From positions 806,001-870,000 of the forward strand of contig NZ_CP063400.1 in assembly GCF_021729865.1 (NCBI RefSeq): DNA of 64,000 bases. Direction: 5' to 3'. The stretch's first letter is position 1; each line of letters opens with the position of its first letter. Origin of the DNA: Hydrogenophaga sp. SL48. Its GTDB lineage: Bacteria; Pseudomonadota; Gammaproteobacteria; Burkholderiales; Burkholderiaceae_C. Below are positions 1 to 64,000 of this stretch, piece by piece. The position numbers and the translations under genes were made by a program. Below the pieces are notes generated by a model. The model did not search any database and was not told the DNA's origin. It saw only the letters and a list, made by a program, of their open reading frames with translations.

Positions 1-1
1 C

Positions 2-787
2 GCCGACGGCCAGCAGATCATGGTGATCTGCGGCGACAGCAACGCCATGGGGCTGGTGAATGTGGCCACCGGCAAACTGACTGGCACTGTTCCATTGGGG
101 GACAGTCCCGAGATGTTCGACCTGAGTCCGGATGGCAAAACCGCCTATGTGTCGATCGAGGACGAGAACGTGATGGCGGCCTACGACATCGCGACGAAGA
201 AGCCGGTGTTCGAGGTGAAGACCGGTGGCGAACCCGAAGGCGTGCTGGTCACGCCGGACGGCAAGACGGCCTACGTCACCTCCGAGGTGGCCAACGTGGT
301 CCACGTGATCGACCTCGGCACGAAGAAGGTGACGAAGAACATCAAGGTCGGCAAGCGACCGCGCCGCTTTGTGATGTCGCCCGACGGCAGCGAACTCTGG
401 GTCACCAACGAACTCGACGCCACCGTCAGCGTGGTGGACACCAAGACGCACACCGAAAAGCAGAAGATCAAGTTCGAGGTCAAGGGCATGCGCCAGGCCG
501 ACATCACGCCCGTGGGCATGACCCTCAGCCCGGATGGCAAGAGCATGTGGGTCGGGCTGGGCAAGGCCAACCACGTGGCCGAGGTCGATGTCGCCACCAA
601 GGCGGTGAAGACCCAGGTGCTGGTGGGCAAGCGCGCCTGGGGCATGGGCTTCCACCCCGATGGCAAGACGCTGTATGTGGCCAACGGTCTGTCGGACGAC
701 ATGACGCTGGTGGACACGGCGAGTGGCAAGGCGCTGAAGACGGTGCCGGCCGGGCGCGTGCCTCACTCGATTTTGGTGAGTAAATGA
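2..787 (+). CDS. PQQ-associated YVTN beta-propeller protein (5' truncated)
   Basis: The reading frame is open from base 2, so the N-terminus and any signal peptide lie outside the window. The visible 262 residues are repeated blades of about 42 residues with SPDGKTAYV-like, TPDGKTAYV and HPDGKTLYV motifs, the hallmark of YVTN/NHL-type beta-propellers. A family of such proteins is known beside PQQ-dependent dehydrogenases, and the next genes belong to that system, so a periplasmic accessory role is likely (inference). The stop codon overlaps the first possible start of the next gene (ATGA). No catalytic residues are recognisable and the molecular function is unknown. Confidence 0.85.
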   Translation, partial: ADGQQIMVICGDSNAMGLVNVATGKLTGTVPLGDSPEMFDLSPDGKTAYVSIEDENVMAAYDIATKKPVFEVKTGGEPEGVLVTPDGKTAYVTSEVANVVHVIDLGTKKVTKNIKVGKRPRRFVMSPDGSELWVTNELDATVSVVDTKTHTEKQKIKFEVKGMRQADITPVGMTLSPDGKSMWVGLGKANHVAEVDVATKAVKTQVLVGKRAWGMGFHPDGKTLYVANGLSDDMTLVDTASGKALKTVPAGRVPHSILVSK

Positions 788-2088
788 CCCACCCCCGTCG
801 CTTGTTCGCTTCGCGTAACCGCTCCTCCCCTCAAGGGGCAATGCCTGCGGCCCGTCCTGAGCTTGTCGAAGGGCAGTTCCGCGGCATTCTGGTTTGGGGT
901 GCCCTGCGCGCCTGCGGGTTGGCGTTGTTTGGCTTGGCTGGTTTGTTCTCCCTGCCTGCTTTCGCGGCGACCAAGGTCACCATCGCCGTGGTGTCGCTGG
1001 ACGGTGATCCGCGTTACGCGCCGCGCCGCATGGAGAAGGCCTACCCCGGTCACCCGACGGGTCGCGCCATCGACGGCGTGAAGCTGGCGGCGGAAGATTC
1101 GGCGTTCGAGCTGGACGCAGCGGGGCTGGAGCTGGTGGTGAAGGACGTGGTCTTGCCCAACGCGGCCGCGTTGCCCAAGGCGCTGGCCGAGCTGAAGGCC
1201 GCCAAGGTGCAGCACGTGGTGGCCGACCTGCCGTTGCCCGAGTTGCGCGCCCTGGTGCAGGCCGCGCCCACGGCGCTGGGTGGCGCCATCGTGTTCAACA
1301 CCGCGCTGGACGACGACAGCCTGCGCGGGGTGCAGTGCGCCGCGCACCTGCTGCACACGGCGCCCAGCCGCGCCATGCTGAGCGACACGCTGGCGCAGTA
1401 CCTGGCCGCGCGCAACTGGCGCAAGGCGCTGCTGCTGCAGGGCCCCTTGCCGGCCGACGTGCCGATGACCGAGGCCTTCAACCGCTCGGCCAAACGCTTT
1501 GGCATCAAGGTCGTGGCGCAGAAGCCGTTCAAGCTCACCGGCGATCCGCGCGAACGCGACCTCGGCAACACGCGCCTGCTCACCGGCGACCGCGAACACG
1601 AGGTGGTGGCGGTGATGGACAGCGACGGCGAGTTCGCGCGCCTGCTGCCCTACGCCACGCAATGGCCGCGCCCGGTGGTGGGCGCCAACGGCCTGGTGGC
1701 CACGGCCTGGCACCCGCAGTGGGAGCGCTACGGCGGCCCGCAACTCACGCGCCGCTTTGTCAAGCTCGCGCAGCGGCCCATGCAGGGCCCCGACTGGGCG
1801 GCCTGGGCCGCGGGCCGCGCGGTGGCCACGGTGCTCGCCGAGAACCCGAAGGCGCCGGTGGCTCAGCAGCTCAAGGCGCTGCGCGGCGGCAGCACCACGC
1901 TTGACGGTTTCAAGGGCCGCAACCTCTCGTTCCGTGCCTGGGACGGTCAACTGCGCCAGCCGCTGTTCCTGAGCCACGTGGACGGTGTGGTCGGCACCGC
2001 GCCACTCGACGGCGTGTTGCATCCCAAGGAAGTGCTCGACACGCTGGGTGTCGATGAACAGGAGAGCGCATGCAAAGCGCGGCCGTGA
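784..2088 (+). CDS. PQQ-system ABC transporter substrate-binding protein (PedB-like)
   Basis: This 434-residue product resembles the branched-chain amino acid type periplasmic binding proteins specific to PQQ alcohol dehydrogenase loci. A hydrophobic signal segment ending in FSLPAFA precedes the mature protein, which starts ATKVTIAVVSLDGDP. The first 37 codons are odd: they come from an intergenic repeat that follows the previous stop codon and include the peptide PELVEG typical of such repeats. The start is therefore uncertain; ATG at 784 (overlapping the upstream stop) or ATG at 841 both lie in the repeat. It overlaps the permease gene by 19 bases. The ABC ATPase partner is not in the window and probably lies upstream. 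Confidence 0.8.
   Translation: MTHPRRLFASRNRSSPQGAMPAARPELVEGQFRGILVWGALRACGLALFGLAGLFSLPAFAATKVTIAVVSLDGDPRYAPRRMEKAYPGHPTGRAIDGVKLAAEDSAFELDAAGLELVVKDVVLPNAAALPKALAELKAAKVQHVVADLPLPELRALVQAAPTALGGAIVFNTALDDDSLRGVQCAAHLLHTAPSRAMLSDTLAQYLAARNWRKALLLQGPLPADVPMTEAFNRSAKRFGIKVVAQKPFKLTGDPRERDLGNTRLLTGDREHEVVAVMDSDGEFARLLPYATQWPRPVVGANGLVATAWHPQWERYGGPQLTRRFVKLAQRPMQGPDWAAWAAGRAVATVLAENPKAPVAQQLKALRGGSTTLDGFKGRNLSFRAWDGQLRQPLFLSHVDGVVGTAPLDGVLHPKEVLDTLGVDEQESACKARP
788..880. repeat. Dispersed element after the beta-propeller gene, overlapping pedB 5' end
   Basis: It starts right after the stop codon with CCCACCCCCGTCGCTTGTTC and continues with GTAACCGCTCCTCCCCTCAAGG, the same unit as at 17978-18059 in reverse. 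It is followed by CCTGAGCTTGTCGAAGG, a short motif that recurs widely in proteobacterial genomes. Confidence 0.75.
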
Positions 2089-2915
2089 ATCCCGCCGTGG
2101 CGCCCTCGCTGCCCCTGCACCTGCTGCGTGCGCTGCGCGCGGTGGTGGGTCGCGAGTTGAACCGCTTCTTGCGCCAGCCCACGCGCCTGGGCTCGGCGCT
2201 GGTGCGGCCGCTGCTGTGGTTCGTGGTGTTTTCGGCCGGCTTCAACAACGTGTTCGGCGTCGCCATCGTGCCGCCCTACGAGACCTACATCGAATACAAG
2301 GCCTACATGGTGCCCGGCCTGCTCGGCATGGTCGCCCTGTTCAACGGCATGCAGAGCTCGCTCTCGATGGTCTACGACCGCGAGATGGGCGTGATGCGCC
2401 TGCTGCTCACCGCGCCGCTGGCGCGCGGCTGGCTGCTGGCCTTCAAGCTGCTCGCGGGCACCTGCCTCTCGGTGCTGCAGATGGGGGTGTTCCTCGCGAT
2501 CGCCTGGGCCTTTGGGGTGGAGGTGCCGCTGGCCCACCTGCCGGGCCTGCTGGTCGCCATGGCCTGTGGCGCCACCATGCTCGCCGCGTTGGGGCTGATG
2601 CTCTCGGTGTACGTGAAGCAGCTGGAGAACTTTGCCGGCACGATGAACTTCGTGATCTTCCCCATGTTCTTCATCAGCCCCGCGCTGTACCCGCTGTGGA
2701 AGCTCGAAGAATCGGGCGCGTGGTGGCTGCTGAAACTCGCCGAGTGGAACCCCTTCACCCACGCGGTCGAGGCGATGCGCTATGCGCTGGTGGGGCAGTT
2801 CACGGCGCTGTCGTGGGCAGTGGTGGTGGGCTGCGGTGTGGTGTTTTTTGTGGCGGCGCTCTGGGGGTACGACCCGCAAAGAGGCTGGGTCAAGAGCAAG
2901 GGAGGTGGCGGATGA
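2070..2915 (+). CDS. pedC: ABC-2 type permease of the PQQ alcohol dehydrogenase system (PedC-like)
   Basis: This 281-residue inner-membrane protein has about six hydrophobic segments and the ABC-2 layout. There is a cytoplasmic N-terminus with RELNRFLRQPTRLG, then a first helix near residues 46-65, a YDREMGVMRLLLTAPL loop, and a last helix before the basic C-terminus. Its position between the binding protein and the SoxYZ-like gene matches ped/exa clusters. It probably forms an ABC exporter or importer serving quinoprotein maturation; the substrate is unknown. It overlaps the genes on both sides, so it belongs to a coupled operon. Confidence 0.87.
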   Translation: MQSAAVNPAVAPSLPLHLLRALRAVVGRELNRFLRQPTRLGSALVRPLLWFVVFSAGFNNVFGVAIVPPYETYIEYKAYMVPGLLGMVALFNGMQSSLSMVYDREMGVMRLLLTAPLARGWLLAFKLLAGTCLSVLQMGVFLAIAWAFGVEVPLAHLPGLLVAMACGATMLAALGLMLSVYVKQLENFAGTMNFVIFPMFFISPALYPLWKLEESGAWWLLKLAEWNPFTHAVEAMRYALVGQFTALSWAVVVGCGVVFFVAALWGYDPQRGWVKSKGGGG

Positions 2916-3715
2916 GCCCGTTCATTCAACGCCGCCATCTGGTGGGCAGCGGCTTGATGGCTGCACTGCTGCCCGCTGCGCTGCGCGCGCAAGACGACCA
3001 GACCGGCGGCGATCCGCTCGGCTCCATGCAGTATCCCAGCCTTCGTGAGCAGACCATCGGCCAGGCCACGGCGAAGTTCTCCGACGCGGTGGTGATCAAA
3101 GGCCCGGCCTTTGCCGACGATGCGATGAACGTGCCGCTGCTGGTGGACGCGCGCGCGCTCGACAAGGTGGGCGGCGGTGTCGCGCGCATCCGCGTGGCGG
3201 TGGACCGCAACCCGGTGCGCCAGGTGCTGGACTTCGAACCCCTGCGTGCGCTGCCCATGCTGGCCTTTCGCATCCGAATGGAGCAGGCCTCGCCGGTCCG
3301 TGCGTTCGTGCAGACCCAAGACGGCCAGTGGCATGTGGGCAGCACCTGGGTGCAGGCGGCGGGCGGCGGCTGCACGGTGCCCGGCCTCACGCGCGCCGAC
3401 GGTTCCTGGAGCAAGACCCTGGGCCAGGTGCAGGCGCGCTTCTTCAACAACGTGCTCGAAGGCAGCCGGCGCCTGCGCGTGCGCGTGATGCACCCCATGG
3501 ACACCGGCCTGGTCGCGGGCATTCCGGCCTTCTACATCGAAGACCTGCAACTGGTGGACGGCGCTGGCCAGGCATGGTGGAAGCTGTCGCTGCACGAGCC
3601 GGTGTCGGAGAACCCGATCATCACCTTCGAGCTGCCGCCGCAGGCGGTTCCGGGCCTCCGGGTCGTCGGTCGCGACAACAATGGCAACCGCATCGACGCG
3701 GAGGTGGGCGCGTGA
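2912..3715 (+). CDS. Quinoprotein-associated SoxYZ-like carrier protein
   Basis: This 267-residue exported protein has a twin-arginine-like or Sec leader (QRRHLVGSGLMAALLPAALRA) followed by a fused SoxY-like and SoxZ-like pair. The SoxY-like half ends near residues 151-154 with GGGC, comparable to the carrier cysteine motif of SoxY. The second half contains the beta-strand-rich SoxZ-type fold with FFNNVLEGSRRLRVRVMHPMDTG. Such fusions occur with PQQ dehydrogenases and are thought to act in a quinoprotein relay, although their cargo is unproven. ATG at 2912 overlaps the permease stop (ATGA), and the next gene begins within its last codons. Confidence 0.85.
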   Translation: MSPFIQRRHLVGSGLMAALLPAALRAQDDQTGGDPLGSMQYPSLREQTIGQATAKFSDAVVIKGPAFADDAMNVPLLVDARALDKVGGGVARIRVAVDRNPVRQVLDFEPLRALPMLAFRIRMEQASPVRAFVQTQDGQWHVGSTWVQAAGGGCTVPGLTRADGSWSKTLGQVQARFFNNVLEGSRRLRVRVMHPMDTGLVAGIPAFYIEDLQLVDGAGQAWWKLSLHEPVSENPIITFELPPQAVPGLRVVGRDNNGNRIDAEVGA

Positions 3716-4695
3716 AGCGGCTGCTGTGTTGCATTGCGTTTGCGCTCGCAAGCGCCTCGCAGGCGCAGACCATCGCTGTGCCACCGATGGCCGCCAAGCC
3801 AGACGCGGCCACCTTCAACTACGACCTGAAGCCGCGCCAGATCGCCGACGGCACCTGGGTCATCGAAGGCGCGGTGCAGGACTTCAGCCGCGCCAACGGC
3901 TGCAACATCATCAACACCGCCTTCATTGCCACCGGCGCGGGCGTGGTCGTCATCAACACCGGGCCGTCGCGCGGGTATGGCGAGCAGCAGCGCCGCGCCA
4001 TCGAGCGCATCACGCGCGAACCGGTGCAACGCGTGCTGGAACTCAACCTGCACCCCGACTACTTCTTCGGCAACCAGGCCTGGGCCGACCGGCCCACGCA
4101 GGCGCTGGCCGGCAGCATCGCCGGCATGCAGGCCGAAGGCACGGCCTACGCCGACAACCTCTACCGACTCTGCGGCGACTGGATGCGTGGCACCGAGTCC
4201 ACGCCCGCGCGCGAGGCCGTCTTGCCGCAGACCCTGCAGGTCGGCATCCACAAGCTGGAACTGATGCGCCTGCACGGCCACACCGCCGACGATCTGGTGG
4301 TGCTTGACCGCCACACCGGCGTGCTGTTCGCGGGCGGGCTGGTGTTTGCCGAGCGCGTGCCGACCACGCCGCACGCCGACTTCGCGGCCTGGCTGGCCAG
4401 CCTGGATGCGCTGGAGCGGCTCATCACCAGTGGCCAGGTGAAGACCGTGGTGCCCAGCCACGGCCCGGTGCACAGCGGGCTGGCCGGCGTGCAGCAGACG
4501 CGCGACTGGCTGCAGTGGCTGACCACGCTCATGCAGTCCAGCGCCGAGCGCGGGCTCGATCTGGGCGAGGTGCTGCGCACGCCCGTGCCCGAGCGCTTCG
4601 CGCGCTGGGCCGCGCAACCCGCCGAGCTGCACCGCTCGCTCACGCAGTGGTACCCGCGCTACGAGCAGCGCGTGCTGGCTGCGCCAGCGAAGTGA
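3712..4695 (+). CDS. Quinoprotein relay metallohydrolase 1 (SoxH-like, degenerate metal site)
   Basis: This 327-residue secreted metallo-beta-lactamase-fold protein has a GTG start overlapping the SoxYZ-like stop (GTGA) and a signal peptide ending near SASQAQ. The fold is recognisable from VVVINTGPS, GHTADDLVVL and PSHGPVHSG. The canonical HxHxDH metal motif is replaced by N112-L-H114-P-D116-Y117, and the usual Asp of the DTG motif is Asn, so two or more ligands are missing. It may bind one metal or none. Members of this family accompany SoxYZ-like carriers in PQQ loci. It is the last gene before the dehydrogenase promoter. Confidence 0.82.
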   Translation: MKRLLCCIAFALASASQAQTIAVPPMAAKPDAATFNYDLKPRQIADGTWVIEGAVQDFSRANGCNIINTAFIATGAGVVVINTGPSRGYGEQQRRAIERITREPVQRVLELNLHPDYFFGNQAWADRPTQALAGSIAGMQAEGTAYADNLYRLCGDWMRGTESTPAREAVLPQTLQVGIHKLELMRLHGHTADDLVVLDRHTGVLFAGGLVFAERVPTTPHADFAAWLASLDALERLITSGQVKTVVPSHGPVHSGLAGVQQTRDWLQWLTTLMQSSAERGLDLGEVLRTPVPERFARWAAQPAELHRSLTQWYPRYEQRVLAAPAK

Positions 4696-4813
4696 CCCAT
4701 TTTTGAACAGTGTCACAAGGGTGTCTCGCTGAGCGGGGCGGCTTTGGCGCAGTTGGGCCCCGGTGCTCCGTTTGGAGGGTCGATCTTCTCGGTGAAAACC
4801 CTAGGGAATCGGC

Positions 4814-4829
4814 TGGCACAGAAGTTGCC
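4814..4829 (+). promoter_or_regulatory. Sigma-54 promoter for the PQQ alcohol dehydrogenase
   Basis: TGGCACAGAAGTTGCC matches the -24/-12 consensus TGGCAC-N5-TTGC with correct GG-to-GC spacing. It lies 114 bases before the GTG start, implying a 5' leader of about 100 bases. A sigma-54 activator with GAFTGA is encoded at 18062-20230. Confidence 0.82.
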
Positions 4830-4943
4830 ATTTCCTGGTGGCGTGCATGTTCAAGACCGGAGGGCCGGAGCCAGAAAAAGAGCGGTCGGACAGCACCAAC
4901 CACCGGAAAGCCATCAACCTCACGAACGAGCAGGAGACCCACA

Positions 4944-6665
4944 GTGAAACGCACCCTATTGAGCCTTTTGGTCATGGCCGCCACGGCCCACGTTGGCGCC
5001 CAGGGCGTCACCGACGCGATGATCGCCAACGACGCCGCCACGCCCGACAACGTCCTGAGCTGGGGCCTGGGCACCCAGGGCCAGCGTCACTCGCCGCTGA
5101 CAGGCGTCAACGCCAAGAACATCAGCAAGCTGGTCCCCGTGTGGTCCATGTCGTTCGGTGGCGAGAAGCAGCGCGGCCAAGAGTCGCAGCCGCTGGTGAA
5201 CAAGGGCAAGATGTTCGTCACCGCGTCCTACTCGCGCATCTTTGCGCTGGACTCCAAGACCGGCAAGAAGCTCTGGAAGTACGAGCACCGCCTGCCCGAG
5301 GGCATCATGCCCTGCTGCGACGTGATCAACCGCGGCGCCGCGCTGTACGACAACCTCGTCATCTTCGGCACGCTGGACGCCCAGCTCGTGGCCCTCGACC
5401 AGGACACCGGCAAGGTGGTGTGGCGCGAGAAGATCGACGACTACTCTGCCGGCTACAGCTACACCGCCGCCCCGCTGATCGCCGAAGGCCTGCTCATGAC
5501 CGGCGTGTCCGGCGGTGAGTTCGGCGTGGTCGGCCGCGTGGAAGCGCGCGACCCCAAGACCGGCAAGATGGTCTGGACGCGTCCCGTGGTCGAAGGCCAC
5601 ATGGGCTACAAGGACGGCAAGGAAAACGGCATCACCGGCACCACCAACGCCACCTGGCCCGGGGACACCTGGAAAACCGGTGGCGCCGCCACCTGGCTGG
5701 GCGGCAGCTACGACGCCAAGACCGGCCTGGCCTATTTCGGCACCGGCAACCCCGGCCCCTGGAACAGCCATGTGCGCAAGGGCGACAACCTGTATTCCAC
5801 CTCCACCGTCGCCATCGACGTGAAGACCGGCCAGATCAAGTGGCACTACCAGTCGACCCCGAACGACGGCTGGGACTACGACGGTGTGAACGAGTTCATC
5901 ACCTTCGACATGGACGGCAAGCGCGTCGGCGCGAAGGCCGACCGCAACGGTTTCTTCTATGTGAACGACGCCGAAACCGGCAAGCTGCTGAACGCCTTCC
6001 CCTTCGTGAAGAAGGTGACCTGGGCCACCGGCATCGACCTGAAGACCGGCCGTCCGAACTTCGACCCGGCCAACCGCCCTGGCGACCCGACGGCCGCGGG
6101 TGGCGACGGCGCCAAAGGCAAGTCGGTGTTCTCGGCGCCCGGCTTCCTGGGCGGCAAGAACCAGATGCCCATGGCCTACAGCCCCAAGACCGGCCTGTTC
6201 TACGTGCCCACCAACGAATGGGGCATGGAGATCTGGAACGAACCCATCACCTACAAGAAGGGCGCCGCCTACCTGGGCGCGGGTTTCACCATCAAGCCGC
6301 TGTTCGACGACCACATCGGTTCGCTGCGCGCCATCAACCCCAAGACCGGCAAGGTCGAGTGGGAAGTCAAGAACGAGGCTCCGCTCTGGGGTGGCGTGCT
6401 GACGGCCGGCGACCTGGTGTTCTGGGGCACGCCTGAGGGCTACCTCAAGGCCGCCGACGCCAAGACCGGCAAGGTGGTGTGGCAGTTCCAGACCGGCTCC
6501 GGCGTGGTGGCCCCTCCCATCACCTGGACCGAAGGTGGCGAGCAGTACGTCTCGGTCGTGTCCGGCTGGGGTGGCGCGGTGCCGCTGTGGGGCGGTGAAG
6601 TGGCCAAGAAGGTCAACTTCCTGGAGCAGGGCGGCTCGGTCTGGACCTTCAAGATCGCTAAATAG
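4944..6665 (+). CDS. exaA: PQQ-dependent alcohol dehydrogenase, lanthanide-type signature
   Basis: This 573-residue periplasmic quinoprotein oxidises primary alcohols to aldehydes and passes electrons to a cytochrome c. The GTG start at 4944 is chosen because a signal peptide follows ([19 protein letters not shown]). It has eight-bladed propeller repeats ([24 protein letters not shown]), vicinal cysteines C124-C125 that form the disulfide over PQQ, and catalytic Asp311 in GWDYDG. Asp313 two residues on is the extra metal ligand of lanthanide enzymes such as XoxF and PedH; calcium enzymes have Ala or Ser there. There is no C-terminal heme domain, so this is a type I enzyme needing a separate cytochrome. 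The gene has its own sigma-54 promoter and is followed by a cytochrome gene. Confidence 0.95.
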
Positions 6666-6745
6666 GCTCCCCCCTGCGCCGCTGCGCGACTTCCCCCTTA
6701 GGGGGACCACACCTTGGACCGGCGGAGCCGGCTCCTTGGTGTGTG
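6666..6745. repeat. Stop-anchored dispersed GC-rich element, copy downstream of exaA
   Basis: Directly after the exaA stop codon the sequence reads GCTCCCCCCTGCGCCGCTGC and continues with a C5-T3-A-G5 hairpin and an imperfect GGCGGAGCCGGCTCC arm. It belongs to the same family as the elements at 10387, 14550, 28202, 55061 and 59083. Confidence 0.75.
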
Positions 6746-6829
6746 CTGGGTGGGACTCTTGGCATCCTCTGCCGCGTCTGAGTTCCACCCTTTTTGTTTT
6801 CTCTGTTTACTGATTTGTGAGTTGTGATC

Positions 6830-7153
6830 ATGCGTACCCTTCTTCTCCTCACCTCCGGCCTCCTGCTCGCTTCGGGCGCTGCGCACGCGGTCGACGAGGC
6901 GGCCGCCATCGAGCTGGCCAAGAACAACGGTTGCCTGTCGTGCCATTCGGCCAAGGAAAAAATCGTCGGCCCCGCCTACAGCACCGTCGCCGACAAGTAC
7001 CGGGACGACAAGGACGCCGTGGCGAACCTGGTCCAGTCCATCCAGTACGGCAGCAAGGGCAAGTGGGGCCGCATCCCCATGCCGCCACACCCGGGCATGA
7101 ACGCCGCCGACATCAAGACCCTGGCCCAATGGGTGATGACCGCCAAACACTGA
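6830..7153 (+). CDS. Class I cytochrome c (c-551-like)
   Basis: This 107-residue secreted monoheme cytochrome has a signal peptide ending GAAHA, a heme-binding CLSCH, and a distal Met in the IPMPPHPGM region. ATG at 6830 is preferred to GTG at 6824 because the signal peptide is then well formed. The position right behind the alcohol dehydrogenase suggests it is the electron acceptor or the next carrier in that chain (inference). Its length and motif spacing fit the cytochrome c551/c552 family. Its 3' end overlaps a possible start of the next gene. Confidence 0.88.
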   Translation: MRTLLLLTSGLLLASGAAHAVDEAAAIELAKNNGCLSCHSAKEKIVGPAYSTVADKYRDDKDAVANLVQSIQYGSKGKWGRIPMPPHPGMNAADIKTLAQWVMTAKH

Positions 7154-7749
7154 GGGCGCACCGCTCGCGAACCGCCACGGGGGCGGGCGCGATCCTGGTG
7201 CGAGCGCTGGTGGGTGCCGCGCTCTGCGGCGCGCTGCAGGGCGCTGCCCAGGCCTTTGAATTGAGCGGCGAGAAGGCCCTGGTGGCGCTCACCAAAGACG
7301 GCCAGCGAACCCGCATCGGCTCCGTGTTTTTCCAGCCCGCGGCCGCCGGCGCCGCAGGCTTCCGGGTGCAGATGGACCGCGCCGTGATGCAGGACCACTT
7401 CCTCTCCATGCGCGAGTTCAAGTGCCTGCCCGCCGCGCAGGAAATCACCTGCTTCGTGGCCTACCCCTATGCGCAGCCCGGCACCGTCTCACCCGGTCAG
7501 CTCGCGTGGCTGGAGCACAGCCTGCTGTTTTTCTACAAGCAGCCCGCCGACTTCGGCGCCAAGCTCTGGAACGGCATCATCTTCAAGTTCACGCAGACAC
7601 CCACCGGCCTGGTGGGCCGGCCGCAGGCCGTCGACCTCAACCTGATCGGCGTGCCGCCCGACAAGCTCAACGAGCCCCCCTACGGCCCGTTTCAGCGCGA
7701 CGACTTTGCGCCCGGGGCGCGCTGGGTGCAGGAACTGCGCATCGAATGA
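7129..7749 (+). CDS. Secreted protein of unknown function in the quinoprotein locus
   Basis: This roughly 206-residue protein has a hydrophobic leader (VRALVGAALCGALQGAAQA) and a mature part starting FELSGEKALVALTKDG. I do not recognise the family. The mature region contains two cysteines (FKCLPAAQEITC) and a conserved-looking central segment with YPYAQPGTVSPGQ and LLFFYKQPADFGAKLWNGI. The start is uncertain: ATG at 7129 overlaps the cytochrome gene by 25 bases, while a GTG near 7198 would place the leader at the very N-terminus. It shares strand and near-zero spacing with the cytochrome, so the two are probably cotranscribed. Confidence 0.7.
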   Translation: MGDDRQTLRAHRSRTATGAGAILVRALVGAALCGALQGAAQAFELSGEKALVALTKDGQRTRIGSVFFQPAAAGAAGFRVQMDRAVMQDHFLSMREFKCLPAAQEITCFVAYPYAQPGTVSPGQLAWLEHSLLFFYKQPADFGAKLWNGIIFKFTQTPTGLVGRPQAVDLNLIGVPPDKLNEPPYGPFQRDDFAPGARWVQELRIE

Positions 7750-7875
7750 CCTCCGGTGCCCGTCGGAGCGCGCAGGGGCTGCCCGCCGGCCGGTACATGT
7801 CGTCACACCTGGATGCACGGTGCGGTGAATTCTGTGGATAGCATCCGGTCCAGTCTTTCACAACAGGAGCACCCC

Positions 7876-8532
7876 ATGACAACACCAAACCCCTTCAAGA
7901 CCCTGAACCGCCTGGCACTGGCCCTCGGCTGCCTGGCCTCTGGCGCCGCCTGGGCCCAGGTCACCGTGGTGGTCACCCCGCCGGTGGTGGTCCAGCCGGT
8001 ACCGACCCAGCCCGTGGCGTCTGCGCGGCAGCAGGAAATGGCCGTGCAACTGGCCCGGGCCAACCTTTCTCAGCAAGGCGTCACCGAACCCACCACCGCC
8101 CAGCTCGCGCTGGCCACGAGCGATGTGCAGGCGATGCGCGACACCGGCATGGGCTGGGGCCAGATCGCCAACAGCCTGGGCTTGCGCCTGGGCTCGGTTG
8201 TCAGCGCCGCGAACAAGGCGGACAAGGCCGACAAGGCGGATCTGCGGGCCGAAGCCGGGACCACCAGCAAGCGCCCGGCATCGGCCGGCAGCCAGGGGGC
8301 CAGCGGCAACAAGGGAACGGGTGGCAGCAGCAACGGCGGCGGTCAAGGTGCCGGCAGCGGCGGCAACAAGGGCGGCGGCGCCAGTGGCGGTGGCGGCGGT
8401 AGTGCCGGCAATGGTGGCGGCAACGGGGGTGGAAAGGGCGGTGGAAATGGAGGCGGAAACGGCGGCGGGGGCGGAAAAGGTGGCGGGAATGGCGGAGGCA
8501 ATGGTGGTGGCAACGGCGGGGGCAAGCGCTGA
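7876..8532 (+). CDS. Secreted glycine/asparagine-rich low-complexity protein
   Basis: This 218-residue protein has an AGGAG ribosome site 5 bases before ATG 7876 and a signal peptide ending GAAWAQ. Residues 30-110 form a compact soluble region (SARQQEMAVQLARANLSQQGV, then MGWGQIANSLGLRLG), and the rest, from about residue 130, is Gly/Asn/Lys repeats of the GGGNGGGK type. Proteins with this helical head and Gly-rich tail are common in Burkholderiales but have no assigned function. The reverse strand reads as a long polyproline frame, which is an artefact of the repeat. Confidence 0.75.
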   Translation: MTTPNPFKTLNRLALALGCLASGAAWAQVTVVVTPPVVVQPVPTQPVASARQQEMAVQLARANLSQQGVTEPTTAQLALATSDVQAMRDTGMGWGQIANSLGLRLGSVVSAANKADKADKADLRAEAGTTSKRPASAGSQGASGNKGTGGSSNGGGQGAGSGGNKGGGASGGGGGSAGNGGGNGGGKGGGNGGGNGGGGGKGGGNGGGNGGGNGGGKR

Positions 8533-8710
8533 GCCGGTCACCGTCCCATCACGCTGCGTGTCAGCCCGCGTGTTGACGGACGGCGGGTGGGGGTTGCAGC
8601 GCCCGCTGGCCTGAGCGCGGGCACCGCATGGCGGGTCTGGCGCACCCACCCCGAGGTGAGCACGCCCCCGGTCCGGACACCGGGTGGCGCCTGCGCCTCA
8701 CGCTGTGGCG

Positions 8711-9406
8711 TCACCGGCGGTCGTCGTCCTTGTCGTCATCGTCCACACCGTCGTCTTCGCCATCCTCGTCATCGTCATCGTCATCGCTGCCGTCGTCAGG
8801 GCAGCTTGACTTGACGGCTGTGTCGCAACCGTCGTCGTCATCCTTCTCATCGCCTTTGTCGTCCTCGCCATCGTCGGCGTCCGATCCTTCGACCTTCACC
8901 TGGCTGGCCACCATCACACCGTTGTTGACGGTTCCGTGGACCTCCACATGCATGCCGACCGACAGCGTGGTTGGCGTGGCGCTGGCGTCGACCGGGATGC
9001 CATCGACGCTGAAGCTGGACGGGCTGGTGTACGACGTCACGCGGCCTTCCAGTTCGCTCGATTCGGTGCCGTTGTCATCCCCGTCATGGTCGTCGTCCAG
9101 CTCGACACGGCGGGCTTGCAGGACGCCATTGACCATGTCGCCTTGAACTTCGACCCGGCTTCCGGTGGCCAATCCCTGCGGTGCTGTGCTGGAGCCGCTG
9201 GCGTCCACCTGGATGCCGTCGACACTGAAGCTCTGGGGGTTGTCGTAGGCGGTCACGGTGCCTTTGAACGACTTGGCACTGGTGGTGGTGCTGCTGTCGC
9301 CACCACCGCCACCGCAGGCGGTCAGCCCGGCAACCAGCAGCGAGGCGGCCACCATCCGCACCGATGTCAAGGGGAAATGGGAGGCGGGGTCGTGGGGATT
9401 CTTCAT
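8711..9406 (-). CDS. Lipoprotein with two DUF5666-like domains and Asp-rich tail
   Basis: This 231-residue lipoprotein has a lipobox LVAGLTAC followed by GGGGGD. Two repeats of about 65 residues follow: KSFKGTVTAYDNPQSFSVDG with VQGDMVNGVLQARRVEL, and LEGRVTSYTSPSSFSVDG with VHGTVNNGVMVASQVKV. They match the DUF5666 OB-like pattern. From about residue 180 the protein is almost only Asp, Glu, Gly and Lys, interrupted by two Cys, and ends DDDDKDDDRR. Such a tail would bind cations. Its function is unknown. The gene is convergent with the Gly-rich protein gene, and the 178-base gap between them shows no clear terminator. Confidence 0.75.
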   Translation of the reverse strand: MKNPHDPASHFPLTSVRMVAASLLVAGLTACGGGGGDSSTTTSAKSFKGTVTAYDNPQSFSVDGIQVDASGSSTAPQGLATGSRVEVQGDMVNGVLQARRVELDDDHDGDDNGTESSELEGRVTSYTSPSSFSVDGIPVDASATPTTLSVGMHVEVHGTVNNGVMVASQVKVEGSDADDGEDDKGDEKDDDDGCDTAVKSSCPDDGSDDDDDDEDGEDDGVDDDDKDDDRR

Positions 9407-9658
9407 GATGGGTTGTCTCTGGCTTGGATGTGAACGACGCAAGGGCTAAAACGCGTCGGCCAGCAACGAATCTGTGCCGACAACTTCATGTTCCAAATCA
9501 CCGATTAAGACAAGCTTAAGGGCCGGTTTTGCTTGCGCGGTTTACGTTTTGCAACGCGAAGCCCAACGGGTTTTCCGACGGCCGTTGAAGCCGCCTTGCG
9601 GCGTTCCGCTGATCGCGTGAGACGCCGGGCACCTGCCTGAATGCGAAGCGCTGGGCGG

Positions 9659-10345
9659 TCAGCGCACCCACTCTGCCTGCAACAGGCCTCCGGTCAGAAA
9701 CCCGCTCGGCACCCGCTCCTCTCGCTGCAACTTCAGCAGCCCTTCGCCCAGGCAATACCACTCGCGGCTGATCAGCGGGACGTCGGTGAAGCCGTTGACC
9801 GGGTCGGTGTAGAGGTTCAGGCGCGCCTGGCCGACCACGCGCAGGCAGGGCTGGTGTTCGCTGCCGTCGGCGAGCTTCACGCTGTCGTCCACCGCTTCGA
9901 TGCGCCAGGTCATCTGTGCCTTGTGGGTGTACTTCAGGTCGCGCGGGTGTTCGTTCTTGCGCTGCAGCAGGTAGGGCACGGTGACGGTGGTCCACTCGGT
10001 GCCGACCTGGTAGGGTGCCTTGAGCACCCAGACGGGTTCGGCATCGGCCGTGGGCTGATTGTCGATGTCGGTGCGGGTGGCCACGCGGCGCACACCCTGC
10101 TCATCCACCTTGAGGTAGTAGCTCACGCCGGCCGAGTGGTGGCGCACGGCGACGGGCTGGTCCTGGAAGGTTTCGGGTGCGCTCACGCGCATCGTCCAAG
10201 TCTCGGGCTCGCGTGGCTCGTCCAAGGTGTAGGTGACGGCGAGGGTCTGCTCGCTGCCTTCGCGCAGGGGGAACCACTCATTGCCCATGTCGCGACCAGA
10301 GCACCCCGACAGCAAGGCCACCGCCAACCAGGCAACGGGCGCCAT
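9659..10345 (-). CDS. Lipoprotein of unknown function, distal gene of the pqq operon
   Basis: This 228-residue product starts at ATG 10345, giving a lipoprotein leader with lipobox LLSGCS. The mature protein is beta-strand-rich: WFPLREGSEQTLAVTYTLDE, then repeated paired strands with WTMRVSAPETF and YYLKVDEQGVRRVATRT. I do not recognise a named family. It follows the ExbB/ExbD-like genes on the same strand but is separated from the nearest by 134 bases filled with a dispersed element, so cotranscription is likely but not certain. It may be the outer-membrane-side partner of that module (inference). Confidence 0.7.
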   Translation of the reverse strand: MAPVAWLAVALLSGCSGRDMGNEWFPLREGSEQTLAVTYTLDEPREPETWTMRVSAPETFQDQPVAVRHHSAGVSYYLKVDEQGVRRVATRTDIDNQPTADAEPVWVLKAPYQVGTEWTTVTVPYLLQRKNEHPRDLKYTHKAQMTWRIEAVDDSVKLADGSEHQPCLRVVGQARLNLYTDPVNGFTDVPLISREWYCLGEGLLKLQREERVPSGFLTGGLLQAEWVR

Positions 10346-10386
10346 CCAAATGGCGGCACCGGAGCGCGTGTCCGAAACACAGTCGC

Positions 10387-10476
10387 ACCGTGGAACCGGC
10401 TTCGCCGGGCCACAGGAGCGGTCCCCCTCCCGCCGCAGGCGAGAGAGGGGGAAGACGCGAAGCGGCGCAGGGGGTG
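10387..10476. repeat. Stop-anchored dispersed GC-rich element
   Basis: It contains GTGGAACCGGCTTCGCCGGG followed by GGTCCCCCT, AGGGGGAAGACGCGAAGCGG and CGCAGGGGG. It ends 3 bases before the stop codon of the minus-strand gene at 10480, with the G-rich end next to the stop as in the other copies. Confidence 0.75.
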
Positions 10477-10479
10477 TCA

Positions 10480-11004
10480 TCACTTCTCCGGCAACTGCGC
10501 GCGTGGCAGATCGCGCAGCTTGATCTCGACCTTGTCGTTGCTGGCAGGTCTCAACCAGGCCAGGCCGCCCTGGCCCCGGCGCGGTTCGGTTTCGCCCAGC
10601 TGCGTGTTGCCGTCGCGCGCCTTCTTGACGCCGTCGCCGAGGATGCGGTGCAGGTCTTTTTCGTAGGGCAGCTTGAAGGCGCGGGGCATCTCCAGCGGCT
10701 GGTTGTCTTTCATGGGGTTGACCCAGAGGTAGATCGCGCCCTTGTGGCCGCGCCCGGGGCTGGGTTCGTCGAACACCGCCGAGAGCAGCACGAAGCGCTG
10801 GGGCAGTTGGTCTTCGGCCGGCCAGCCCGAGACGCCTGTGAAGGTCTGGTGCCCGAAAGCGTAGAAGCCGCTGACCAGCAGAACCATCGCGGCCTTCAGG
10901 CCCCAGTGCCAGCGCGTGCCCAGGCACAGGGCGAGCAGCAGAAAGGCCAGCAGCGCGTAGACGAGGGCGAGCAGCAAGAGCTGCGAGGAAACGGCAGGGA
11001 TCAT
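10480..11004 (-). CDS. Small membrane protein of unknown function in the pqq operon
   Basis: This 174-residue protein has two hydrophobic helices, at about residues 8-29 (LLLLALVYALLAFLLLALCL) and 35-50 (LKAAMVLLVSGFYAFG). A soluble C-terminal domain follows, with QRFVLLSAVFDEPSPG, GAIYLWVNPM and MPRAFKLPYEKDLHR. I do not recognise the family. It starts 23 bases after the ExbD-like gene and shares its strand, so it is probably a subunit or accessory of the same envelope complex. The C-terminal half has no cysteines and no evident catalytic motif. Confidence 0.7.
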   Translation of the reverse strand: MIPAVSSQLLLLALVYALLAFLLLALCLGTRWHWGLKAAMVLLVSGFYAFGHQTFTGVSGWPAEDQLPQRFVLLSAVFDEPSPGRGHKGAIYLWVNPMKDNQPLEMPRAFKLPYEKDLHRILGDGVKKARDGNTQLGETEPRRGQGGLAWLRPASNDKVEIKLRDLPRAQLPEK

Positions 11005-11027
11005 GGGTGCTTGTTCTTCTCGGTGAA

Positions 11028-11639
11028 TCAGAGTCCCGTGCGCTGCACGATGGTTTTGGGCTGTGTGCTGAGGTCGGTCACAGTGCCGCTTTCGTCGAGC
11101 GTGAATCGAACCAGGGTGCGCTCGTCGCCCTTGCGCGGGATCTGCTGGGTGCCGGTGAACACGATCTCGGCCTGCGGGTTGACCTTCACCACCGCCACGC
11201 TCACGTCCACCGGCTGCTGGTCTTTGCTGTCGTAGTAGTGGGCGTTGACCACGTACTCGCCGGGCACGATGCCGCGCAGGGTGACGATCTCCTGCCGGAT
11301 GGGGCTGCTGAACTCGCGGCCGTTCACCAGCACGCTGCTGTTCTTGGCGCCGCGGTCGTCGCGGTCGAGGTGCAGCAGACCGGCGTCGCGCTGGCGAAAC
11401 CAGAGCGTCTTGCCGCCGGGCTCCATGACCCAGGCGTCCACGTCGTTGGGGTTGTTGTCGGGCCACGAGACGGTGACCATGAACTCGGCCTTGGCCGGCA
11501 CGTCGCCGGCCTTGCGCGCGTTGGGGTTGAAGGCGAGGATGGCGATGACGAAACAGAAGACGAAGGCGATCAACATGTTGAACAACATGTCGTAGAACGG
11601 ATCGGTCTCCGTGTCACGGACCGGTCGGCCGATCGCCAT
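11028..11639 (-). CDS. ExbD/MotB-like proton-channel subunit with periplasmic beta-sandwich domain
   Basis: This 203-residue protein has one N-terminal membrane helix with TDPFYDMLFNMLIAFVFCF. Asp17 occupies the position of the essential proton-accepting Asp of ExbD, TolR and MotB. Instead of the usual ExbD or peptidoglycan-binding OmpA domain, residues 50-180 form a beta-rich domain (VTVSWPDNNPNDVDAWVMEP, WFRQRDAGLLHLDRDDRG, GEYVVNAHYY). It resembles YfaP/DUF2135-type domains. It overlaps the ExbB-like gene by 26 bases. The combination suggests an ion-driven motor complex linked to pqq; its cargo is unknown. Confidence 0.72.
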   Translation of the reverse strand: MAIGRPVRDTETDPFYDMLFNMLIAFVFCFVIAILAFNPNARKAGDVPAKAEFMVTVSWPDNNPNDVDAWVMEPGGKTLWFRQRDAGLLHLDRDDRGAKNSSVLVNGREFSSPIRQEIVTLRGIVPGEYVVNAHYYDSKDQQPVDVSVAVVKVNPQAEIVFTGTQQIPRKGDERTLVRFTLDESGTVTDLSTQPKTIVQRTGL

Positions 11640-12363
11640 CGCTCGCTCCGTCGGACGTCAGGGAAAGCGCCAGCGCATCGGCCACCAGCGCGTCGGCAAA
11701 ACGGTCCAGCCGCATGAGCTGCAGACCCAGCAGGATGTTGCCGGTGAGCCCGGTCACGGTGGTGAGCAGCGCGATGCCCAGGCCGCCGGTCAGGCTCTTG
11801 AGCAGCTGGGCCGACTGGCTGGGGTCGAAGCTCTCCAGCTGGCCGAGGTTGAGCGCGAGGATGGAAAAGCCGATCACCTTGCCCAGCAGACCCAGCTTGA
11901 GCTGGATGCCGTTGAGCCACCAGGCCATTTCGTGCGGGCCGTGCGCGCGCTCGCCCAGCACCAGCAGCCACGAGGCGCGGTCGGCGCCGGGCTGCGCCGT
12001 GCCCTGCAGGAATTCACCGCTCCAGCTGCCAGCGTGTTGCGCCTGATCGAGCGCCGTGCGTTGGCGGCCCAACACCCAGGCGCGCCGCCCGGCCCAGCCC
12101 GAGCAGCCGATGAACATCAGCACGATCACGATCGTGAGCCGTGTCGGGTCGGCCTCGATCAGCCGGTGCCAGGCGCCCGCCTGCCAGAGCAGCAGCGAAG
12201 CAAAGACCAGCAGCCCCATGAAGGCCAGCCAGAGCAGGAACAGGCCCTGGTCGGTGCGTTCGATGGAGAGCGGCGCGCGCCGGCTGCCCGGCAGGTGACG
12301 CACCACCAGTGCGCCGAACATGCGGTGGGCTGAGTGGGCCTGGGGTGCTGGAGGCGAACTCAT
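11614..12363 (-). CDS. MotA/TolQ/ExbB-like proton-channel protein in the pqq operon
   Basis: This 249-residue inner-membrane protein has four predicted helices, at about 41-61, 70-90, 155-173 and 188-212. The last pair carries the family signature GGLGIALLTTVTGLTGNILL preceded by NGIQLKLGLLGKVIG, as in TolQ, ExbB and MotA. It begins one base after the pqqE stop, so cotranscription and possibly translational coupling with PQQ synthesis are strongly indicated. With the adjacent ExbD-like protein it would form a proton-driven 5:2 type motor. No TonB or receptor gene is adjacent, so the driven partner is unknown. Confidence 0.8.
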   Translation of the reverse strand: MSSPPAPQAHSAHRMFGALVVRHLPGSRRAPLSIERTDQGLFLLWLAFMGLLVFASLLLWQAGAWHRLIEADPTRLTIVIVLMFIGCSGWAGRRAWVLGRQRTALDQAQHAGSWSGEFLQGTAQPGADRASWLLVLGERAHGPHEMAWWLNGIQLKLGLLGKVIGFSILALNLGQLESFDPSQSAQLLKSLTGGLGIALLTTVTGLTGNILLGLQLMRLDRFADALVADALALSLTSDGASDGDRPTGP

Positions 12364-12364
12364 C

Positions 12365-13522
12365 TCATGCCGCCGGATGCAGCAACCGCGACTCTGCGTC
12401 GCTGCGGAACACGATGGGGATGTTCCGGCGTTTGGGTGCGTCTCGAACCACCGCCACCACCTTCTCGTGGTGGGCCGACTTGCTGCACACCGGGTCGGTC
12501 TCGGCCGCGTCGCCGGTGAGCAGAAAGGCCTGGCAGCGGCAACCGCCGAAGTCCTTTTGGCGTTCGTCGCAGCTGCGGCAGGTGGGTTTCATCCACGCGT
12601 CGCCGCGGTAGGTGTTGAAGGCGTTGCTGCGCTGCCAGATGTCGGCGATGGACACATCTTTCACGTTGGGCAGCTGCAGGCCCGGCAGGTCGCGCGCGTT
12701 GTGGCAGGGCATGGCCAGGCCATCGGGCGCGATGGAGAGGAACACCGCGCCCCAGCCGTTCATGCAGGCCTTGGGTCGCTCTTCGAAGTAGTCGGGCACG
12801 ACGAAGAGCACGCGGCATTTCTGGCCCGTGGTCTTCGCGTCCTGCTCGGCGCGGAAGGCGTTGACCTCGGCCTCGGCGACCTGCAGCTCTTCGCGCGTGG
12901 GCATGAGGTGGTCGCGGTTGATCCAGGCCCAGCCGTAGTACTGCGTGTTGGCCAGCTCCAGGTACTCGGCCTCCAGCGCCACGGCCATCTCGATGATCTT
13001 GCGCACGTGCGGCAGGTTGTGGCGGTGCAGCACGCAGTTCATCACCATGGGCCAGTCGTGCTGCTTGATCAGCTTCGCGACGCGCTGCTTGAGTTCGAAG
13101 GTCTTGGTGTGGCTCAGGAAGTCGTTCAGCTCCTTGGTGGAGTCCTGGAACGAGAGTTGCACGTGGTCGAGCCCCGCGTCTTTCAGCTTCTGCGCGCGGG
13201 TGGGGGTGAGGCCCACGCCGGAGGTGATGAGGTTGGTGTAGTAGCCCAGGCGGTGCGCTTCCTGCACCAGCTCTTCGAGGTCGTCTCGCAGCAGCGGCTC
13301 GCCGCCCGAGAAACCCAGTTGCGCCGCGCCGAGTTTTCGCGCCTGCGTCATCACGTCCACCCACTGCGCGGTGCTCAGCTCGTCGGTCACTTTCGCGTGC
13401 TGCGTGGGGTTGTAGCAAAACACGCAGTGCAGCGGGCACTTGTAGGTCAGCTCCGCCAGCAGCCACAGGGGTGGGCCAGCGGCGATGGGGGTGGTGCTCA
13501 GGAGGTCAGTCGATCCAGCCAC
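12365..13522 (-). CDS. pqqE: PqqE, radical SAM peptide cyclase for PQQ synthesis
   Basis: This 385-residue enzyme forms the Glu-Tyr carbon-carbon bond in PqqA, with PqqD as peptide chaperone. The radical SAM cluster motif is C29-PLH-C33-VF-C36. A C-terminal SPASM region carries further cluster cysteines (CHNA, CRSCDERQKDFGGCRC). A GTG start at 13522 overlaps pqqD by 17 bases, and the product length fits the family. The gene is followed at once by the ExbB-like gene. Confidence 0.97.
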   Translation of the reverse strand: MAGSTDLLSTTPIAAGPPLWLLAELTYKCPLHCVFCYNPTQHAKVTDELSTAQWVDVMTQARKLGAAQLGFSGGEPLLRDDLEELVQEAHRLGYYTNLITSGVGLTPTRAQKLKDAGLDHVQLSFQDSTKELNDFLSHTKTFELKQRVAKLIKQHDWPMVMNCVLHRHNLPHVRKIIEMAVALEAEYLELANTQYYGWAWINRDHLMPTREELQVAEAEVNAFRAEQDAKTTGQKCRVLFVVPDYFEERPKACMNGWGAVFLSIAPDGLAMPCHNARDLPGLQLPNVKDVSIADIWQRSNAFNTYRGDAWMKPTCRSCDERQKDFGGCRCQAFLLTGDAAETDPVCSKSAHHEKVVAVVRDAPKRRNIPIVFRSDAESRLLHPAA

Positions 13523-13769
13523 GGCGTTGCCCCTCTTCCAAAAGCGACTGGACCTGAGGCATCAGGTCTTGTGCGCTGAACGCCTGCTCCAACTCGCTCA
13601 CAATCTCGGTCAGGCTGCGCTGGCCATCGCATCGTTTCAAAATTTCGGCGGCGCTGTCGTTGAGCTGCACCATGCCCTCGGGATACAGCAGCACCCAGCG
13701 GCTCTGCGCCTCTTCGTACTGCAGGCGGAAGCGGCGCGAGAGCTTGGGTTGGTTCGGGAGCGTGCTCAT
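13506..13769 (-). CDS. pqqD: PqqD, PqqA-binding chaperone
   Basis: This 87-residue protein is of the PqqD/RRE fold that holds the PqqA peptide for PqqE. Recognisable segments are [35 protein letters not shown] and [15 protein letters not shown] at 13769 overlaps the pqqC stop by four bases, and its end overlaps pqqE. It is encoded as a free-standing protein, not fused to PqqC or PqqE as in some species. Confidence 0.95.
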
Positions 13770-14515
13770 TGACACGCTTTCTCGATGGCATCCAGCATGG
13801 TCCAGAGGATGTCCAGCTTGAACTGCAGGATGTCCAGCGCACGGTGCTGTTGTTCGCGGGTCTTGAAGTGGTCCAGCGTGACCTGCAGGCCGTGCTCCAC
13901 GTCGCGGCTGGCGAGCGGGATGCGGCTGCGGAAATAGGCCAGGCCGCTGGCCTCGATCCATGGGTAGTGGCCGGGCCAGGTGGCGAGGCGGTCTTTGTGG
14001 ATCTGCGGCGCGAACATCTCGGTGAGCGAGGAACACACGGCCTCCTGCCAGGGCGCCTTGGCCGCGAAGTTCACGTAGGCGTCGCAGGCGAAGCGCACCG
14101 CGGGCACCACGCCCTGCAGCGACCAGAGGTCCTCACGCGAAATGCCCACGGCCTCGCCCAGGCGCGTCCAGGCCTCGATGCCGCCGGCGGCCGAGCCCTC
14201 GAAGTCGCCATGGCCGTCGTGGTCGAGGATGCGCTCGATCCACAGGCGGCGGTGCGCTCGGTCGGGCATGTTGGCGAGGATGGCCGCGTCTTTGCGCGGG
14301 ATGCAGATCTGGTAATAGAAGCGGTTGGCCACCCAGCAGCGCAGCTCGTCGGGCGTGCAGCCTCCCGCGTTCATGCGCACGTTGAACGGGTGGTGGATGT
14401 GGTAACTGCGGCCCTTCTCGCGCAGCTGCGCCTCGAACTCGGCGGGGCTCCAGGCGGGCAGGTGGCTGTCGGTGCGGATGGCTTGGGCGATTTCCAAGAT
14501 CAGGTTCCTATGCAA
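13766..14515 (-). CDS. pqqC: PqqC, pyrroloquinoline-quinone synthase
   Basis: This 249-residue cofactorless oxidase catalyses the last ring closure and eight-electron oxidation to PQQ. Conserved stretches include [38 protein letters not shown] and [14 protein letters not shown]. Length and start fit the family. It is separated from pqqB by 107 bases holding a dispersed element, but shares its direction, so pqqB and pqqCDE may be one transcript with partial termination in between. Confidence 0.97.
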
Positions 14516-14549
14516 ACGGGTTGTTCAAGCAATGCCTTGCCCAGCGCAC

Positions 14550-14622
14550 GCCGTGGAACCGGCTTTGCCGGGCCACTGGTGTGGTCCCCCTGTAGGGGGA
14601 AGGCGCGAAGCGGCGCAGGGGG
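14550..14622. repeat. Stop-anchored dispersed GC-rich element between pqqB and pqqC
   Basis: It contains GTGGAACCGGCTTTGCCGGG, GGTCCCCCTGTAGGGGG, CGCGAAGCGGCGCAGGGGG. It ends directly at the pqqB stop codon (tca at 14623 on the plus strand). It is nearly identical to the copies at 55061 and 59083. Confidence 0.8.
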
Positions 14623-15540
14623 TCATATCTCAATGCTCATACCGTCGTGGGCGACCTCGATGCCGTGCGCGGTGAGTTCTACGCGTTCATCGGAGTCTTC
14701 CACCAGCATGGGGTTGGTGTTGTTGATGTGGATGAGGATCTTGCGAACGCCTGCTGGCAACTTGTCGAGCTGTTCGATCATCCCGCCCGGGCCGCTTTGC
14801 GGCAGGTGACCCATGTCGAGCGCGGCCTTGGTCGAGAGGCCCAGGCGCTGCATTTCGTCGTGGGTCCAGAAGGTGCCATCGACCAGCACCACACTGCAGC
14901 CGCTCATGAGCTCGATGAGTTCGGGCGTGACCTCGGCCAGGCCGGGTGCGTAGAACGCCTTGCTCCCGGTGGTGGGGTGGGTGATCAGCAGGCCGATGTT
15001 GTCGCCCGGGCGCGGGTTGCCACGGAAGGGCGAGTAGGGCGGCGGCTTGGACGACAGCGAGACCGTGTGCAGCAGCAAACCGGGCAGGCTGGGCACCCGC
15101 ACCGCGCTGCCGTCGATGGGCAGCTCCTGGCGGTCCACGCCGCAGTAGTGCGAGAGGATGCCGGTGATCGGGAAGCCGCTGGAAATGTCGGAAAACACCT
15201 CGGGCGTGGCCAGCAGCGGCAGCGGCGTCTTGCGCTCGCGCAGCATCAGCAGGCCGGTGACGTGGTCGATCTGCGCATCCATCAGCAGCACGGCGGCGAT
15301 GCCGCTGTCGCGGATGGCGCGGGCGGGCTGCAGCTCCGGGTTCTCGCGGACCTGCTGGAGGATGTCGGGCGAGGCGTTGACCAGCAGCCAGTCAGTCCCG
15401 TCGGCGCTGACCGCGATGGACGATTGGGTTCGCGCGGTGGCGCGGACCGTGCCCTGGCGCAGGCCGTCACAGTTGGGGCAGTTGCAGTTCCATTGCGGAA
15501 AGCCACCGCCGGCCGAAGAACCCAGGACCCGGATGCGCAT
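14623..15540 (-). CDS. pqqB: PqqB, metallo-beta-lactamase-fold PQQ synthesis protein
   Basis: This 305-residue protein of the PqqB family acts as a hydroxylase on the diamino acid intermediate before PqqC. Typical motifs are the N-terminal MRIRVLGSSAGGGFPQWNC with CNCPNC as a zinc-binding knuckle, MDAQIDHVTGLLMLRE, and DGTFWTHDEM near residue 210. It lies 98 bases after pqqA, behind a hairpin that probably limits readthrough. Confidence 0.97.
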   Translation of the reverse strand: MRIRVLGSSAGGGFPQWNCNCPNCDGLRQGTVRATARTQSSIAVSADGTDWLLVNASPDILQQVRENPELQPARAIRDSGIAAVLLMDAQIDHVTGLLMLRERKTPLPLLATPEVFSDISSGFPITGILSHYCGVDRQELPIDGSAVRVPSLPGLLLHTVSLSSKPPPYSPFRGNPRPGDNIGLLITHPTTGSKAFYAPGLAEVTPELIELMSGCSVVLVDGTFWTHDEMQRLGLSTKAALDMGHLPQSGPGGMIEQLDKLPAGVRKILIHINNTNPMLVEDSDERVELTAHGIEVAHDGMSIEI

Positions 15541-15585
15541 AGACTGAGCTGGAACGTTTCAGGCGTTCAGGAAAGTAGGGGAATG

Positions 15586-15619
15586 AAAAAAGCGCACGCG
15601 TTGTGCACCCGTGCGCTTT
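15586..15619 (-). terminator. Intrinsic terminator/attenuator between pqqA and pqqB
   Basis: On the minus strand AAAGCGCACG pairs with CGTGCGCTTT across a 12-base loop and is followed by a run of T residues. Placed 20 bases after the pqqA stop, it would yield abundant pqqA transcript and less pqqBCDE, a known pattern in pqq operons. Confidence 0.85.
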
Positions 15620-15638
15620 GAAATGGAACCGCCGGTGG

Positions 15639-15713
15639 TCAGCGGTTGGCGATGTACATCGTGATTTCAAAACCGAAACGCAGGTCGGTGAAAGCGGGGG
15701 TGGTCCACTGCAT
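15639..15713 (-). CDS. pqqA: PqqA, PQQ precursor peptide
   Basis: This 24-residue ribosomal peptide starts [17 protein letters not shown] and carries the invariant Glu-X3-Tyr (E16-ITM-Y20) whose side chains become PQQ. An AGGAG ribosome site sits 6 bases before ATG 15713. It is the first gene of the pqq operon and lies divergent from an alpha/beta hydrolase gene. Confidence 0.96.
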
Positions 15714-15787
15714 GAAAGTCTCCTGTATGGGTTGGCATGAAACATGTCTGCCGACTTGTCTGCACCACTGCACCTCAAGCCGCAACG

Positions 15788-16900
15788 ATGAAAAGCAATA
15801 ACGATGCCACGAATCAGCACGGGTCTGAGAGCCACGGCGACCGTGGGGCTCGGGCCGCGCTGCGCCCCTGGCACCAACCACTGTACCTGCCTCTGGAGGC
15901 GCCGCAACGCCTGGCGTACCGACTCAGGGGAAACCCCGAGGGCACAGCGTGGCTGCTGCTCCACGGAGGGCCGGGCGGCCGTTGCCAGCCGGGCATGCTG
16001 GCGCCGCTGAATCTGGCGCGGCACTGGGCCATCGCGCCTGATCAGCGCGGCTGCGGCGACAGCCGCCCGCAGGGCCGCACCGCGCGCAACCACACGCAGG
16101 CGCTGGTGGCCGACCTGGAGGCGCTGCGGGGGCATCTTGGGCTGGAGCGCTGGTCCATCCTCGCCGGCTCCTGGGGCACGGTGCTGGCGCTGGCGTATGC
16201 GCAATCCCATCCCGAGCGGGTGGAACGCCTGGTGTTGCGCGGCGCCTTCGCGCTGCGCCGCCGGGAGGTCGGCGGGCTGCTTCAACGCGTGCGTGGCTCA
16301 GGGAAAACCATGAGGCCGACGCCGGCCTCGTGGCCCACCGCGCCGGGCACTTCATTGCCTGCGCTGCTCAGCCGACTGCGCCAGTTGCTTCAAACTGGTA
16401 CACCCGCTGTTGCATCGCTGCGCGCGGCGCGGCGATGGGCATGGCTCGAATCACTCGATGCCGAGCGGGGCCTGCGGCGCGCCCTGGTTCACGCGGCCGC
16501 GCGGCACCCCGAATCGGCGTCCGCGTTGCGCGGCGCCTGGGTCTCGCTCCGGCGCGGCGCCCGCCAGCGCGCAGCGGCCTTTCAGCGACCCGCCGGCCGC
16601 GACGATGAGGCTTTGCAGCGCAAATACCGCGTGCAGGCGCACTACCTGTTGCACCGGGGGTTCGTGCGCCCCGGCGAGCTGGACCGGGCCGTGCGCACGC
16701 TGGCCCAACGCGGGGTGCCCGTGGCCTGGGTGCACGGGCGCTGCGACGCCATCTGCCCGCCGGGCAACAGCCGCAGCTGGGCGGCGCTGGGGCAGCGACT
16801 CGCGCCGGGCTCGGCCTCGCTCACGATGCCGCTCAGCGGCCACCTGGGGCACGAGCCCCTGATGCTGGTGGCGCTGCGCCGCGAGGTGTGTGGCGCATGA
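15788..16900 (+). CDS. Alpha/beta hydrolase, proline iminopeptidase-like (S33)
   Basis: This 370-residue hydrolase has the oxyanion HGGPGG at residues 59-64, the nucleophile elbow G127-S128-W129-G130, an acid residue in GRCDAICPP, and a His in SGHLGHEP near the C-terminus. These match proline iminopeptidases, although the cap region is Arg/Ala-rich and diverged. ATG at 15788 is preferred to ATG 15737, which lies in the shared promoter space with pqqA. Its place opposite pqqA and overlapping the metallohydrolase 2 gene suggests a role in PqqA leader removal or in the alcohol system (inference). Confidence 0.8.
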
Positions 16901-17922
16901 GCGGGTCCTCGACCTGGTGGCGCGCCGCTGTTCGCAGCCTGGCGGTCTTGGTGATGGCTGGCTCGGGGGCGATGGCGCACGCGACCGCATCGACAGCCGC
17001 CGATTGCCGCGCGGCCGAGCCTGTGCCCTGGCAGGCGGTGGCGCCCGGTGTCTGGGTCTGGCTGCCGCCGGGCGCGGGCGACGTGTCCCCTGCGAACGCG
17101 GGCCATGTGGTGCCGACCAGCGTGGTGCTGGGCGGGCGGGATGCGCTGGTGATCGACCCCGGGCCGAGCCACCGCCACGGCCTGCGGCTGCGCCACTCCA
17201 TCGAGTGCCGTTTCAAGGCTCGCGTGCGCTGGATCGTCAACACCCACGCCCACTCGGAAAACGTGCTCGCCAACTCGGCTTTCGCCGACCAGGCGGCCAA
17301 CGGTCGCGTCGACATCCTGGCCACGGCCGCCACGCGCGAAGGCATGGCGCAGCGCTGCCCTGACTGCCTTGCCAGCCTCACCCAGCGCGTGGGCGAAGCG
17401 GCGATGGCGGGTACCCGCATCGTGCTGCCGAACCGGACCCTGGCCGAGGGCGATCAACTGCGCGTGGGCGCGTTGCGATTGCGCGTGATGCGCGTGGAGC
17501 AGGGCCACACCGAAGGCGACCTCGTGCTCTGGAACCCGCGCCACCGCCTGCTCTGGGCCGGCGGGCTGGTCTACCAGGGGCGCGTGCCCGAGCTGGCGCA
17601 GGGCAGGGTGGATCACTGGCTCGCGGCGCTGGCGCGGCTGGAGGCGTTGAAGCCGAGGCAGGTGCTGTCCACCGTGTGGTCAAAAGGGAGCCAGGGTGTT
17701 CCGCCCCCTGCAGTCGCGGCCACCCGCGACTACCTGCAATCGCTCCGCGAACGCACCCTGCAAGCCATGGACGAAGGCGCCCAGCCCCAGGAGATCGACC
17801 GCGTGAACCTGTCAGCGTTCCAGCACTGGGAAGGCTATGCCGCGAGACACGGCTTCAACGTGCAACGCGCCTGGCGCGAACTCGAACCGGTCTGGATGGA
17901 CCGGGCGGCGCCGACGAAATAA
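16897..17922 (+). CDS. Quinoprotein relay metallohydrolase 2 (SoxH-like, altered metal site)
   Basis: This 341-residue secreted metallo-beta-lactamase-fold protein begins with ATGA overlap to the hydrolase gene. A signal peptide ends near GAMAHA. The family fold is seen in VVLGGRDALVIDPGPSHRHG, VEQGHTEGDLVLW and LLWAGGLVY. The HxHxDH motif reads H117-A-H119-S-E121-N122, so the Asp and last His ligands are replaced. It is a second, distinct paralogue of the 3712-4695 gene. Such pairs are typical of PQQ alcohol loci with a SoxYZ-like carrier. Confidence 0.82.
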   Translation: MSGSSTWWRAAVRSLAVLVMAGSGAMAHATASTAADCRAAEPVPWQAVAPGVWVWLPPGAGDVSPANAGHVVPTSVVLGGRDALVIDPGPSHRHGLRLRHSIECRFKARVRWIVNTHAHSENVLANSAFADQAANGRVDILATAATREGMAQRCPDCLASLTQRVGEAAMAGTRIVLPNRTLAEGDQLRVGALRLRVMRVEQGHTEGDLVLWNPRHRLLWAGGLVYQGRVPELAQGRVDHWLAALARLEALKPRQVLSTVWSKGSQGVPPPAVAATRDYLQSLRERTLQAMDEGAQPQEIDRVNLSAFQHWEGYAARHGFNVQRAWRELEPVWMDRAAPTK

Positions 17923-17977
17923 CAAATCCGAAGGACTCGCTATCACTCCGGAGCGATGTGACTTGAACCGAGGATGC

Positions 17978-18059
17978 GGCGGAACTGGCTTGGCCAGGCC
18001 GCTCGCATCGCCCCTTGAGGGGCAGAGCGGTTACGCGCAGCGAACAAGCGACGGGGGTG
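17978..18059. repeat. Stop-anchored dispersed element, variant with AACAAGCGACGGGGG
   Basis: It reads GGCTTGGCCAGGCC, CCCCTTGAGGGG, GAGCGGTTACGCG, CGAACAAGCGACGGGGG and ends 2 bases before the stop codon of the sigma-54 activator gene. It is the reverse complement of the element at 788-880. Confidence 0.75.
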
Positions 18060-18061
18060 GT

Positions 18062-20230
18062 TCACAACAGCCCCGGGGGGAGCTGATCCTTCTTCCGGTA
18101 GATCGTGTTGCGCGACACCCCCAGCGCCTTCGCCGCTGCCGACACATTGCCCTTGTGCAGGCGCAGCATCTGCGCCATGGCGCTCAGCGCCACGTCCTGC
18201 AGGCGCTGGCCGTCCACCGCCGGTTCGGGCATGGGCGGTGCATTCGGCATCTCGGGCAGCGTGGTCGTCGCCGGGGTGATGGCGCCCATCAGGCGGTTCG
18301 GAATGGGGTTGGGCAGACCGTGCTCCAGCTCTTCGATGAAGTCGTCGGGCAGGTGCTCCATCTCGATCACGCCGTCGTTGCCCACCATGACCACCGCCGT
18401 GCGCAGCAGGTTGTGCAGCTGGCGGAAGTTGCCCGGCCAGTGGTAGCGCTTGAAGATGTCCATGACCCGCGCGGAGATGCCGATGTGCTGGCCGTTCTCG
18501 CAGAGCGCCTTCACGATCTTCTGCACCACGAGGTCGAAGTCGGTGCGCTCGCGCAGCGCCGGCAGCCGCACCACCAGGCCGTTGAGGCGGTAGTACAGGT
18601 CTTCGCGGAAGTCACCGCGCGCGATCATGTCTTTCAGGTTCTTGTGCGTGGCGCTGACCACTGCCACGTCCACGTCCACTTCCTTGCCCGCGCCGAGCGG
18701 GCTCACCTTGCGCTCCTGCAGGACGCGCAGCAACCGCGCCTGCAGGTGCTTGGGCATGTCACCGATTTCGTCGAGGAAGAGCGTGCCGCCGTTGGCCTGC
18801 AGGATCTTGCCGATCGAGCCCTTCTTGCGCGCGCCGGTGAAGGCCCCTTCCTCGTAGCCGAACAGCTCCGACTCGATCAGGTTGTCGGGAATCGAGGCGC
18901 AGTTGACCGAGACGAAGGGCTGACCGGAGCGCGTCGAGTCGCCGTGGATGGCCTGGGCCAGCAGGTCTTTGCCGGTGCCGGTTTCGCCCAGGATCATCAC
19001 CGGGATGTCACGCCCCGACACCCGGCGCAGCTTGTGGATGACCGACGCCACCTGGGGGTCGCCGGTGTCCAGGTACTGCAGCGAGGACAGCTGCATCTTG
19101 CGCCCGGTCTGCTTCAGCAACGCGGGCACCGAGCTCGCAGACGCCGTGGGTGCCTGCTGCTCTTCGGCCTGCTGCGGGTTCGCCGCCATGGGCCGCCCGG
19201 CCGACCAGGGGTTGCTCGCCTTGACCTTCACCCGGCACCAGACCGACACGCCGTTGTGCAGCACCAGCTGCTTGGGGTTGGGCATGGCGCCGCTGAACAG
19301 CTCGAACAGCGAGGAGATCGGGATGCCGAACAGCGACGAGAAGGTGTGGGCCTTGAGCGCGGCGAAGGGCAGGCCGATCTGGAACTGCGCGCTGCGGTTG
19401 GCCGAGATGAAGCGCCCCTCGGGCGAGAACACCGCGATGCCTTCGACCAGCGTGCCGAGAAACTCGGAGCGGGTGTGGAAATGCACCCGGATCGCCTTCG
19501 GGAAGATGTCGGCGAACATGTGGTTCTCGATCATCTGCGCCGACATGCGCACCAGCGCCAGCGTGTGCTGGTGGAAGCTGCGGTGGTCACCCGTGACGTC
19601 GAGCGCGCCGATCACCTGGCCGTAGGGATCGAAGATGGGCGCGGCGGAGCAGGTGAGGAACTTGTTGGCGTTCAGGTAGTGCTGGTTGCCGTGCACGGTG
19701 AGCGCTTCTTCTTCGGTCAGCGCGGTGCCGATGGCGTTGGTGCCCTTGTTGCGCTCGGACCAGTCCATGCCGGGGGTGAGCGCCACACGCGAGGCTTTTT
19801 CGAGGAAGTCGGTGTCGCCCAGCGAGTGCAGCACCATGCCCTTGGCCGAGGTCAGCAGCACCATGCTGTGGGTGTTGACGATCTGGTCGTAGAGCGTTTC
19901 CATGACCGGTGCCGCGTGCTGGAACAGGAAGCGGTTTTCATCCAGGGCGTCGGTCAGGATGCCGCGCGAGGGGCTGGTGAAGTCGGGTTCGCTCTGTTCG
20001 GTGATGCCGTAGGCACGCGAACGCTGGTGAGACTGGCCGATCGGGTCGTGACCGGCGGGGGAGAGGGCCGGTGGCGGAGTGTCGGCTCGCTCACCGCCGG
20101 GGCGGGTGTACATGGCGGCACTCATGTTGTCTCCAGAGTCCGAGGGGAATCCCCCCCAGTAGTCCATGGTCCAGTTCGGATCTTGTGATTCGCCCTGGGG
20201 AGGAACGTCGTTGTGTGGTTCGTGAGTCAT
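18062..20230 (-). CDS. Sigma-54-dependent AcoR-type transcriptional activator
   Basis: This 722-residue regulator has a GAF-type sensory domain at about residues 100-240 (KGTNAIGTAL, CSAAPIFDPYGQVIGALD) and a PAS-like linker at 255-335. The AAA+ domain spans 380-610, with Walker A GETGTGKD at 415-422, the sigma-54 contact loop GAFTGA at 462-467 and Walker B LFLDEIGD. A Fis-type HTH lies at the C-terminus (GNVSAAAKALGVSRNTIYRK). This is the AcoR/ExaE-like layout that senses alcohols, aldehydes or ketones. ATG 20230 is preferred to an upstream GTG. It is the likely activator of the sigma-54 promoters at 4814 and 20478. Confidence 0.93.
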   Translation of the reverse strand: MTHEPHNDVPPQGESQDPNWTMDYWGGFPSDSGDNMSAAMYTRPGGERADTPPPALSPAGHDPIGQSHQRSRAYGITEQSEPDFTSPSRGILTDALDENRFLFQHAAPVMETLYDQIVNTHSMVLLTSAKGMVLHSLGDTDFLEKASRVALTPGMDWSERNKGTNAIGTALTEEEALTVHGNQHYLNANKFLTCSAAPIFDPYGQVIGALDVTGDHRSFHQHTLALVRMSAQMIENHMFADIFPKAIRVHFHTRSEFLGTLVEGIAVFSPEGRFISANRSAQFQIGLPFAALKAHTFSSLFGIPISSLFELFSGAMPNPKQLVLHNGVSVWCRVKVKASNPWSAGRPMAANPQQAEEQQAPTASASSVPALLKQTGRKMQLSSLQYLDTGDPQVASVIHKLRRVSGRDIPVMILGETGTGKDLLAQAIHGDSTRSGQPFVSVNCASIPDNLIESELFGYEEGAFTGARKKGSIGKILQANGGTLFLDEIGDMPKHLQARLLRVLQERKVSPLGAGKEVDVDVAVVSATHKNLKDMIARGDFREDLYYRLNGLVVRLPALRERTDFDLVVQKIVKALCENGQHIGISARVMDIFKRYHWPGNFRQLHNLLRTAVVMVGNDGVIEMEHLPDDFIEELEHGLPNPIPNRLMGAITPATTTLPEMPNAPPMPEPAVDGQRLQDVALSAMAQMLRLHKGNVSAAAKALGVSRNTIYRKKDQLPPGLL

Positions 20231-20406
20231 GTGATTTTCTTCATATCTGTGCCACGAATCAACACTGGGTATTCCCCGAGTGAAACAGTGTGTGGCAGTT
20301 GCCTCGATCTGGTACACAAGCAAATCGCCGGCCATGCGCAGAGGGGCCGATCTGGCCGGACAAAGCCACGTGGGCTGTCACAGTCGGTCCATGTGGCACA
20401 GCGGTG

Positions 20407-20423
20407 TGGTGCAAATTGGAACA
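20407..20423 (+). promoter_or_regulatory. Operator-like motif, copy B (TGGTGCAAATTGGAACA)
   Basis: It shares GCAAATTG and flanking bases with the near-palindrome TGTTGCAAATTGCGACA at 23185-23201 (14 of 17 identical). It lies about 80 bases upstream of the predicted sigma-54 start site, a normal enhancer distance. Confidence 0.55.
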
Positions 20424-20477
20424 GTCGAGGCGGGCGGTGGCGCCCTGGTGGCCGTGAGAGCGGGTGCCGGAAACCGG

Positions 20478-20493
20478 TGGCCTGCTTATTGCT
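20478..20493 (+). promoter_or_regulatory. Sigma-54 promoter for the PedF-like cytochrome
   Basis: TGGCCTGCTTATTGCT keeps the GG and GC elements at exact spacing and the TTGCW of the -12 box; the -24 box differs from TGGCAC at two positions. It is 46 bases before the ATG. Confidence 0.7.
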
Positions 20494-20538
20494 TTTCAGG
20501 CTCCCGAGCCCCTTTTTTTGACCCCGGAGACAAGCCCC

Positions 20539-21036
20539 ATGAAGACCCATTTTCTCAAGCCACCGGCGCGTTCGGCGCTGCGCCTGCTCGCTCTCGCCGC
20601 CTGCAGCCTGGCCGCTGCCGCCGTCATGGCGCACGGCGACGTGACGCCTCAAGCCGTCGACACCAAAACCTTGCCGCAGCTCGGCGAGAAATGGCGCGAT
20701 GCCAACCCCTACAACGAACAGAGCCCGGCACGCGGCGAAGCCCTGCGCATCGGCACCTCGGCCTACAACCAGAACTGCGCGCGCTGCCACGGCCTGGAAG
20801 CCATTTCCGGCGGCATTTCGCCCGACCTGCGCAAGCTCGACGCCGATTGCACCGGCATGGCCGATGCGACCAAGAAGGCCGCGTGTTTCAAGGAAATGGA
20901 CGACTACTTCATCGCCACCGTGCGGCGCGGGCGGGTGCGCGACGGCCGGGTGTACATGCCACCCTTCGAGGGCACGCTCTCGCAGGAAGCCATCTGGTCG
21001 ATCCGCACCTACATCGAGACGCGCCGCGAGCCCTGA
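20539..21036 (+). CDS. pedF: Cytochrome c-550, PedF-like
   Basis: This 165-residue secreted monoheme cytochrome is of the type that accompanies PQQ ethanol dehydrogenases. It has a signal peptide ending VMAHG, heme motif CARCH near residue 80, and a candidate Met ligand in VYMPPFEG. The DADCTGMADATKKAACFKEMDDYF insertion is typical of PedF proteins. It has its own sigma-54 promoter. The leader GAGACAAGCCCC before its ATG is repeated almost exactly before the next gene. Confidence 0.9.
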   Translation: MKTHFLKPPARSALRLLALAACSLAAAAVMAHGDVTPQAVDTKTLPQLGEKWRDANPYNEQSPARGEALRIGTSAYNQNCARCHGLEAISGGISPDLRKLDADCTGMADATKKAACFKEMDDYFIATVRRGRVRDGRVYMPPFEGTLSQEAIWSIRTYIETRREP

Positions 21037-21093
21037 TCGGGCCGTTTCCCCACGGCGCCGCGCAGTGAACACCACAACAACGAGACAAGCCCC

Positions 21094-21996
21094 ATGAACC
21101 AGACCCCCAGGCCGCCACGTTCACACCCCATCCATGCCCTGCGCCGCCGCGCAGCGCTGGCCCTGTTGCTGCCGGTGCTCGCCGGGCACTGGCCGGCGCA
21201 GGCCCAGACCGAGCTGACCGACCTGGCCCGCATCAAGGCCAGCGGTGTGCTCAAGGTCGCGGTCTACAAAGACAACGCGCCCCTGTCGGACGGGCCCGTG
21301 ACCGACATGAAGGGGCTGGACGTGTCGCTGGCCGAGGCCCTGGCGCGGCAGCTGAAGCTCAAGCTCTCGCTGCTGCCCTACGACGCGGGCGAGAACATGG
21401 GCGACGACTTGCGCAACATGGTCTGGCGCGGTCACTACCTGGGCTACGGCCCGGCCGACGTGATGCTGCAGGTGCCGGCCGACAAGTTCCTTGCGCAGGG
21501 CAACCCGCAGGTGATGATTTTTGCGCCCTACATGCGCCAGTCGGTGATGCTGATGCACGACACGCGCAAGCTGGCCGATGCGGCGGTGCCCGAAGACCTC
21601 AAGGGCGTGCCGCTTGCGGCCGAGCGCGGCGCGGGCGCCGCCAGCGTGCTCATGGGCCATGGTGGCGGCCTGCTGCGCAACCAGGTCACGATCTACAACA
21701 CGGGTGTCGAAGCCGCCCAGGCGGCGGTGGACGGCAAGGCCGTCGCCGCTTTCGTGACGAGGGCTCAGGCCGAGTCGGTGCTGTTCCGCAACCCGGGCGC
21801 GGCGGCCCATTTCCGCCTCAGCAAGCTGAACTTCAACAACGGCATCGCCGACACCGGCTGGCCGGTGGGCATGGCGGTCAAGTCGGCGAACAAGGAACTG
21901 GCGCAGGCCCTCGAAGCCGCCATGAAATCCCTGCGCGACAGCGGCGAGATGTTGGCGATCTTCAAGCAGCACGGGTTGACGCTCACCGCGCCGTAG
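21094..21996 (+). CDS. Quinoprotein-associated substrate-binding protein (MoxJ/PedG-like)
   Basis: This 300-residue periplasmic binding protein of the family-3 solute-binding fold has a long basic leader ending in WPAQAQ. Mature motifs are LKVAVYKDNAPLS, DVSLAEALARQLKLKLSLLP and IADTGWPVGMAVK. It belongs to the PQQ-dehydrogenase-associated group that includes MoxJ/XoxJ, which bind the dehydrogenase during maturation rather than a nutrient. It lies 57 bases after pedF and shares its ribosome leader, so the two are probably one operon. Confidence 0.85.
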   Translation: MNQTPRPPRSHPIHALRRRAALALLLPVLAGHWPAQAQTELTDLARIKASGVLKVAVYKDNAPLSDGPVTDMKGLDVSLAEALARQLKLKLSLLPYDAGENMGDDLRNMVWRGHYLGYGPADVMLQVPADKFLAQGNPQVMIFAPYMRQSVMLMHDTRKLADAAVPEDLKGVPLAAERGAGAASVLMGHGGGLLRNQVTIYNTGVEAAQAAVDGKAVAAFVTRAQAESVLFRNPGAAAHFRLSKLNFNNGIADTGWPVGMAVKSANKELAQALEAAMKSLRDSGEMLAIFKQHGLTLTAP

Positions 21997-22038
21997 CTGT
22001 TGCCCCCTGGGGGGTGACGCCGCAGGCGGCGCGGGGGG
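21997..22038. repeat. Stop-anchored dispersed element (short copy)
   Basis: TGCCCCCTGGGGGG, GACGCCGCAGGCGGCG and CGGGGGG fill the gap between two convergent genes and touch both stop codons. It could act as a bidirectional terminator. Confidence 0.7.
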
Positions 22039-23181
22039 TCACCGCCTATTCAGTTTGCGGTACACCGTGGCGCGGCTGATGCCGAGGGCTCTTGCAGCTT
22101 CCATCACGTTGCCGCGGGCTTCGTCCACGGCGCGGCGGATGAGGGCGGTCTCCACATCTCTCAGGGGCACGCTGTGGCTCACCGGGCGGGCGGCGCCGGT
22201 CAGGCTGACCGGGCCGGGGTTCTGTGCCAGCACCAGCAGGCGCAGGCCCGACCACAACGGCACCTCGGCCGCAGGCCGGTGGCTGCGCGCGGCGTCGAAG
22301 AGGCTGTCGGACGGCACGGCAAAGACCTCGCTGATGTGAAGGGACTGTCGCTGGGGAGAAAGGCCCAGCATGTCCGCCGCAGCGCGGTTGGCGCCGCCGA
22401 TGCAACCGTCGTCGTCCACGCACACCAGTCCGTCGTTGTCGTCGCCCAGCACGCGGCCGGGCCAGTTCAGCCGCAGCAGCAGCCGGTGAGGGCGGGCGGT
22501 GGTGAGGGCGTTCTCGATGCTGCGCGCGGACTGGGTCACTAGGTGCTTGAGCGCCGGCTGCTCGGCCACATCGACACCGGTGAGGTCCAGCATGCCGACG
22601 CATTGACCATCGGGCCCCCAGATGGGCGCACCGGCGCAGCTGAATGCCCCGGTGTCCTTGAAGAAGTGCTCGCCCCGGTGCAGCCACACTGGCGCGTGGT
22701 CGGCCAGCGTGGTGCCGATGGCGGTGGTGCCCACGGCCAACTCCGACAGGTCCACGCCCACGCGCGCGATGGCCGAAGCGCGGGGGTCGTTGCGGTCCAC
22801 CGGGCCATCGACGTCGATCACCGTGCCGCGCGCGTCGGTGAGGATGGCGAAATACCGGCTGTTCACCATGGCGCGCGAGAGCGAGCGGATGACCGGCGCT
22901 GCGGCCTGGATCAGGGGCTGGCTGACCTCCAGCGCGTGGCGCATGCTGCCCACCGACACCGGTTCGAAGCTCACGCGTTGCCGAGGTTCGTGTCCCAGTG
23001 CCAGGCAGCGCCGCCACGAGCGTTCGATGCTGGGCGAGACCCAGGGCGAGGGCCGGGCTTCGCGGGCGTCCAGCACCGCGTGGCGCGCCCGTTCGATGAG
23101 GGCCAGGCGCTGGTCGGTCGGTGGGGTGTGGGTGGCGGCTGGGATCACGTCTGCCTCTGCGGTCGGTGGGATCTGGGACAC
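22039..23181 (-). CDS. AcoR-like GAF/Fis transcriptional regulator lacking the AAA+ domain
   Basis: This 380-residue regulator has a GAF sensory domain at about 90-240 (VGTTAIGTTLADHAPVW, FSCAGAPIWGPDGQCVGMLD), a PAS-like region at 245-320, and a C-terminal Fis-type HTH (GNVMEAARALGISRATVYRK). The sigma-54-contacting AAA+ module found in AcoR and in the neighbour at 18062-20230 is absent, with no Walker A or GAFTGA. It may work with sigma-70, or modulate the full-length activator by competing for operators (inference). A GTG start is used, and an operator-like palindrome begins 4 bases upstream of it. Confidence 0.85.
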   Translation of the reverse strand: MSQIPPTAEADVIPAATHTPPTDQRLALIERARHAVLDAREARPSPWVSPSIERSWRRCLALGHEPRQRVSFEPVSVGSMRHALEVSQPLIQAAAPVIRSLSRAMVNSRYFAILTDARGTVIDVDGPVDRNDPRASAIARVGVDLSELAVGTTAIGTTLADHAPVWLHRGEHFFKDTGAFSCAGAPIWGPDGQCVGMLDLTGVDVAEQPALKHLVTQSARSIENALTTARPHRLLLRLNWPGRVLGDDNDGLVCVDDDGCIGGANRAAADMLGLSPQRQSLHISEVFAVPSDSLFDAARSHRPAAEVPLWSGLRLLVLAQNPGPVSLTGAARPVSHSVPLRDVETALIRRAVDEARGNVMEAARALGISRATVYRKLNRR

Positions 23182-23184
23182 AAG

Positions 23185-23201
23185 TGTTGCAAATTGCGAC
23201 A
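23185..23201. promoter_or_regulatory. Operator-like near-palindrome, copy A (TGTTGCAAATTGCGACA)
   Basis: TGTnGCAA and TTGCnACA form 8-base arms around a central A. It sits immediately upstream of the AAA+-less regulator gene, suggesting autoregulation. Confidence 0.6.
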
Positions 23202-23309
23202 GTGGCGGATCAAGTCACCACGGTTCGCGCGTCTGCAGAGCATCCGCGCAAATCACGTGCCACGGTGCAGGGCTTACCCCGACGTATGAGGCGGCGCTGC
23301 ACGATGCGC

Positions 23310-23385
23310 CCAGGGCACCGCCGGGCCTGCTCCGCCGGACGGCCAGTGCCGCCCCTTGGGGGGTAGCGCGAAGCGCTGCGGGGGG
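23310..23385. repeat. Stop-anchored dispersed element after xdhC-like gene
   Basis: It contains GGCACCGCCGGGCC, CCGCCCCTTGGGGGG and CGCGAAGCGCTGCGGGGGG, and abuts the stop codon at 23386. Confidence 0.75.
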
Positions 23386-24426
23386 TTACCTCGCCCTCAG
23401 CAGGTCCTTGGCCGGCCCCACCTGGGTGTCGCGCGGCAGCGGCACCGCGTTCTTCACCGCCAGCACCTCGGCCATGATGCTGACCGCGATCTCGGACGGC
23501 ATCTTGCTGCCGATGTAGATGCCGATCGGGCCGCGCAGCGGGGCCAGGCTGGCCTCGGTCTGATCGAAGTGCTCGATCATCCGGGCGCGGCGCGCCTCGT
23601 TGTTGCGCCGCGAGCCGATGGCGCCAACGTAGAACGCCTCGGTCTGCAGCGCTTCGAGCAGCGCGAGGTCGTCGAGCTTGGGGTCGTGGGTGAGCGCGAT
23701 CACGCAGGTGCGGCGGTCCACCTGGAATTCACGCACCACGTCGTCGGGCATGCCGTGGGCCAGCGCCACACCGGCCACGGCCCAGCTGCCGCGGTACTCC
23801 TCGCGCGGGTCGCAGACCGTGACCGCGAAGCCGCAGAACAGGGCCATGGTCGATAGGTACTCGGTGAGCTGGCCGGCACCGATCAGCAGCATGCGGTACT
23901 CGGGACCGAAGGTGTTGCTCAGCGTCACACCGTCGTCGATGAGGCCCGCGGGTTTGTCGCAGGGCCGCAGGGTGACGGCGCCGGTGGCGAGCTCGGTGCA
24001 ACGCTGCATCAACCGGCCTTCGCTCAGGGCCTGCACCAGCGCCGCGAGCGTGTCAGCATCGGGGTTGAATTCGAGCAGCAACTCCAGCGTGCCGCCGCAG
24101 GGCAGGCCGAAGCGATGCGCCTCGTCGGCGGTGACGCCGTAGGTCACGCGCTCGGGCGGGCCTTGCGGAATGTCGTGCGTGATGCCAGCGGCGGGCTGCG
24201 CGCCCGCGGTGGCGTTGGCCCGGCTGTAGCGGTAGATCAGGTCGTCTTCGATGCAGCCGCCCGAGACCGAGCCCACCACCGAGCCGGTTTCACACAGCGC
24301 CATGATCGAGCCGACCGGGCGCGGCGACGAGCCCCAGGTGCGGACCACCGTGGCCAGCAGCGCACGTTGCCCGTCGCGCCGCCATTGCAGCAGTTTGCGC
24401 AGCACCGTGATGTCGAGGTTTTCCAT
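23386..24426 (-). CDS. coxF: XdhC/CoxF family molybdenum-hydroxylase maturation factor
   Basis: This 346-residue protein has the XdhC/CoxI two-domain layout. An N-terminal domain holds SSPRPVGSIMAL and GSVSGGCIEDDL, and a C-terminal Rossmann domain holds LIGAGQLTEYLSTMA and YVGAIGSRRNN. Relatives insert the sulfurated cofactor into molybdenum hydroxylases. It is the last gene of the cox operon, 39 bases after coxG, and the order S-L-M-D-E-G-F is standard. Confidence 0.9.
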   Translation of the reverse strand: MENLDITVLRKLLQWRRDGQRALLATVVRTWGSSPRPVGSIMALCETGSVVGSVSGGCIEDDLIYRYSRANATAGAQPAAGITHDIPQGPPERVTYGVTADEAHRFGLPCGGTLELLLEFNPDADTLAALVQALSEGRLMQRCTELATGAVTLRPCDKPAGLIDDGVTLSNTFGPEYRMLLIGAGQLTEYLSTMALFCGFAVTVCDPREEYRGSWAVAGVALAHGMPDDVVREFQVDRRTCVIALTHDPKLDDLALLEALQTEAFYVGAIGSRRNNEARRARMIEHFDQTEASLAPLRGPIGIYIGSKMPSEIAVSIMAEVLAVKNAVPLPRDTQVGPAKDLLRAR

Positions 24427-24465
24427 GGGTTGTCTCCAGACGGTGGAGTGTGCCGCCGCCGCGAC

Positions 24466-25071
24466 TCAGCGGCTCAGCCACCAGATCACGCCGATGGTCA
24501 CCGCGCCGGCCACCCACACCCAGGCGGGCACGCCGCCGCCGCTGGCGGCAGGAGCTGCCACCGGCGTGGCCACATCGCCAGCCGCTGCGGCGGCGGCCGC
24601 CGCGTCCCGCGCCGCATAGGCCTCGGGGTGGGCCTTCTGCATGGCTTCGTCGAAGCGTTTGAAGAAATCTTCCGACATGGCCTTGGCCGTGCCGTCGATC
24701 AGGCGCTGGCCCAGCTGCGCGATCTTGCCGCCCACGGTGGCGTGCACCGTGTAGTCCAGTTCGCAGCCGCTGCCGTTGGGGCTGAGCTTCACTTCGGCCG
24801 CGCCCTTGCCGAAGCCCGCGACGCCGCCCTGGCCCTCGAAATTGATCTTGTACGACGCGGGCGCCACGATGTCGCTGAGCAGGATCTTGCCGGCGAACTT
24901 GGCCGACACCGGCCCGATCTTGAGTGCCATGCCCACGGCGTACTGGTTCTCGCCGGTGGCCTCCACCTTGTCGCATCCCGGTATGCAGGCCTTGAGCACC
25001 TCGGGGTCGTTGAGCGCGTCCCAGGCCTGTTGCTGGGTGATGGCGAGGGATCGGTTGCCTTGCATGTCCAT
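24466..25071 (-). CDS. coxG: CoxG-like membrane-anchored SRPBCC protein
   Basis: This 201-residue protein has a START/SRPBCC domain at residues 1-145 (MDMQGNRSLAITQQQAWDAL, CIPGCDKVEATG, DYTVHATVGGKIAQLGQRLI). An Ala/Pro linker and one C-terminal helix (VWVAGAVTIGVIWWL) follow. In carboxydotrophs CoxG recruits the molybdenum hydroxylase to the membrane and may carry quinone. It lies between coxE and the xdhC-like gene. Confidence 0.92.
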   Translation of the reverse strand: MDMQGNRSLAITQQQAWDALNDPEVLKACIPGCDKVEATGENQYAVGMALKIGPVSAKFAGKILLSDIVAPASYKINFEGQGGVAGFGKGAAEVKLSPNGSGCELDYTVHATVGGKIAQLGQRLIDGTAKAMSEDFFKRFDEAMQKAHPEAYAARDAAAAAAAAGDVATPVAAPAASGGGVPAWVWVAGAVTIGVIWWLSR

Positions 25072-25104
25072 GGTGTGTTCCTTCTTTGTTTTGGTTGGAT
25101 CGGG

Positions 25105-26289
25105 TCAGCGTTTGAGCAAAGCCGCCAGGCTGGCGGCCAGGTCGTCGAGCTTGCTGAGGTTGTGCACCGCCAGCATGCCGTGGGCGTGGCTGTGCAGTTC
25201 GGCGGCGCCGCGTGCCAGCGGTGCGTAGCCGTCAAAGCGCAGCAGCGGGTTGAGCCAGAGCAGGCGGCGACACCGCCGGCGCAGCCAGCCCAGCGCTTCG
25301 CCGAGTTCCTTCGGTTCGCCGGTGTCCAGCCCGTCGGTGACGATCAGCACCAGGGTGCGGCGGCCGACCAGGCGGCGCGCGTGTTCGTGGCGCAGGGTGT
25401 GCAGCGCTTCGCCCAGCTGGGTGCCACCCGCGAAGTCCTCGATGGCGGCGCTGGCGTGCGCCAGCATCTCGTCGGTGTCGGCGAGGCGGAAGGCGGGCGT
25501 GAGGTCGGTGAGCCGGGTGCCGAAGGCGAACACGTCGCGGCGACGGTGCTGGCGCGTGGCCGCGTGCAGAAAGGCCAGCAGCAGCCGCGTGTAGCGTTCC
25601 ATGGAGCCCGACACATCCACCAGCACCAGCAGCGGCAGCGGCTGCTCGCGCCGCTCCAGGCGCGGCAGGTCCATCATCTCGCCGCCGTTGCGCACGGCAC
25701 GCTGCATCAGGCCCGGCCAGTGCAGTTGCGCGCCGTGTGCGCCCGGCCGCGTGCGGCGCGAGGCGAAGCTGGGCAGTGGCAGCCGGATGTCGCGCGCGAG
25801 CCTTTCAACCAGCCGGTACTCGGTGCCCGAGAGCGCGTTGAAGTCGGCGTGTTTCAGGCGCTGCAGGTCGCTCGCGGTCATGGCCGCGTCGAACTCGACC
25901 TTCTGGTCTTCCTGTTTGGGCTTGGCCTGGTGGCCGAAGGTCTTTTGTGGCGACAGCGCCTCGCGCACGCGCGGACGCCGCTGGCTGGGCTCGGCCTTGC
26001 CCTCGGCGCTGGGCAGCAGTTGCGAGAGCAGCTTCTGCGCGATCTCGGGGTTGCGGAAATACACGTCGAACAGCTCGCGGAACACCATTCGGTCCTGCTC
26101 GCGGCTGACCATCACCGCCTCCATCGCCGCGCTCACGTCCTGCTTGCGGTCCAGCCCCACGGCCAGCGCCGCGTCGGCGGCCAGCGCGATGCGCGAGCTG
26201 TCCACCCGCACACCGGCGCGGCGCAGGGCGCGACCGAAGCCGGTGATGTTGTCGGCCAGTTTGCCGCTGCGGGCGTCACCCAGTTGCAT
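25105..26289 (-). CDS. coxE: CoxE-like von Willebrand factor A protein
   Basis: This 394-residue protein ends in a VWA domain with the metal-ion adhesion motif DVSGS near residue 225. It is preceded by a helical domain carrying REQDRMVFRELFDVYFRNP and an Arg/Lys-rich middle. CoxE works with the AAA+ protein CoxD in sulfuration and maturation of the active site of the molybdenum hydroxylase. The gene starts 27 bases after coxD. Confidence 0.92.
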   Translation of the reverse strand: MQLGDARSGKLADNITGFGRALRRAGVRVDSSRIALAADAALAVGLDRKQDVSAAMEAVMVSREQDRMVFRELFDVYFRNPEIAQKLLSQLLPSAEGKAEPSQRRPRVREALSPQKTFGHQAKPKQEDQKVEFDAAMTASDLQRLKHADFNALSGTEYRLVERLARDIRLPLPSFASRRTRPGAHGAQLHWPGLMQRAVRNGGEMMDLPRLERREQPLPLLVLVDVSGSMERYTRLLLAFLHAATRQHRRRDVFAFGTRLTDLTPAFRLADTDEMLAHASAAIEDFAGGTQLGEALHTLRHEHARRLVGRRTLVLIVTDGLDTGEPKELGEALGWLRRRCRRLLWLNPLLRFDGYAPLARGAAELHSHAHGMLAVHNLSKLDDLAASLAALLKR

Positions 26290-26316
26290 CGCGTGGTCTC
26301 GATGGATTCGCGGCGT

Positions 26317-27297
<981 letters not shown>

Positions 27298-27378
27298 GAA
27301 AAGAAGGGCTGGTGGAGTCACGGGAAAAAGGCCCCGGGTCTGGCAGCGCGGGGCCTGTTGCGACGGGCCGCCGGGGCT

Positions 27379-28170
27379 TCAGCTCAACTGGGTGACCGCC
27401 CTTTGTGTGAGCACACTGATGAGGTTGGCGCGGTAGTTCGCGGTGGCGTGCAGGTCGGCGTTCAGGTCGCTCGAATCCACCTTCACGGCCGCAGCGGCCT
27501 GCGGCGTGAAGCTCTTGTTGAGCGCGTCCTCCAGCCCCGTGTGGCGGAACACGCCGCCGCTGCCCGCGCCGGTCACAGCCACGCGCACGCCGCCGTCGGT
27601 CACGGCCAGGTACACGCCGGTCATGGCGAAGCGCGAAGCCGGCTGGTTGAACTTCATGTAGACCGACTTCTTCGGGATCGGGAAGCTGATCGCCGTGATC
27701 AGCTCACCCTCGTTCAAGGCGGTGGTGAACATGCCCTGGAAGAAGTCGTCGGCGGCGATCTGGCGCTGCGTGGTGTGCACCGTGGCGCCCAGGCCGAGCA
27801 CCGCGCTGGGGTAGCAGGCGGCGGGGTCGTTGTTGGCGACCGAGCCGCCCAGCGTGCCCATGGCGCGCACCTGTTTGTCGCCAATGTGGGCGGCCAGATC
27901 GGCCAGGCCGGGAATCGTGGCCTTGACCTCCGCGCTGTTGGCGACGTCGATGTGGCGCGTCATCGCGCCGATCACCAGGGCGTTGCCCTCGCGCTGGATG
28001 CCCGCGAGTTCCTTGATGCCGCCCAGGTCCACCAGCGAGCCGGGTTCGGACAGGCGCAGCTTCATCGAAGCGAGCAGGGTCTGGCCGCCGGCCAGGGGCT
28101 TGGCGCCGCCGGCGGCGGCCTTGCTGGCGTCGGCCAGGGTCGAGGGTTTGTCGAATGTGAACGCGTACAT
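27379..28170 (-). CDS. coxM: Molybdenum hydroxylase FAD subunit (CoxM)
   Basis: This 263-residue medium subunit of the xanthine oxidase family carries FAD and passes electrons on from the iron-sulfur subunit. The FAD motifs AGGQTLLASMKLRL and MGTLGGSVANNDPAACYPSA match the family consensus. The length is slightly shorter than OlI CoxM (about 288) but normal for form II enzymes. It lies downstream of coxL. Confidence 0.95.
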   Translation of the reverse strand: MYAFTFDKPSTLADASKAAAGGAKPLAGGQTLLASMKLRLSEPGSLVDLGGIKELAGIQREGNALVIGAMTRHIDVANSAEVKATIPGLADLAAHIGDKQVRAMGTLGGSVANNDPAACYPSAVLGLGATVHTTQRQIAADDFFQGMFTTALNEGELITAISFPIPKKSVYMKFNQPASRFAMTGVYLAVTDGGVRVAVTGAGSGGVFRHTGLEDALNKSFTPQAAAAVKVDSSDLNADLHATANYRANLISVLTQRAVTQLS

Positions 28171-28201
28171 GTTGAGTCACTCCTTTGAGGAAAAGTGGCC
28201 G

Positions 28202-28284
28202 CCCAGGGGCACCGCCGGACCGGCTTTGCCGGACGGCTGGTGCCGCCCCCTGGAGGGGGTGACGCCGGAGGCGGCGCAGGGGTG
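28202..28284. repeat. Stop-anchored dispersed element between coxL and coxM
   Basis: It has GGGGCACCGCCGGACCGGCT, GCCGCCCCCTGGAGGGGG and CGGAGGCGGCGCAGGGG, ending at the coxL stop. It lies inside an operon, so it cannot be a full terminator there. Confidence 0.75.
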
Positions 28285-28286
28285 GA

Positions 28287-30659
28287 TCATTTTTTTGCAG
28301 ATTGAACCGCTTCCCACACGCGACCGGGCGAGGCAGGCATGTCGAACTCCGTGACGCCCAGCGGCTTCAAGGCGTCGAGCACGGCATTGATCACCGCCGG
28401 CGGCGAGCCGATGGCGCCGGCTTCACCGCAGCCCTTGGTGCCCAGCGGGTTGTGGGTGCAGGGCGTGCAGATGGTGCCGATCTTGAACTCGGGGAAATCG
28501 TCGGCGCGCGGCATGGCGTAGTCCATGAACGAGCCGGTGAGCAGCTGGCCGGTTTCCTTGTCGTAGACGCAGTTCTCCAGCAGCGCCTGGCCAATGCCCT
28601 GCACGATGCCGCCGTGCACCTGGCCTTCGACGATCATGGGGTTGATGATGGTCCCGAAGTCGTCCACCGCGCTGAACTTGTCCACGCGCGTGAAGCCGGT
28701 GGCCGGGTCCACCTCCACCTCGCAGATGTAGGTGCCCGCGGGGAAGGTGAAGTTGGTCGGGTCGTAGAACGCGGTTTCGTTCAGGCCCGGTTCCAGCTTG
28801 TCCAGCGGGTAGTTGTGCGGCACGTAGGCGGTGAGCGCGACCTGACCGAAGGTGACCTTCTTGTCGGTGCCTTTCACCGTGAACTCGCCGTTGGCGAACT
28901 CCACGTCGGCGTCGCTGGCTTCCATCAGGTGCGCCGCGATCTTCTTGGCCTTGGTCTCGATCTTGTCGAGCGCTTTCATGATGGCCGCGCCGCCGACCGA
29001 AATGGAGCGCGAGCCGTAGGTGCCCATGCCGAAGGGCACGCGGCCGGTGTCGCCGTGCACCACGTCGACCGCGTCCACCGACAGCCCCAAGCGCGCCGCG
29101 ACGACCTGCGCGAAGGTGGTCTCGTGGCCCTGGCCGTGGCTGTGCGAGCCGGTGAAGATGGTCACGCTGCCGGTGGGGTGCACGCGCACCTCGCCGCACT
29201 CGAACAGGCCGGCGCGCGCCCCGAGCGCGCCCGCGATGTTCGAGGGCGCGATGCCGCAGGCTTCGATGTAGCTGCTGTAGCCGATGCCGCGCAGCAGGCC
29301 CTTGGCGGCGCTGGCCGCCTTGCGCTGCTCGAAGCCGGCCACGTCGGCCAGATCCTGCGCCTTGTTCATGCAGCCCAGGTAGTCGCCCACGTCGTACTGC
29401 AGGGCCACGGGCGTCTGGTAGGGCCAGCTGTCGATGAAGTTGCGCTTGCGGATCTCGTCCTGCCCGATGCCCAGTTCCCAGCCGCAGCGGCTCACCAGGC
29501 GCTCCAGCAGGTAGGTCGCTTCGGGGCGGCCGGCGCCGCGGTAGGCGTCCACCGGCGCGGTGTTGGTGAACCAGGCGTCCACCTCCACGTACACCTGTGG
29601 CGTCTTGTACTGGCCCGCCAGCAGCGTGGCGTACAGGATGGTCGGCACGGCCGAGGCGAAGGTGGACAGGTACGCGCCCATGTTGGCGTCGGTGTGCACG
29701 CGCATCGCCAGGAACTTGCCGTTGGCGTCCATCGCCATCTCGGCGTGGCTGATGTGGTCGCGGCCGTGCGCGTCGGTCAGGAAAGACTCGCTGCGTTCGC
29801 AGGTCCACTTGATGTTGCGGTTGATCTGCTTGGCCGCCCAGGTGAGTGCCACGTCTTCGGCGTAGAGAAAGATCTTGGAACCGAAGCCGCCGCCCACGTC
29901 GGGCGCGATCACGCGCACCTTGTGCTCGGGCAGCCCGAGCACGAACGCCGTCATCAGCAGGCGCTCGACGTGCGGGTTCTGGTTCGACACGTAGAGCGTG
30001 TATTCCTCGGTCGCCCGGTTGTACATGCCGATGGCCGCGCGCGGCTCCATGGCGTTGGGCACGAGGCGGTTGTTGATCAGGTCCAGTTTGGTGACGTGCG
30101 CGGCGCCGGCAAAGGCCGCGTCCACCGCGCCCTTGTCGCCGATGGCCCACTTGTAGCAGTGGTTGTCGGGCGCGGCCTCGTGCAGGGCCGGGCCCTGGGC
30201 GGCGGTGCGCATGTCCACGACGGCGTCGAGCACGTCGTAGTCCACGTCCACCGCCTCGGCGGCGTTCTTGGCCTGCTCCAGCGTCTCGGCGATCACCATC
30301 GCCACCTGGTCACCCACGTACCGCGCCTTGCCGATGGCCAGGATCGGGTGGGGCGGCTCCTTCATGGGCGTGCCGTCGGTGCTGGTGATCAGCCAGCCGC
30401 AGGGCAGGCCGCCCATCTTGCCGTCGATGTCCTTGCCCGTGAAGATCTCGACCACGCCGGGCATGGCCTTGGCGCGGGTCAGGTCGATGCTTTTGATGTT
30501 GGCGTGCGCGTGCGGGCTGCGCACGAACACCGCGCAGGTCTGGTTGGCCTGCGTGATGTCGTCGGTGTAGTTGCCCGCGCCCGTGAGGAAGCGGTAGTCC
30601 TCCTTGCGGCGGACGGCCTCGCCGATGTGCGGCAGCTTGGCGAAATCGGATGCACCCAT
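28287..30659 (-). CDS. coxL: Form II molybdenum hydroxylase large subunit (CoxL-like)
   Basis: This 790-residue subunit binds molybdopterin cytosine dinucleotide and holds the substrate site. Motifs are DVGGGFGSK near residue 255, [13 protein letters not shown], and the active-site loop A372-YRGAGR-378. Form I CO dehydrogenases have AYxCSFR with the Cu-binding Cys at this place, so this form II enzyme lacks the Cys needed for efficient CO oxidation. The true substrate is unknown; aldehydes, purines or aromatic heterocycles are possible. The gene order S-L-M also fits form II. It sits 12 bases after coxS. Confidence 0.93.
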
Positions 30660-30671
30660 GTCTGTTTCTCC

Positions 30672-31142
30672 TCAGGACGAAGCCATGTCGGCCTGGCCCT
30701 TGACCACGGCCTTGACGATGTTCTGGTAACCGGTGCAGCGGCACAGGTTGCCTTCGAGCAGCTCGCGGATTTCGCTTGAGCTGGCCTTGGGGTGGTGCGT
30801 GCAGAGGTCCACCGCGCTCATCACCATGCCCGGGGTGCAGTAGCCGCACTGCAGGCCGTGGCACTCCTTGAAGGCCGCCTGCATCGGGTGCATGGTGCCG
30901 TCGGGCTGGGCCAGGCCTTCGATGGTGGTGATCTCCGAGCCGCTGACCTGCACGGCCAGCACGTTGCACGACTTGATGGCCCGGCCGTCCCGGATGACGG
31001 TGCAGGCGCCGCACTGGGCGGTGTCGCATCCGACGTGGGTGCCGGTGAGCTTGAGGTGCTCGCGCAGCACCTGAACCAGCAATGTGTGGGGGGCGACGTC
31101 CACCGAGGTGGGCTTGCCATTGACCTTGAGCTGAACCTGCAT
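30672..31142 (-). CDS. coxS: Molybdenum hydroxylase [2Fe-2S] subunit (CoxS)
   Basis: This 156-residue small subunit has a plant-type [2Fe-2S] site ([12 protein letters not shown] with a further Cys in KSCNVLA) and a second cluster domain ([10 protein letters not shown] and [10 protein letters not shown]). The start MQVQLKVNG at 31142 is preceded by an AGGAG ribosome site. It is the first gene of the cox operon and faces the aldehyde oxidoreductase genes across the 31143-31581 spacer. Confidence 0.96.
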
Positions 31143-31238
31143 CTGTGTCTCCTGTTGGTGGGGTCCCCAAACAGTGAAACATGGCTCAAAAAGAGCGAAT
31201 TGCGTGTTAACCCTCAGATCGAAATGGCGCGCTGAAAC

Positions 31239-31255
31239 ATTCTCAATTTGCGACA
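31239..31255 (-). promoter_or_regulatory. Operator-like motif, copy C (TGTCGCAAATTGAGAAT)
   Basis: Read on the minus strand it shares TGTnGCAAATTG with copy A at 23185. It lies about 100 bases upstream of coxS. Confidence 0.5.
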
Positions 31256-31322
31256 GCTCTTGATGGCATTGAGGTGGCGAATAAATGTTGATTTCAAAGC
31301 ATTTATTCAATCTTCTATTGCA

Positions 31323-31338
31323 TTCATATGCATATGAA
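31323..31338. promoter_or_regulatory. Perfect 16-bp palindrome TTCATATGCATATGAA
   Basis: Two perfect 8-base arms lie in the AT-rich spacer between cox and aor, a plausible dimeric regulator site of unknown identity. Confidence 0.5.
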
Positions 31339-31581
31339 GCAGTTGCCATACCAGAGGTATTTCTCCGGCCTTCCGGACGCCGTTTGATTGAAGGAAATAC
31401 CACGCAATTCAAAGGCGAGTACCGTCTGCCAAGAGCCTGTCTCAAACTGAGATTTTGTGGCCTCCCAACGGTGGTTTGAGGGTTATCCCTGAGCTATGGG
31501 CCTACCTTCAGGTCAACAATCGTATGAACACATGGGCATACCTCCAGAGACCGTGTGTGACCCACAACCGGAGACCCACGA

Positions 31582-32058
31582 ATGCAAAAAATCCTCCACA
31601 TCAACCCGGACAAGTGCACCGGCTGTCTGCAGTGCGAAATGGCCTGCTCGTTCGAGAACTACGGCACTTACGCCACGTCGAAGTCGCGCATCAAGGTCTT
31701 CGACTTCCACCACACCGGCAAGAAGGTGCCCTACACCTGCACGCAGTGCGACGAGGCCTGGTGCCTGCACGCCTGCCCGGTCGAAGCGATCACGGTCGAC
31801 AAGGTCACCGGCGCCAAGGTGGTGAACGAGACGACGTGCGTGGGCTGCAAGGTGTGCACGATCGCCTGCCCCTTCGGCACCATCAACTACGTGCAGGAAA
31901 CCGGCAAGGTCCAGAAGTGCGACCTCTGCGGTGGCGAGCCGGCCTGCGCCGACGCCTGCCCGACCGCAGCGATCACCTTTGTGGATGCCAACTGGACCGG
32001 CATCGACAAGATGAAGCAGTGGGCCGACAAGCTGGGCAACCAGCCGTCCGCCGCCTGA
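31582..32058 (+). CDS. Four-cluster ferredoxin partner of aldehyde oxidoreductase
   Basis: This 158-residue protein has four [4Fe-4S] binding sets: CTGCLQCEMAC, CTQCDEAWCLHACP, CVGCKVCTIACP and CDLCGGEPACADACP. It resembles the HycB/DMSO reductase B type electron-transfer subunit that accompanies tungsten aldehyde oxidoreductase in Aromatoleum. It lies 28 bases before the catalytic gene and probably moves electrons from it to the FAD protein encoded at 34000. Confidence 0.93.
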   Translation: MQKILHINPDKCTGCLQCEMACSFENYGTYATSKSRIKVFDFHHTGKKVPYTCTQCDEAWCLHACPVEAITVDKVTGAKVVNETTCVGCKVCTIACPFGTINYVQETGKVQKCDLCGGEPACADACPTAAITFVDANWTGIDKMKQWADKLGNQPSAA

Positions 32059-32086
32059 TCCCCCAACCCATTCAAGGAGCTTCAAC

Positions 32087-33934
32087 ATGTCTTGGGCTGG
32101 AAAAATCCTCCGCGTCAATCTGACCGCGGGCACCGTCAAATCCGAACCGCTGAACATGGAGTGGGCGCGCGCCTACCTCGGTTCGCGCGGCCTCGGCAGC
32201 AAGTACCTGATCAGCGAGATCGATCCGAAAGTCGACCCGCTGTCGCCGGAGAACAAGATCATCTGGGCCACCGGCCCGCTGACCGGCACCATGGCCTCCA
32301 CCGGCGGCCGCTACACCGTGATCACCAAAGGCCCGCTGACCGGCGCCATCGCCTGCTCCAACTCGGGTGGCTACTGGGGTGCCGAACTCAAGATGGCCGG
32401 CTGGGACATGGTCATTTTTGAAGGCAAGTCGGCCACGCCGGTCTACCTCTACATCAACGACGACGTGGCCGAGCTGCGCGACGCTTCGCACCTCTGGGGC
32501 CAGAGCGTGTGGAAGACCGAAGAAATGCTCAAGACCGGCCTGCAAGACCCGCTGGTGCGCGTGTCGAGCATCGGCAAGTCGGGAGAAAACGGCGTGTTGT
32601 ACGCGGCCGTGGTCAATGACCTGCACCGCGCCGCCGGCCGCTCGGGCGTGGGCGCCGTGATGGGCAGCAAGAACCTTAAGGCGATTGCCGTGCGTGGCAC
32701 CAAGGGCGTGGGCAACATCCGCGACCCCAAGGCCTTCATGCAGGTCACCAAAGAGAAGAAGAAGATCCTGGCCGACAACGCGGTCACGGGCCAGGGCCTG
32801 CCGGCCTACGGCACCCAGGTGCTGATGAACGTGATCAACGAGATGGGCGCGCTGCCCACGCGCAACCACCGCGACGTGCAGTTCGAAGGCGCGAAAGACA
32901 TCTCGGCCGAAGCCATGGTCACGCCGCGCGCCACCGACGGCAAGAAGCACCTGGTGACCAACCAGGCCTGCTTCGGCTGCACCATCGCCTGCGGTCGCAT
33001 CAGCAAGATCGACGAGGGCCACTTCACGGTGGCCAACAAGCCGCAGTACTGGGGCGCCAACGGCGGCCTGGAATACGAAGCGGCCTGGGCGCTGGGCGCG
33101 GCCAACGGCGTGAACGACCTGGAAGCGCTGCAATATGCCAACCTGCTGTGCAACGAAGAGGGCTTCGACCCGATCAGCTTCGGTGCCACCGTGGGCGCCG
33201 TGATGGAGCTGTACGAGATGGGCGTGCTCACCGCCGAGCAACTCGGCATCGACGCCAAGTTCGGCTCGGCGCAGGCGCTGGCCCACTTCGCCGAGATCAC
33301 CGCCAAGGGCGAAGGCTTCGGCAAAGAGATTGGCCAGGGCTCCAAGCGCCTGACTGAAAAGTACGGTCACCCCGACCTGTCCATGAGCGTGAAAGGCCAG
33401 GAATTCCCGGCCTACGACGGCCGCGCCATCCAGGGCATCGGCCTGGCCTACGCCACCTCCAACCGCGGCGCCTGCCACCTGCGCGGTTACACCATCGCTT
33501 CCGAAGTGCTGGGCATCCCGGTCAAGACCGACCCGGTCGAGAGCGAAGGCAAGCCGGAACTGGTGAAGGCGTTCCAGGACGCGACCGCCGCGTTCGACTC
33601 GTCGGGCCTGTGCGTGTTCACCACCTTCGCCTGGGGTGTGGCCGATCTGGCACCGCAGCTGCAGGCCGCGTGCAACGAAGAATTCACCACCGAAGAGCTG
33701 GAGAAGATCGGTGAGCGCATCTGGAACATGGAGCGCGAGTTCAACAACGCCGCCGGCTTCACCGCCAAGGACGACAGCCTGCCCAAGCGCCTGCTCACCG
33801 AAGCGGCCAAGACCGGTGCTTCCAAGGGCATGGTCAGCAAGCTGCCCGAGATGCTGCCCAAGTACTACGCGGTGCGTGGCTGGGATCCGGAAGGCCGCCC
33901 GACCGCCGAGACCAAGACGCGCCTGAGCCTTTGA
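32087..33934 (+). CDS. aor: Aldehyde:ferredoxin oxidoreductase (tungsten-type)
   Basis: This 615-residue enzyme oxidises aldehydes to carboxylic acids with a tungsto-bispterin and one [4Fe-4S] cluster. Cluster ligands are C295, C298 and C302 in CFGCTIACG, plus a Cys near 508 in SSGLCVFTTF. Pterin-binding segments include GRYTVITKGPLTG and NRGACHLRGYTIASE. Length and the next genes match the AorABC-type enzyme of Aromatoleum. Aldehydes made by the PQQ alcohol dehydrogenase are possible substrates (inference). A ribosome site AAGGAG precedes the ATG. Confidence 0.96.
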   Translation: MSWAGKILRVNLTAGTVKSEPLNMEWARAYLGSRGLGSKYLISEIDPKVDPLSPENKIIWATGPLTGTMASTGGRYTVITKGPLTGAIACSNSGGYWGAELKMAGWDMVIFEGKSATPVYLYINDDVAELRDASHLWGQSVWKTEEMLKTGLQDPLVRVSSIGKSGENGVLYAAVVNDLHRAAGRSGVGAVMGSKNLKAIAVRGTKGVGNIRDPKAFMQVTKEKKKILADNAVTGQGLPAYGTQVLMNVINEMGALPTRNHRDVQFEGAKDISAEAMVTPRATDGKKHLVTNQACFGCTIACGRISKIDEGHFTVANKPQYWGANGGLEYEAAWALGAANGVNDLEALQYANLLCNEEGFDPISFGATVGAVMELYEMGVLTAEQLGIDAKFGSAQALAHFAEITAKGEGFGKEIGQGSKRLTEKYGHPDLSMSVKGQEFPAYDGRAIQGIGLAYATSNRGACHLRGYTIASEVLGIPVKTDPVESEGKPELVKAFQDATAAFDSSGLCVFTTFAWGVADLAPQLQAACNEEFTTEELEKIGERIWNMEREFNNAAGFTAKDDSLPKRLLTEAAKTGASKGMVSKLPEMLPKYYAVRGWDPEGRPTAETKTRLSL

Positions 33935-33953
33935 TTCCGATTGGATAGAGCGG

Positions 33954-33986
33954 AGAAGCGGTCCCCTGCGGCCGCTTCTTCTTTTT
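33954..33986 (+). terminator. Intrinsic terminator/attenuator after the aor gene
   Basis: AGAAGCGG pairs with CCGCTTCT across a 10-base loop and is followed by TCTTTTT. The T-run runs into the GGAG ribosome site of the next gene, so it may also limit expression of the FAD protein relative to the catalytic subunit. Confidence 0.85.
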
Positions 33987-33999
33987 GGAGAACACGTTC

Positions 34000-35355
34000 A
34001 TGACCCACCACGTCATCCTCGGCGCCGGCCCGGCCGGTGTCATCGCAGCAGAGACCATTCGCAAGCACGCGCCCAACGACCGCATCACCGTCATCGGCGA
34101 CGAAAACGAAGCGCCGTATTCGCGCATGGCGATCCCCTACCTGCTGATCGGCAAGGTGGGTGAAGAGGGCACCCACCTGCGCCACACGGCGGGGCATTTC
34201 GAGACGCTGAACGTCAAGGTCTTGCGTGGCGTGCGTGCCAAGCTGCTGGACTCGGCCAAGCGCAGCATCGAGCTGAGCGACGGCAACACGCTGCACTTCG
34301 ACACGCTGCTGATTGCCACCGGATCTTCGCCCGCGACCCCGCCGATTCCCGGCATCAACGGCCCCGGCGTGCACAGCTGCTGGACGCTGGCCGACGCGCG
34401 CGCCATCGCCAACCTGGCCAAGCCCGGCGCCAAGGTGCTGCAGATGGGCGCCGGCTTCATCGGCTGCATCATCATGGAATCGCTGCAGCAGCGCGGTGTG
34501 GAACTCTCCGTCGTCGAGATGGGCGACCGCATGGTGCCGCGCATGATGGGTCCCACGGCCGGCGGCATGATCAAGGACTGGTGCGAGAAGAAGGGCGTCA
34601 AGGTCTACACCGGCGCCAGGGTCGAGGCCATCGAGCGCGGCGATGGTGCCGAGCCCGGCTTGCTGGGCAAGATCGCGCAGGCGGTGGGCATCGGCTCCCC
34701 GGCCGTGCCCGACGGCCAGATGCGGGTGCGCCTGTCCACGGGCGAGCGGCTGGAGGCCGATCTGGTCATCAGCGCCACCGGTGTCAAGCCCAACATCGGC
34801 TTCCTGGAAAACAGCGGCGTGCGCTGCCTGGTGGGCGTGCTGACCGACGAACACCTGCAGACCAACGTGCCCGGCATCTACGCGGCCGGCGACTGTGCCG
34901 AAGCCTTCGACAAGGTCTCGGGCAGAACCATCGTCAGCGCGATCCAGCCCAACGCCGCCGAGCAGGCACGCGTGGCCGCGCTCAACATGGTGGGCCAGAA
35001 GGCCGAGCTGATGGGCGTGACCCAGATCAACGTGCTCGACACGCTGGGCCTGATCTCCACCAGCTTCGGCAACTGGGAAGGCCTGCCCGGCGGGCAGCAC
35101 GTGGAGCTGACCGATGAGAAGGCCGGCCGCCACCTGAGCCTGCAGTTCAAGGACGACCGGCTGGTGGGCTGCAACAGCGTGGGCTGGACCGAGCACGTGG
35201 GCGTGATGCGCGGCCTGGTCGAGGGGCAGGTGAAGCTGGGCGAGTGGAAAGACCGGCTCATGGACGACCCGACGAAGCTGATGGACGCTTACCTGTCGGC
35301 GGCGCAGGGGCAAGGCCACTGGAGCGGCGCGGCCGACGACCGCCGGCGTGCATGA
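34000..35355 (+). CDS. FAD/NAD(P)-dependent oxidoreductase of the aldehyde oxidoreductase operon
   Basis: This 451-residue pyridine nucleotide-disulfide oxidoreductase-like flavoprotein has a first Rossmann motif HHVILGAGPAGVIAAE, then LIATGSSPATPPIPG, a second GAGFIG, and the FAD motif NVPGIYAAGDCAEAFD. In Aromatoleum the third AOR subunit of this type couples the enzyme to NAD. ATG at 34000 has a good GGAG 10 bases upstream; a TTG at 33985 is rejected. It follows an attenuator-like hairpin. Confidence 0.92.
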   Translation: MTHHVILGAGPAGVIAAETIRKHAPNDRITVIGDENEAPYSRMAIPYLLIGKVGEEGTHLRHTAGHFETLNVKVLRGVRAKLLDSAKRSIELSDGNTLHFDTLLIATGSSPATPPIPGINGPGVHSCWTLADARAIANLAKPGAKVLQMGAGFIGCIIMESLQQRGVELSVVEMGDRMVPRMMGPTAGGMIKDWCEKKGVKVYTGARVEAIERGDGAEPGLLGKIAQAVGIGSPAVPDGQMRVRLSTGERLEADLVISATGVKPNIGFLENSGVRCLVGVLTDEHLQTNVPGIYAAGDCAEAFDKVSGRTIVSAIQPNAAEQARVAALNMVGQKAELMGVTQINVLDTLGLISTSFGNWEGLPGGQHVELTDEKAGRHLSLQFKDDRLVGCNSVGWTEHVGVMRGLVEGQVKLGEWKDRLMDDPTKLMDAYLSAAQGQGHWSGAADDRRRA

Positions 35356-35362
35356 TCTGCGC

Positions 35363-35617
35363 ATGAAGATCACTTTCAAACTCTTCGCCACGCTCACCGA
35401 CTATCTGCCGCCCGAGGCGCGGCGCAGCAACGTTCTGGAGCTGGACGTGAGCCCGGACGCGCCGATCAGCCAGATCATCGAGCCCTTCGGCCTGCCGCCG
35501 AAGCTGGTGCACCTGGTGCTGGTGAACGGCAAGTACATCGAGCCGGACAAGCGCATGAGCACCACGCTGAGCGAGGGCGATGCGCTGGCCATCTGGCCGC
35601 CCATCGCGGGCGGGTGA
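35363..35617 (+). CDS. MoaD/ThiS-like sulfur carrier protein
   Basis: This 84-residue beta-grasp protein begins MKITFKLFATLTDYLPPEAR and ends in the adenylation-ready PPIAGG, typical of MoaD. It is 7 bases after the FAD oxidoreductase. MoaD-like proteins are often found with AOR genes and may serve assembly of the tungsten cofactor dithiolene. A GTG at 35348 is a possible alternative start but would give an atypical N-terminus. Confidence 0.92.
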   Translation: MKITFKLFATLTDYLPPEARRSNVLELDVSPDAPISQIIEPFGLPPKLVHLVLVNGKYIEPDKRMSTTLSEGDALAIWPPIAGG

Positions 35618-35624
35618 CAGTGGA

Positions 35625-35705
35625 ACACCCCCGCCGCGCTGCGCGCGACCCCCTCAAGGGGGCGGCACTGGCCGTCTGGCGGAGCCAGCCCGGCGGTGCC
35701 TCTGG
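35625..35705. repeat. Dispersed element after the moaD-like gene
   Basis: CACCCCCGCCGCGCTGCGCG, ACCCCCTCAAGGGGG and GTCTGGCGGAGCCAGCCCGG form the plus-strand orientation of the family, starting about 10 bases after the stop codon. Confidence 0.75.
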
Positions 35706-35758
35706 GTTGGGTCACTTTCTCCGGTTCGGGTTTTGGTCCGCTTCGCGGTTTCTCTGAC

Positions 35759-36061
35759 ATGCAGTCGAGCTATGCGGATCGCTTCGAGCGCGACATGGGC
35801 TGTACCGAGACCGAGTGGCTGGGCTGGCTGCCCGCTGCGGTGGGCGACGGTCGTCCGTGGCGCGTGGAGGGCAGCTCGGCGTTGGTTCAGATTCCGCCCG
35901 GCTCGCTGCAGTTGCGCTGGCAGGTGATGCCGCCGCGCGTGATCGCGCTCATGCGCATGCCGGTGCTGCGTGTGGGTTTCGTGTTCGAGGGGCTGGACGC
36001 GGCGCAGCGGTATGCCTTCATGAAGCGCTTCGATCTCTACATGCAACGCGGCGGCGGTTGA
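35759..36061 (+). CDS. Small conserved-looking protein of unknown function
   Basis: This 100-residue basic protein starts MQSSYADRFERDMGCTETEW and contains WQVMPPRVIALMRMPVLRVGF and ends FMKRFDLYMQRGGG. There is no signal peptide or recognised domain. It sits between the moaD-like gene and the LysR gene, with 25 bases to the latter. Coding potential is supported by the dense GC-rich third positions and an uninterrupted frame. The frame is also open upstream into the dispersed element, so the start is tentative. It may be a redox-linked accessory, but nothing in the sequence shows that. Confidence 0.65.
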   Translation: MQSSYADRFERDMGCTETEWLGWLPAAVGDGRPWRVEGSSALVQIPPGSLQLRWQVMPPRVIALMRMPVLRVGFVFEGLDAAQRYAFMKRFDLYMQRGGG

Positions 36062-36086
36062 ATCGGAATACCCCCCTGACCACCCC

Positions 36087-37037
36087 ATGAACCTCACCTC
36101 CCTGCGCTACCTGGTCGCGCTGCACGACCACCGCCATTTCGAACGCGCGGCCCGGGCTTGCCACATCACGCAGCCGGCGCTGTCGAACGCGTTGCGCTCG
36201 CTGGAGCGCGAGATGGGCACGCCCATCGTGCGGCGTGGCCGCACCTATTCCGGCCTCACGCCCGAGGGCGAGCAGGTGCTCGCGAGCGCGAGGCGCATGC
36301 TGCACGAACATCAGATGCTGCAGCAGTCGCTGGCGAGCCAGGCCGACCAGCCGGTGGGGCGCTTGCGGCTGGGTGTGGTGCCCTCGGCGGTGCCGGTCGC
36401 CACACGCTTTTGTGCGCTGCTGCAGGCGCGCCACCCGGGTGTCTCACCGGTGCTGCTGTCGCTGCCGTCGGGCGAGATCGAGGCCGGTCTGAAGGCGATG
36501 TCGCTGGATCTGGGCCTGGGTTTTCTGGAGCGCGTGAACCCGCGCACCAGCGGCTTTCAGGTGTTGGCCCAGTACCAGGAGCACCACTACCTCGTGACCC
36601 GCGCGTTGCGCGCGGGGCGCGCCAAAGCGCCCGCCGCCAGCCGCATGGGCGAGCCCGTGCCCTGGAGCGAGGCCGCGCAGCAGCCTCTGTGCCTGCTCAC
36701 GCCCGACATGCACAACCGAAGCGTGGTGGACGCGGCGTTCGCGCGCGCCGGGGCTGTGGCGCGGCCGGTGATGGAAACGAACTCGGTGTTCGCGCTGGCG
36801 CTCGCCGTGCGCTCCGGCCCGCTGTCCAGCGTCATGCCCGGCGCGCTGGTGGCCAGCCTGCGCGATCAGCCAGGGCTGGTCTTCCGGCCACTCACCCGAC
36901 CCGACGTGCAGACGCCCGTGGGCTTTCTGACACGCCGCGACGTCGCGCCCACGCGGGTGCTGGCTGCGGCGCTGGCCTGGGCCCAGGACGCGACCTGGCG
37001 TGCCGAGCTGGCCACCCTGAGCGGCACGTTGAGCTGA
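36087..37037 (+). CDS. LysR-type regulator beside formate dehydrogenase
   Basis: This 316-residue regulator has an N-terminal winged HTH (MNLTSLRYLVALHDHRHFER, ITQPALSNALRSLEREMG) and a substrate-binding domain from about residue 90 (GRLRLGVVPSAVPVATRF). LysR proteins of this type lie beside NAD formate dehydrogenases in Burkholderiales (FdsR-like). The formate dehydrogenase genes follow on the same strand after a palindrome at 37053-37079, which is a candidate binding site. Confidence 0.9.
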   Translation: MNLTSLRYLVALHDHRHFERAARACHITQPALSNALRSLEREMGTPIVRRGRTYSGLTPEGEQVLASARRMLHEHQMLQQSLASQADQPVGRLRLGVVPSAVPVATRFCALLQARHPGVSPVLLSLPSGEIEAGLKAMSLDLGLGFLERVNPRTSGFQVLAQYQEHHYLVTRALRAGRAKAPAASRMGEPVPWSEAAQQPLCLLTPDMHNRSVVDAAFARAGAVARPVMETNSVFALALAVRSGPLSSVMPGALVASLRDQPGLVFRPLTRPDVQTPVGFLTRRDVAPTRVLAAALAWAQDATWRAELATLSGTLS

Positions 37038-37052
37038 ACTGCCGGCCCGACC

Positions 37053-37079
37053 GGGTTCATTCAAAACCTGAATGAACCC
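37053..37079. promoter_or_regulatory. Perfect inverted repeat before formate dehydrogenase genes
   Basis: GGGTTCATTCA and TGAATGAACCC are perfect 11-base arms around AAACC. There is no T-run, so an operator is as likely as a LysR-gene terminator. Confidence 0.6.
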
Positions 37080-37126
37080 ATGTGCCAAAGCAATTTGACG
37101 CGGGGGCCGCCACGCGACACAGTGCG

Positions 37127-38875
37127 ATGATGAGCATCCTCTCTTCGCGCACCATTCCCATCGCCGTTGCGGCATCCTCGAAATCCGACGGCGCCCGCCA
37201 AGGCATGAAAGCCCGCGCCCACCTCAAGGGCCGCCAGGCCACCCCCGCCGCCATCGAGGCGGTGCGCGCGTTGATCGGCCCGCCGCCCGCCGATGGCCAC
37301 CGCCGCGACCTGCTGATCGAACACCTGCACGCCATCAACGACGCCCACCACGGCCTGCCCGAAGCCTTGATCGTCGCGCTCGCGGCCGAGATGCGGTTGC
37401 CGGTGGTCGAGGTGTTCGAGGTGGCGAGCTTCTACCACCACTTCGACGTTCTGCGCGATGGCGACACGCCAGCGGCGCTCACCGTGCGCGTGTGTGAGGG
37501 ACTGAGCTGTGGTCTGGTCGGCGCCAGCGACCTGCTGGCGAAGCTGCCCGCCTTGCTGGGTCCGTCGGTGCGCGTGATGCCCGCGCCTTGCGTGGGTCGC
37601 TGCGAGCAGGCGCCGGCGGTGCAGGTCGGGCAACGTGCCGTGCCGAAGGCCACGCCCGAATCGGTGGCGGCTTGCGCAGCGAACCCGGACGCAACGCCTG
37701 CCCCTCCACACCCCGATTTCGTGGGCTACGCGGCCTACCGCGCGGCGGGCGGTTACCAGCTGGCGGCGGCGGTCGCGCGCGGCGAGCGAGACCCCGAAGA
37801 CCTCATCAGGGCCATGGAAGGCTCGGGCCTGCGAGGGCTGGGTGGTGCGGGGTTTCCGGCGGGGCGCAAGTGGCGCATCGTTCGCGGCTTCGCGGGGCCG
37901 CGCCTGATGGCCGTGAACATCGACGAGGGCGAACCCGGCACCTTCAAGGACCGCCACCACCTGGAGCGCGACGCACACCGTTTTCTGGAAGGCCTGCTGA
38001 TCGCCGCCTCGGTGGTCGGCATCGACGCGGTCTACCTCTACCTGCGCGACGAGTACCACGACTGCCGCCGCCTGCTGCAGGCCGAACTGGCCGCGCTGCA
38101 GGCCGACCCGCCGTTCCCGCTGCCGCGCATCGAACTGCGCCGCGGCGCGGGCGCCTACATCTGCGGCGAAGAGTCGGCCATGATCGAGAGCATCGAAGGC
38201 AAACGCGGCGAGCCGCGCATGCGCCCGCCCTACATCGCCGAGGTGGGCCTGTTTGGCCGGCCCACGCTGGAACACAATTTTGAAACGCTCTACTGGGTGC
38301 GCGACATCCTGGAGCGCGGCCCCGGCTGGTTTGCTTCGCAAGGGCGACACGGCCGCCAGGGCCTGCGCAGCTTCAGCGTGAGTGGCCGTGTGCGCGAGCC
38401 GGGCGTCAAGCTGGCGCCGGCCGGCATCACGCTGCGTGAGCTGGTCGAGGAGCACTGCGGCGGCATGGCCGAAGGCCACGAGCTGTACGCCTACCTGCCC
38501 GGCGGCGCGAGCGGCGGCATCCTGCCCGCGAGCATGGCCGACATCCCGCTCGATTTCGACACCCTGCAACCGCACGGCAGCTTCATCGGCTCGGCCGCTG
38601 TGGTCGTTCTCGGCCACCACGACCTCGCACGCGATGCGGCGCTCAACACCATGCGCTTTTTTGAACACGAAAGCTGTGGCCAGTGCACGCCCTGCCGCGT
38701 GGGCACGGCCAAGGCGGCGAAGCTGATGGAGGCCAGACACTGGGACGCCGACACGCTGGGTGACCTGTGCGAGGTCATGGCCGACGCCTCGATCTGCGGC
38801 CTGGGCCAGGCCGCGCCGAATCCGATCCGCTCGGTGCTCAAGCACTTTGCGCATGAAGTCGGGGGTGCGCAATGA
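37127..38875 (+). CDS. NAD-linked formate dehydrogenase beta subunit (FdwB-type, NuoE-NuoF fusion)
   Basis: This subunit of about 582 residues joins a NuoE-like [2Fe-2S] domain (VCEGLSC then PCVGRC) to a NuoF-like domain. The NuoF part has NAD/FMN motifs (GLGGAGFPAGRKW, EGEPGTFKDRHH, GAGAYICGEESAMI) and a [4Fe-4S] site (ESCGQCTPCR). This two-subunit layout is that of the tungsten Fdh1 of Methylobacterium. The start is uncertain: ATG 37127, 37130 or 37205 all precede the conserved KGRQ region. It overlaps the alpha gene by four bases. Confidence 0.92.
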   Translation: MMSILSSRTIPIAVAASSKSDGARQGMKARAHLKGRQATPAAIEAVRALIGPPPADGHRRDLLIEHLHAINDAHHGLPEALIVALAAEMRLPVVEVFEVASFYHHFDVLRDGDTPAALTVRVCEGLSCGLVGASDLLAKLPALLGPSVRVMPAPCVGRCEQAPAVQVGQRAVPKATPESVAACAANPDATPAPPHPDFVGYAAYRAAGGYQLAAAVARGERDPEDLIRAMEGSGLRGLGGAGFPAGRKWRIVRGFAGPRLMAVNIDEGEPGTFKDRHHLERDAHRFLEGLLIAASVVGIDAVYLYLRDEYHDCRRLLQAELAALQADPPFPLPRIELRRGAGAYICGEESAMIESIEGKRGEPRMRPPYIAEVGLFGRPTLEHNFETLYWVRDILERGPGWFASQGRHGRQGLRSFSVSGRVREPGVKLAPAGITLRELVEEHCGGMAEGHELYAYLPGGASGGILPASMADIPLDFDTLQPHGSFIGSAAVVVLGHHDLARDAALNTMRFFEHESCGQCTPCRVGTAKAAKLMEARHWDADTLGDLCEVMADASICGLGQAAPNPIRSVLKHFAHEVGGAQ

Positions 38876-41703
38876 ACAAGCCCTTGACCGCCCAGCAGCT
38901 CACCCCCGCCACCGTCGCGTTCGAACTCGACGGCCAGCCCGTCGAAGCCTTCGACGGCGAGTCCATCCTGAACGCCGCCGAGCGCCACGGCGTGGTGATT
39001 CCGCGCCTGTGCCACAGCGACCCGCTGCGTCCGGACGGCAACTGCCGCGCCTGCGTGGTCGAGGTGGCGGGTGAGCGCGCGCTCGCGCCCAGCTGCTGCC
39101 GCAGCGTGACGCCCGGCATGAAAGTGCTGGCGCAGAGCCTGCGCGCGAAGAAGAGCCGCGACATGGTGCTGGAGCTGCTGCTCTCCGACATGCCCGAGCA
39201 GGGCCACCAGTGGCTGGACGACGACCCCGCGTTGCCGCACGGCGAGCTGAGCGAGTGGGCGCAGCGCGAGGGCGTGAGCGTGCGCCCCGCGCTCCAGGCC
39301 TTGCGCCGCGCGCCCACCGCGCCCGACCTCTCGCACCCCGCGATGGCGGTCAACCTCGACGCCTGCATCCAGTGCAACCGCTGCCAGCGCGCCTGCCGCG
39401 AAGAGCAGGTCAACGGCGTGATCGGCATGGCCTTCCGGGGCTCACACGCGCAGGTGGTGTTTGACATGGCCGATCCCATGGGCGCGAGCAGTTGCGTGGC
39501 CTGCGGCGAGTGTGTGCAGGCCTGCCCGACGGGCGCGCTCATGCCCAAGGGCCTGGTGGGCTCACAGGCCGTCGACCGCACGGTGGACTCGGTGTGCCCG
39601 TTCTGCGGCGTCGGCTGCCAGCTGACCTACAAGGTGCGCGACGACAAGATCGTGGCGGTCGAAGGCCGCGACGGGCCGGCCAACCACGGGCGCCTGTGCG
39701 TCAAGGGGCGCTTCGGTTTCGACTACGTGCACCACGCGGGGCGCCTGACGGTGCCACTGATCCGCCGCGAAGGCGTGGCCAAACATGGCGACGCCATTCC
39801 GCCGCGCGACGCCGACTGGCGCGACACCTTCCGCGAAGCGAGCTGGGACGAGGCGCTGGCGCTGACCACCGGAAAGCTCAAGGCACTGCGCGACACCCGC
39901 GGTCCGAAGAGCCTGGCCGGCTTCGGCTCGGCCAAGGGCACGAACGAAGAGGCCTACCTGTTCCAGAAGCTGGTGCGCACCGGCTTCGGTTCCAACAACG
40001 TCGACCACTGCACGCGCCTGTGCCACGCCTCCAGCGTCGCGGCCCTGCTCGAAGGCGTGGGCTCGGGCGCGGTGAGCAACCCGGTCAACGACGTGGCGCA
40101 CGCCGAGCTGATCCTGGTGATCGGCTCCAACCCGACGGTCAACCACCCGGTGGCCGCGACCTGGATGAAGAACGCCGCTCAGAGCGGCACCCGCATCGTG
40201 CTGGCCGACCCGCGCATCACCGACATCGGGCAACACGCCTGGCGCACGCTGCCGTTCCGGCCCGACACCGACGTGGCCCTGCTCAACGCGATGATCCACA
40301 CCGTGATCGACGAGGGCCTGGTGAACCAGGACTTCGTCGCGCAGCGCACCACCCACTACGAGGAACTGGCGCAGAACGTCGCGCGCTTCAGCCCCGAGGT
40401 CATGGCCCCGGTCTGCGGCATCCCGGCGCAGACCATCCGCGAGGTGGCGCGCGCGTTCGCCACCGCCAAGGCCGCGATGATCCTCTGGGGCATGGGCGTG
40501 AGCCAGCACGTGCACGGCACCGACAACGCGCGCTGCCTGATCGCGCTGTGCGCCATCACCGGCCAGATCGGCAAGCCCGGCAGCGGGCTGCACCCGCTGC
40601 GGGGCCAGAACAACGTGCAAGGCGCGAGCGACGCCGGCCTGATTCCCATGATGTTCCCCAACTACCAGCGGGTCGACAACGCCTCGGCACACGCCTGGTT
40701 CGAGGCCTTCTGGGACACGCCGCTGGACCGGCAACCGGGCTACACCGTGGTCGAGCTGATGGACCAGGCGCTGGCCGACGAGACCGACCCGCACAAGCTG
40801 CGTGGCCTCTACGTCATGGGTGAGAACCCGGCCATGAGCGACCCGAACCTGAACCACACGCGGCACGCGCTGGCCTCGCTGGAACACCTGGTGGTGCAGG
40901 ACATCTTCATGACCGAGACCGCCTGGCTGGCCGACGTGATCCTGCCCGCCAGCGCCTGGCCCGAGAAGACCGGCTCCGTGAGCAACACCGACCGCATGGT
41001 GCAGCTGGGCCGCCAGGCCATCGACCCGCCGGGCGACGCGCGCGCCGACCTCTGGATCGTCCAGCAGATGGCCGCGGGCCTGGGGCTGCGCTGGAACTAC
41101 GAGGGCGAGCACCACGGCGTCGCGGCCGTCTATGAAGAGATGCGGCAGGCCATGCACAGCTCGATCGGCGGCATCCGCTGGGAGCGGCTGGAGCGCGAGG
41201 GCAGCGTGACCTATCCGTGTCTGAGCGACGACGACCCGGGCCAGCCCATCGTGTTTACCGACCGCTTCCCGACGGCCGACGGCCGGCTGCGCCTGGTGCC
41301 GGCGCAGCTGGTGCCCGCCGACGAATCGCCCGATGCGGAGTACCCGATGGTGCTGATCACCGGGCGCCAGCTCGAACACTGGCACACCGGCAGCATGACG
41401 CGCCGCGCGACGGTGCTCGACGCGCTGGAGCCGGAGGCCACGGCCAGCGTGAGTGGCGCCGATCTGGCGCGGCTGGGCGTGAAGCCGGGCGACCGCATCA
41501 CCGTGCGCTCGCGCCGGGGCGAGGTGACGCTGCGCGCGCGGCAGGACGACGGCACCGCCGCCGGCTGCGTGTTCATTCCTTTCGCCTACTCGGAGGCGGC
41601 GGCCAACCTGCTGACCAACGCGGCGCTCGACCCGCAGGCCAAGATTCCCGAGTTCAAGTACTGCGCGGTGTCGATCCGGCCCGCGGACGCCTCCAGCCCA
41701 TGA
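38872..41703 (+). CDS. Formate dehydrogenase alpha subunit (FdwA-type)
   Basis: This 943-residue catalytic subunit carries a NuoG-like [2Fe-2S] domain (C47, C58, C61, C75) and two [4Fe-4S] sites (CIQCNRCQRAC and CVACGECVQACP). The bis-MGD domain starts with a further cluster, CPFCGVGC. The active-site residue is Cys384 next to His385, in the place of selenocysteine in E. coli FdhH. It oxidises formate to CO2 and passes electrons to the beta subunit and NAD. Similarity to FdwA suggests tungsten or molybdenum; sequence alone does not settle which. Confidence 0.94.
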   Translation: MNKPLTAQQLTPATVAFELDGQPVEAFDGESILNAAERHGVVIPRLCHSDPLRPDGNCRACVVEVAGERALAPSCCRSVTPGMKVLAQSLRAKKSRDMVLELLLSDMPEQGHQWLDDDPALPHGELSEWAQREGVSVRPALQALRRAPTAPDLSHPAMAVNLDACIQCNRCQRACREEQVNGVIGMAFRGSHAQVVFDMADPMGASSCVACGECVQACPTGALMPKGLVGSQAVDRTVDSVCPFCGVGCQLTYKVRDDKIVAVEGRDGPANHGRLCVKGRFGFDYVHHAGRLTVPLIRREGVAKHGDAIPPRDADWRDTFREASWDEALALTTGKLKALRDTRGPKSLAGFGSAKGTNEEAYLFQKLVRTGFGSNNVDHCTRLCHASSVAALLEGVGSGAVSNPVNDVAHAELILVIGSNPTVNHPVAATWMKNAAQSGTRIVLADPRITDIGQHAWRTLPFRPDTDVALLNAMIHTVIDEGLVNQDFVAQRTTHYEELAQNVARFSPEVMAPVCGIPAQTIREVARAFATAKAAMILWGMGVSQHVHGTDNARCLIALCAITGQIGKPGSGLHPLRGQNNVQGASDAGLIPMMFPNYQRVDNASAHAWFEAFWDTPLDRQPGYTVVELMDQALADETDPHKLRGLYVMGENPAMSDPNLNHTRHALASLEHLVVQDIFMTETAWLADVILPASAWPEKTGSVSNTDRMVQLGRQAIDPPGDARADLWIVQQMAAGLGLRWNYEGEHHGVAAVYEEMRQAMHSSIGGIRWERLEREGSVTYPCLSDDDPGQPIVFTDRFPTADGRLRLVPAQLVPADESPDAEYPMVLITGRQLEHWHTGSMTRRATVLDALEPEATASVSGADLARLGVKPGDRITVRSRRGEVTLRARQDDGTAAGCVFIPFAYSEAAANLLTNAALDPQAKIPEFKYCAVSIRPADASSP

Positions 41704-41756
41704 GCGTGGAGCGCCCACGGTGGCGACCCCGGGCAGGGCGCCGGGGGATTCCCGGC

Positions 41757-41783
41757 GTATGATGTTTCATACCCCTAGGGGTA
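41757..41783. promoter_or_regulatory. Two overlapping palindromes upstream of osmC-like gene
   Basis: GTATGATGTTTCATAC (6-base arms) overlaps TACCCCTAGGGGTA, a perfect 14-base palindrome like operators of the CsoR/CstR family that sense copper or persulfide. The ATG follows 36 bases later. No csoR/cstR gene is in the window. Confidence 0.65.
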
Positions 41784-41819
41784 GACAGAATGTGAAACCA
41801 CCCATCACGGAGTTCCCTC

Positions 41820-42266
41820 ATGAGCGACCAAGCCACCGTCACCCTGACCCGCCAGTCCGGCTACCAGTTTCTGGTCGATTTCGGCCCCGCCATTGCGCAG
41901 CTGGCGGTGGACGAGCCGCCGCCGCTGGGGGGCGCGGCCGGCCCTGCGCCCGACCACCTGCTGCTGGCCGCCGTGGCCAACTGCCTGAGCGCCAGCCTGG
42001 TGTTTGCGCTGCAGAAATACAAGCAGGACCCCGGTCCGCTGAAAGCCACGGCCACCGCCACCACCGGCCGGAACGCGGCCAACCGCCTGCGCATCACCGA
42101 CATCACGGTGCAGCTGGAGCTGGGGCGCCCCGCCGCCGAGCTGGAGCACCTGGACCGTGTGCTGGCCCAGTTTGAAGAGTTCTGCACCGTGTCGATGAGC
42201 GTGCGCCAGGGCATTGCGATCAACGTGCAGGTGCAGGACGGGACAGGAACCCGCCTCAAGGGCTGA
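41820..42266 (+). CDS. OsmC family thiol peroxidase-like protein
   Basis: This 148-residue OsmC/YhfA-type protein has two conserved cysteines, C55 (AAVANCLSASL) and C122 (EEFCTVSMSV), which in the family reduce peroxides or react with persulfides. GAAGPAPDHLLLAAVANC matches the YhfA-like group. The gene stands alone between formate dehydrogenase and nsrR behind a CstR-like palindrome, so sulfur stress may induce it (inference). Confidence 0.88.
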   Translation: MSDQATVTLTRQSGYQFLVDFGPAIAQLAVDEPPPLGGAAGPAPDHLLLAAVANCLSASLVFALQKYKQDPGPLKATATATTGRNAANRLRITDITVQLELGRPAAELEHLDRVLAQFEEFCTVSMSVRQGIAINVQVQDGTGTRLKG

Positions 42267-42373
42267 TGCGCGCGGGAATGTCGCCGGACCTTGATCGGGG
42301 ACACGGTGGTGCCGTCCCGTTGGCGCTACAGTGAAAATCACCAGCCATCCACCACCTGCCTCTGGAACAACGC

Positions 42374-42952
42374 ATGCGACTCACCCACTGGACCGACTAC
42401 AGCCTGCGTGTGCTGATGTATTGCGCTGCCTGTGAAGGGCGCGAGCATCCGCCCACGGTCAACGAGATCGCTGAGGCACACGGCATTTCCCGCAGCCACC
42501 TCACCAAGATCGTGATGATCCTGGCGTCGTTTGGCTGGCTGGCCACCACGCGGGGTCGAGGCGGCGGTCTGCGTTTGCTCAAGCCTGCCGGGGAACTGAC
42601 CCTGGGCGAGGTCGTGCGTCAGACCGAGACCGACATGACCCTGGTGGAGTGTTTCGATCGCAAGACCAACACCTGCCGCCTGGATGGCTATTGCCGGCTC
42701 AAGGATGTCCTGTACAAGGCGACGCAGGGATTCTTCGATGTGCTCGATGGCGTCACGCTGGCCGACCTGCTGGCGCCCATGGCGACGGCCAAGGCGGCAC
42801 AGGCGGGGCAAGCGGGACAGATGCCGCACCTGATTCCCATCCAGCTGGCCTCGCTGAAGATGCCGGGAAAGGCGCCGGCCTCAGCGGCAAGGGTCGCTCC
42901 CGCCAGGCGGCCATCGGCCGCGCGCAAGCCGGGCAAAACCCAGACCGACTGA
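42374..42952 (+). CDS. nsrR: NsrR-like Rrf2 family regulator
   Basis: This 192-residue regulator starts MRLTHWTDYSLRVLMY, as NsrR proteins do, with a winged HTH (VNEIAEAHGISRSHLTKIV, GWLATTRGRGGGL). Cysteines C93, C101 and C107 can bind an NO-sensitive iron-sulfur cluster. The spacing C-x7-C-x5-C differs from the C-x4-C-x5-C of E. coli NsrR. A basic Ala/Pro tail of about 45 residues is extra. It is convergent with the nos accessory genes, whose promoters carry NsrR-like inverted repeats. Confidence 0.87.
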   Translation: MRLTHWTDYSLRVLMYCAACEGREHPPTVNEIAEAHGISRSHLTKIVMILASFGWLATTRGRGGGLRLLKPAGELTLGEVVRQTETDMTLVECFDRKTNTCRLDGYCRLKDVLYKATQGFFDVLDGVTLADLLAPMATAKAAQAGQAGQMPHLIPIQLASLKMPGKAPASAARVAPARRPSAARKPGKTQTD

Positions 42953-42969
42953 CACCGGAGGGCGTTGCC

Positions 42970-43968
42970 TCAGTGCCACCGCCCCGTGGTGCTGACGCGG
43001 GCGTCGGCGTCAACGATCAGGCTGTCCACCTCGCGAAGGGGTGACAGCAGGTGCCCGCCTGCGGTGGCTCCCGCCACCATGATCGCGGCGCCCAGGCCGT
43101 TGACCGGATCGGGCTGGCGCGACACCGTGACCACGCCCCGCACGCCACGGCTGGGCATGCCCGTGCGCGGGTCCAGCACGTGGTGGTAACGGCGGCCGTC
43201 GCGCACAAAGCAGCGCTCGTAGTCGCCGGACGAGGCCACGCAGGCGTCGCTCACCTGCACCGTGTGGATCAGCCGCTCGGGCGCGCGCGGGTCGCGGATG
43301 CCCACGCGCCAGTCCTGGCCCAGGAGCTGGCCGCGCGTGAGCACGTCGCCACCGCCATTGACCATGGCATGGCGCACGCCACGCTGTTCGAGCACATGCA
43401 GGCCCGCCTGCAGGATGGGCAGTTTGGCCACGCCCCCCAGGTCGATGCGCATGCCCGGCCGACCCAGGCCGGCCTGGCCCGTCGCGGGGTGGACCAACAC
43501 GTCGCGGAAGTCCACCAGCCGGCGTTCGCGGCGCAGGTCTTCCGGCGCGGGCATGCGGGCGTCCTGCGGGTCGAAGGACCAGCCGTGGTACGCGCCCACG
43601 GTGATGTCGAAAGCGCCCTCGCTGAGCCGCGACAGCTCGGCGGCGCGCTGCAGCACCGAAACCAGCTCGGGTGGCGCCTGCACCAGACCCTGGCCCGCGC
43701 TGCGGTGCATCGCGCTCACCAGGCTGTCGGCGCGGTGGCGGCTCATCATGCGTTCCAGGCGCTGCATCTCGGCAAAGGCCGCCTGCACGGCGGCCGCCGT
43801 GGCGTCCGGGCCGTCGCCCTGCGCCACGATGTCCACCCGCGTGCCCATCAGGACGCGGGAGGCGCGGTGGACGTCGGGGCTGGCCAGCGCCGGGCGCATG
43901 CCCAGACCGGCGACGAGCAGACCGCCCAGCCCGGCCAGGCACTGACGGCGTTGGAACAGTGGTGTCAT
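42970..43968 (-). CDS. nosX: FAD:protein FMN transferase (ApbE/NosX)
   Basis: This 332-residue exported flavin transferase has a twin-arginine-type leader (RRQCLAGLGGLLVAG). It has ApbE motifs MGTRVDIVAQ, GAFDITVGAYHGWSFDP, RIDLGGVAK, MVNGGGDVLTRG and YHHVLDPRTGMPS. In nos loci NosX attaches FMN to the periplasmic domain of NosR. It is 17 bases behind the cytochrome gene and ends convergent to nsrR. Confidence 0.92.
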   Translation of the reverse strand: MTPLFQRRQCLAGLGGLLVAGLGMRPALASPDVHRASRVLMGTRVDIVAQGDGPDATAAAVQAAFAEMQRLERMMSRHRADSLVSAMHRSAGQGLVQAPPELVSVLQRAAELSRLSEGAFDITVGAYHGWSFDPQDARMPAPEDLRRERRLVDFRDVLVHPATGQAGLGRPGMRIDLGGVAKLPILQAGLHVLEQRGVRHAMVNGGGDVLTRGQLLGQDWRVGIRDPRAPERLIHTVQVSDACVASSGDYERCFVRDGRRYHHVLDPRTGMPSRGVRGVVTVSRQPDPVNGLGAAIMVAGATAGGHLLSPLREVDSLIVDADARVSTTGRWH

Positions 43969-43985
43969 GGTGAGGCCGGGTGAGG

Positions 43986-44393
43986 TCAGAGCGACTGGGC
44001 GACCATGTAGTCCACGGCGGCCTTCAGCTCGTCGTCGGTGAGGGTGCTGCCGCCGCCGCGGGGGGGCATCATGCCCTTGGCGCCGGTGAAGCCTTCGATG
44101 GCGTGTTTGTAGAGCGTGTCGTTGCCTTGCGCGATGCGCGGGCCCCAGTCGGCCTTGTCACCGGGCTTGGGTGCGCCAGCCACGTTGGCGGCGTGGCACA
44201 TCGAGCACACCGAGCCATAGACCTTCTTGCCCACGGTGTTCTCGGCCACGGGGGCGGGCGCCGGCGCGGCCGCGGGCGCGGCGGCCACCGGGGCCGGCGC
44301 CGCCGGCGCTGCGGTGGAGTCGGCGGGCTTGTCGCCACAGGCCATCAGGGCGGCGCTGCAGCCCAGGATCAGGAGAAGCTTCTTGGCGTTCAT
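43986..44393 (-). CDS. Lipoprotein cytochrome c (c5-type) of the nos locus
   Basis: This 135-residue cytochrome has a lipobox (AALMAC) at its leader and an Ala/Pro linker of about 30 residues. The c5-like heme domain carries CSMCH and a Met in KGMMPPRGG. In this place such a cytochrome can feed electrons to NosZ. The gene has its own FNR-type and NsrR-like control region upstream (44441-44485). Confidence 0.9.
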   Translation of the reverse strand: MNAKKLLLILGCSAALMACGDKPADSTAAPAAPAPVAAAPAAAPAPAPVAENTVGKKVYGSVCSMCHAANVAGAPKPGDKADWGPRIAQGNDTLYKHAIEGFTGAKGMMPPRGGGSTLTDDELKAAVDYMVAQSL

Positions 44394-44440
44394 GGGGAGT
44401 CCTTGAATGAGGTGTTGAAAGAGAAGGTCTGGATTTTAAT

Positions 44441-44457
44441 ATTCATACTACATGAAT
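44441..44457. promoter_or_regulatory. NsrR-like inverted repeat ATTCAT-N5-ATGAAT
   Basis: Perfect 6-base arms around ACTAC; on the minus strand it covers a TAGTAT that fits a -10 box about 31 bases from the FNR box centre. Confidence 0.65.
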
Positions 44458-44471
44458 AATTAAACCGGCAC

Positions 44472-44485
44472 TTGATCGATATCAA
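44472..44485. promoter_or_regulatory. FNR/Dnr box TTGATCGATATCAA
   Basis: Perfect match to TTGAT-N4-ATCAA, centred about 29.5 bases upstream of the NsrR-like repeat and about 85 bases from the cytochrome start codon, i.e. near -41.5 of the inferred transcript. Confidence 0.85.
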
Positions 44486-44498
44486 AGGGGGTCGGGCT

Positions 44499-45113
44499 TC
44501 AGCCATGGGTGTGCGGGGCGAGCCGCTGCAGCGATGCGGGCAGGCCTTGGCGCAGGTGCGCGGCCGTGAGCCATTCGCCACCTTCCCGCGCGGCGAAGGC
44601 GCGCGCCTGGTCCAGGGTGGTGAACGCGGGCAGGTTGCCCGTTCGCATCGGCCCCATCTGCCGCGACCCGTGCACGTACCAGGCCCGCTCGGCGGGAATC
44701 CAGGCGCCGGTGTCCAGGTCGGTGACGTACGAGGCGACGATGCTGGCGGCGCTCTGGCCGGCGGTGTAGCGTGGGACCCGCTGCAGGTACAGGAACAGGC
44801 TCAGGGGCGAGTCCAGGTACTGCACGTCGCCGTTGTGGAAGATGACCTGGGCCGCCCAGCGCCGCTGGCGGGCCGGAAACATGCCACAGACCGGACAGCG
44901 TGCTTCGGCCGGTACCTCGCGCGCCGCCCGCAGGGGCTGGCCTGAGGCGGGGTCGTGGGAGAAGGTGGGCGCCGTCAGGCACACATCGCCGGGCTGTGTT
45001 GCGTCCGCGCGGGTGGGTGCCGTGGCACTGCGCACCGAGCGGTAGCCCAGGCCGGCGAACGCGGCCGCACCGCCCAGCAGCGACAGACCGATGATGGCGC
45101 GGCGCGATGGCAT
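44499..45113 (-). CDS. NosL family protein, copy 2
   Basis: This 204-residue exported protein has a leader GLSLLGGAAAFAGLG, then ARCPVCGMFPARQRRWAAQV with the CPVCGM copper(I)-binding motif of NosL. It is longer and less like classical NosL than the next gene upstream, and has no lipobox Cys. It follows the first nosL with a one-base overlap (TGATG), so the pair is coupled. Both may deliver copper to NosZ; specialisation between them is unknown. Confidence 0.87.
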   Translation of the reverse strand: MPSRRAIIGLSLLGGAAAFAGLGYRSVRSATAPTRADATQPGDVCLTAPTFSHDPASGQPLRAAREVPAEARCPVCGMFPARQRRWAAQVIFHNGDVQYLDSPLSLFLYLQRVPRYTAGQSAASIVASYVTDLDTGAWIPAERAWYVHGSRQMGPMRTGNLPAFTTLDQARAFAAREGGEWLTAAHLRQGLPASLQRLAPHTHG

Positions 45114-45664
45114 CACATGCGGGTGTCGTGCAGCGCGCCGCCGCTGAGATCCACCATGTCGGGCTTGAGGTCGGCGTAGCGCAGCAGGCGGCCGCCGTGC
45201 TGCTGCACGAAGGCCTGCGCGGCGGCCTCGGTGGCGAAGCTCGCGGCCGTGGGCCCCATGGAGCCGTGGCGTTTGCTGCCCAGCACGTAGAGCGCCTGGC
45301 GCGCGTCGATCCAGTGGCCGCGGGGCTGGTCCCAGTCGGCCAGGGCCATGTCCTGCACGTGGGCGCTCACCACCGCGCGCACCTGCTCGGGGGCGATCAG
45401 CACCGACAGCAGCTCCACCGAATCGCAGAACCACTGCACCTCGGCCACGCCGTCGTAGCGGATCTGGCCCTTGGGGCCGGGGTAGTCGGCGAGCAGCATG
45501 CCGTCGAGCGAACAACTGGCCTGGGCGCTGATCTCGGCCGGGGCGCTGGCGCCGGAGGCGGCATCGCCGCTCTGGCCGCAGCCCAGCAGGCTGAGGGTGG
45601 CCAGGCCGGCGCAGCCGCACAGCAGGCGGCGGCGGTTCAGGGGGAAGTGGGATGGGGTGTTCAT
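45113..45664 (-). CDS. nosL: NosL family copper lipoprotein, copy 1
   Basis: This 183-residue lipoprotein (lipobox LSLLGC) has a NosL-type domain with VLGSKRHGSMGPTAASFATE, and Cys ligands seem altered: ISAQASCSLDGMLLADYPG has a single Cys before Gly-Met, not CxxC. Copper delivery to NosZ is the family role. It overlaps nosY by four bases. Confidence 0.87.
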   Translation of the reverse strand: MNTPSHFPLNRRRLLCGCAGLATLSLLGCGQSGDAASGASAPAEISAQASCSLDGMLLADYPGPKGQIRYDGVAEVQWFCDSVELLSVLIAPEQVRAVVSAHVQDMALADWDQPRGHWIDARQALYVLGSKRHGSMGPTAASFATEAAAQAFVQQHGGRLLRYADLKPDMVDLSGGALHDTRM

Positions 45665-46488
45665 GGTCGGAATCTCCAGGAAGCCAGGGCAAGGGGTGCG
45701 ACGATCCAGGCCAGCATGGCGCTGCTGAGCCAGCCCACCTGGCTCAGCGCCGGGGGCAGGATGCTGGCCAGGCCATAGAGGCGCTGCACGTCGTCGAGCG
45801 AAAACACGTTGAGGATGCGGAAGATGTCGGCCGGGTTCAGCAGCAGCAGGTAGGCGAAGGCCTGGCCGCCGAACTGGCCGCCCGTGGCCACCAGCAGGCC
45901 CAGCAGCAGCAGGTCGAACACCAGCACCAGCGCGAACCACAACGCGATGGCCAGACCCGAGGCGCGGGTGCGGTCGCGGGCCAGCACCGACAGCAGCACC
46001 GCCAGGCTCAGGAACGCCAGGCCCAGCAGCACCGAGCTGATCACGAAGCCGGCGTAGTGGTACAGGCCGGCCCAGCTGAAGCGCTGGTACAGCAGCAGCG
46101 CCACCAGCGCAAAGCCTGACACGGTGGACAGCGTCAGCGCACCCGCGAGCCCGAGGTACTTGCCCAGCAGCAGTTCGAGCCGCGTGATGGGCAGGGCCAG
46201 CAGCAGGTCGAGCGAACCGCGCTCGCGCTCGCCGACGATGGCGTCAAAGCCGAGCAGCAGCGCGATCAGCGGGATCAGGTAGATCACCAGACTGACCAGG
46301 CTGGCGATGGTCAGCTCGATCGATCGCGGACCGATCTGGCCTTGCGCGGCCGAGCCGAAGTAGGTGATGAGCAGCGAGAAGACGGTGAAGACCACGGCCA
46401 CGGCCAGCACCCAGCGGTTGCGCAGCCGGTCGCGGAACTCCTTGGCGGCCACCGCCTGCACCTGGCGCCATTGCAATGAAACGTTCAT
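45661..46488 (-). CDS. nosY: NosY, ABC permease for NosZ copper-centre assembly
   Basis: This 275-residue inner-membrane protein has six predicted helices and NosY-type motifs (AVAAKEFRDRLRNRWVLAVA, FDAIVGERERGSLDLLLALP, LLGKYLGLAGAL). It pairs with the ATPase NosF to act on NosD. ATGA overlaps occur on both sides. Confidence 0.95.
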   Translation of the reverse strand: MNVSLQWRQVQAVAAKEFRDRLRNRWVLAVAVVFTVFSLLITYFGSAAQGQIGPRSIELTIASLVSLVIYLIPLIALLLGFDAIVGERERGSLDLLLALPITRLELLLGKYLGLAGALTLSTVSGFALVALLLYQRFSWAGLYHYAGFVISSVLLGLAFLSLAVLLSVLARDRTRASGLAIALWFALVLVFDLLLLGLLVATGGQFGGQAFAYLLLLNPADIFRILNVFSLDDVQRLYGLASILPPALSQVGWLSSAMLAWIVAPLALASWRFRP

Positions 46489-47429
46489 GGGGCCTCCCTC
46501 AGGCCGAAGTACACGTCCTCCAGCGAGGGCTCGTGGATCTGCAGATCGCTCAGCTCCGCGTTGGCCAGCCAGGCCAGCACGCGCATCTTGTGTTCGCGGG
46601 GGCAACGCAGTTCCAGCAGGCCCGGTTCGCGCTGTTGCAGCGCGATGTCGATGCCGGCCAGTTGCCCGGGCAGTTCGGTGGCCAGCGTCTGCAGCCAGGT
46701 CGGCGCGGCGCGCAGCTGGAAGACCAGGGGCATGCGCGAGCGCTCGCGCAGCGCCTGCACCGAGCCCTGCGCACACACGCGGCCGTTGCTGAGCATGGCC
46801 AGGGCATCGACGCGCTGCTGCAGTTCGGCCAGGATGTGCGAGCTGATGACCAGGGTCACTCCTTGCGAGCGCAGCAGGTCGAGCTGGTCGTAGAAATCGC
46901 GGATCGCCGACGGGTCCAGGCCCGTGGTGGGTTCGTCGAGCAGCAGCAGCTGGGGGTCGCCCAGCAGGGCCTGGGCAAACCCCAGCCGTTGCCGCATGCC
47001 CTTGGAGTATTCGCGCACCGCGCGCCCGCCGGCCCGGGTCAGGCCGACGCGGTCGAGCAGGGCGGCGCACTGCGTCTGAGGCGCGCCCTTGAGGCGCGCG
47101 AAGAAGCGCAGCGTCTCCAGCCCGGTGAGGTTGTCGTACAGCACCAGGTTCTCGGGCAGGTAGCCCAAGGCGCGCCGGGTGGTGCGGAAGTCGGGGCCGT
47201 TCACCGCGCAGCCGTTGACCTGGATGCGGCCCTGGCTGGGGGTGATGAGACCGAGCACGAGTTTGAACAGGGTGCTCTTGCCAGCGCCGTTGTGGCCGAT
47301 CAGGCCGAAGAGCTGGCCGCGCGGAACCCGCAGGCTCACGTTGTCCAGCGCCAGCAGCGGCGCACGCCGGCTGCCGTAGGGTTTGGTGACGCCCTCCAGG
47401 TGCAGGGCCTCAGCGGAAATACTTGTCAC
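46485..47429 (-). CDS. nosF: NosF, ABC ATPase for NosZ assembly
   Basis: This 314-residue ATPase has Walker A GHNGAGKST, ABC signature YSKGMRQRLGFAQALLG and Walker B LLLLDEPTTGLDP. A GTG start at 47429 overlaps nosD by 20 bases; no in-frame ATG gives a better N-terminus. With NosY and NosD it forms the transporter that supplies sulfur to the Cu centre. Confidence 0.95.
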   Translation of the reverse strand: MTSISAEALHLEGVTKPYGSRRAPLLALDNVSLRVPRGQLFGLIGHNGAGKSTLFKLVLGLITPSQGRIQVNGCAVNGPDFRTTRRALGYLPENLVLYDNLTGLETLRFFARLKGAPQTQCAALLDRVGLTRAGGRAVREYSKGMRQRLGFAQALLGDPQLLLLDEPTTGLDPSAIRDFYDQLDLLRSQGVTLVISSHILAELQQRVDALAMLSNGRVCAQGSVQALRERSRMPLVFQLRAAPTWLQTLATELPGQLAGIDIALQQREPGLLELRCPREHKMRVLAWLANAELSDLQIHEPSLEDVYFGLREAP

Positions 47430-48702
47430 GCCATGTGCTCCAGTGGGGATGTTTCGGCGCCATGGCCGGATGGGGATCGATCACGCTGGGCACGCGCAGC
47501 ACCGGGAACTGGTGTCCCAGCACGCGCAGGGCCTGCACGGCGGGGCTGCCCAGCAAGAGTTGAATGGAAGGGTGGCGCCACTGCAGGCGGTCCACCAGGT
47601 CGTTGGCTTCGTAGGACAGGTCGCCGATGCCGTTGCCGTCGCGGTCCCAGCCCAGGTAGTTGCTCCAGTGGTTGCCCTGGCCGGGCTTGGGGTGGCCCCA
47701 GGGTTCGTCGCGCGCGCCGACGTAGCGCACCTGCTCCCGGTTGGCGATGAAGTCGTTGCCCACGACCTGGTTGCGCGTGGACCCGGCCGAGAGGTGCACG
47801 CCGACGTGGTTGTCCACCACCAGGTTGTTGCGCAGGGTCACGTACTCGACGTCGTAGATGAAGAAGCCGCGGGCGTTGCCGGCCACCACGTTGTCTTCGA
47901 TCACCGAGTCCTGCAGGGTGCGCAGCATGATGCCGTGGTCGGAGTTGCCCCAGGTGCGGTTGCCTCGCACCACCTGGTTGCGCACCTCCATCAGGGCCAG
48001 GCCGCCTCGGTTGTAGTAGCTGTCGTTGTCTTCCCACAGGTTGTGGTACGAGTTCATGTAGTGCGCGCCGTAGCGGCTGTGGTGCAGCCGGTTGCCGCGG
48101 AATTCGGCGTGGTGCGACACGTCGACGTACAGCGCGTCGCGCACGAAGCTGATGTCGTTGCCGGTGATGCGCGCGCCCTGCGTGTTGTAGAGCTGGATGC
48201 CGTTGCCGCGCTGCGAGGAGTTGAGGTCGCGCAGGCCGGTGATGCGGTTGTCTTCGATGCGCACCTCGTTGGCTTTTTCGATCCACAGGCCGAAGAGGTT
48301 GTAGGTCAGGTCGCAGCGCCGCACCACGGCGCGGTGCGAACCGGGCTGCACGTAGATGCCCGCGTGCTGGCTCTTCAGGCTGGTGCCCGAGTCGCGCACG
48401 ATCAGGTTTTCGATCAGCACATCGGGCGAGGCGACGCGGATGGTGTCGCCGCGCTGGCCGCCGCTGAGCGTGGGGCGGTTGATACCGCGCAGCGTCAGGG
48501 GCTTGTCGATGCGCAGGTTCACGCTGTAGAAGCCGCGCGCCACTTCCACCACGTCGCCGGCGGCGGCCTGCGCCACGGCGGCCTGGATGTCGCCACCCGG
48601 TTCCACCCGCCACACGGCGGACCACGCGGAGCACGCTGGCAGGGCCAGGCCCAGCAGCCATGCACAGGCCAGCCGTTGGCGCCAGGAAGTGTGGGTCTTC
48701 AC
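47410..48702 (-). CDS. nosD: NosD, periplasmic beta-helix copper-centre assembly protein
   Basis: This 430-residue secreted protein has a leader ending in ALPACSAWSA and parallel beta-helix repeats such as VEIRIEDNRITG-like and ENLIVRDSGTSL, with GARITGNDISFVRDALYVDV and GHPKPGQGNHWSNYLGWDRD near the end. The GTG start overlaps the nosR stop (GTGA). It is part of the NosDFY complex needed for maturing NosZ. Confidence 0.95.
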   Translation of the reverse strand: MKTHTSWRQRLACAWLLGLALPACSAWSAVWRVEPGGDIQAAVAQAAAGDVVEVARGFYSVNLRIDKPLTLRGINRPTLSGGQRGDTIRVASPDVLIENLIVRDSGTSLKSQHAGIYVQPGSHRAVVRRCDLTYNLFGLWIEKANEVRIEDNRITGLRDLNSSQRGNGIQLYNTQGARITGNDISFVRDALYVDVSHHAEFRGNRLHHSRYGAHYMNSYHNLWEDNDSYYNRGGLALMEVRNQVVRGNRTWGNSDHGIMLRTLQDSVIEDNVVAGNARGFFIYDVEYVTLRNNLVVDNHVGVHLSAGSTRNQVVGNDFIANREQVRYVGARDEPWGHPKPGQGNHWSNYLGWDRDGNGIGDLSYEANDLVDRLQWRHPSIQLLLGSPAVQALRVLGHQFPVLRVPSVIDPHPAMAPKHPHWSTWRDKYFR

Positions 48703-51317
48703 GCCAGATGCCCCAGGCTCTTGAGCACGAGGAACAGCGTCGCGCCGATCAGCAGGTTCTTGAAGCCGACGTAGCTGAGCATGTCCATCCAGTTCGCCAC
48801 GCGGTAGCGCGCCTGCCACCACGGGCCGTCCTTCACGTAGCGCTTGCCCGCCATGCGGATCAGCACCTCGTAGACGCTCCAGCCGAACCACCAGCCGATG
48901 ATGGCGCTGGCCGACAGGCGCCCGTCGGCCGCCAGCAGCCAGGCCACGCTCGCGGCCAGGGCCAGCGAGAGCCCGGCGAACTGCAGGGCGCGCTGCTTCT
49001 TCCAGCCGTCGCGGCTCCAGGGCCACAGGTGGTGCTGCACCTCCTGCCACAGGCCTTTGAGGCCAGGGGCACGGCCGCCGGGCCAGGGCTGGGCGGGCGC
49101 GGTGGGCATGCGCGGATCGGGGCCCTGCGCCGCCCGGGCGCTGACGGGCGAGACCGGTTCGATCGGGATGAAGTAGCCGTTGCGCCCGATCGGCGTGATG
49201 AGCAGGCCGTCGCGTTCGCGGCGCTTGCGCTCTTTGGCCAGCGGCGGGCAACCCTTCTGGTCGGTGTAGAGCACCATGCAGTCCAGGCAGTGCAGGCACT
49301 CGCGGTGGTCGATGCGGCCATCGGCGTCGATCGCCTGCGCGCCGCAGCCCACGGCGCAGGCCTTGCAGCTGTTGCAATCCTGCTTGCGCTGCAGGCCGAA
49401 CCAGCGGAACGTGCTGGGCATGGCCAGAGAAGCGCCCAGCGGGCAGATGTACTTGCAGTAGGGGCGCTCGATGAACAGCGACGCACCCAGGATCACCACC
49501 ACGAACAGACCGTAGGGCCAGCTGCGGTTCGTGATGCCGACCAGGAAGGTGGTCTTGAACGGCTCCACCTCGGCCAGCACCTCGGCCAGGCCCATGGAGA
49601 ACATGGACACCACCAGCAGGCCGAAGAAGATGGCGTACTTCAGCCACTTGAGCCGGTCGTGCCAGACCTGCGGTACCTTGGTCTGGAAGCGCTTGAGGCC
49701 GATCACGCGCCCCACCTTGTAGAGCGCCTCGGAGAGCGAACCGAAGGGGCACATCCAGCCGCAGAACAGCCCGCGCCCGAACACGAACACGGTGACGATG
49801 ATGAAGACCCAGAAGACGAAGATGAACGGGTCCGAGAGGAACAGCGACCAGGTCCACTGGAACAGCAGGGCGTGGAACCAGGTCAGCACCTGGGTGATGG
49901 AGGGCTGTGCCAGCAGGCCGAAGCCGACGAAGCCGATGCTCAGCGCCCAGGCCGAGTATTTGAAGGCGTTGACCGGCCATTTGTTCTTGTGGGTCGAGCG
50001 CCGCGTGAGCTTGTCGCGCAGGGCATAGACCACGGCCACCGCCAGCAGCAGGGCGGAAAAGAGGGCGATCTCGATGGCGCGCGACTTCCAGATGCGCACC
50101 CAAGGGGCATCTGGCTCGGTGACCACCGGGCGGCCGCCTTGCAGCATCTCGGCGGGCAGCCAGTACTTGGTCTCGAACACCGCGAAGCTGCGGTGCCCTG
50201 TGGCGCGGTCCACGCGGTTGCCCAGGAAGGCCAGCTTCCAGGGGTAGGCCGCCGAGAAGCTCTCGGAGCGGATCACGAAGATCGCCGACTCGGAGTAGCG
50301 CGGCGCGCCATCGGCTTCCAGTCCGTAGAGGTTGAACGAGTCCAGGTCGCGGAAGGTGAAGGCATCGGCGCCCTGCTTGACCTGGATGCGGTCGTAGATG
50401 CCACCGCGCACGAAGCCCGAGCCCTTGAAGGATTCGATGCCGGCACTGCGCACCACGAAGAGCGCCTGTTCGCTGTCTTTCAGGCGCGAGCGCAGCGTGG
50501 CGAAGCCCGACTTGCCGAGCAGGCTCTGGCCCACGTCGGGGTGGTTGAGGTCACCGAACCACAGCTCGATGAAGGGCTCGGCGCTGCGCTCCAGGCCCAG
50601 CTGCTCGGGCATCACGCGCAGGCGCTGCACCGCGCCCATCTTCACCAGCTCGTCCCAGCGGTAGGGCCGGCCGCTGGTCACGAAACGTGCGGGGTCGCGG
50701 CGGGTGGGTTCGATGATGCCGACCTGGCGGGCCACCGCCGAGCCCGAGAGCTGCATCACCTGGTTCTGCGCGATCACCGTGACGGTGGCGCCGGAGATGG
50801 CGTCCAGGCCCAGGATGTTTTCGTCCGGGCGCGAAGGACCGACCTCGATCTGGTCGGTGACCGACTTGCCGAGGTACTGGTTGTTGAAGTTGACCAGCGT
50901 GGACTCTGGAATGCCCAGCAGCAGGATGGGCTCGGAGTGCTTGAGCACCTTCACGCCGACGTAGCGGCCGCGCGCGTCCATGCCGATCAGCGTGATCACC
51001 GGCTTGCCGGAATAGGCCGGGGTGTCGGTGATGTCGGTCGAGAGCATCACGTAGCCCAGCAGGGTCTTCTTGCCCGGCTGTTGCGGGTCGGCGTCGCCGT
51101 AGGCCTCCACATACGGTGGCTGGCCCTTGCGCTGGGAAAAACTCTGGGCGCCCGGGAACACCTCCGCGCAGGGCACGAGGGCGCACAGGTCGGGGTTGGT
51201 GGCCAGGTCGGCGGGCAGATGGGCCTCGTAGGCCTGCGCCTGGGCATCGTTGCCGAGCGGGCTCAGCAACAGAGCAGCGGCGGTCAGCGCGGCCGAGAAA
51301 AGGCGTGCAATCGACAT
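48699..51317 (-). CDS. nosR: NosR, membrane flavo-iron-sulfur protein for N2O reduction
   Basis: This 872-residue protein has a signal segment and a periplasmic FMN-binding domain with DAISGATVTV. Several membrane helices follow, with CxxxCP motifs FCGWMCPFG and YICPLG, then C-terminal [4Fe-4S] sites (CNSCKACAVGC and CLHCLDC). It passes electrons toward NosZ and is required for nosZ expression. The FMN is attached by ApbE/NosX, encoded downstream. It is preceded by a 163-base gap after nosZ with a strong inverted repeat. Confidence 0.96.
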   Translation of the reverse strand: MSIARLFSAALTAAALLLSPLGNDAQAQAYEAHLPADLATNPDLCALVPCAEVFPGAQSFSQRKGQPPYVEAYGDADPQQPGKKTLLGYVMLSTDITDTPAYSGKPVITLIGMDARGRYVGVKVLKHSEPILLLGIPESTLVNFNNQYLGKSVTDQIEVGPSRPDENILGLDAISGATVTVIAQNQVMQLSGSAVARQVGIIEPTRRDPARFVTSGRPYRWDELVKMGAVQRLRVMPEQLGLERSAEPFIELWFGDLNHPDVGQSLLGKSGFATLRSRLKDSEQALFVVRSAGIESFKGSGFVRGGIYDRIQVKQGADAFTFRDLDSFNLYGLEADGAPRYSESAIFVIRSESFSAAYPWKLAFLGNRVDRATGHRSFAVFETKYWLPAEMLQGGRPVVTEPDAPWVRIWKSRAIEIALFSALLLAVAVVYALRDKLTRRSTHKNKWPVNAFKYSAWALSIGFVGFGLLAQPSITQVLTWFHALLFQWTWSLFLSDPFIFVFWVFIIVTVFVFGRGLFCGWMCPFGSLSEALYKVGRVIGLKRFQTKVPQVWHDRLKWLKYAIFFGLLVVSMFSMGLAEVLAEVEPFKTTFLVGITNRSWPYGLFVVVILGASLFIERPYCKYICPLGASLAMPSTFRWFGLQRKQDCNSCKACAVGCGAQAIDADGRIDHRECLHCLDCMVLYTDQKGCPPLAKERKRRERDGLLITPIGRNGYFIPIEPVSPVSARAAQGPDPRMPTAPAQPWPGGRAPGLKGLWQEVQHHLWPWSRDGWKKQRALQFAGLSLALAASVAWLLAADGRLSASAIIGWWFGWSVYEVLIRMAGKRYVKDGPWWQARYRVANWMDMLSYVGFKNLLIGATLFLVLKSLGHLA

Positions 51318-51388
51318 CGTTGGAATCCAGGGGGGCGGGGTCCGACGCCAGCGCCACACGGCGCGGGCATCGGTTCCGGCAAAGCAGG

Positions 51389-51406
51389 ACCTCCCCGGGG
51401 GGAGGT
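51389..51406 (+). terminator. GC-rich hairpin between nosZ and nosR
   Basis: ACCTCCCC and GGGGAGGT are perfect 8-base arms around GG, followed on the plus strand by TTT. Genes here run on the minus strand, where no T-run follows, so it may instead pause polymerase or stabilise the nosZ mRNA 3' end. Confidence 0.5.
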
Positions 51407-51480
51407 TTTGAAGGCTTGTGGGCCTACCTTCGTGCAGCGCACTCCGGTGCGAGCTTGCTTGGGGCGGCCCGGCGCGACGC

Positions 51481-53412
51481 TCAGGCCTCCACGATCATGC
51501 GGGTGCGCATCTCCAGGTGCAGGGCGTGGCAGAAGTGCGTGCAGTAGCACCAGTACACGCCGGGCTCGCCCGCGGTGAAGGTGACCGATGCCGTCTCCTG
51601 CGGGTTCACGATGAAGTTGACGTCGTGGTTCGGGATCGCGAAGCCGTGCGTCAGGTCTTCGATCTTGTCCAGGTTGGTCAGGATCAGCGTGACCTCGTCA
51701 CCCTTCTTCACTTTGAACTCGCGCAGCGAGAAGGCCGGGGCCTGCGATGTCATCTTCACGGTCACCTTCTTGCCGTTGCGCACCACGCCCGAGTCCTTCG
51801 GGTCCTTGACGGCGTTCGGGAAGTCGTCGAGGCTGTAGACCTGCTTGGGCTTGACGAGGTCGCGCTTGAAGATGATGAAGTCGTGCGGTTCGCCGCGCAC
51901 CGGGTGGTCGGCCAGCAGCACCATCTTCTCGCCCGACATGTCGATGATCTGCTCGTTCTCGGCGTGCAGCGGGCCCACCGGCAGGAAGCGGTCTTTCGAG
52001 AACTTGCAGCCCACGGCGAGGTACTTGCCGTCGGCGGCAATGGTCTCCGACTGCGAGCCGTTGATGTGGCCCGGCTGGTACTGCACGTCCAGGCGGTCGA
52101 CCACGTACTTGGCGGCCTTGTCGCCGGCGTGGAACTTGATTGCGGCGTCCACGTTCCATTTCACGATCTGGCTGTCCAGGAACAGCGTGGTGTAGGCGTT
52201 GCCACGGCCGTCAAAGGCGGTGTGCAGCGGGCCCAGGCCGATCTCGACCTCGGCCACGATGGCGTTGTCCAGCTTCTCGAGCTTGCCGTCGAACCATTCC
52301 AGCACCTTGGCCAGCTCGATAACCGTGGCGGTGGGCGAGAGCTTGCCGGCGCAGATGAAGTACTTCTGGTCCGGGCTGGCGTTGACGCCGTGCGGGTTCT
52401 TGGGCACCGACACGTAGGCGGTCAGCGCGGTCGTCGGGTCCTGGTTGGTGGTGTGCGTGCCGTCCACCACGGGCACCTTGGAGCTGCCGAAGGTCTTGAA
52501 CTTGCCGGCCTTCACCGCCGCTTCGATGCGGGCGATGTTGAAGAAGATGCAGGCATCGCGCTCGGCGGACATCATGTCCTCGTACTTCGCGCCCATCTCG
52601 GTGTTGTACTGGTTCGACGCGGCCAGCTTGCCGTCGTAGGACGTGGCCACCAGGTCGCAGTTGCCGTCGATCAGCACCTGCCAGCGCACCTCCATGGTTT
52701 CGGCGTCGACGCAGCTGAACAGCGAACGGTACTTGCCCGCGTCCTCGGTGCCGGTGTTGGGCAGCGGAATGCCGAACTCGCCGCCGCAGAACACGCGCGT
52801 GGTGTAGTTGATGGCGGGGTCCACGGGGTCGCGTTTGTCGGGGAAGATGCCGTGGAAGCCCTGCACGTTGGGCAACTGCGTGATCTTGTCGCAGATGAAG
52901 TAGTCCAGTCGGATGCGTGCGATGCGGCTGTTGATCTTGTCGTTGATCCAGGCGTAGCGGCCGTCGTAGTTGCCGTCCTTGTACGAGGCGTGCGTGTGGT
53001 GGGTGTCACCCACGGTGTAGCGCAACGCGCCATTGGGCTTGGTGCCCATGATCGCCTTGGACTCGTTGGTGATGCCCCAGCCCACCAGGGCGTCGGGCAC
53101 GAAGCAGGGGATGCGAAGCAGTTCGCGACCCGAGGGCATGCCGAGCACGCGCATGTCGCCGGTGTGGCCACCGCTCCACAGCCCGTAGTAGGTGTCGAGC
53201 TCACCGGGTTTGAGGTGCGTGGCGTTGGCGCCGGCGTGTGCGGCATCGGTGGCCGCGGCCGGTGCTGCGGCGGGGGCGTTGGCGGCACCCGACTCTTTTT
53301 CGGTGCAGGCCGTGGCGCCCAGTGTCAGTCCCGCGAGCGCGGCGGTGTTGAGGAAACGCCGGCGACCCCAAACGGTGGTGTCGTTGGCAGACAAAGTGCT
53401 GTCGTCTTTCAT
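51481..53412 (-). CDS. nosZ: NosZ, clade I nitrous oxide reductase
   Basis: This 643-residue TAT-exported enzyme (leader GRRRFLNTAALAGLTLG) reduces N2O to N2. The seven-bladed propeller holds the Cu4S (CuZ) centre, with His-rich motifs YGLWSGGHTGDMRV and DTHHTHAS. The C-terminal cupredoxin binds CuA through C624, C628, H632 and M635 (YCTHFCHALHLEM). An extra Cys622 precedes the usual site. The Tat leader and neighbours mark clade I. ATGA overlap links it to the DUF2946 gene. Confidence 0.98.
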   Translation of the reverse strand: MKDDSTLSANDTTVWGRRRFLNTAALAGLTLGATACTEKESGAANAPAAAPAAATDAAHAGANATHLKPGELDTYYGLWSGGHTGDMRVLGMPSGRELLRIPCFVPDALVGWGITNESKAIMGTKPNGALRYTVGDTHHTHASYKDGNYDGRYAWINDKINSRIARIRLDYFICDKITQLPNVQGFHGIFPDKRDPVDPAINYTTRVFCGGEFGIPLPNTGTEDAGKYRSLFSCVDAETMEVRWQVLIDGNCDLVATSYDGKLAASNQYNTEMGAKYEDMMSAERDACIFFNIARIEAAVKAGKFKTFGSSKVPVVDGTHTTNQDPTTALTAYVSVPKNPHGVNASPDQKYFICAGKLSPTATVIELAKVLEWFDGKLEKLDNAIVAEVEIGLGPLHTAFDGRGNAYTTLFLDSQIVKWNVDAAIKFHAGDKAAKYVVDRLDVQYQPGHINGSQSETIAADGKYLAVGCKFSKDRFLPVGPLHAENEQIIDMSGEKMVLLADHPVRGEPHDFIIFKRDLVKPKQVYSLDDFPNAVKDPKDSGVVRNGKKVTVKMTSQAPAFSLREFKVKKGDEVTLILTNLDKIEDLTHGFAIPNHDVNFIVNPQETASVTFTAGEPGVYWCYCTHFCHALHLEMRTRMIVEA

Positions 53413-53786
53413 GTGTGAACCTCTTGGGTTTGGTTTTGGAAAAGGGGTGGACCACGCGCGGGGGGCGGCATGGCGGCGGGAGCGGGGGGCACGTGGCTGG
53501 CCACCTGGGCCAGCAGCGTGAGCGAAGGCAGGCCGACCGCCGGCAGCGTGGCGGTGGGCGGGGTCGGCAGGGCGGCGGGCAGGCAGAGCCAGCAAACGGT
53601 GGTGTGCGTGGGTCCGGAGTCGGGGCTGTCATCGGCCTGAACCCACTGGGTGCCGCTGCTGCTGCAGACCTCGGTCATGCCCTGGGGGGGCGGGATCGGC
53701 GATGAAAAGACGATTCCCCAGGCGAGCAGCAGGCAGAGCAGAAGCCATCGCTGCACTGCGCGTGTGGGTCTCGGGAAATGCGTCAT
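53409..53786 (-). CDS. DUF2946-like small exported protein leading the nos operon
   Basis: This 125-residue protein has a hydrophobic leader (RWLLLCLLLAWGIVF) and the family's short MTEVCSSSG and HTTVCWLCLP motifs, followed by a Pro/Ala-rich C-terminus. The Cys and His set could bind copper, as suggested for DUF2946 proteins. It is the first gene after the nos promoter and its stop overlaps nosZ (ATGA), so it is translated with nosZ. A role in copper supply to NosZ is an inference. Confidence 0.8.
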   Translation of the reverse strand: MTHFPRPTRAVQRWLLLCLLLAWGIVFSSPIPPPQGMTEVCSSSGTQWVQADDSPDSGPTHTTVCWLCLPAALPTPPTATLPAVGLPSLTLLAQVASHVPPAPAAMPPPARGPPLFQNQTQEVHT

Positions 53787-53809
53787 GCGCGGACTATAGG
53801 TCCGATATC

Positions 53810-53826
53810 ATTCACGTGGAGTGAAT
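53810..53826. promoter_or_regulatory. NsrR-like inverted repeat ATTCAC-N5-GTGAAT
   Basis: Perfect 6-base arms around GTGGA, of the same build as 44441-44457, located 24 bases before the DUF2946 start codon. Confidence 0.65.
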
Positions 53827-53838
53827 ATTTAAGTGCAT

Positions 53839-53852
53839 TTGACCTGCATCAA
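53839..53852. promoter_or_regulatory. FNR/Dnr box TTGACCTGCATCAA
   Basis: It matches TTGAy-N4-rTCAA with one mismatch in the left arm. Its centre is about 27.5 bases upstream of the NsrR-like repeat, fitting a -41.5 activator site for the nos operon. Confidence 0.8.
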
Positions 53853-54516
53853 TGGAATGGCCCCTTGAACCGCGGCGTGCGGTGCCCGCGCCGACCCCAG
53901 GCCGGCGTCGCCGTCCCGTGAGCCCACCGCGCCCCTGCGATGCCGGCCACGTCGCCGTGCACCAGCACGCCGTAGGCACGGCCGGCCAGGTGCTGCGGGT
54001 AGCCCCAGCCCTTCATCTCCAGGGCTTTGGCCTTGGCGGCGTTTTTGCCTGAGGTGGCGGTCGGGTCCGGGTTGCCGCCGTCGGCGCACACCATGCGGTC
54101 CATCATCAGCTTGAGTGGGCTCGGGCGCTGGTACCAGTAAACCGGGGTGACGATGAGCACGGCGTGGGCCGCGGTCCAGCGCTCGTGGATCTGTGCCATC
54201 CAGTCGTTGGTCTGGTTCAGCGCGTGGTTGGGGTCGCCGCTGCAGGGCCAGTGGCTTGCGCGGCGTCCAGGCGTTTTTTGGTGGCCACCCATTCATCGGA
54301 CAGCAAGTAGTCTGGGTTCGCGTAACCCTCGCCGGCCTGGTGGGTGAACGGTGCCTTGCGGCCTTCGCTGAAGGCGGCCCAGGCAATGGCCTCCAGGCGG
54401 GCAATCGAGGCCTCTTCCGCGCGGAAGGCCGGGTCCTTGAAGGAGGCCCGGAAGCGCTCGGTGAACTGCGCCCGTGCCAAAGGGGCGGGCGCCTGCCCCT
54501 TGCGAATCTGGATCAT
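53849..54516 (-). pseudogene. Decayed flavodoxin-fold NAD(P)H-dependent oxidoreductase
   Basis: Two frames together resemble one protein of a flavodoxin-type oxidoreductase family of roughly 340 residues. The first (from ATG 54516) has IQIRKGQAPAPLARAQFTER and EGYANPDYLLSDEWVATKKR, then stops. The second frame, from about 54260 down, has HWPCSGDPNHALNQTNDWMA, LIVTPVYWYQRPSPLKLMMD and VCADGGNPDPTATSGKNAAK. The part between, which should include the flavin-binding GSSRNDGTCPGE-type segment, is missing, and the C-terminal third is absent. An internal deletion with a frame change and 3' loss is the simplest reading. A working short protein is unlikely. Confidence 0.75.
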
Positions 54517-54633
54517 GGTGGTCCCCTGGCGGCACATGCCGAGGGGTCCAATCTGGGCGTATGGCCCCACGGTGTCTGTGCGACGCCGCACCGAGCGCCG
54601 GCGGTCCCGCCGTGCCGCGTCAGCGGGGCGGGG

Positions 54634-55017
54634 TCAGGCCGGGGCCCACCACCAGCCCGCCATCTTCATGCCGAGCACCGTGAGCAGCAGCGAGCCGAGC
54701 AGGTGCAGGACCGCGGTGCCGAAGGCCAGCAGGTAGCGCGCGTGCTGCAACATGCCGACCACCTCCACCGAGAAGGTGGAGAAGGTGGTGAGCGCGCCCA
54801 GAAAGCCGGTCACGATGGCCAGCCGCCAGGCCGGGTCCAGCTGGGTCTGGCTGTGGAAGAACACCACCGCCACACCCACCAGCCAGGCCCCGATCCAGTT
54901 GGCTGCCAGCGTGCCCCAGGGCAGCACGGCGTGCCCCTGGTTGAGCCACAGGCTCAGCTGCCAGCGCGAGAGCGCGCCGACGCTGGCGCCGAGGCTGATG
55001 GCGATGACTTGCAACAT
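54634..55017 (-). CDS. crcB: CrcB/Fluc fluoride channel
   Basis: This 127-residue membrane protein has four helices and the CrcB signature GFLGALTTFSTFSVE with an Asn in AANWIGAWLVG. It exports fluoride as a dual-topology dimer. The start MLQVIAISLGASVGALSRW is typical. No fluoride riboswitch is seen upstream; the gap to rdgC holds a dispersed element. Confidence 0.95.
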   Translation of the reverse strand: MLQVIAISLGASVGALSRWQLSLWLNQGHAVLPWGTLAANWIGAWLVGVAVVFFHSQTQLDPAWRLAIVTGFLGALTTFSTFSVEVVGMLQHARYLLAFGTAVLHLLGSLLLTVLGMKMAGWWWAPA

Positions 55018-55060
55018 GAGTGTTCGCTGGTCAGGTGGTGGTCGCTATCTTGCCCAGCTC

Positions 55061-55135
55061 ACACCGTGGAACCGGCTTTGCCGGGCCACGGGTGTGGTCC
55101 CCCTGGGGGGAAGGCGCGCAGGGACGCAGGGGGTG
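55061..55135. repeat. Stop-anchored dispersed GC-rich element after rdgC
   Basis: GTGGAACCGGCTTTGCCGGG, GTGGTCCCCCTGGGGGG and CGCAGGGACGCAGGGGG, ending close to the rdgC stop (55142). Confidence 0.8.
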
Positions 55136-55141
55136 CATGTA

Positions 55142-56146
55142 TCAAAACGGCGGGTCGTCGTCGCCGACGGCGGTGACGGCTTCCTGCTTGGGCTTGGCCG
55201 GTGCCGCGGCCGGGGCGTCGGGCATCGCCATGCCGGGCACGATCTCGCCGCCCAGGGCTTCGATCAGTTCAGGGATCAGTTTTTGCAGCTCGCCGGTGCT
55301 CAGCGCCACGTCGGTGTCGAAGCCGCTGTCGCCGTCGCCCGCGCGGTCGTCGAACACGCCTTCGAGGAACGCGAGCTTCTTGAGCTGCATGGACTCGGTG
55401 AGCACGAAGCCGATGCGGCCTTCCCAGCTCATGGCCAGGCGCGTGGGCAGCTTGCCCTCGGTGATGTGCTTGCGCACCTCGTCGGTGGCGAGGTTGTGGC
55501 GGGTGAACTTCACCACGCTCTTCTCTTCGTCGCCCGATTTCAGCTCGCACTCGCGCTCGACCGAGAAGCCACCGGGCGCGCCGCCTTCGTCTTCGTCGGA
55601 CACCGGGGCCGAGAGCCACGAGGTCATCGCGGTCTGCGGCGTGATGGCGGTCTGCAGCAGGGTGAGGGACAGGTCGTTGAACACGTTGACCAGCGCGGTC
55701 ACCAGCTCGTCGGCCTTGCCCTGGCTGCTGGCGTCGGTGATCAGCAGGCCGTTGGCCAGGTCGATCCAGACCCACACCGCCATGCGGCGTGGAAAGGCCT
55801 GCGGCAGCAGCGACAGCAGCGCGTCTTCGCGCAGCTCTTTCATCTGCTTCTTGCCGGGCTTGCGGCCGGTGGTGGCCTCGATGTGCTCGGCTTCTTCATC
55901 CGCCTTCTCGCGCACGACCGAGCCGGGCACGGCCTTGCTCTCGATCATCAGTTTGAGGATGCGCTGCCCGGCCACGGACTCGGCCAGCGGGCCATTCGCC
56001 TCGCCGCGCGGCTCGACCCAGCCCACGGCTTTGTCCTGGGTGGCGCCACAAGGCACAAAACGGGCCGCGTCGAGCGCGGTTTCCATGGCTTCCAGCGTCG
56101 CGGTCCAGCCGGGCGCGATGCGGTAAATCGTCACATTCTTGAACAC
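55142..56146 (-). CDS. rdgC: RdgC, recombination-associated DNA-binding protein
   Basis: This 334-residue protein forms a DNA-encircling dimer that restrains RecA. A GTG start at 56146 gives the usual N-terminus (V)FKNVTIYRI; an upstream ATG at 56179 would add 11 atypical residues. Motifs include FVPCGATQDKAVGWVEPR, VLTESMQLKKLAFLEGV and a C-terminal acidic end DDDPPF. It stands alone. Confidence 0.95.
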   Translation of the reverse strand: MFKNVTIYRIAPGWTATLEAMETALDAARFVPCGATQDKAVGWVEPRGEANGPLAESVAGQRILKLMIESKAVPGSVVREKADEEAEHIEATTGRKPGKKQMKELREDALLSLLPQAFPRRMAVWVWIDLANGLLITDASSQGKADELVTALVNVFNDLSLTLLQTAITPQTAMTSWLSAPVSDEDEGGAPGGFSVERECELKSGDEEKSVVKFTRHNLATDEVRKHITEGKLPTRLAMSWEGRIGFVLTESMQLKKLAFLEGVFDDRAGDGDSGFDTDVALSTGELQKLIPELIEALGGEIVPGMAMPDAPAAAPAKPKQEAVTAVGDDDPPF

Positions 56147-56247
56147 AGGGTATTTCTCTCTCGGTGGTCCGCGCGGCATTGCGCGGCCTTGCGTCTGATG
56201 ATACCCAGCCAGCCACGGTCCGATGGAGGTGCACGGCCCAAGGCCAA

Positions 56248-56319
56248 CGCGGAACCGGCTTTGCCGGGCCGCTGCTGGCGCCCCCTTCGAGGGGGTGACG
56301 CCGAAGGCGGCGCGGGGGT
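56248..56319. repeat. Stop-anchored dispersed element after pxpA
   Basis: GCGGAACCGGCTTTGCCGGG, GGCGCCCCCTTCGAGGGGG and CGAAGGCGGCGCGGGGG, ending 2 bases before the pxpA stop (56322). Confidence 0.8.
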
Positions 56320-56321
56320 GT

Positions 56322-57095
56322 TCAGATGAGTGCCGTCAGTGGTTGCAGTCTGTAACCGGCGGCTTCGAGCGCGAGCCGGATCTGCTGGGCCGAGGCCACG
56401 GCGTCGGGCCCGTCGCCGTGCACGCAGATGCTGTGGATGGGGGTGGGCAGGCGCTGGCCGTCGGCGGTGACGATGCCGTGCGCGTCGAGCATGCGCAGCA
56501 CGTGTTGCACGCAGGCCTGGGCGTCGTGCAGCACGGCGCCGGGCTGCGAGCGGGGTGTGAGCTGACCGTCTGGTTGATAGGTCCGGTCGGCAAACACCTC
56601 ACGGCCCAAGCGCAGGCCGGCCGCCTCGCCGGCCGCTTCGAGCGCCGAGAGGGCGGGCGCGAGCAGGATGAGGTCCCGGTCCAGCGCCCGCACGGCGCGC
56701 GCCACGGTGGCGGCCACGCCAGCGTCGGCGCAGGCGATGTTGTTGAGCGCCCCGTGCGGCTTGACGTGCGTGACCCGACCGCCTTCGGCCGCGGCCATGG
56801 CCTGCAGCGCGCCGACCTGGTAGAGGATGGTGGCCTCCAGCTCCTTGGCCGACAGCTGCATCGCGCGGCGGCCAAAGCCTTGCAAGTCGGGAAACGCCGG
56901 GTGCGCGCCCAGGCTCACGCCGTTGGCCAGCGCGAGGCGCACGGTCTCGCGCATCACGACCGGGTCGCCCGCGTGGAAGCCGCAGGCGATGTTGGCGCTG
57001 CCGATCACCTGCAGCAGCGCCGCATCGTCGCCCATGCGCCAGGCGCCGAAACTTTCGCCGAGGTCGGCGTTGAGGTTGATGGTTTTGGCATTCAT
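56322..57095 (-). CDS. pxpA: 5-oxoprolinase subunit PxpA (LamB/YcsF)
   Basis: This 257-residue protein has family motifs NLNADLGESFGAWRMGDD, NIACGFHAGDP, GAHPAFPDLQGFGRR, VKPHGALNN and HSICVHGDGP. With PxpB and PxpC it opens 5-oxoproline to glutamate using ATP. It is the last gene of the pxpBCA group, 52 bases after pxpC. Confidence 0.95.
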   Translation of the reverse strand: MNAKTINLNADLGESFGAWRMGDDAALLQVIGSANIACGFHAGDPVVMRETVRLALANGVSLGAHPAFPDLQGFGRRAMQLSAKELEATILYQVGALQAMAAAEGGRVTHVKPHGALNNIACADAGVAATVARAVRALDRDLILLAPALSALEAAGEAAGLRLGREVFADRTYQPDGQLTPRSQPGAVLHDAQACVQHVLRMLDAHGIVTADGQRLPTPIHSICVHGDGPDAVASAQQIRLALEAAGYRLQPLTALI

Positions 57096-57147
57096 GAAGG
57101 GCTCCGGGTCAGAGGGTGAGCGGGCGTGGGCAAAAGGCGCTTTCCCC

Positions 57148-58185
57148 TCAGGGGTCGGCGCGTTGCATGCCGTCGATGAGGTTGCAGGTGTAGAGCGCGG
57201 CTTCGTCCACCGTGCCGGGTGGCAGGTAGGTCTCGCGCGAGTTGAGCCAGCGCTGCCAGCGCTCGTGTTCGTCTTTCAGCGCGCGGTGGGCCTGTTCCAG
57301 GTTCACCGCCTCGAAGCGCACGCGCGTGCCGGGCCGCAGGTGCGCGAGCCGGGGCAAGTCGGCGCTGATCACGGTGGCGATCTTGGGGTAGCCGCCCACG
57401 GTCTGACCGTCGGCGAGCAGCACGATGGGCAGGCCGTTGGCCGGCACCTGGATCGCGCCGGGCGTCACGCCGTCGGACACGATGTCCGCCGCCGCGGCGT
57501 TGACGTGCGCCAGCGGTTCACCCTGGAAGCGCAGGCCCATGCGGTCCTGCGCGGCGGTGGCTTCCCAGTCCTGATTCAGGAACTGGGCGATGGCGTCGGG
57601 GGTGAAGTGGTCTTGTTGAGGGCCGAGCAGCACGCGCACCGGGCCCTCGTTCGCGGTCCACGGCGAACGGCAACGCCATTCCCTCGGGTCGGCGTGGCCC
57701 CAGGCGCCGCAAGGCAGCATGTCGCCCGGGCGGAAGGCGCGACCCAGCACGCCGGCCAGCCCGGCGCGCCAGTAGCTGGCGCGGCTGCCGAGCTGGGGCT
57801 CCATGAGCAGGCCACCGGCCACGGCCAGGTAAGCGCAACCGCTCTCGGCCGGGCCGAGCAGCAGCTGGTCGCCCTCGCGCAGCGTGACGCTGTGCCAGGC
57901 GGGCAGGGGGCTGCGACCACCGTCGTTGCGCAGACAGGTGGCGCCGACGCGGCCCGCGAGCGCCACGCGCACCGGCCCGGCCGCCACGCGCAGCACCGTG
58001 CCCGTGCCGCGCAGCTCCAGCACGGCCGCGTCGGGCGGGTTGCCGAGCAGGGCGTTGGCCGCACGGGCCAGCGGTCCGTCGAGCCAGCCGGAGAGCGGCA
58101 TGCCGTGGTGCCGGTGGCCCGCGCGGCCACGGTCCTGCACGGTGGTGCCGATGCCGGGTTGTGCGATTTCCAGCAGGCCGCTCAT
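57148..58185 (-). CDS. pxpC: 5-oxoprolinase subunit PxpC
   Basis: This 345-residue carboxyltransferase-type subunit starts SGLLEIAQPGIGTTVQDRGR and has YLAVAGGLLMEPQLGSRASY and RVLLGPQQDHF. ATG at 58185 overlaps pxpB by four bases (ATGA). It provides one half of the 5-oxoprolinase active complex. Confidence 0.94.
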   Translation of the reverse strand: MSGLLEIAQPGIGTTVQDRGRAGHRHHGMPLSGWLDGPLARAANALLGNPPDAAVLELRGTGTVLRVAAGPVRVALAGRVGATCLRNDGGRSPLPAWHSVTLREGDQLLLGPAESGCAYLAVAGGLLMEPQLGSRASYWRAGLAGVLGRAFRPGDMLPCGAWGHADPREWRCRSPWTANEGPVRVLLGPQQDHFTPDAIAQFLNQDWEATAAQDRMGLRFQGEPLAHVNAAAADIVSDGVTPGAIQVPANGLPIVLLADGQTVGGYPKIATVISADLPRLAHLRPGTRVRFEAVNLEQAHRALKDEHERWQRWLNSRETYLPPGTVDEAALYTCNLIDGMQRADP

Positions 58186-58937
58186 CGCTCGGGTGCCTTC
58201 AGAAACGTTTCGCGTGGCAGCCCACGAGCGATCTCGGCGGCCAGCCGGTCGTGGGTCGCACGGTCCACGGCGTGGCACCGCACCTCGTCGCCGGCCGCGA
58301 GCAGGGCCGGCTGCTCGGCGTGGCGCAGGTCGAACAGCACCACCGGCGTGCGACCCAGCAGGTTCCAGCCGCCAGGGCTGTCCCAGGGGTAGACCGCGCA
58401 CATCTCGCCCGCCACGGCCAGCGATTGCGCGGGCACCTTCTGGCGCGGCGCCGGCAGTCGCGGCATGTGCAGCTCGGGCGGCACGCCGCCCATGTACGGG
58501 AAGCCCGGCTGGAAGCCGAGCATGTAGACCCGGAAGGTGGCGGCGAGCAGGTGATGGATCACTTCGTCAGGGTTCAGGCCCTTGGCTTCGGCGAGCCGGG
58601 GCAGGTCGGGCGCGAAGTCGGCGTCGAAACACACCGGCAGGTGCCAGAGACGGCCGGGCTGCATGGCCTGGTGACCGTCCTGGGCGAGCACCCGCAGGCG
58701 CTCGCCCAGCGCGGTGGCATCGGCTTCCAAGGGGTCGTAATGCACCGTGAGCGAGCGGAAGGTGGGCACCACATCGGTGACCGATGCCATCAGCGGTTCC
58801 GAAGCACGCGCCTGCGACACCCGCTCGGCCAGGCCCATCACGCGGGCGTTGATGGCCGGGTCGATGGCACTGCCGAACTCCAGCGTCCAGGCGCTGTCGC
58901 CGAGGGCGAGCAGGCGGGGGGGCGTGTCAGTACTCAT
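58182..58937 (-). CDS. pxpB: 5-oxoprolinase subunit PxpB
   Basis: This 251-residue subunit has the motifs FRVYMLGFQPGFPYMGGVP, PRQKVPAQSLAVAGEMCAVY and SPGGWNLLGRTPVVLFD. ATG at 58937 is preferred because the usual N-terminal strand follows soon after. It is the first gene of the group; its upstream region holds two kinds of intergenic repeat. Confidence 0.94.
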   Translation of the reverse strand: MSTDTPPRLLALGDSAWTLEFGSAIDPAINARVMGLAERVSQARASEPLMASVTDVVPTFRSLTVHYDPLEADATALGERLRVLAQDGHQAMQPGRLWHLPVCFDADFAPDLPRLAEAKGLNPDEVIHHLLAATFRVYMLGFQPGFPYMGGVPPELHMPRLPAPRQKVPAQSLAVAGEMCAVYPWDSPGGWNLLGRTPVVLFDLRHAEQPALLAAGDEVRCHAVDRATHDRLAAEIARGLPRETFLKAPER

Positions 58938-58978
58938 GAGTGAGATGGTGTGTATGGGAGGCACGGGCTCGGCGGCGG

Positions 58979-59014
58979 CCCCTCACCCCAGCCCTCTCCC
59001 CAGAGGGGCGAGGG
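58979..59014. repeat. Imperfect hairpin repeat CCCTCTCCCC/GAGGGGCGAGGG
   Basis: CCCCTCACCCCAGCCCTCTC followed by GAGGGGCGAGGGAG is of a class of REP-like units common in proteobacteria, distinct from the stop-anchored family. Confidence 0.6.
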
Positions 59015-59082
59015 AGCAAGGCACGAGGCGCGAGCAGGAGTGGTACCCACATGCAGCCGGAGTGCGTGCCCCACCCAGAGCA

Positions 59083-59160
59083 GCCGTGGAACCGGCTTCG
59101 CCGGGCCACCAGCTGCGTCCCCCCTCAGGGGGGAAGCCGCGAAGCGGCGCAGGGGGGCTT
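59083..59160. repeat. Stop-anchored dispersed element after the MarR-type gene
   Basis: GTGGAACCGGCTTCGCCGGG, CCCCCCTCAGGGGGG and CGCGAAGCGGCGCAGGGGGG, abutting the stop codon at 59161. Confidence 0.8.
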
Positions 59161-59709
59161 TCACAGTGACGCCGCGGACCGCGCCGCCTGGTCGTACATG
59201 CCCGAGAGCACGCGCAGCAGGCGCGCGAGCTCGCCGATGTCCTTGTTGAGCGCGTCGTCCGCGTGCAGCGCCTGGATCAGGCATCGCTCGCGGATCTCGC
59301 GGTAGCGCTGCACGCTGGCGCTGCCCGTCTCCGTGGCGGCGTAGGTCACTTCCTTGCCCGACTTGCTGGACACCACCACGCCCAGGCTCACGAGCTTCTT
59401 GAGCGAGTAGTTGACGAGGTGCGTGTCCTCGATGTTCATGATGAAACAGATGTCCGACAGGCGTTTGTCCCGCGCGCGGTGCGAGACGTGGTGCAGGACC
59501 AGCACGTCCAGCGGCATCAGGTCTTTCAGGCCGGCGGCCGACATGCAGTGCACGACCCAGCGGTGGAAGGCGTTGCTCGCCACGATCAGGCCGAACTCGA
59601 ACTCGCTCATCTCCGCGCTCTGCGGCGAGACCAGGTGCGCCGACGACACGATGTGCGAGCCGGGAGCCTTCGCGGCGGGCGTGGATGTTGCTTTGGGTGT
59701 CTTGGCCAT
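59161..59709 (-). CDS. MarR-type winged-helix regulator
   Basis: This 182-residue regulator has a winged HTH centred on residues 75-140 (LDVLVLHHVSHRARDKRLSD, NYSLKKLVSLGVV, SSKSGKEVTYAATETG). An N-terminal tail of about 30 Ala/Lys-rich residues is extra. It diverges from the TRAP transporter operon across a 174-base gap with the palindrome CAACAATTTGTTG, so it likely controls the transporter or pxp genes. Confidence 0.85.
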   Translation of the reverse strand: MAKTPKATSTPAAKAPGSHIVSSAHLVSPQSAEMSEFEFGLIVASNAFHRWVVHCMSAAGLKDLMPLDVLVLHHVSHRARDKRLSDICFIMNIEDTHLVNYSLKKLVSLGVVVSSKSGKEVTYAATETGSASVQRYREIRERCLIQALHADDALNKDIGELARLLRVLSGMYDQAARSAASL

Positions 59710-59758
59710 GGGTGCTCCTTCGATGGCCCGGAGTTTAGATTTTTTGCCGATGATTTGC

Positions 59759-59771
59759 CAACAATTTGTTG
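59759..59771. promoter_or_regulatory. Palindrome CAACAATTTGTTG in the MarR/TRAP spacer
   Basis: 6-base perfect arms around a central T, located 50 bases upstream of the MarR-type gene and about 110 before the TRAP operon; a good MarR-type operator candidate. Confidence 0.6.
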
Positions 59772-59883
59772 ACGATAAGGGAAAACACCCATCACAATCC
59801 GCCGGCCTGACGCCTACAGTCCGTGCACCCTTTCCCCGCAGGACGCCCCTGCGATCCGTTCCACCTCACCCACCGGAGTTCCC

Positions 59884-60870
59884 ATGAACCGTCGCGCTTT
59901 CCAACTCTCGATGGCCGCTGCCGCTGTCGCGCTCTCCACGCTGACCACCACCTCGGCCTTCGCCCAGACCAAGTGGGACCTGGCCACCGCCTACCCGGCC
60001 AGCAACTTCCACACGGTCAACATCAGCCAGTTCGCGGCTGACGTGGACAAGGCCAGCGGCGGCAAGCTCAAGATGACGGTTCACGCCAACGCCGCGCTGT
60101 TCAAGGCGCCCGAGATCAAGCGCGCGGTGCAGGGCGGTCAGGCCCAGGCCGGCGAGATCCTGCTGGTGAACTACCAGAACGAATGGCAGGTCTTCGGCGC
60201 CGACGGCCTGCCGTTCCTGGCCGACAGCTACGACGAAGCGGCCAAACTCTGGAAGGTGCAACGCCCGGTGCTGGAGAAGAAGCTGGCGGAGCAGGGCATG
60301 ATGGTCTTGTTCGCTGTGCCGTGGCCGCCGCAGGGCGTGTACAGCAAGAAGCCGCTGAACAGCGCGGCCGATCTCAAGGGCATCAAGTGGCGCGCCTACA
60401 GCCCGGCCACCGCGCGCATCGCCGAGCTGGTGGGCGCCCAGCCGGTCACCGTGCAGGCGGCCGAGGTCAGCCAGGCCTTCGCCACGGGCGTGACCGAAAG
60501 CATGATGTCCAGCGGCTCCACCGGTGCCGACGCCAAGCTGTACGAACACGTGAAGTACTGGTACGACACCCAGGCCTGGCTGCCCAAGAACGCGCTGCTG
60601 GTGAACAAGAAGGCCTTTGATGCGCTGGACAAACCGACGCAGGATGCCGTGCTGAAGGCCGCCGCCGACGCCGAGACCCGCGGCTGGGCCGAGAGCAAGA
60701 AGGCCAACGGCGAAAGCCTGGACAAGCTCAAGGCCGGTGGCATGCAGATCCTGCCGGCGCCCGCGCAGCTCAAGACCGACATGAAACAGGTCGGCGACAC
60801 CATGCTCAAGGAGTGGCTCACCAAGGCCGGCCCTGAAGGCCAGGCCATGGTCGACGCGTTCCGCAAGTGA
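59884..60870 (+). CDS. TRAP transporter substrate-binding protein (DctP family)
   Basis: This 328-residue periplasmic protein has a leader ending TTTSAFAQ and DctP motifs: FKAPEIKRAVQGGQAQAGE, LKGIKWRAYSPATARIAELV with the carboxylate-binding Arg, and TESMMSSGSTGAD. The ligand is a small organic acid of unknown identity; neighbouring pxp and D-amino-acid genes hint at amino-acid-derived acids. A GGAG ribosome site precedes the ATG. Confidence 0.93.
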   Translation: MNRRAFQLSMAAAAVALSTLTTTSAFAQTKWDLATAYPASNFHTVNISQFAADVDKASGGKLKMTVHANAALFKAPEIKRAVQGGQAQAGEILLVNYQNEWQVFGADGLPFLADSYDEAAKLWKVQRPVLEKKLAEQGMMVLFAVPWPPQGVYSKKPLNSAADLKGIKWRAYSPATARIAELVGAQPVTVQAAEVSQAFATGVTESMMSSGSTGADAKLYEHVKYWYDTQAWLPKNALLVNKKAFDALDKPTQDAVLKAAADAETRGWAESKKANGESLDKLKAGGMQILPAPAQLKTDMKQVGDTMLKEWLTKAGPEGQAMVDAFRK

Positions 60871-61391
60871 GTCACGGCAGCACCATGCGGCGCACGCTGA
60901 ATGCCTTGTACGACGGCTGCGCCTGGCTCGCGGCGGTGTTCATGATCGGCGTGCTGGTCATGGTGCTGCTGTCGGTGCTGGGCCGGCAGCTCAACTTCCA
61001 CGTGCCGGGCACCGATGCCTACGCCGGCTACGCCATGGCCGCCGCTGGCTTCCTGGCGCTGGCGCACACGCTCAAGCGCAACGAGCACATCCGCGTCACG
61101 CTGGTGCTGGGCAAACTCACCGGCCGTACCCGCCAGGGCCTGGAGCTGTGGTCGCTGAGCGTCGCGGTGCTGCTGTCCGGGTTGTTTGCCTGGTTCGCGG
61201 CGCGCCTGGTGTGGCAGTCGATCGAGTTCCACGACATCTCCACCGGCAACGACGCGACGCCGCTGTGGATGCCCCAGCTCGCGATGGCGTTCGGCACGCT
61301 GGTGCTGTTCATCGCCTTCGTGGACGAATGGGTGCTGGAAGCGCGCGGTCAGCGCCTGCGCGTTGACGGATCGGAGACGCACCATGAATGA
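60867..61391 (+). CDS. TRAP transporter small permease (DctQ family)
   Basis: This 174-residue membrane protein has four helices, with LNALYDGCAWLAAVFMIGVL, YAGYAMAAAGFLALAHTLKR and NEHIRV typical of DctQ. The GTG at 60867 overlaps the binding-protein stop; ATG 60885 is an alternative start. It overlaps the large permease by eight bases. Confidence 0.92.
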   Translation: MSHGSTMRRTLNALYDGCAWLAAVFMIGVLVMVLLSVLGRQLNFHVPGTDAYAGYAMAAAGFLALAHTLKRNEHIRVTLVLGKLTGRTRQGLELWSLSVAVLLSGLFAWFAARLVWQSIEFHDISTGNDATPLWMPQLAMAFGTLVLFIAFVDEWVLEARGQRLRVDGSETHHE

Positions 61392-62679
61392 GATGCTCGT
61401 CACCGGGTTTCTGATCGTCACCCTGTTCGCCCTGCTGGGCAGCGGCGTCTGGATCGGCCTCACGCTGGCCGGCGTGGCCTGGATCGGCATGGAGCTGTTC
61501 TCCACACGCAGCGCGGGCGACGCGATGGCCGTCACCATCTGGGGCTCGGCCAGCAGCTGGACGCTGACCGCGCTGCCGCTGTTCATCTGGATGGGCGAGA
61601 TCCTGTTCCGCACCAAGCTGTCCGAGAACATGTTCAAGGGCCTGGCGCCCTGGGTCAACTCGCTGCCGGGCCGGCTGCTGCACACCAACATCCTGGGCAG
61701 CACGATCTTTGCGGCGGTGTCGGGTTCGTCGGCCGCGACCTGCGCCACCATCGGCAAGATGACCATCCCTGAGCTGACCGCGCGCGGCTACCCGCCGGAG
61801 CGCGTCATCGGCTCGCTGGGTGGTGCGAGCACGCTGGGCCTGCTGATCCCGCCCTCCATCGTGATGATCGTCTACGGTGTCGCGGCCGAGGTGTCGATCG
61901 CCAAGCTGTTCGTGGCGGGCATGATTCCGGGCCTGATGCTCGCGGGCCTGTTCAGCGGTTACCTGATGGTCTGGTCGCTGTTCAACCCCGACAAGATTCC
62001 GCAGGCCGATCCGGGCATGAGCTTCACCGACAAGTTGCGCGCTTCCAGCGAGCTGATCCCGGTGGTGCTGCTCATCGGCGGCGTGATCGGCTCGATCTAC
62101 GTCGGCGTGGCCACCGCCACCGAGGCGGCCGCCATCGGCGTGGTCGGTTCGCTGATGCTGTCGGCGTACCAGAAGTCGCTCAACTGGCAGAACTTCAAGG
62201 ACGCGTTGCTGGGCGCCACCCGCCTGTACTGCATGATGGCGCTGATCCTCGCTGGGGCGGCTTTCCTCACGCTGTCCATGGGCTACATCGGCCTGCCGCG
62301 CCACCTGGCCGAGTGGGTGGGGTCGCTGGGCCTGTCGCCGGGCCTGCTGCTGATCGCGCTGGCGCTGTTCTTCATCCTGCTGGGTTGTTTCCTCGACGGC
62401 ATCTCCATGATCGTACTGACCATGGGCGTGCTGATCCCGACGGTGCAGGCCGCGGGCATCGACCTGATCTGGTTCGGCATCTTCATCGTCATCGTGGTGG
62501 AGATGGCGCAGATCACGCCGCCGGTGGGCTTCAACCTGTTTGTGCTGCAGGGCATGACCAAGCGCGAGATCAACTGGATCGCCAGCGTCTGCATGCCGTA
62601 CTTCTTCCTCATGGTGCTGGCCGTGTGCCTGCTCTGGTGGTTCCCGCAGATCGTGATGTGGCTGCCGGGGCGGATGTGA
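61384..62679 (+). CDS. TRAP transporter large permease (DctM family)
   Basis: This 431-residue protein has about twelve helices and family motifs SGSSAATCATIGKMTIPELT, SLGGASTLGLLIPPSIVMIV, GVATATEAAAIGVVGSLM and EMAQITPPVGFNLFVLQG. It moves substrate with sodium together with the two upstream proteins. ATG 61384 lies within the dctQ end (overlap 8 bases). Confidence 0.95.
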   Translation: MNEMLVTGFLIVTLFALLGSGVWIGLTLAGVAWIGMELFSTRSAGDAMAVTIWGSASSWTLTALPLFIWMGEILFRTKLSENMFKGLAPWVNSLPGRLLHTNILGSTIFAAVSGSSAATCATIGKMTIPELTARGYPPERVIGSLGGASTLGLLIPPSIVMIVYGVAAEVSIAKLFVAGMIPGLMLAGLFSGYLMVWSLFNPDKIPQADPGMSFTDKLRASSELIPVVLLIGGVIGSIYVGVATATEAAAIGVVGSLMLSAYQKSLNWQNFKDALLGATRLYCMMALILAGAAFLTLSMGYIGLPRHLAEWVGSLGLSPGLLLIALALFFILLGCFLDGISMIVLTMGVLIPTVQAAGIDLIWFGIFIVIVVEMAQITPPVGFNLFVLQGMTKREINWIASVCMPYFFLMVLAVCLLWWFPQIVMWLPGRM

Positions 62680-62682
62680 ACC

Positions 62683-63951
62683 TCATGACCGCAGGAAACG
62701 CTGCGGCCTGAACGGGTGCGGGTCGAGGGTGGTGGGCTCGCCCAGCATGAGCTGCGCCAGCAACTCGCCGGTGCCCGGCCCGCTGGAAAAGCCGATGTGC
62801 TGGTGGCCCAGCGCCAGCCAGACCCCGGCCTGACCGGGGCACTCGCCGACCATCGGTCGGCTGTCCGGCAGGGTGGGACGGCTGCCCAGCCAGTCGGGTT
62901 CAGCGGTGCGTTCACCCAGCGCCACCGCCTCGCGCGCGGCCCGCTCGGCGGCGTCCAGCTGCGCCGGCCGAGACGGCGCGTGTTGTGCGTTCAGCTCCAC
63001 CCCGGTGGTCAGCCGCAGCCCTTGCGCCATGGGCGCGAGCACGTAGCCGGCGGCGGTGTCGTACACCGGCCGGTTGATTGCCGCGCCATTCGCTGGCGTG
63101 AAGTGCCTGTGGTAGCCGCGCTCGAAGCCCATGGGCAGCTTCAGTCCGACATGCTGTCGAAGGAAATCGCGCGACCACGGGCCGAGCGCGATCACCACGT
63201 GATCGGCACGCAGGGCGCGCCCATCGGACGTGCCGATGGACCAACCACCGTTGTCTCGTTGCAGCTGTGTGGCCTCGGTGGTCTGCAGCTGCCCGCCGAG
63301 TTCCACCAGCCAGCGCGCGTAGGCGCGCACCAGCTCACCCGGGCTGTCGACCGAGCTGGCGTCTTTCACCCACAGGGCCCTGCGGAAGATGGGCTGCAGG
63401 TGCGGCTCCAGATCGTGCAGTTCGTGTGCGCCCAGTTCGGCGGTGGCCACGCCGAAGCGGGCCAGCGTCTCGCGCCCGAAAGCGCCCGATTGGAAGCCGG
63501 CTTCGCTGCGGTAGAGGAACAGCCAGCCCTCGTCACGGCGGCGGTGCGCGACACCGGTCGCGTCCATCCACCGGCGGTGCACGGTGCCGGATTGACGGAT
63601 GAGGGCGTCCAGCGCGGTCGTGGTCTCGCGAAAGGCCTGCTCCCGCGCATGGGACAGGAACGACAGACCCCAGCGCCATTGGCTCATCATCGCCAGCGGG
63701 TTGTAGCGAAAGCCCGGGCTGCGCCCGCGCAGCAGACCCGGCAATTGAGGCCACAGCCGGGGGTGGTTGAACGGCATGAGCGAGCTGCGCGCCAGCACGC
63801 CGGCGTTGCCGTGCGAAGTCGCAGCGCCCGGCCCCAGCGGGTCGACCACGGTCACGGCCAGGCCGCGCTGGCGCAACGAGAGCGCGCAGGCGATGCCCAC
63901 CATGCCCGCGCCCAGCACCACCACCTGTTGTCCCAGCCTTGCACGCGTCAT
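62683..63951 (-). CDS. D-amino-acid dehydrogenase-like FAD oxidoreductase (DadA family)
   Basis: This 422-residue flavoprotein has an N-terminal FAD motif QQVVVLGAGMVGIACALSLR, ATSHGNAGVLARSSLMP as in DadA-type enzymes, ADHVVIALGPWSRDFL, and the C-terminal HQHIGFSSGPGTGELLAQLM. It oxidises D-amino acids or hydroxyproline-type substrates to imino acids, feeding electrons to the membrane. It ends 3 bases from the TRAP permease stop in convergent orientation. Confidence 0.9.
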   Translation of the reverse strand: MTRARLGQQVVVLGAGMVGIACALSLRQRGLAVTVVDPLGPGAATSHGNAGVLARSSLMPFNHPRLWPQLPGLLRGRSPGFRYNPLAMMSQWRWGLSFLSHAREQAFRETTTALDALIRQSGTVHRRWMDATGVAHRRRDEGWLFLYRSEAGFQSGAFGRETLARFGVATAELGAHELHDLEPHLQPIFRRALWVKDASSVDSPGELVRAYARWLVELGGQLQTTEATQLQRDNGGWSIGTSDGRALRADHVVIALGPWSRDFLRQHVGLKLPMGFERGYHRHFTPANGAAINRPVYDTAAGYVLAPMAQGLRLTTGVELNAQHAPSRPAQLDAAERAAREAVALGERTAEPDWLGSRPTLPDSRPMVGECPGQAGVWLALGHQHIGFSSGPGTGELLAQLMLGEPTTLDPHPFRPQRFLRS

Positions 63952-64000
63952 GCTTCAATGTTCCCATCGTTGGTGTTTTCAACCCGCAGCTTATCGCCAT
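63952..64000. other. Upstream region of the dadA-like gene, window edge
   Basis: Only 49 bases precede the gene within the window; no clear promoter or operator is visible. Confidence 0.4.

Follow-up and report, generated by a model that had tools for sequence, protein, structure and literature searches.

A conserved ExbB/ExbD-like four-gene module associated with lanthanide-type alcohol dehydrogenases in Hydrogenophaga sp. SL48 and its relatives

The window analysed here is a stretch of 64,000 nucleotides from Hydrogenophaga sp. SL48, on the minus strand of which pqqA, pqqB, pqqC, pqqD and pqqE are followed, in this order, by genes for an ExbB-like protein, an ExbD-like protein, a small membrane protein and a lipoprotein. 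PqqB (14623-15540; TIGR02108), PqqC (13766-14515; TIGR02111), PqqD (13506-13772; TIGR03859, 101.8 bits for a cut-off of 46) and PqqE (12365-13522; TIGR02109, 511 bits for a cut-off of 381) were identified by passing the NCBIfam equivalog cut-offs, while pqqA (15639-15713, 24 aa) was read by eye from the sequence and the list of open reading frames, with the E..Y motif that we take to be its mark. The layout of the four-gene module is as described in the original prediction: one free base separates pqqE from the gene of the ExbB/TolQ/MotA-like membrane protein (11614-12363, 249 aa), this gene overlaps that of the ExbD-like protein (11028-11639, 203 aa) by the 26 bases claimed, and the small membrane protein (10480-11004, 174 aa) and the lipoprotein (9659-10480 in its longest frame) lie downstream.

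The plus strand begins with a PedA2-type beta-propeller gene entering from the left edge (1-787; TIGR03866, 260 bits on the part present for a whole-length cut-off of 287), followed by genes for a PedA1-type substrate-binding protein of a lanthanide ABC importer (784-2088; TIGR03863, 428 bits, cut-off 413.6), a PedC-type ABC permease (2070-2915; TIGR03861, 333 bits, cut-off 241), a quinoprotein dehydrogenase-associated SoxYZ-like carrier (2912-3715; TIGR04557, 218.5 bits, cut-off 140) and the quinoprotein relay system zinc metallohydrolase 1 (3712-4695; TIGR04558, 415 bits, cut-off 300). The next gene (4950-6665) encodes a PedH-like quinoprotein alcohol dehydrogenase (ADH), matched by TIGR03075 with 754 bits and aligned with structure 6zcw, which we take to be PedH, with 804.8 bits. 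In the alignment, the extra Asp of its metal motif (GWDYDGVNE) is shared with 6zcw, 4mae and 6oc5, and a Ser stands at this position in 1flg, presumably a Ca-type dehydrogenase; by this residue the window enzyme is classed as lanthanide-type (PedH/XoxF). An open reading frame at 6824-7153, in which CLSCH is visible, could be that of a small c-type cytochrome-like protein; it has no NCBIfam match, and a similar gene also adjoins the dehydrogenase in relatives.

Taken alone, the window ExbB-like protein scores 14.9 bits against MotA_ExbB (PF01618), under the cut-off of 22.9, and is not among the six matches of a genome-wide search with this model. When aligned family members were used (28 of 31 sequences in alignment A2, from which L042, L046 and L049 were omitted as their starts are unclear), all 28 matched MotA_ExbB at E<=1, the best at 2.3e-9, so that, judged by the family alignment, the homology to MotA/TolQ/ExbB is distant but real. 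The pore motifs of the window protein are GLLGK(162)VIGF and ALLTT(202)VTG, and alignment with five ExbB/TolQ/MotA paralogs of the same organism places T202 at the equivalent of E. coli Thr181 and K162 at that of Thr148. Among 133 distinct ExbB-like sequences from 144 loci, the Thr148 position is occupied by Thr in 42 and by Lys in 91, the Lys sequences forming one clade of the midpoint-rooted tree. Both threonines of ExbB are called essential (PMC12905483) and conserved (PMC12215075). The Lys clade could have a non-working or an altered channel, and this substitution counts against the reading as an ion-driven motor.

The ExbD-like protein has one N-terminal transmembrane (TM) helix carrying D17, which is invariant in the 31 members, and PF02472 (ExbD) is absent from the families listed for these members at E<=1. 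A comparison with 18 genuine ExbD proteins puts the segment DPFYD in register with their channel Asp (PFID), but the match is weak, with an hhalign E of 0.012 and a probability of 3.5%; none of 30 column shuffles reached this E-value (best 0.026). For the remainder of the protein, the claimed YfaP/DUF2135-like beta domain is borne out by profile-profile comparison: hhalign gave a probability of 96.3% and E 1.8e-9, against 0.0041 for the best of 30 shuffles, with the eight DUF2135 (PF09906) proteins from ten fetched loci that the ExbD-like profile had also matched at E<=10 (2e-5 for one of them and 0.015 to 9.2 for the other seven). The core SW..DxDxWVxDPxG stands in the same register in both groups. 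A plain Pfam scan found DUF2135 below threshold in seven of the 31 members (best E 0.0038) and did not find it in the window protein alone. Separately, an RbmA FnIII model was matched by ten of the 31 members (best E 0.0035).

The small membrane protein, with a clear TM helix, possibly a second one, and a conserved C-terminus ending in QLPEK, matched no Pfam or NCBIfam family. In the lipoprotein the Cys is residue 60 of the longest frame, the mature part covering 9662-10303; with a loosely defined lipobox, 105 such lipoproteins were counted, 75 of which make up set A3 together with the window protein. The best matches of its structural model are YmcC-like beta folds, at low TM-scores of 0.37-0.38, about 10% sequence identity and, relative to the YmcC/GfcB-like lipoproteins, a different gene context; a shared YmcC-like fold says nothing on function.

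All 30 sampled relatives and 79 of 80 named loci keep the four genes side by side in this order, the named loci being the best 80 of 547 among the matches listed, biased to near relatives and partly repeating genomes of the sampled 30. A chance arrangement or misreading of frames is rejected on the basis of the 30 sampled relatives. The surroundings vary, the module being found with quinoprotein genes in varied arrangements. Among the genes looked for in the flanks of the sampled relatives, where counts are lower bounds since some loci stop at contig edges, that of the PedC permease is the commonest directly upstream (16/30), while pqqE holds this place in three and is missing from the fetched flanks in 23. 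The module, predicted to be fused into the pqqABCDE operon, is so placed in this window, and pqqBCDE adjoins it in Hydrogenophaga and at L141, L143 and L232, but this is a local arrangement, not a general feature. In Hydrogenophaga pseudoflava (L071, L073) a single locus combines pqqBCDE and the module with an ADH and a PedC-type gene. An ADH lies near the module in 66 of 110 loci (the 30 sampled and the best 80 of 547), and the lanthanide-type Asp is present in 56 of the 59 module-adjacent ADHs with a readable motif.

In a sample of 200 genomes of the family, 31 with the module and 169 without, and in counts that ignore shared ancestry, a quinoprotein ADH was found in every module genome against 49 of the others. 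A PedH-like ADH (identity >=69%; the matches of G008, G046 and G138 are partial) was present in 28/31 against 19/169, and PedA1 (E below 1e-90; the curated TIGR03863 cut-off is passed by only 4 of the 200 genomes) in 25/31 against 23/169. For pqqE the values were 24/31 and 23/169, and in the seven module genomes where it is nowhere above cut-off the quinoprotein ADH is kept. Among ADH-bearing genomes, PedH-likeness shows the strongest link to the module (odds ratio 14.7). The proposed presence of a motor-like module in a PQQ-dehydrogenase system is thus upheld. That it belongs to pqq operons in general is not: the refuting condition set in the original prediction, occurrence without pqq genes in most related genomes, is largely borne out by the 23 relatives and seven genomes mentioned. 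From these associations the module seems to serve the lanthanide-type dehydrogenase and not PQQ synthesis or export.

We therefore propose, tentatively and with a confidence that stays just short of even, that the module is an ion-driven envelope motor dedicated to the lanthanide-dependent ADH, most likely aiding lanthanide acquisition, which was one of the roles originally suggested. In such a scheme, where complex formation, ion coupling, ligand, direction and every role are inferred from sequence, a ring of the ExbB-like protein would hold ExbD-like subunits, each with a single D17-bearing helix, and ion flow through the pore would set the DUF2135-like domain in motion on the periplasmic side. 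This motion would be relayed by the small membrane protein and by the lipoprotein, presumably in the outer membrane. The likeliest task would be the acquisition or handover of lanthanide, with Ln(3+) or a chelate moved into and across the periplasm to reach both the PedABC importer and the enzyme. This reading is supported by the conservation of the block, by the association with PedH-like ADHs, by the PedC gene upstream in relatives and the PedA1, PedA2 and PedC genes in the window, by the lanthanide-type Asp of nearby ADHs and by same-strand genes for TonB-dependent receptors similar to one query in 7 of 30 sampled and 12 of 80 named loci (best 80 of 547). Counted against it are the absence of such a receptor from most loci (a query with one receptor found none in the window), the lack, in all four proteins, of any Pfam match to TonB families and of a visible long periplasmic linker, the six module genomes without a strong PedA1 match and the 19 genomes that have a PedH-like ADH but no module.

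More distant relatives bear both on the lanthanide motor and on an alternative role in periplasmic maturation of the dehydrogenase, where ion flow would aid insertion of metal and/or PQQ, or folding, with no transport of metal across membranes. Among 44 distant loci, the lipoprotein occurs in six and an ADH in six, five of them in common (Fisher p 3e-5), and at the lipoprotein's place 14 other loci have a vWA protein, none with a dehydrogenase nearby. That the lipoprotein tracks the ADH supports the lanthanide reading; that only six loci have an ADH in their flanks indicates no lanthanide specificity in the motor itself. The pairing of the distant trio with vWA proteins suits maturation, as vWA proteins (MxaC/MxaL) act in maturation of methanol dehydrogenase, and so do the closer tracking of the dehydrogenase (31/31) than of PedA1 (25/31) and the presence of the module with and without PQQ synthesis. 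The PedC genes directly upstream and the same-strand receptors (7/30) point instead to transport, and maturation does not generally depend on the module, since 49 module-free genomes have a quinoprotein ADH, PedH-like in 19; we consider this explanation doubtful, if the most credible alternative.

It is improbable, in our estimate, that the module powers passage of PQQ through the outer membrane, be it in uptake or in recycling. The seven module genomes without pqqE probably import PQQ for the dehydrogenase they keep, pqqBCDE lies beside the module at the loci named above, and PqqU is the best NCBIfam match of one of two neighbouring receptors tested; yet this match is far under cut-off (89 against 1200 bits), siderophore models are a better fit for the second receptor, a receptor on the same strand is missing from most loci, and 24 of the 31 module genomes make PQQ. 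A general Tol-Pal-like motor for envelope maintenance, merely located in these clusters, is more improbable still: distant relatives do lie beside YkuD, DUF302 and vWA genes, or beside a kinase-like and a phosphoesterase gene, in flanks without ADH, but every module bearer found in the family has an ADH, PedH-like in 28, the block accompanies quinoprotein genes in differing arrangements, and the lipoprotein follows the ADH at distant loci. PQQ secretion, proposed earlier, is rejected as the main role because seven of 31 module genomes lack pqqE, which also lies directly upstream in only three of 30 relatives.

Compared with known motors, the candidate lanthanide module shares with ExbB-ExbD (Ton) and TolQ-TolR (Tol) the homology of the ring protein, the adjacent gene pair and the Thr181 equivalent, with a candidate channel Asp in the partner's single helix. 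It differs in the DUF2135-like domain, which replaces the ExbD/TolR domain, in the absence of TonB or TolA among the four proteins, in its two extra conserved partners and in the Lys of one clade at the Thr148 position. Other DUF2135 (YfaP-type) proteins differ in turn, the module domain being anchored by an ExbD-like helix within a motor operon, and the lipoprotein, with its low-scoring YmcC-like matches, may differ from the OmpA-like peptidoglycan-binding lipoprotein of Tol-Pal. ExbB/ExbD are discussed for TonB transport (PMC10848612, PMC7589939). The window resembles the PedA1A2BC/PedH system of Pseudomonas putida in its PedA1-, PedA2- and PedC-type genes and its PedH-like ADH with the lanthanide Asp; there, PedA1A2BC is required for lanthanide-dependent growth at nanomolar La (PMC6839425). 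A 2026 review describes outer-membrane passage of lanthanides in P. putida, which is without the LutH receptor, as unresolved, and makes no mention of ExbB/ExbD-like genes in its section on the transporter (PMC12997753). Targeted text searches, at the level of listings and abstract openings, returned no description of such a module, and the passages of PMC11837500 and PMC6304351 are not about it.

A conserved motor-like operon tracking the lanthanide-type ADH offers a short list of candidate genes for questions of this kind on lanthanide entry. The ExbB/TolQ/MotA superfamily gains a branch whose partner domain is of a new kind and in which an essential pore residue is naturally replaced, which could be useful for the study of motor-ion coupling. 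A more specific version, which we regard as unlikely, is a TonB-independent ion-driven lanthanide machine of this new branch, with a pore Lys at the essential Thr position, a Tyr beside the partner's Asp, and a DUF2135-like domain and outer-membrane lipoprotein handing lanthanide to PedABC and the dehydrogenase; if true, it would help to explain lanthanide uptake by non-methylotrophs without LutH. The acidic DUF2135 motif LDRDDRG was considered as a lanthanide adaptation and rejected, being family-wide (33 of 43 distant sequences, of which six have an ADH nearby). Finally, a sigma-54 activator with GAF, AAA and Fis HTH domains (Pfam) is encoded at 18062-20335 on the minus strand, and such a gene is present at 22 of the 30 sampled module loci.

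On the minus strand of the window, pqqABCDE is followed by the genes of the ExbB-like protein (11614-12363), the ExbD-like protein (11028-11639), the small membrane protein (10480-11004) and the lipoprotein (9659-10480), with the same gene spacings as in the original prediction, which had joined this motor module to the pqq operon. The window belongs to a genome of 5.43 Mb in a single contig, and the nearest named ExbD-like sequences among the matches listed are 99% identical and come from Hydrogenophaga. The left end of the window carries, on the plus strand, a PedA2-type propeller truncated by the window's left edge and, all above the NCBIfam cut-off, a PedA1-type binding protein, a PedC-type permease, a quinoprotein-associated SoxYZ-like carrier, a quinoprotein relay metallohydrolase and a methanol/ethanol-family PQQ dehydrogenase; a small cytochrome-like gene on the same strand was read from the gene layout. 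Taken together, the entire stretch makes up a lanthanide-type ped cluster, of which the module is one arm.

Two further genes were observed near the module. The first (8711-9442, minus strand), which adjoins it, encodes a lipoprotein-like protein that carries a DUF5666 domain and, at its C-terminus, a long Asp-rich tail, conceivably a Ca/Ln binder; its relatives were found at 7 of 110 loci (30 sampled and 80 named), namely six Hydrogenophaga-labelled contigs and L082. The second (7876-8532, plus strand) encodes a secreted-looking protein with a tail very rich in glycine, for which no Pfam family was found at E<=0.01 and whose N-terminal part has similar sequence at 6/110 loci.

The ExbB-like protein was found in 31 of 200 family genomes, including the window's own, and the surroundings were retrieved for all 30 others. 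The four genes were contiguous and ordered in 30/30 of these sampled relatives, and contiguous in 79 of 80 named loci (the best 80 of 547), the sole exception being L082, where the lipoprotein was not detected. In a tally covering the query genes used, the gene directly upstream of the module at the 30 sampled loci was PedC in 16, a metallo-beta-lactamase-type gene in 4, pqqE in 3, a distant PqqB-like gene in 3, a receptor in 1, PqqB in 1 and none in 2; the idea that the module is a general feature of pqq operons thus does not hold. Anywhere within the flanks, pqqE was present at 7/30 sampled loci. Among the best 80 of 547 named loci, pqqE is directly upstream in 25, on contigs labelled Hydrogenophaga and other beta- or gammaproteobacteria, mostly Comamonadaceae or Burkholderiales, and including the more distant L141 (a Burkholderiales MAG) and L143 (an Oxalobacteraceae MAG). 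The same adjacency occurs at L232, from a different family within the order. A quinoprotein-system gene was absent from the flanks in 6/110 loci.

A quinoprotein alcohol dehydrogenase (ADH) of any type was present in 31/31 module genomes versus 49/169 others, a PedH-like ADH (at least 69% identity) in 28/31 versus 19/169, PedA1 in 25/31 versus 23/169 and pqqE in 24/31 versus 23/169, as compared by raw Fisher tests that ignore the relatedness of the genomes. Within ADH-bearing genomes, the odds ratio was highest for PedH-likeness (14.7) and approximately 5 for pqqE and PedA1. The best alignments of the window ADH are with 6zcw and 6zcv; it has the Asp common to these and to 4mae and 6oc5, the site being Ser in 1flg. 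ADH was present at 66 of the 110 loci, with the metal motif readable at 59 (Asp in 56, Ser in 3), and Asp was found in 6/6 distant loci with ADH. One study showed that P. putida requires PedA1A2BC to grow in a lanthanide-dependent manner when La is nanomolar (PMC6839425). Since the module tracks ADH and especially its PedH-like form, the Asp motif prevails and PedA1A2BC has this role, the module most likely serves lanthanide-dependent alcohol oxidation. Seven genomes that are 98-100% complete (G011, G030, G076, G087, G092, G110, G194) have ADH and the module, with pqqE not over the cut-off, and are likely PQQ scavengers.

As to its precise role, we tentatively favor, at somewhat short of an even chance, an envelope motor that would be driven by ion flow and would aid lanthanide supply to the dehydrogenase. 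Transport fits the same-strand TonB-dependent receptors, similar to one query, at 7/30 sampled and 12/80 named loci; with this single receptor query, none was found in most loci or in the window. At L043, L053, L063, L065 and L066, two genes follow the lipoprotein gene on the same strand, one for a TctC/Bug-type binding protein and one for a TonB-dependent receptor. Maturation of the dehydrogenase enzyme by the module is less likely, powering of PQQ uptake, one of the roles originally proposed, less likely still, and a general envelope role the least likely. In the literature searched, which takes in few subscription papers and no preprints, nothing was found that describes an ExbB/ExbD-like pair within quinoprotein or lanthanide clusters. 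The ExbB/TolQ/MotA kind of motor is already known; new here are a partner with a DUF2135-like domain, two additional proteins, a lysine in the pore and the association with lanthanide-type dehydrogenases.

Distant relatives were sought with the ExbD-like alignment in order, class and phylum samples, which overlap and contain the window, and matches, a few of them weak, were obtained in 7/300, 31/274 and 14/299 genomes, respectively. The first three genes (the trio) occur at 36 of 44 distant loci; ADH is present at 6, the lipoprotein at 6 and both at 5 (Fisher p = 3e-5). A vWA protein follows the trio at 14/44, with ADH in the flanks of 0/14; the one such protein scanned has vWA and FHA domains. 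From this co-presence, and from the vWA alternative lacking ADH, the broader motor family seems to take the lipoprotein as its fourth part when serving the dehydrogenase. At ten loci (L193, L195, L197, L198, L200, L201, L203, L206, L207, L209), the trio lies downstream of genes for a YkuD L,D-transpeptidase and a DUF302 protein and upstream of the vWA gene, so that the family has another genomic context besides the quinoprotein one. At L224, L225 and L227, a gene identified by eye as metallophosphoesterase-like comes after the trio, together with a protein-kinase-like gene at L224 and L225; also by eye, a tandem pair of small-membrane-protein-like genes was seen between the ExbD-like and vWA genes at L209:8401-9508.

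When the ExbB-like protein was aligned with five ExbB/TolQ/MotA paralogs encoded in its own genome, K162 fell on the Thr of the G..GT motif and T202 on a second site, which we take to be Thr148 and Thr181, respectively, in E. coli numbering. Across 133 distinct sequences, the K162 position is Lys in 91 and Thr in 42. In a midpoint-rooted tree, the Lys sequences group as a single clade with a local support of 0.62; sister to it are six sequences of the Thr type (L060, L061, L063-L066; parent support 1.0). Tyr immediately precedes the channel Asp of the ExbD-like protein at 102/102 Lys loci and at 0/32 readable among 45 Thr loci; Lys and Tyr are a single inherited change, not repeated covariation. 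Asp25, Thr148 and Thr181 are termed essential in a review (PMC12905483), and the threonines conserved in another article (PMC12215075). The pore Lys may alter ion coupling, or the pore may operate differently. In nine distant relatives (L206, L207, L209, L212, L224, L225, L226, L228, L229), the channel Asp is missing from the ExbD-like N-terminus and the LFN after it becomes LFK, so pore chemistry seems to have changed there in other ways too.
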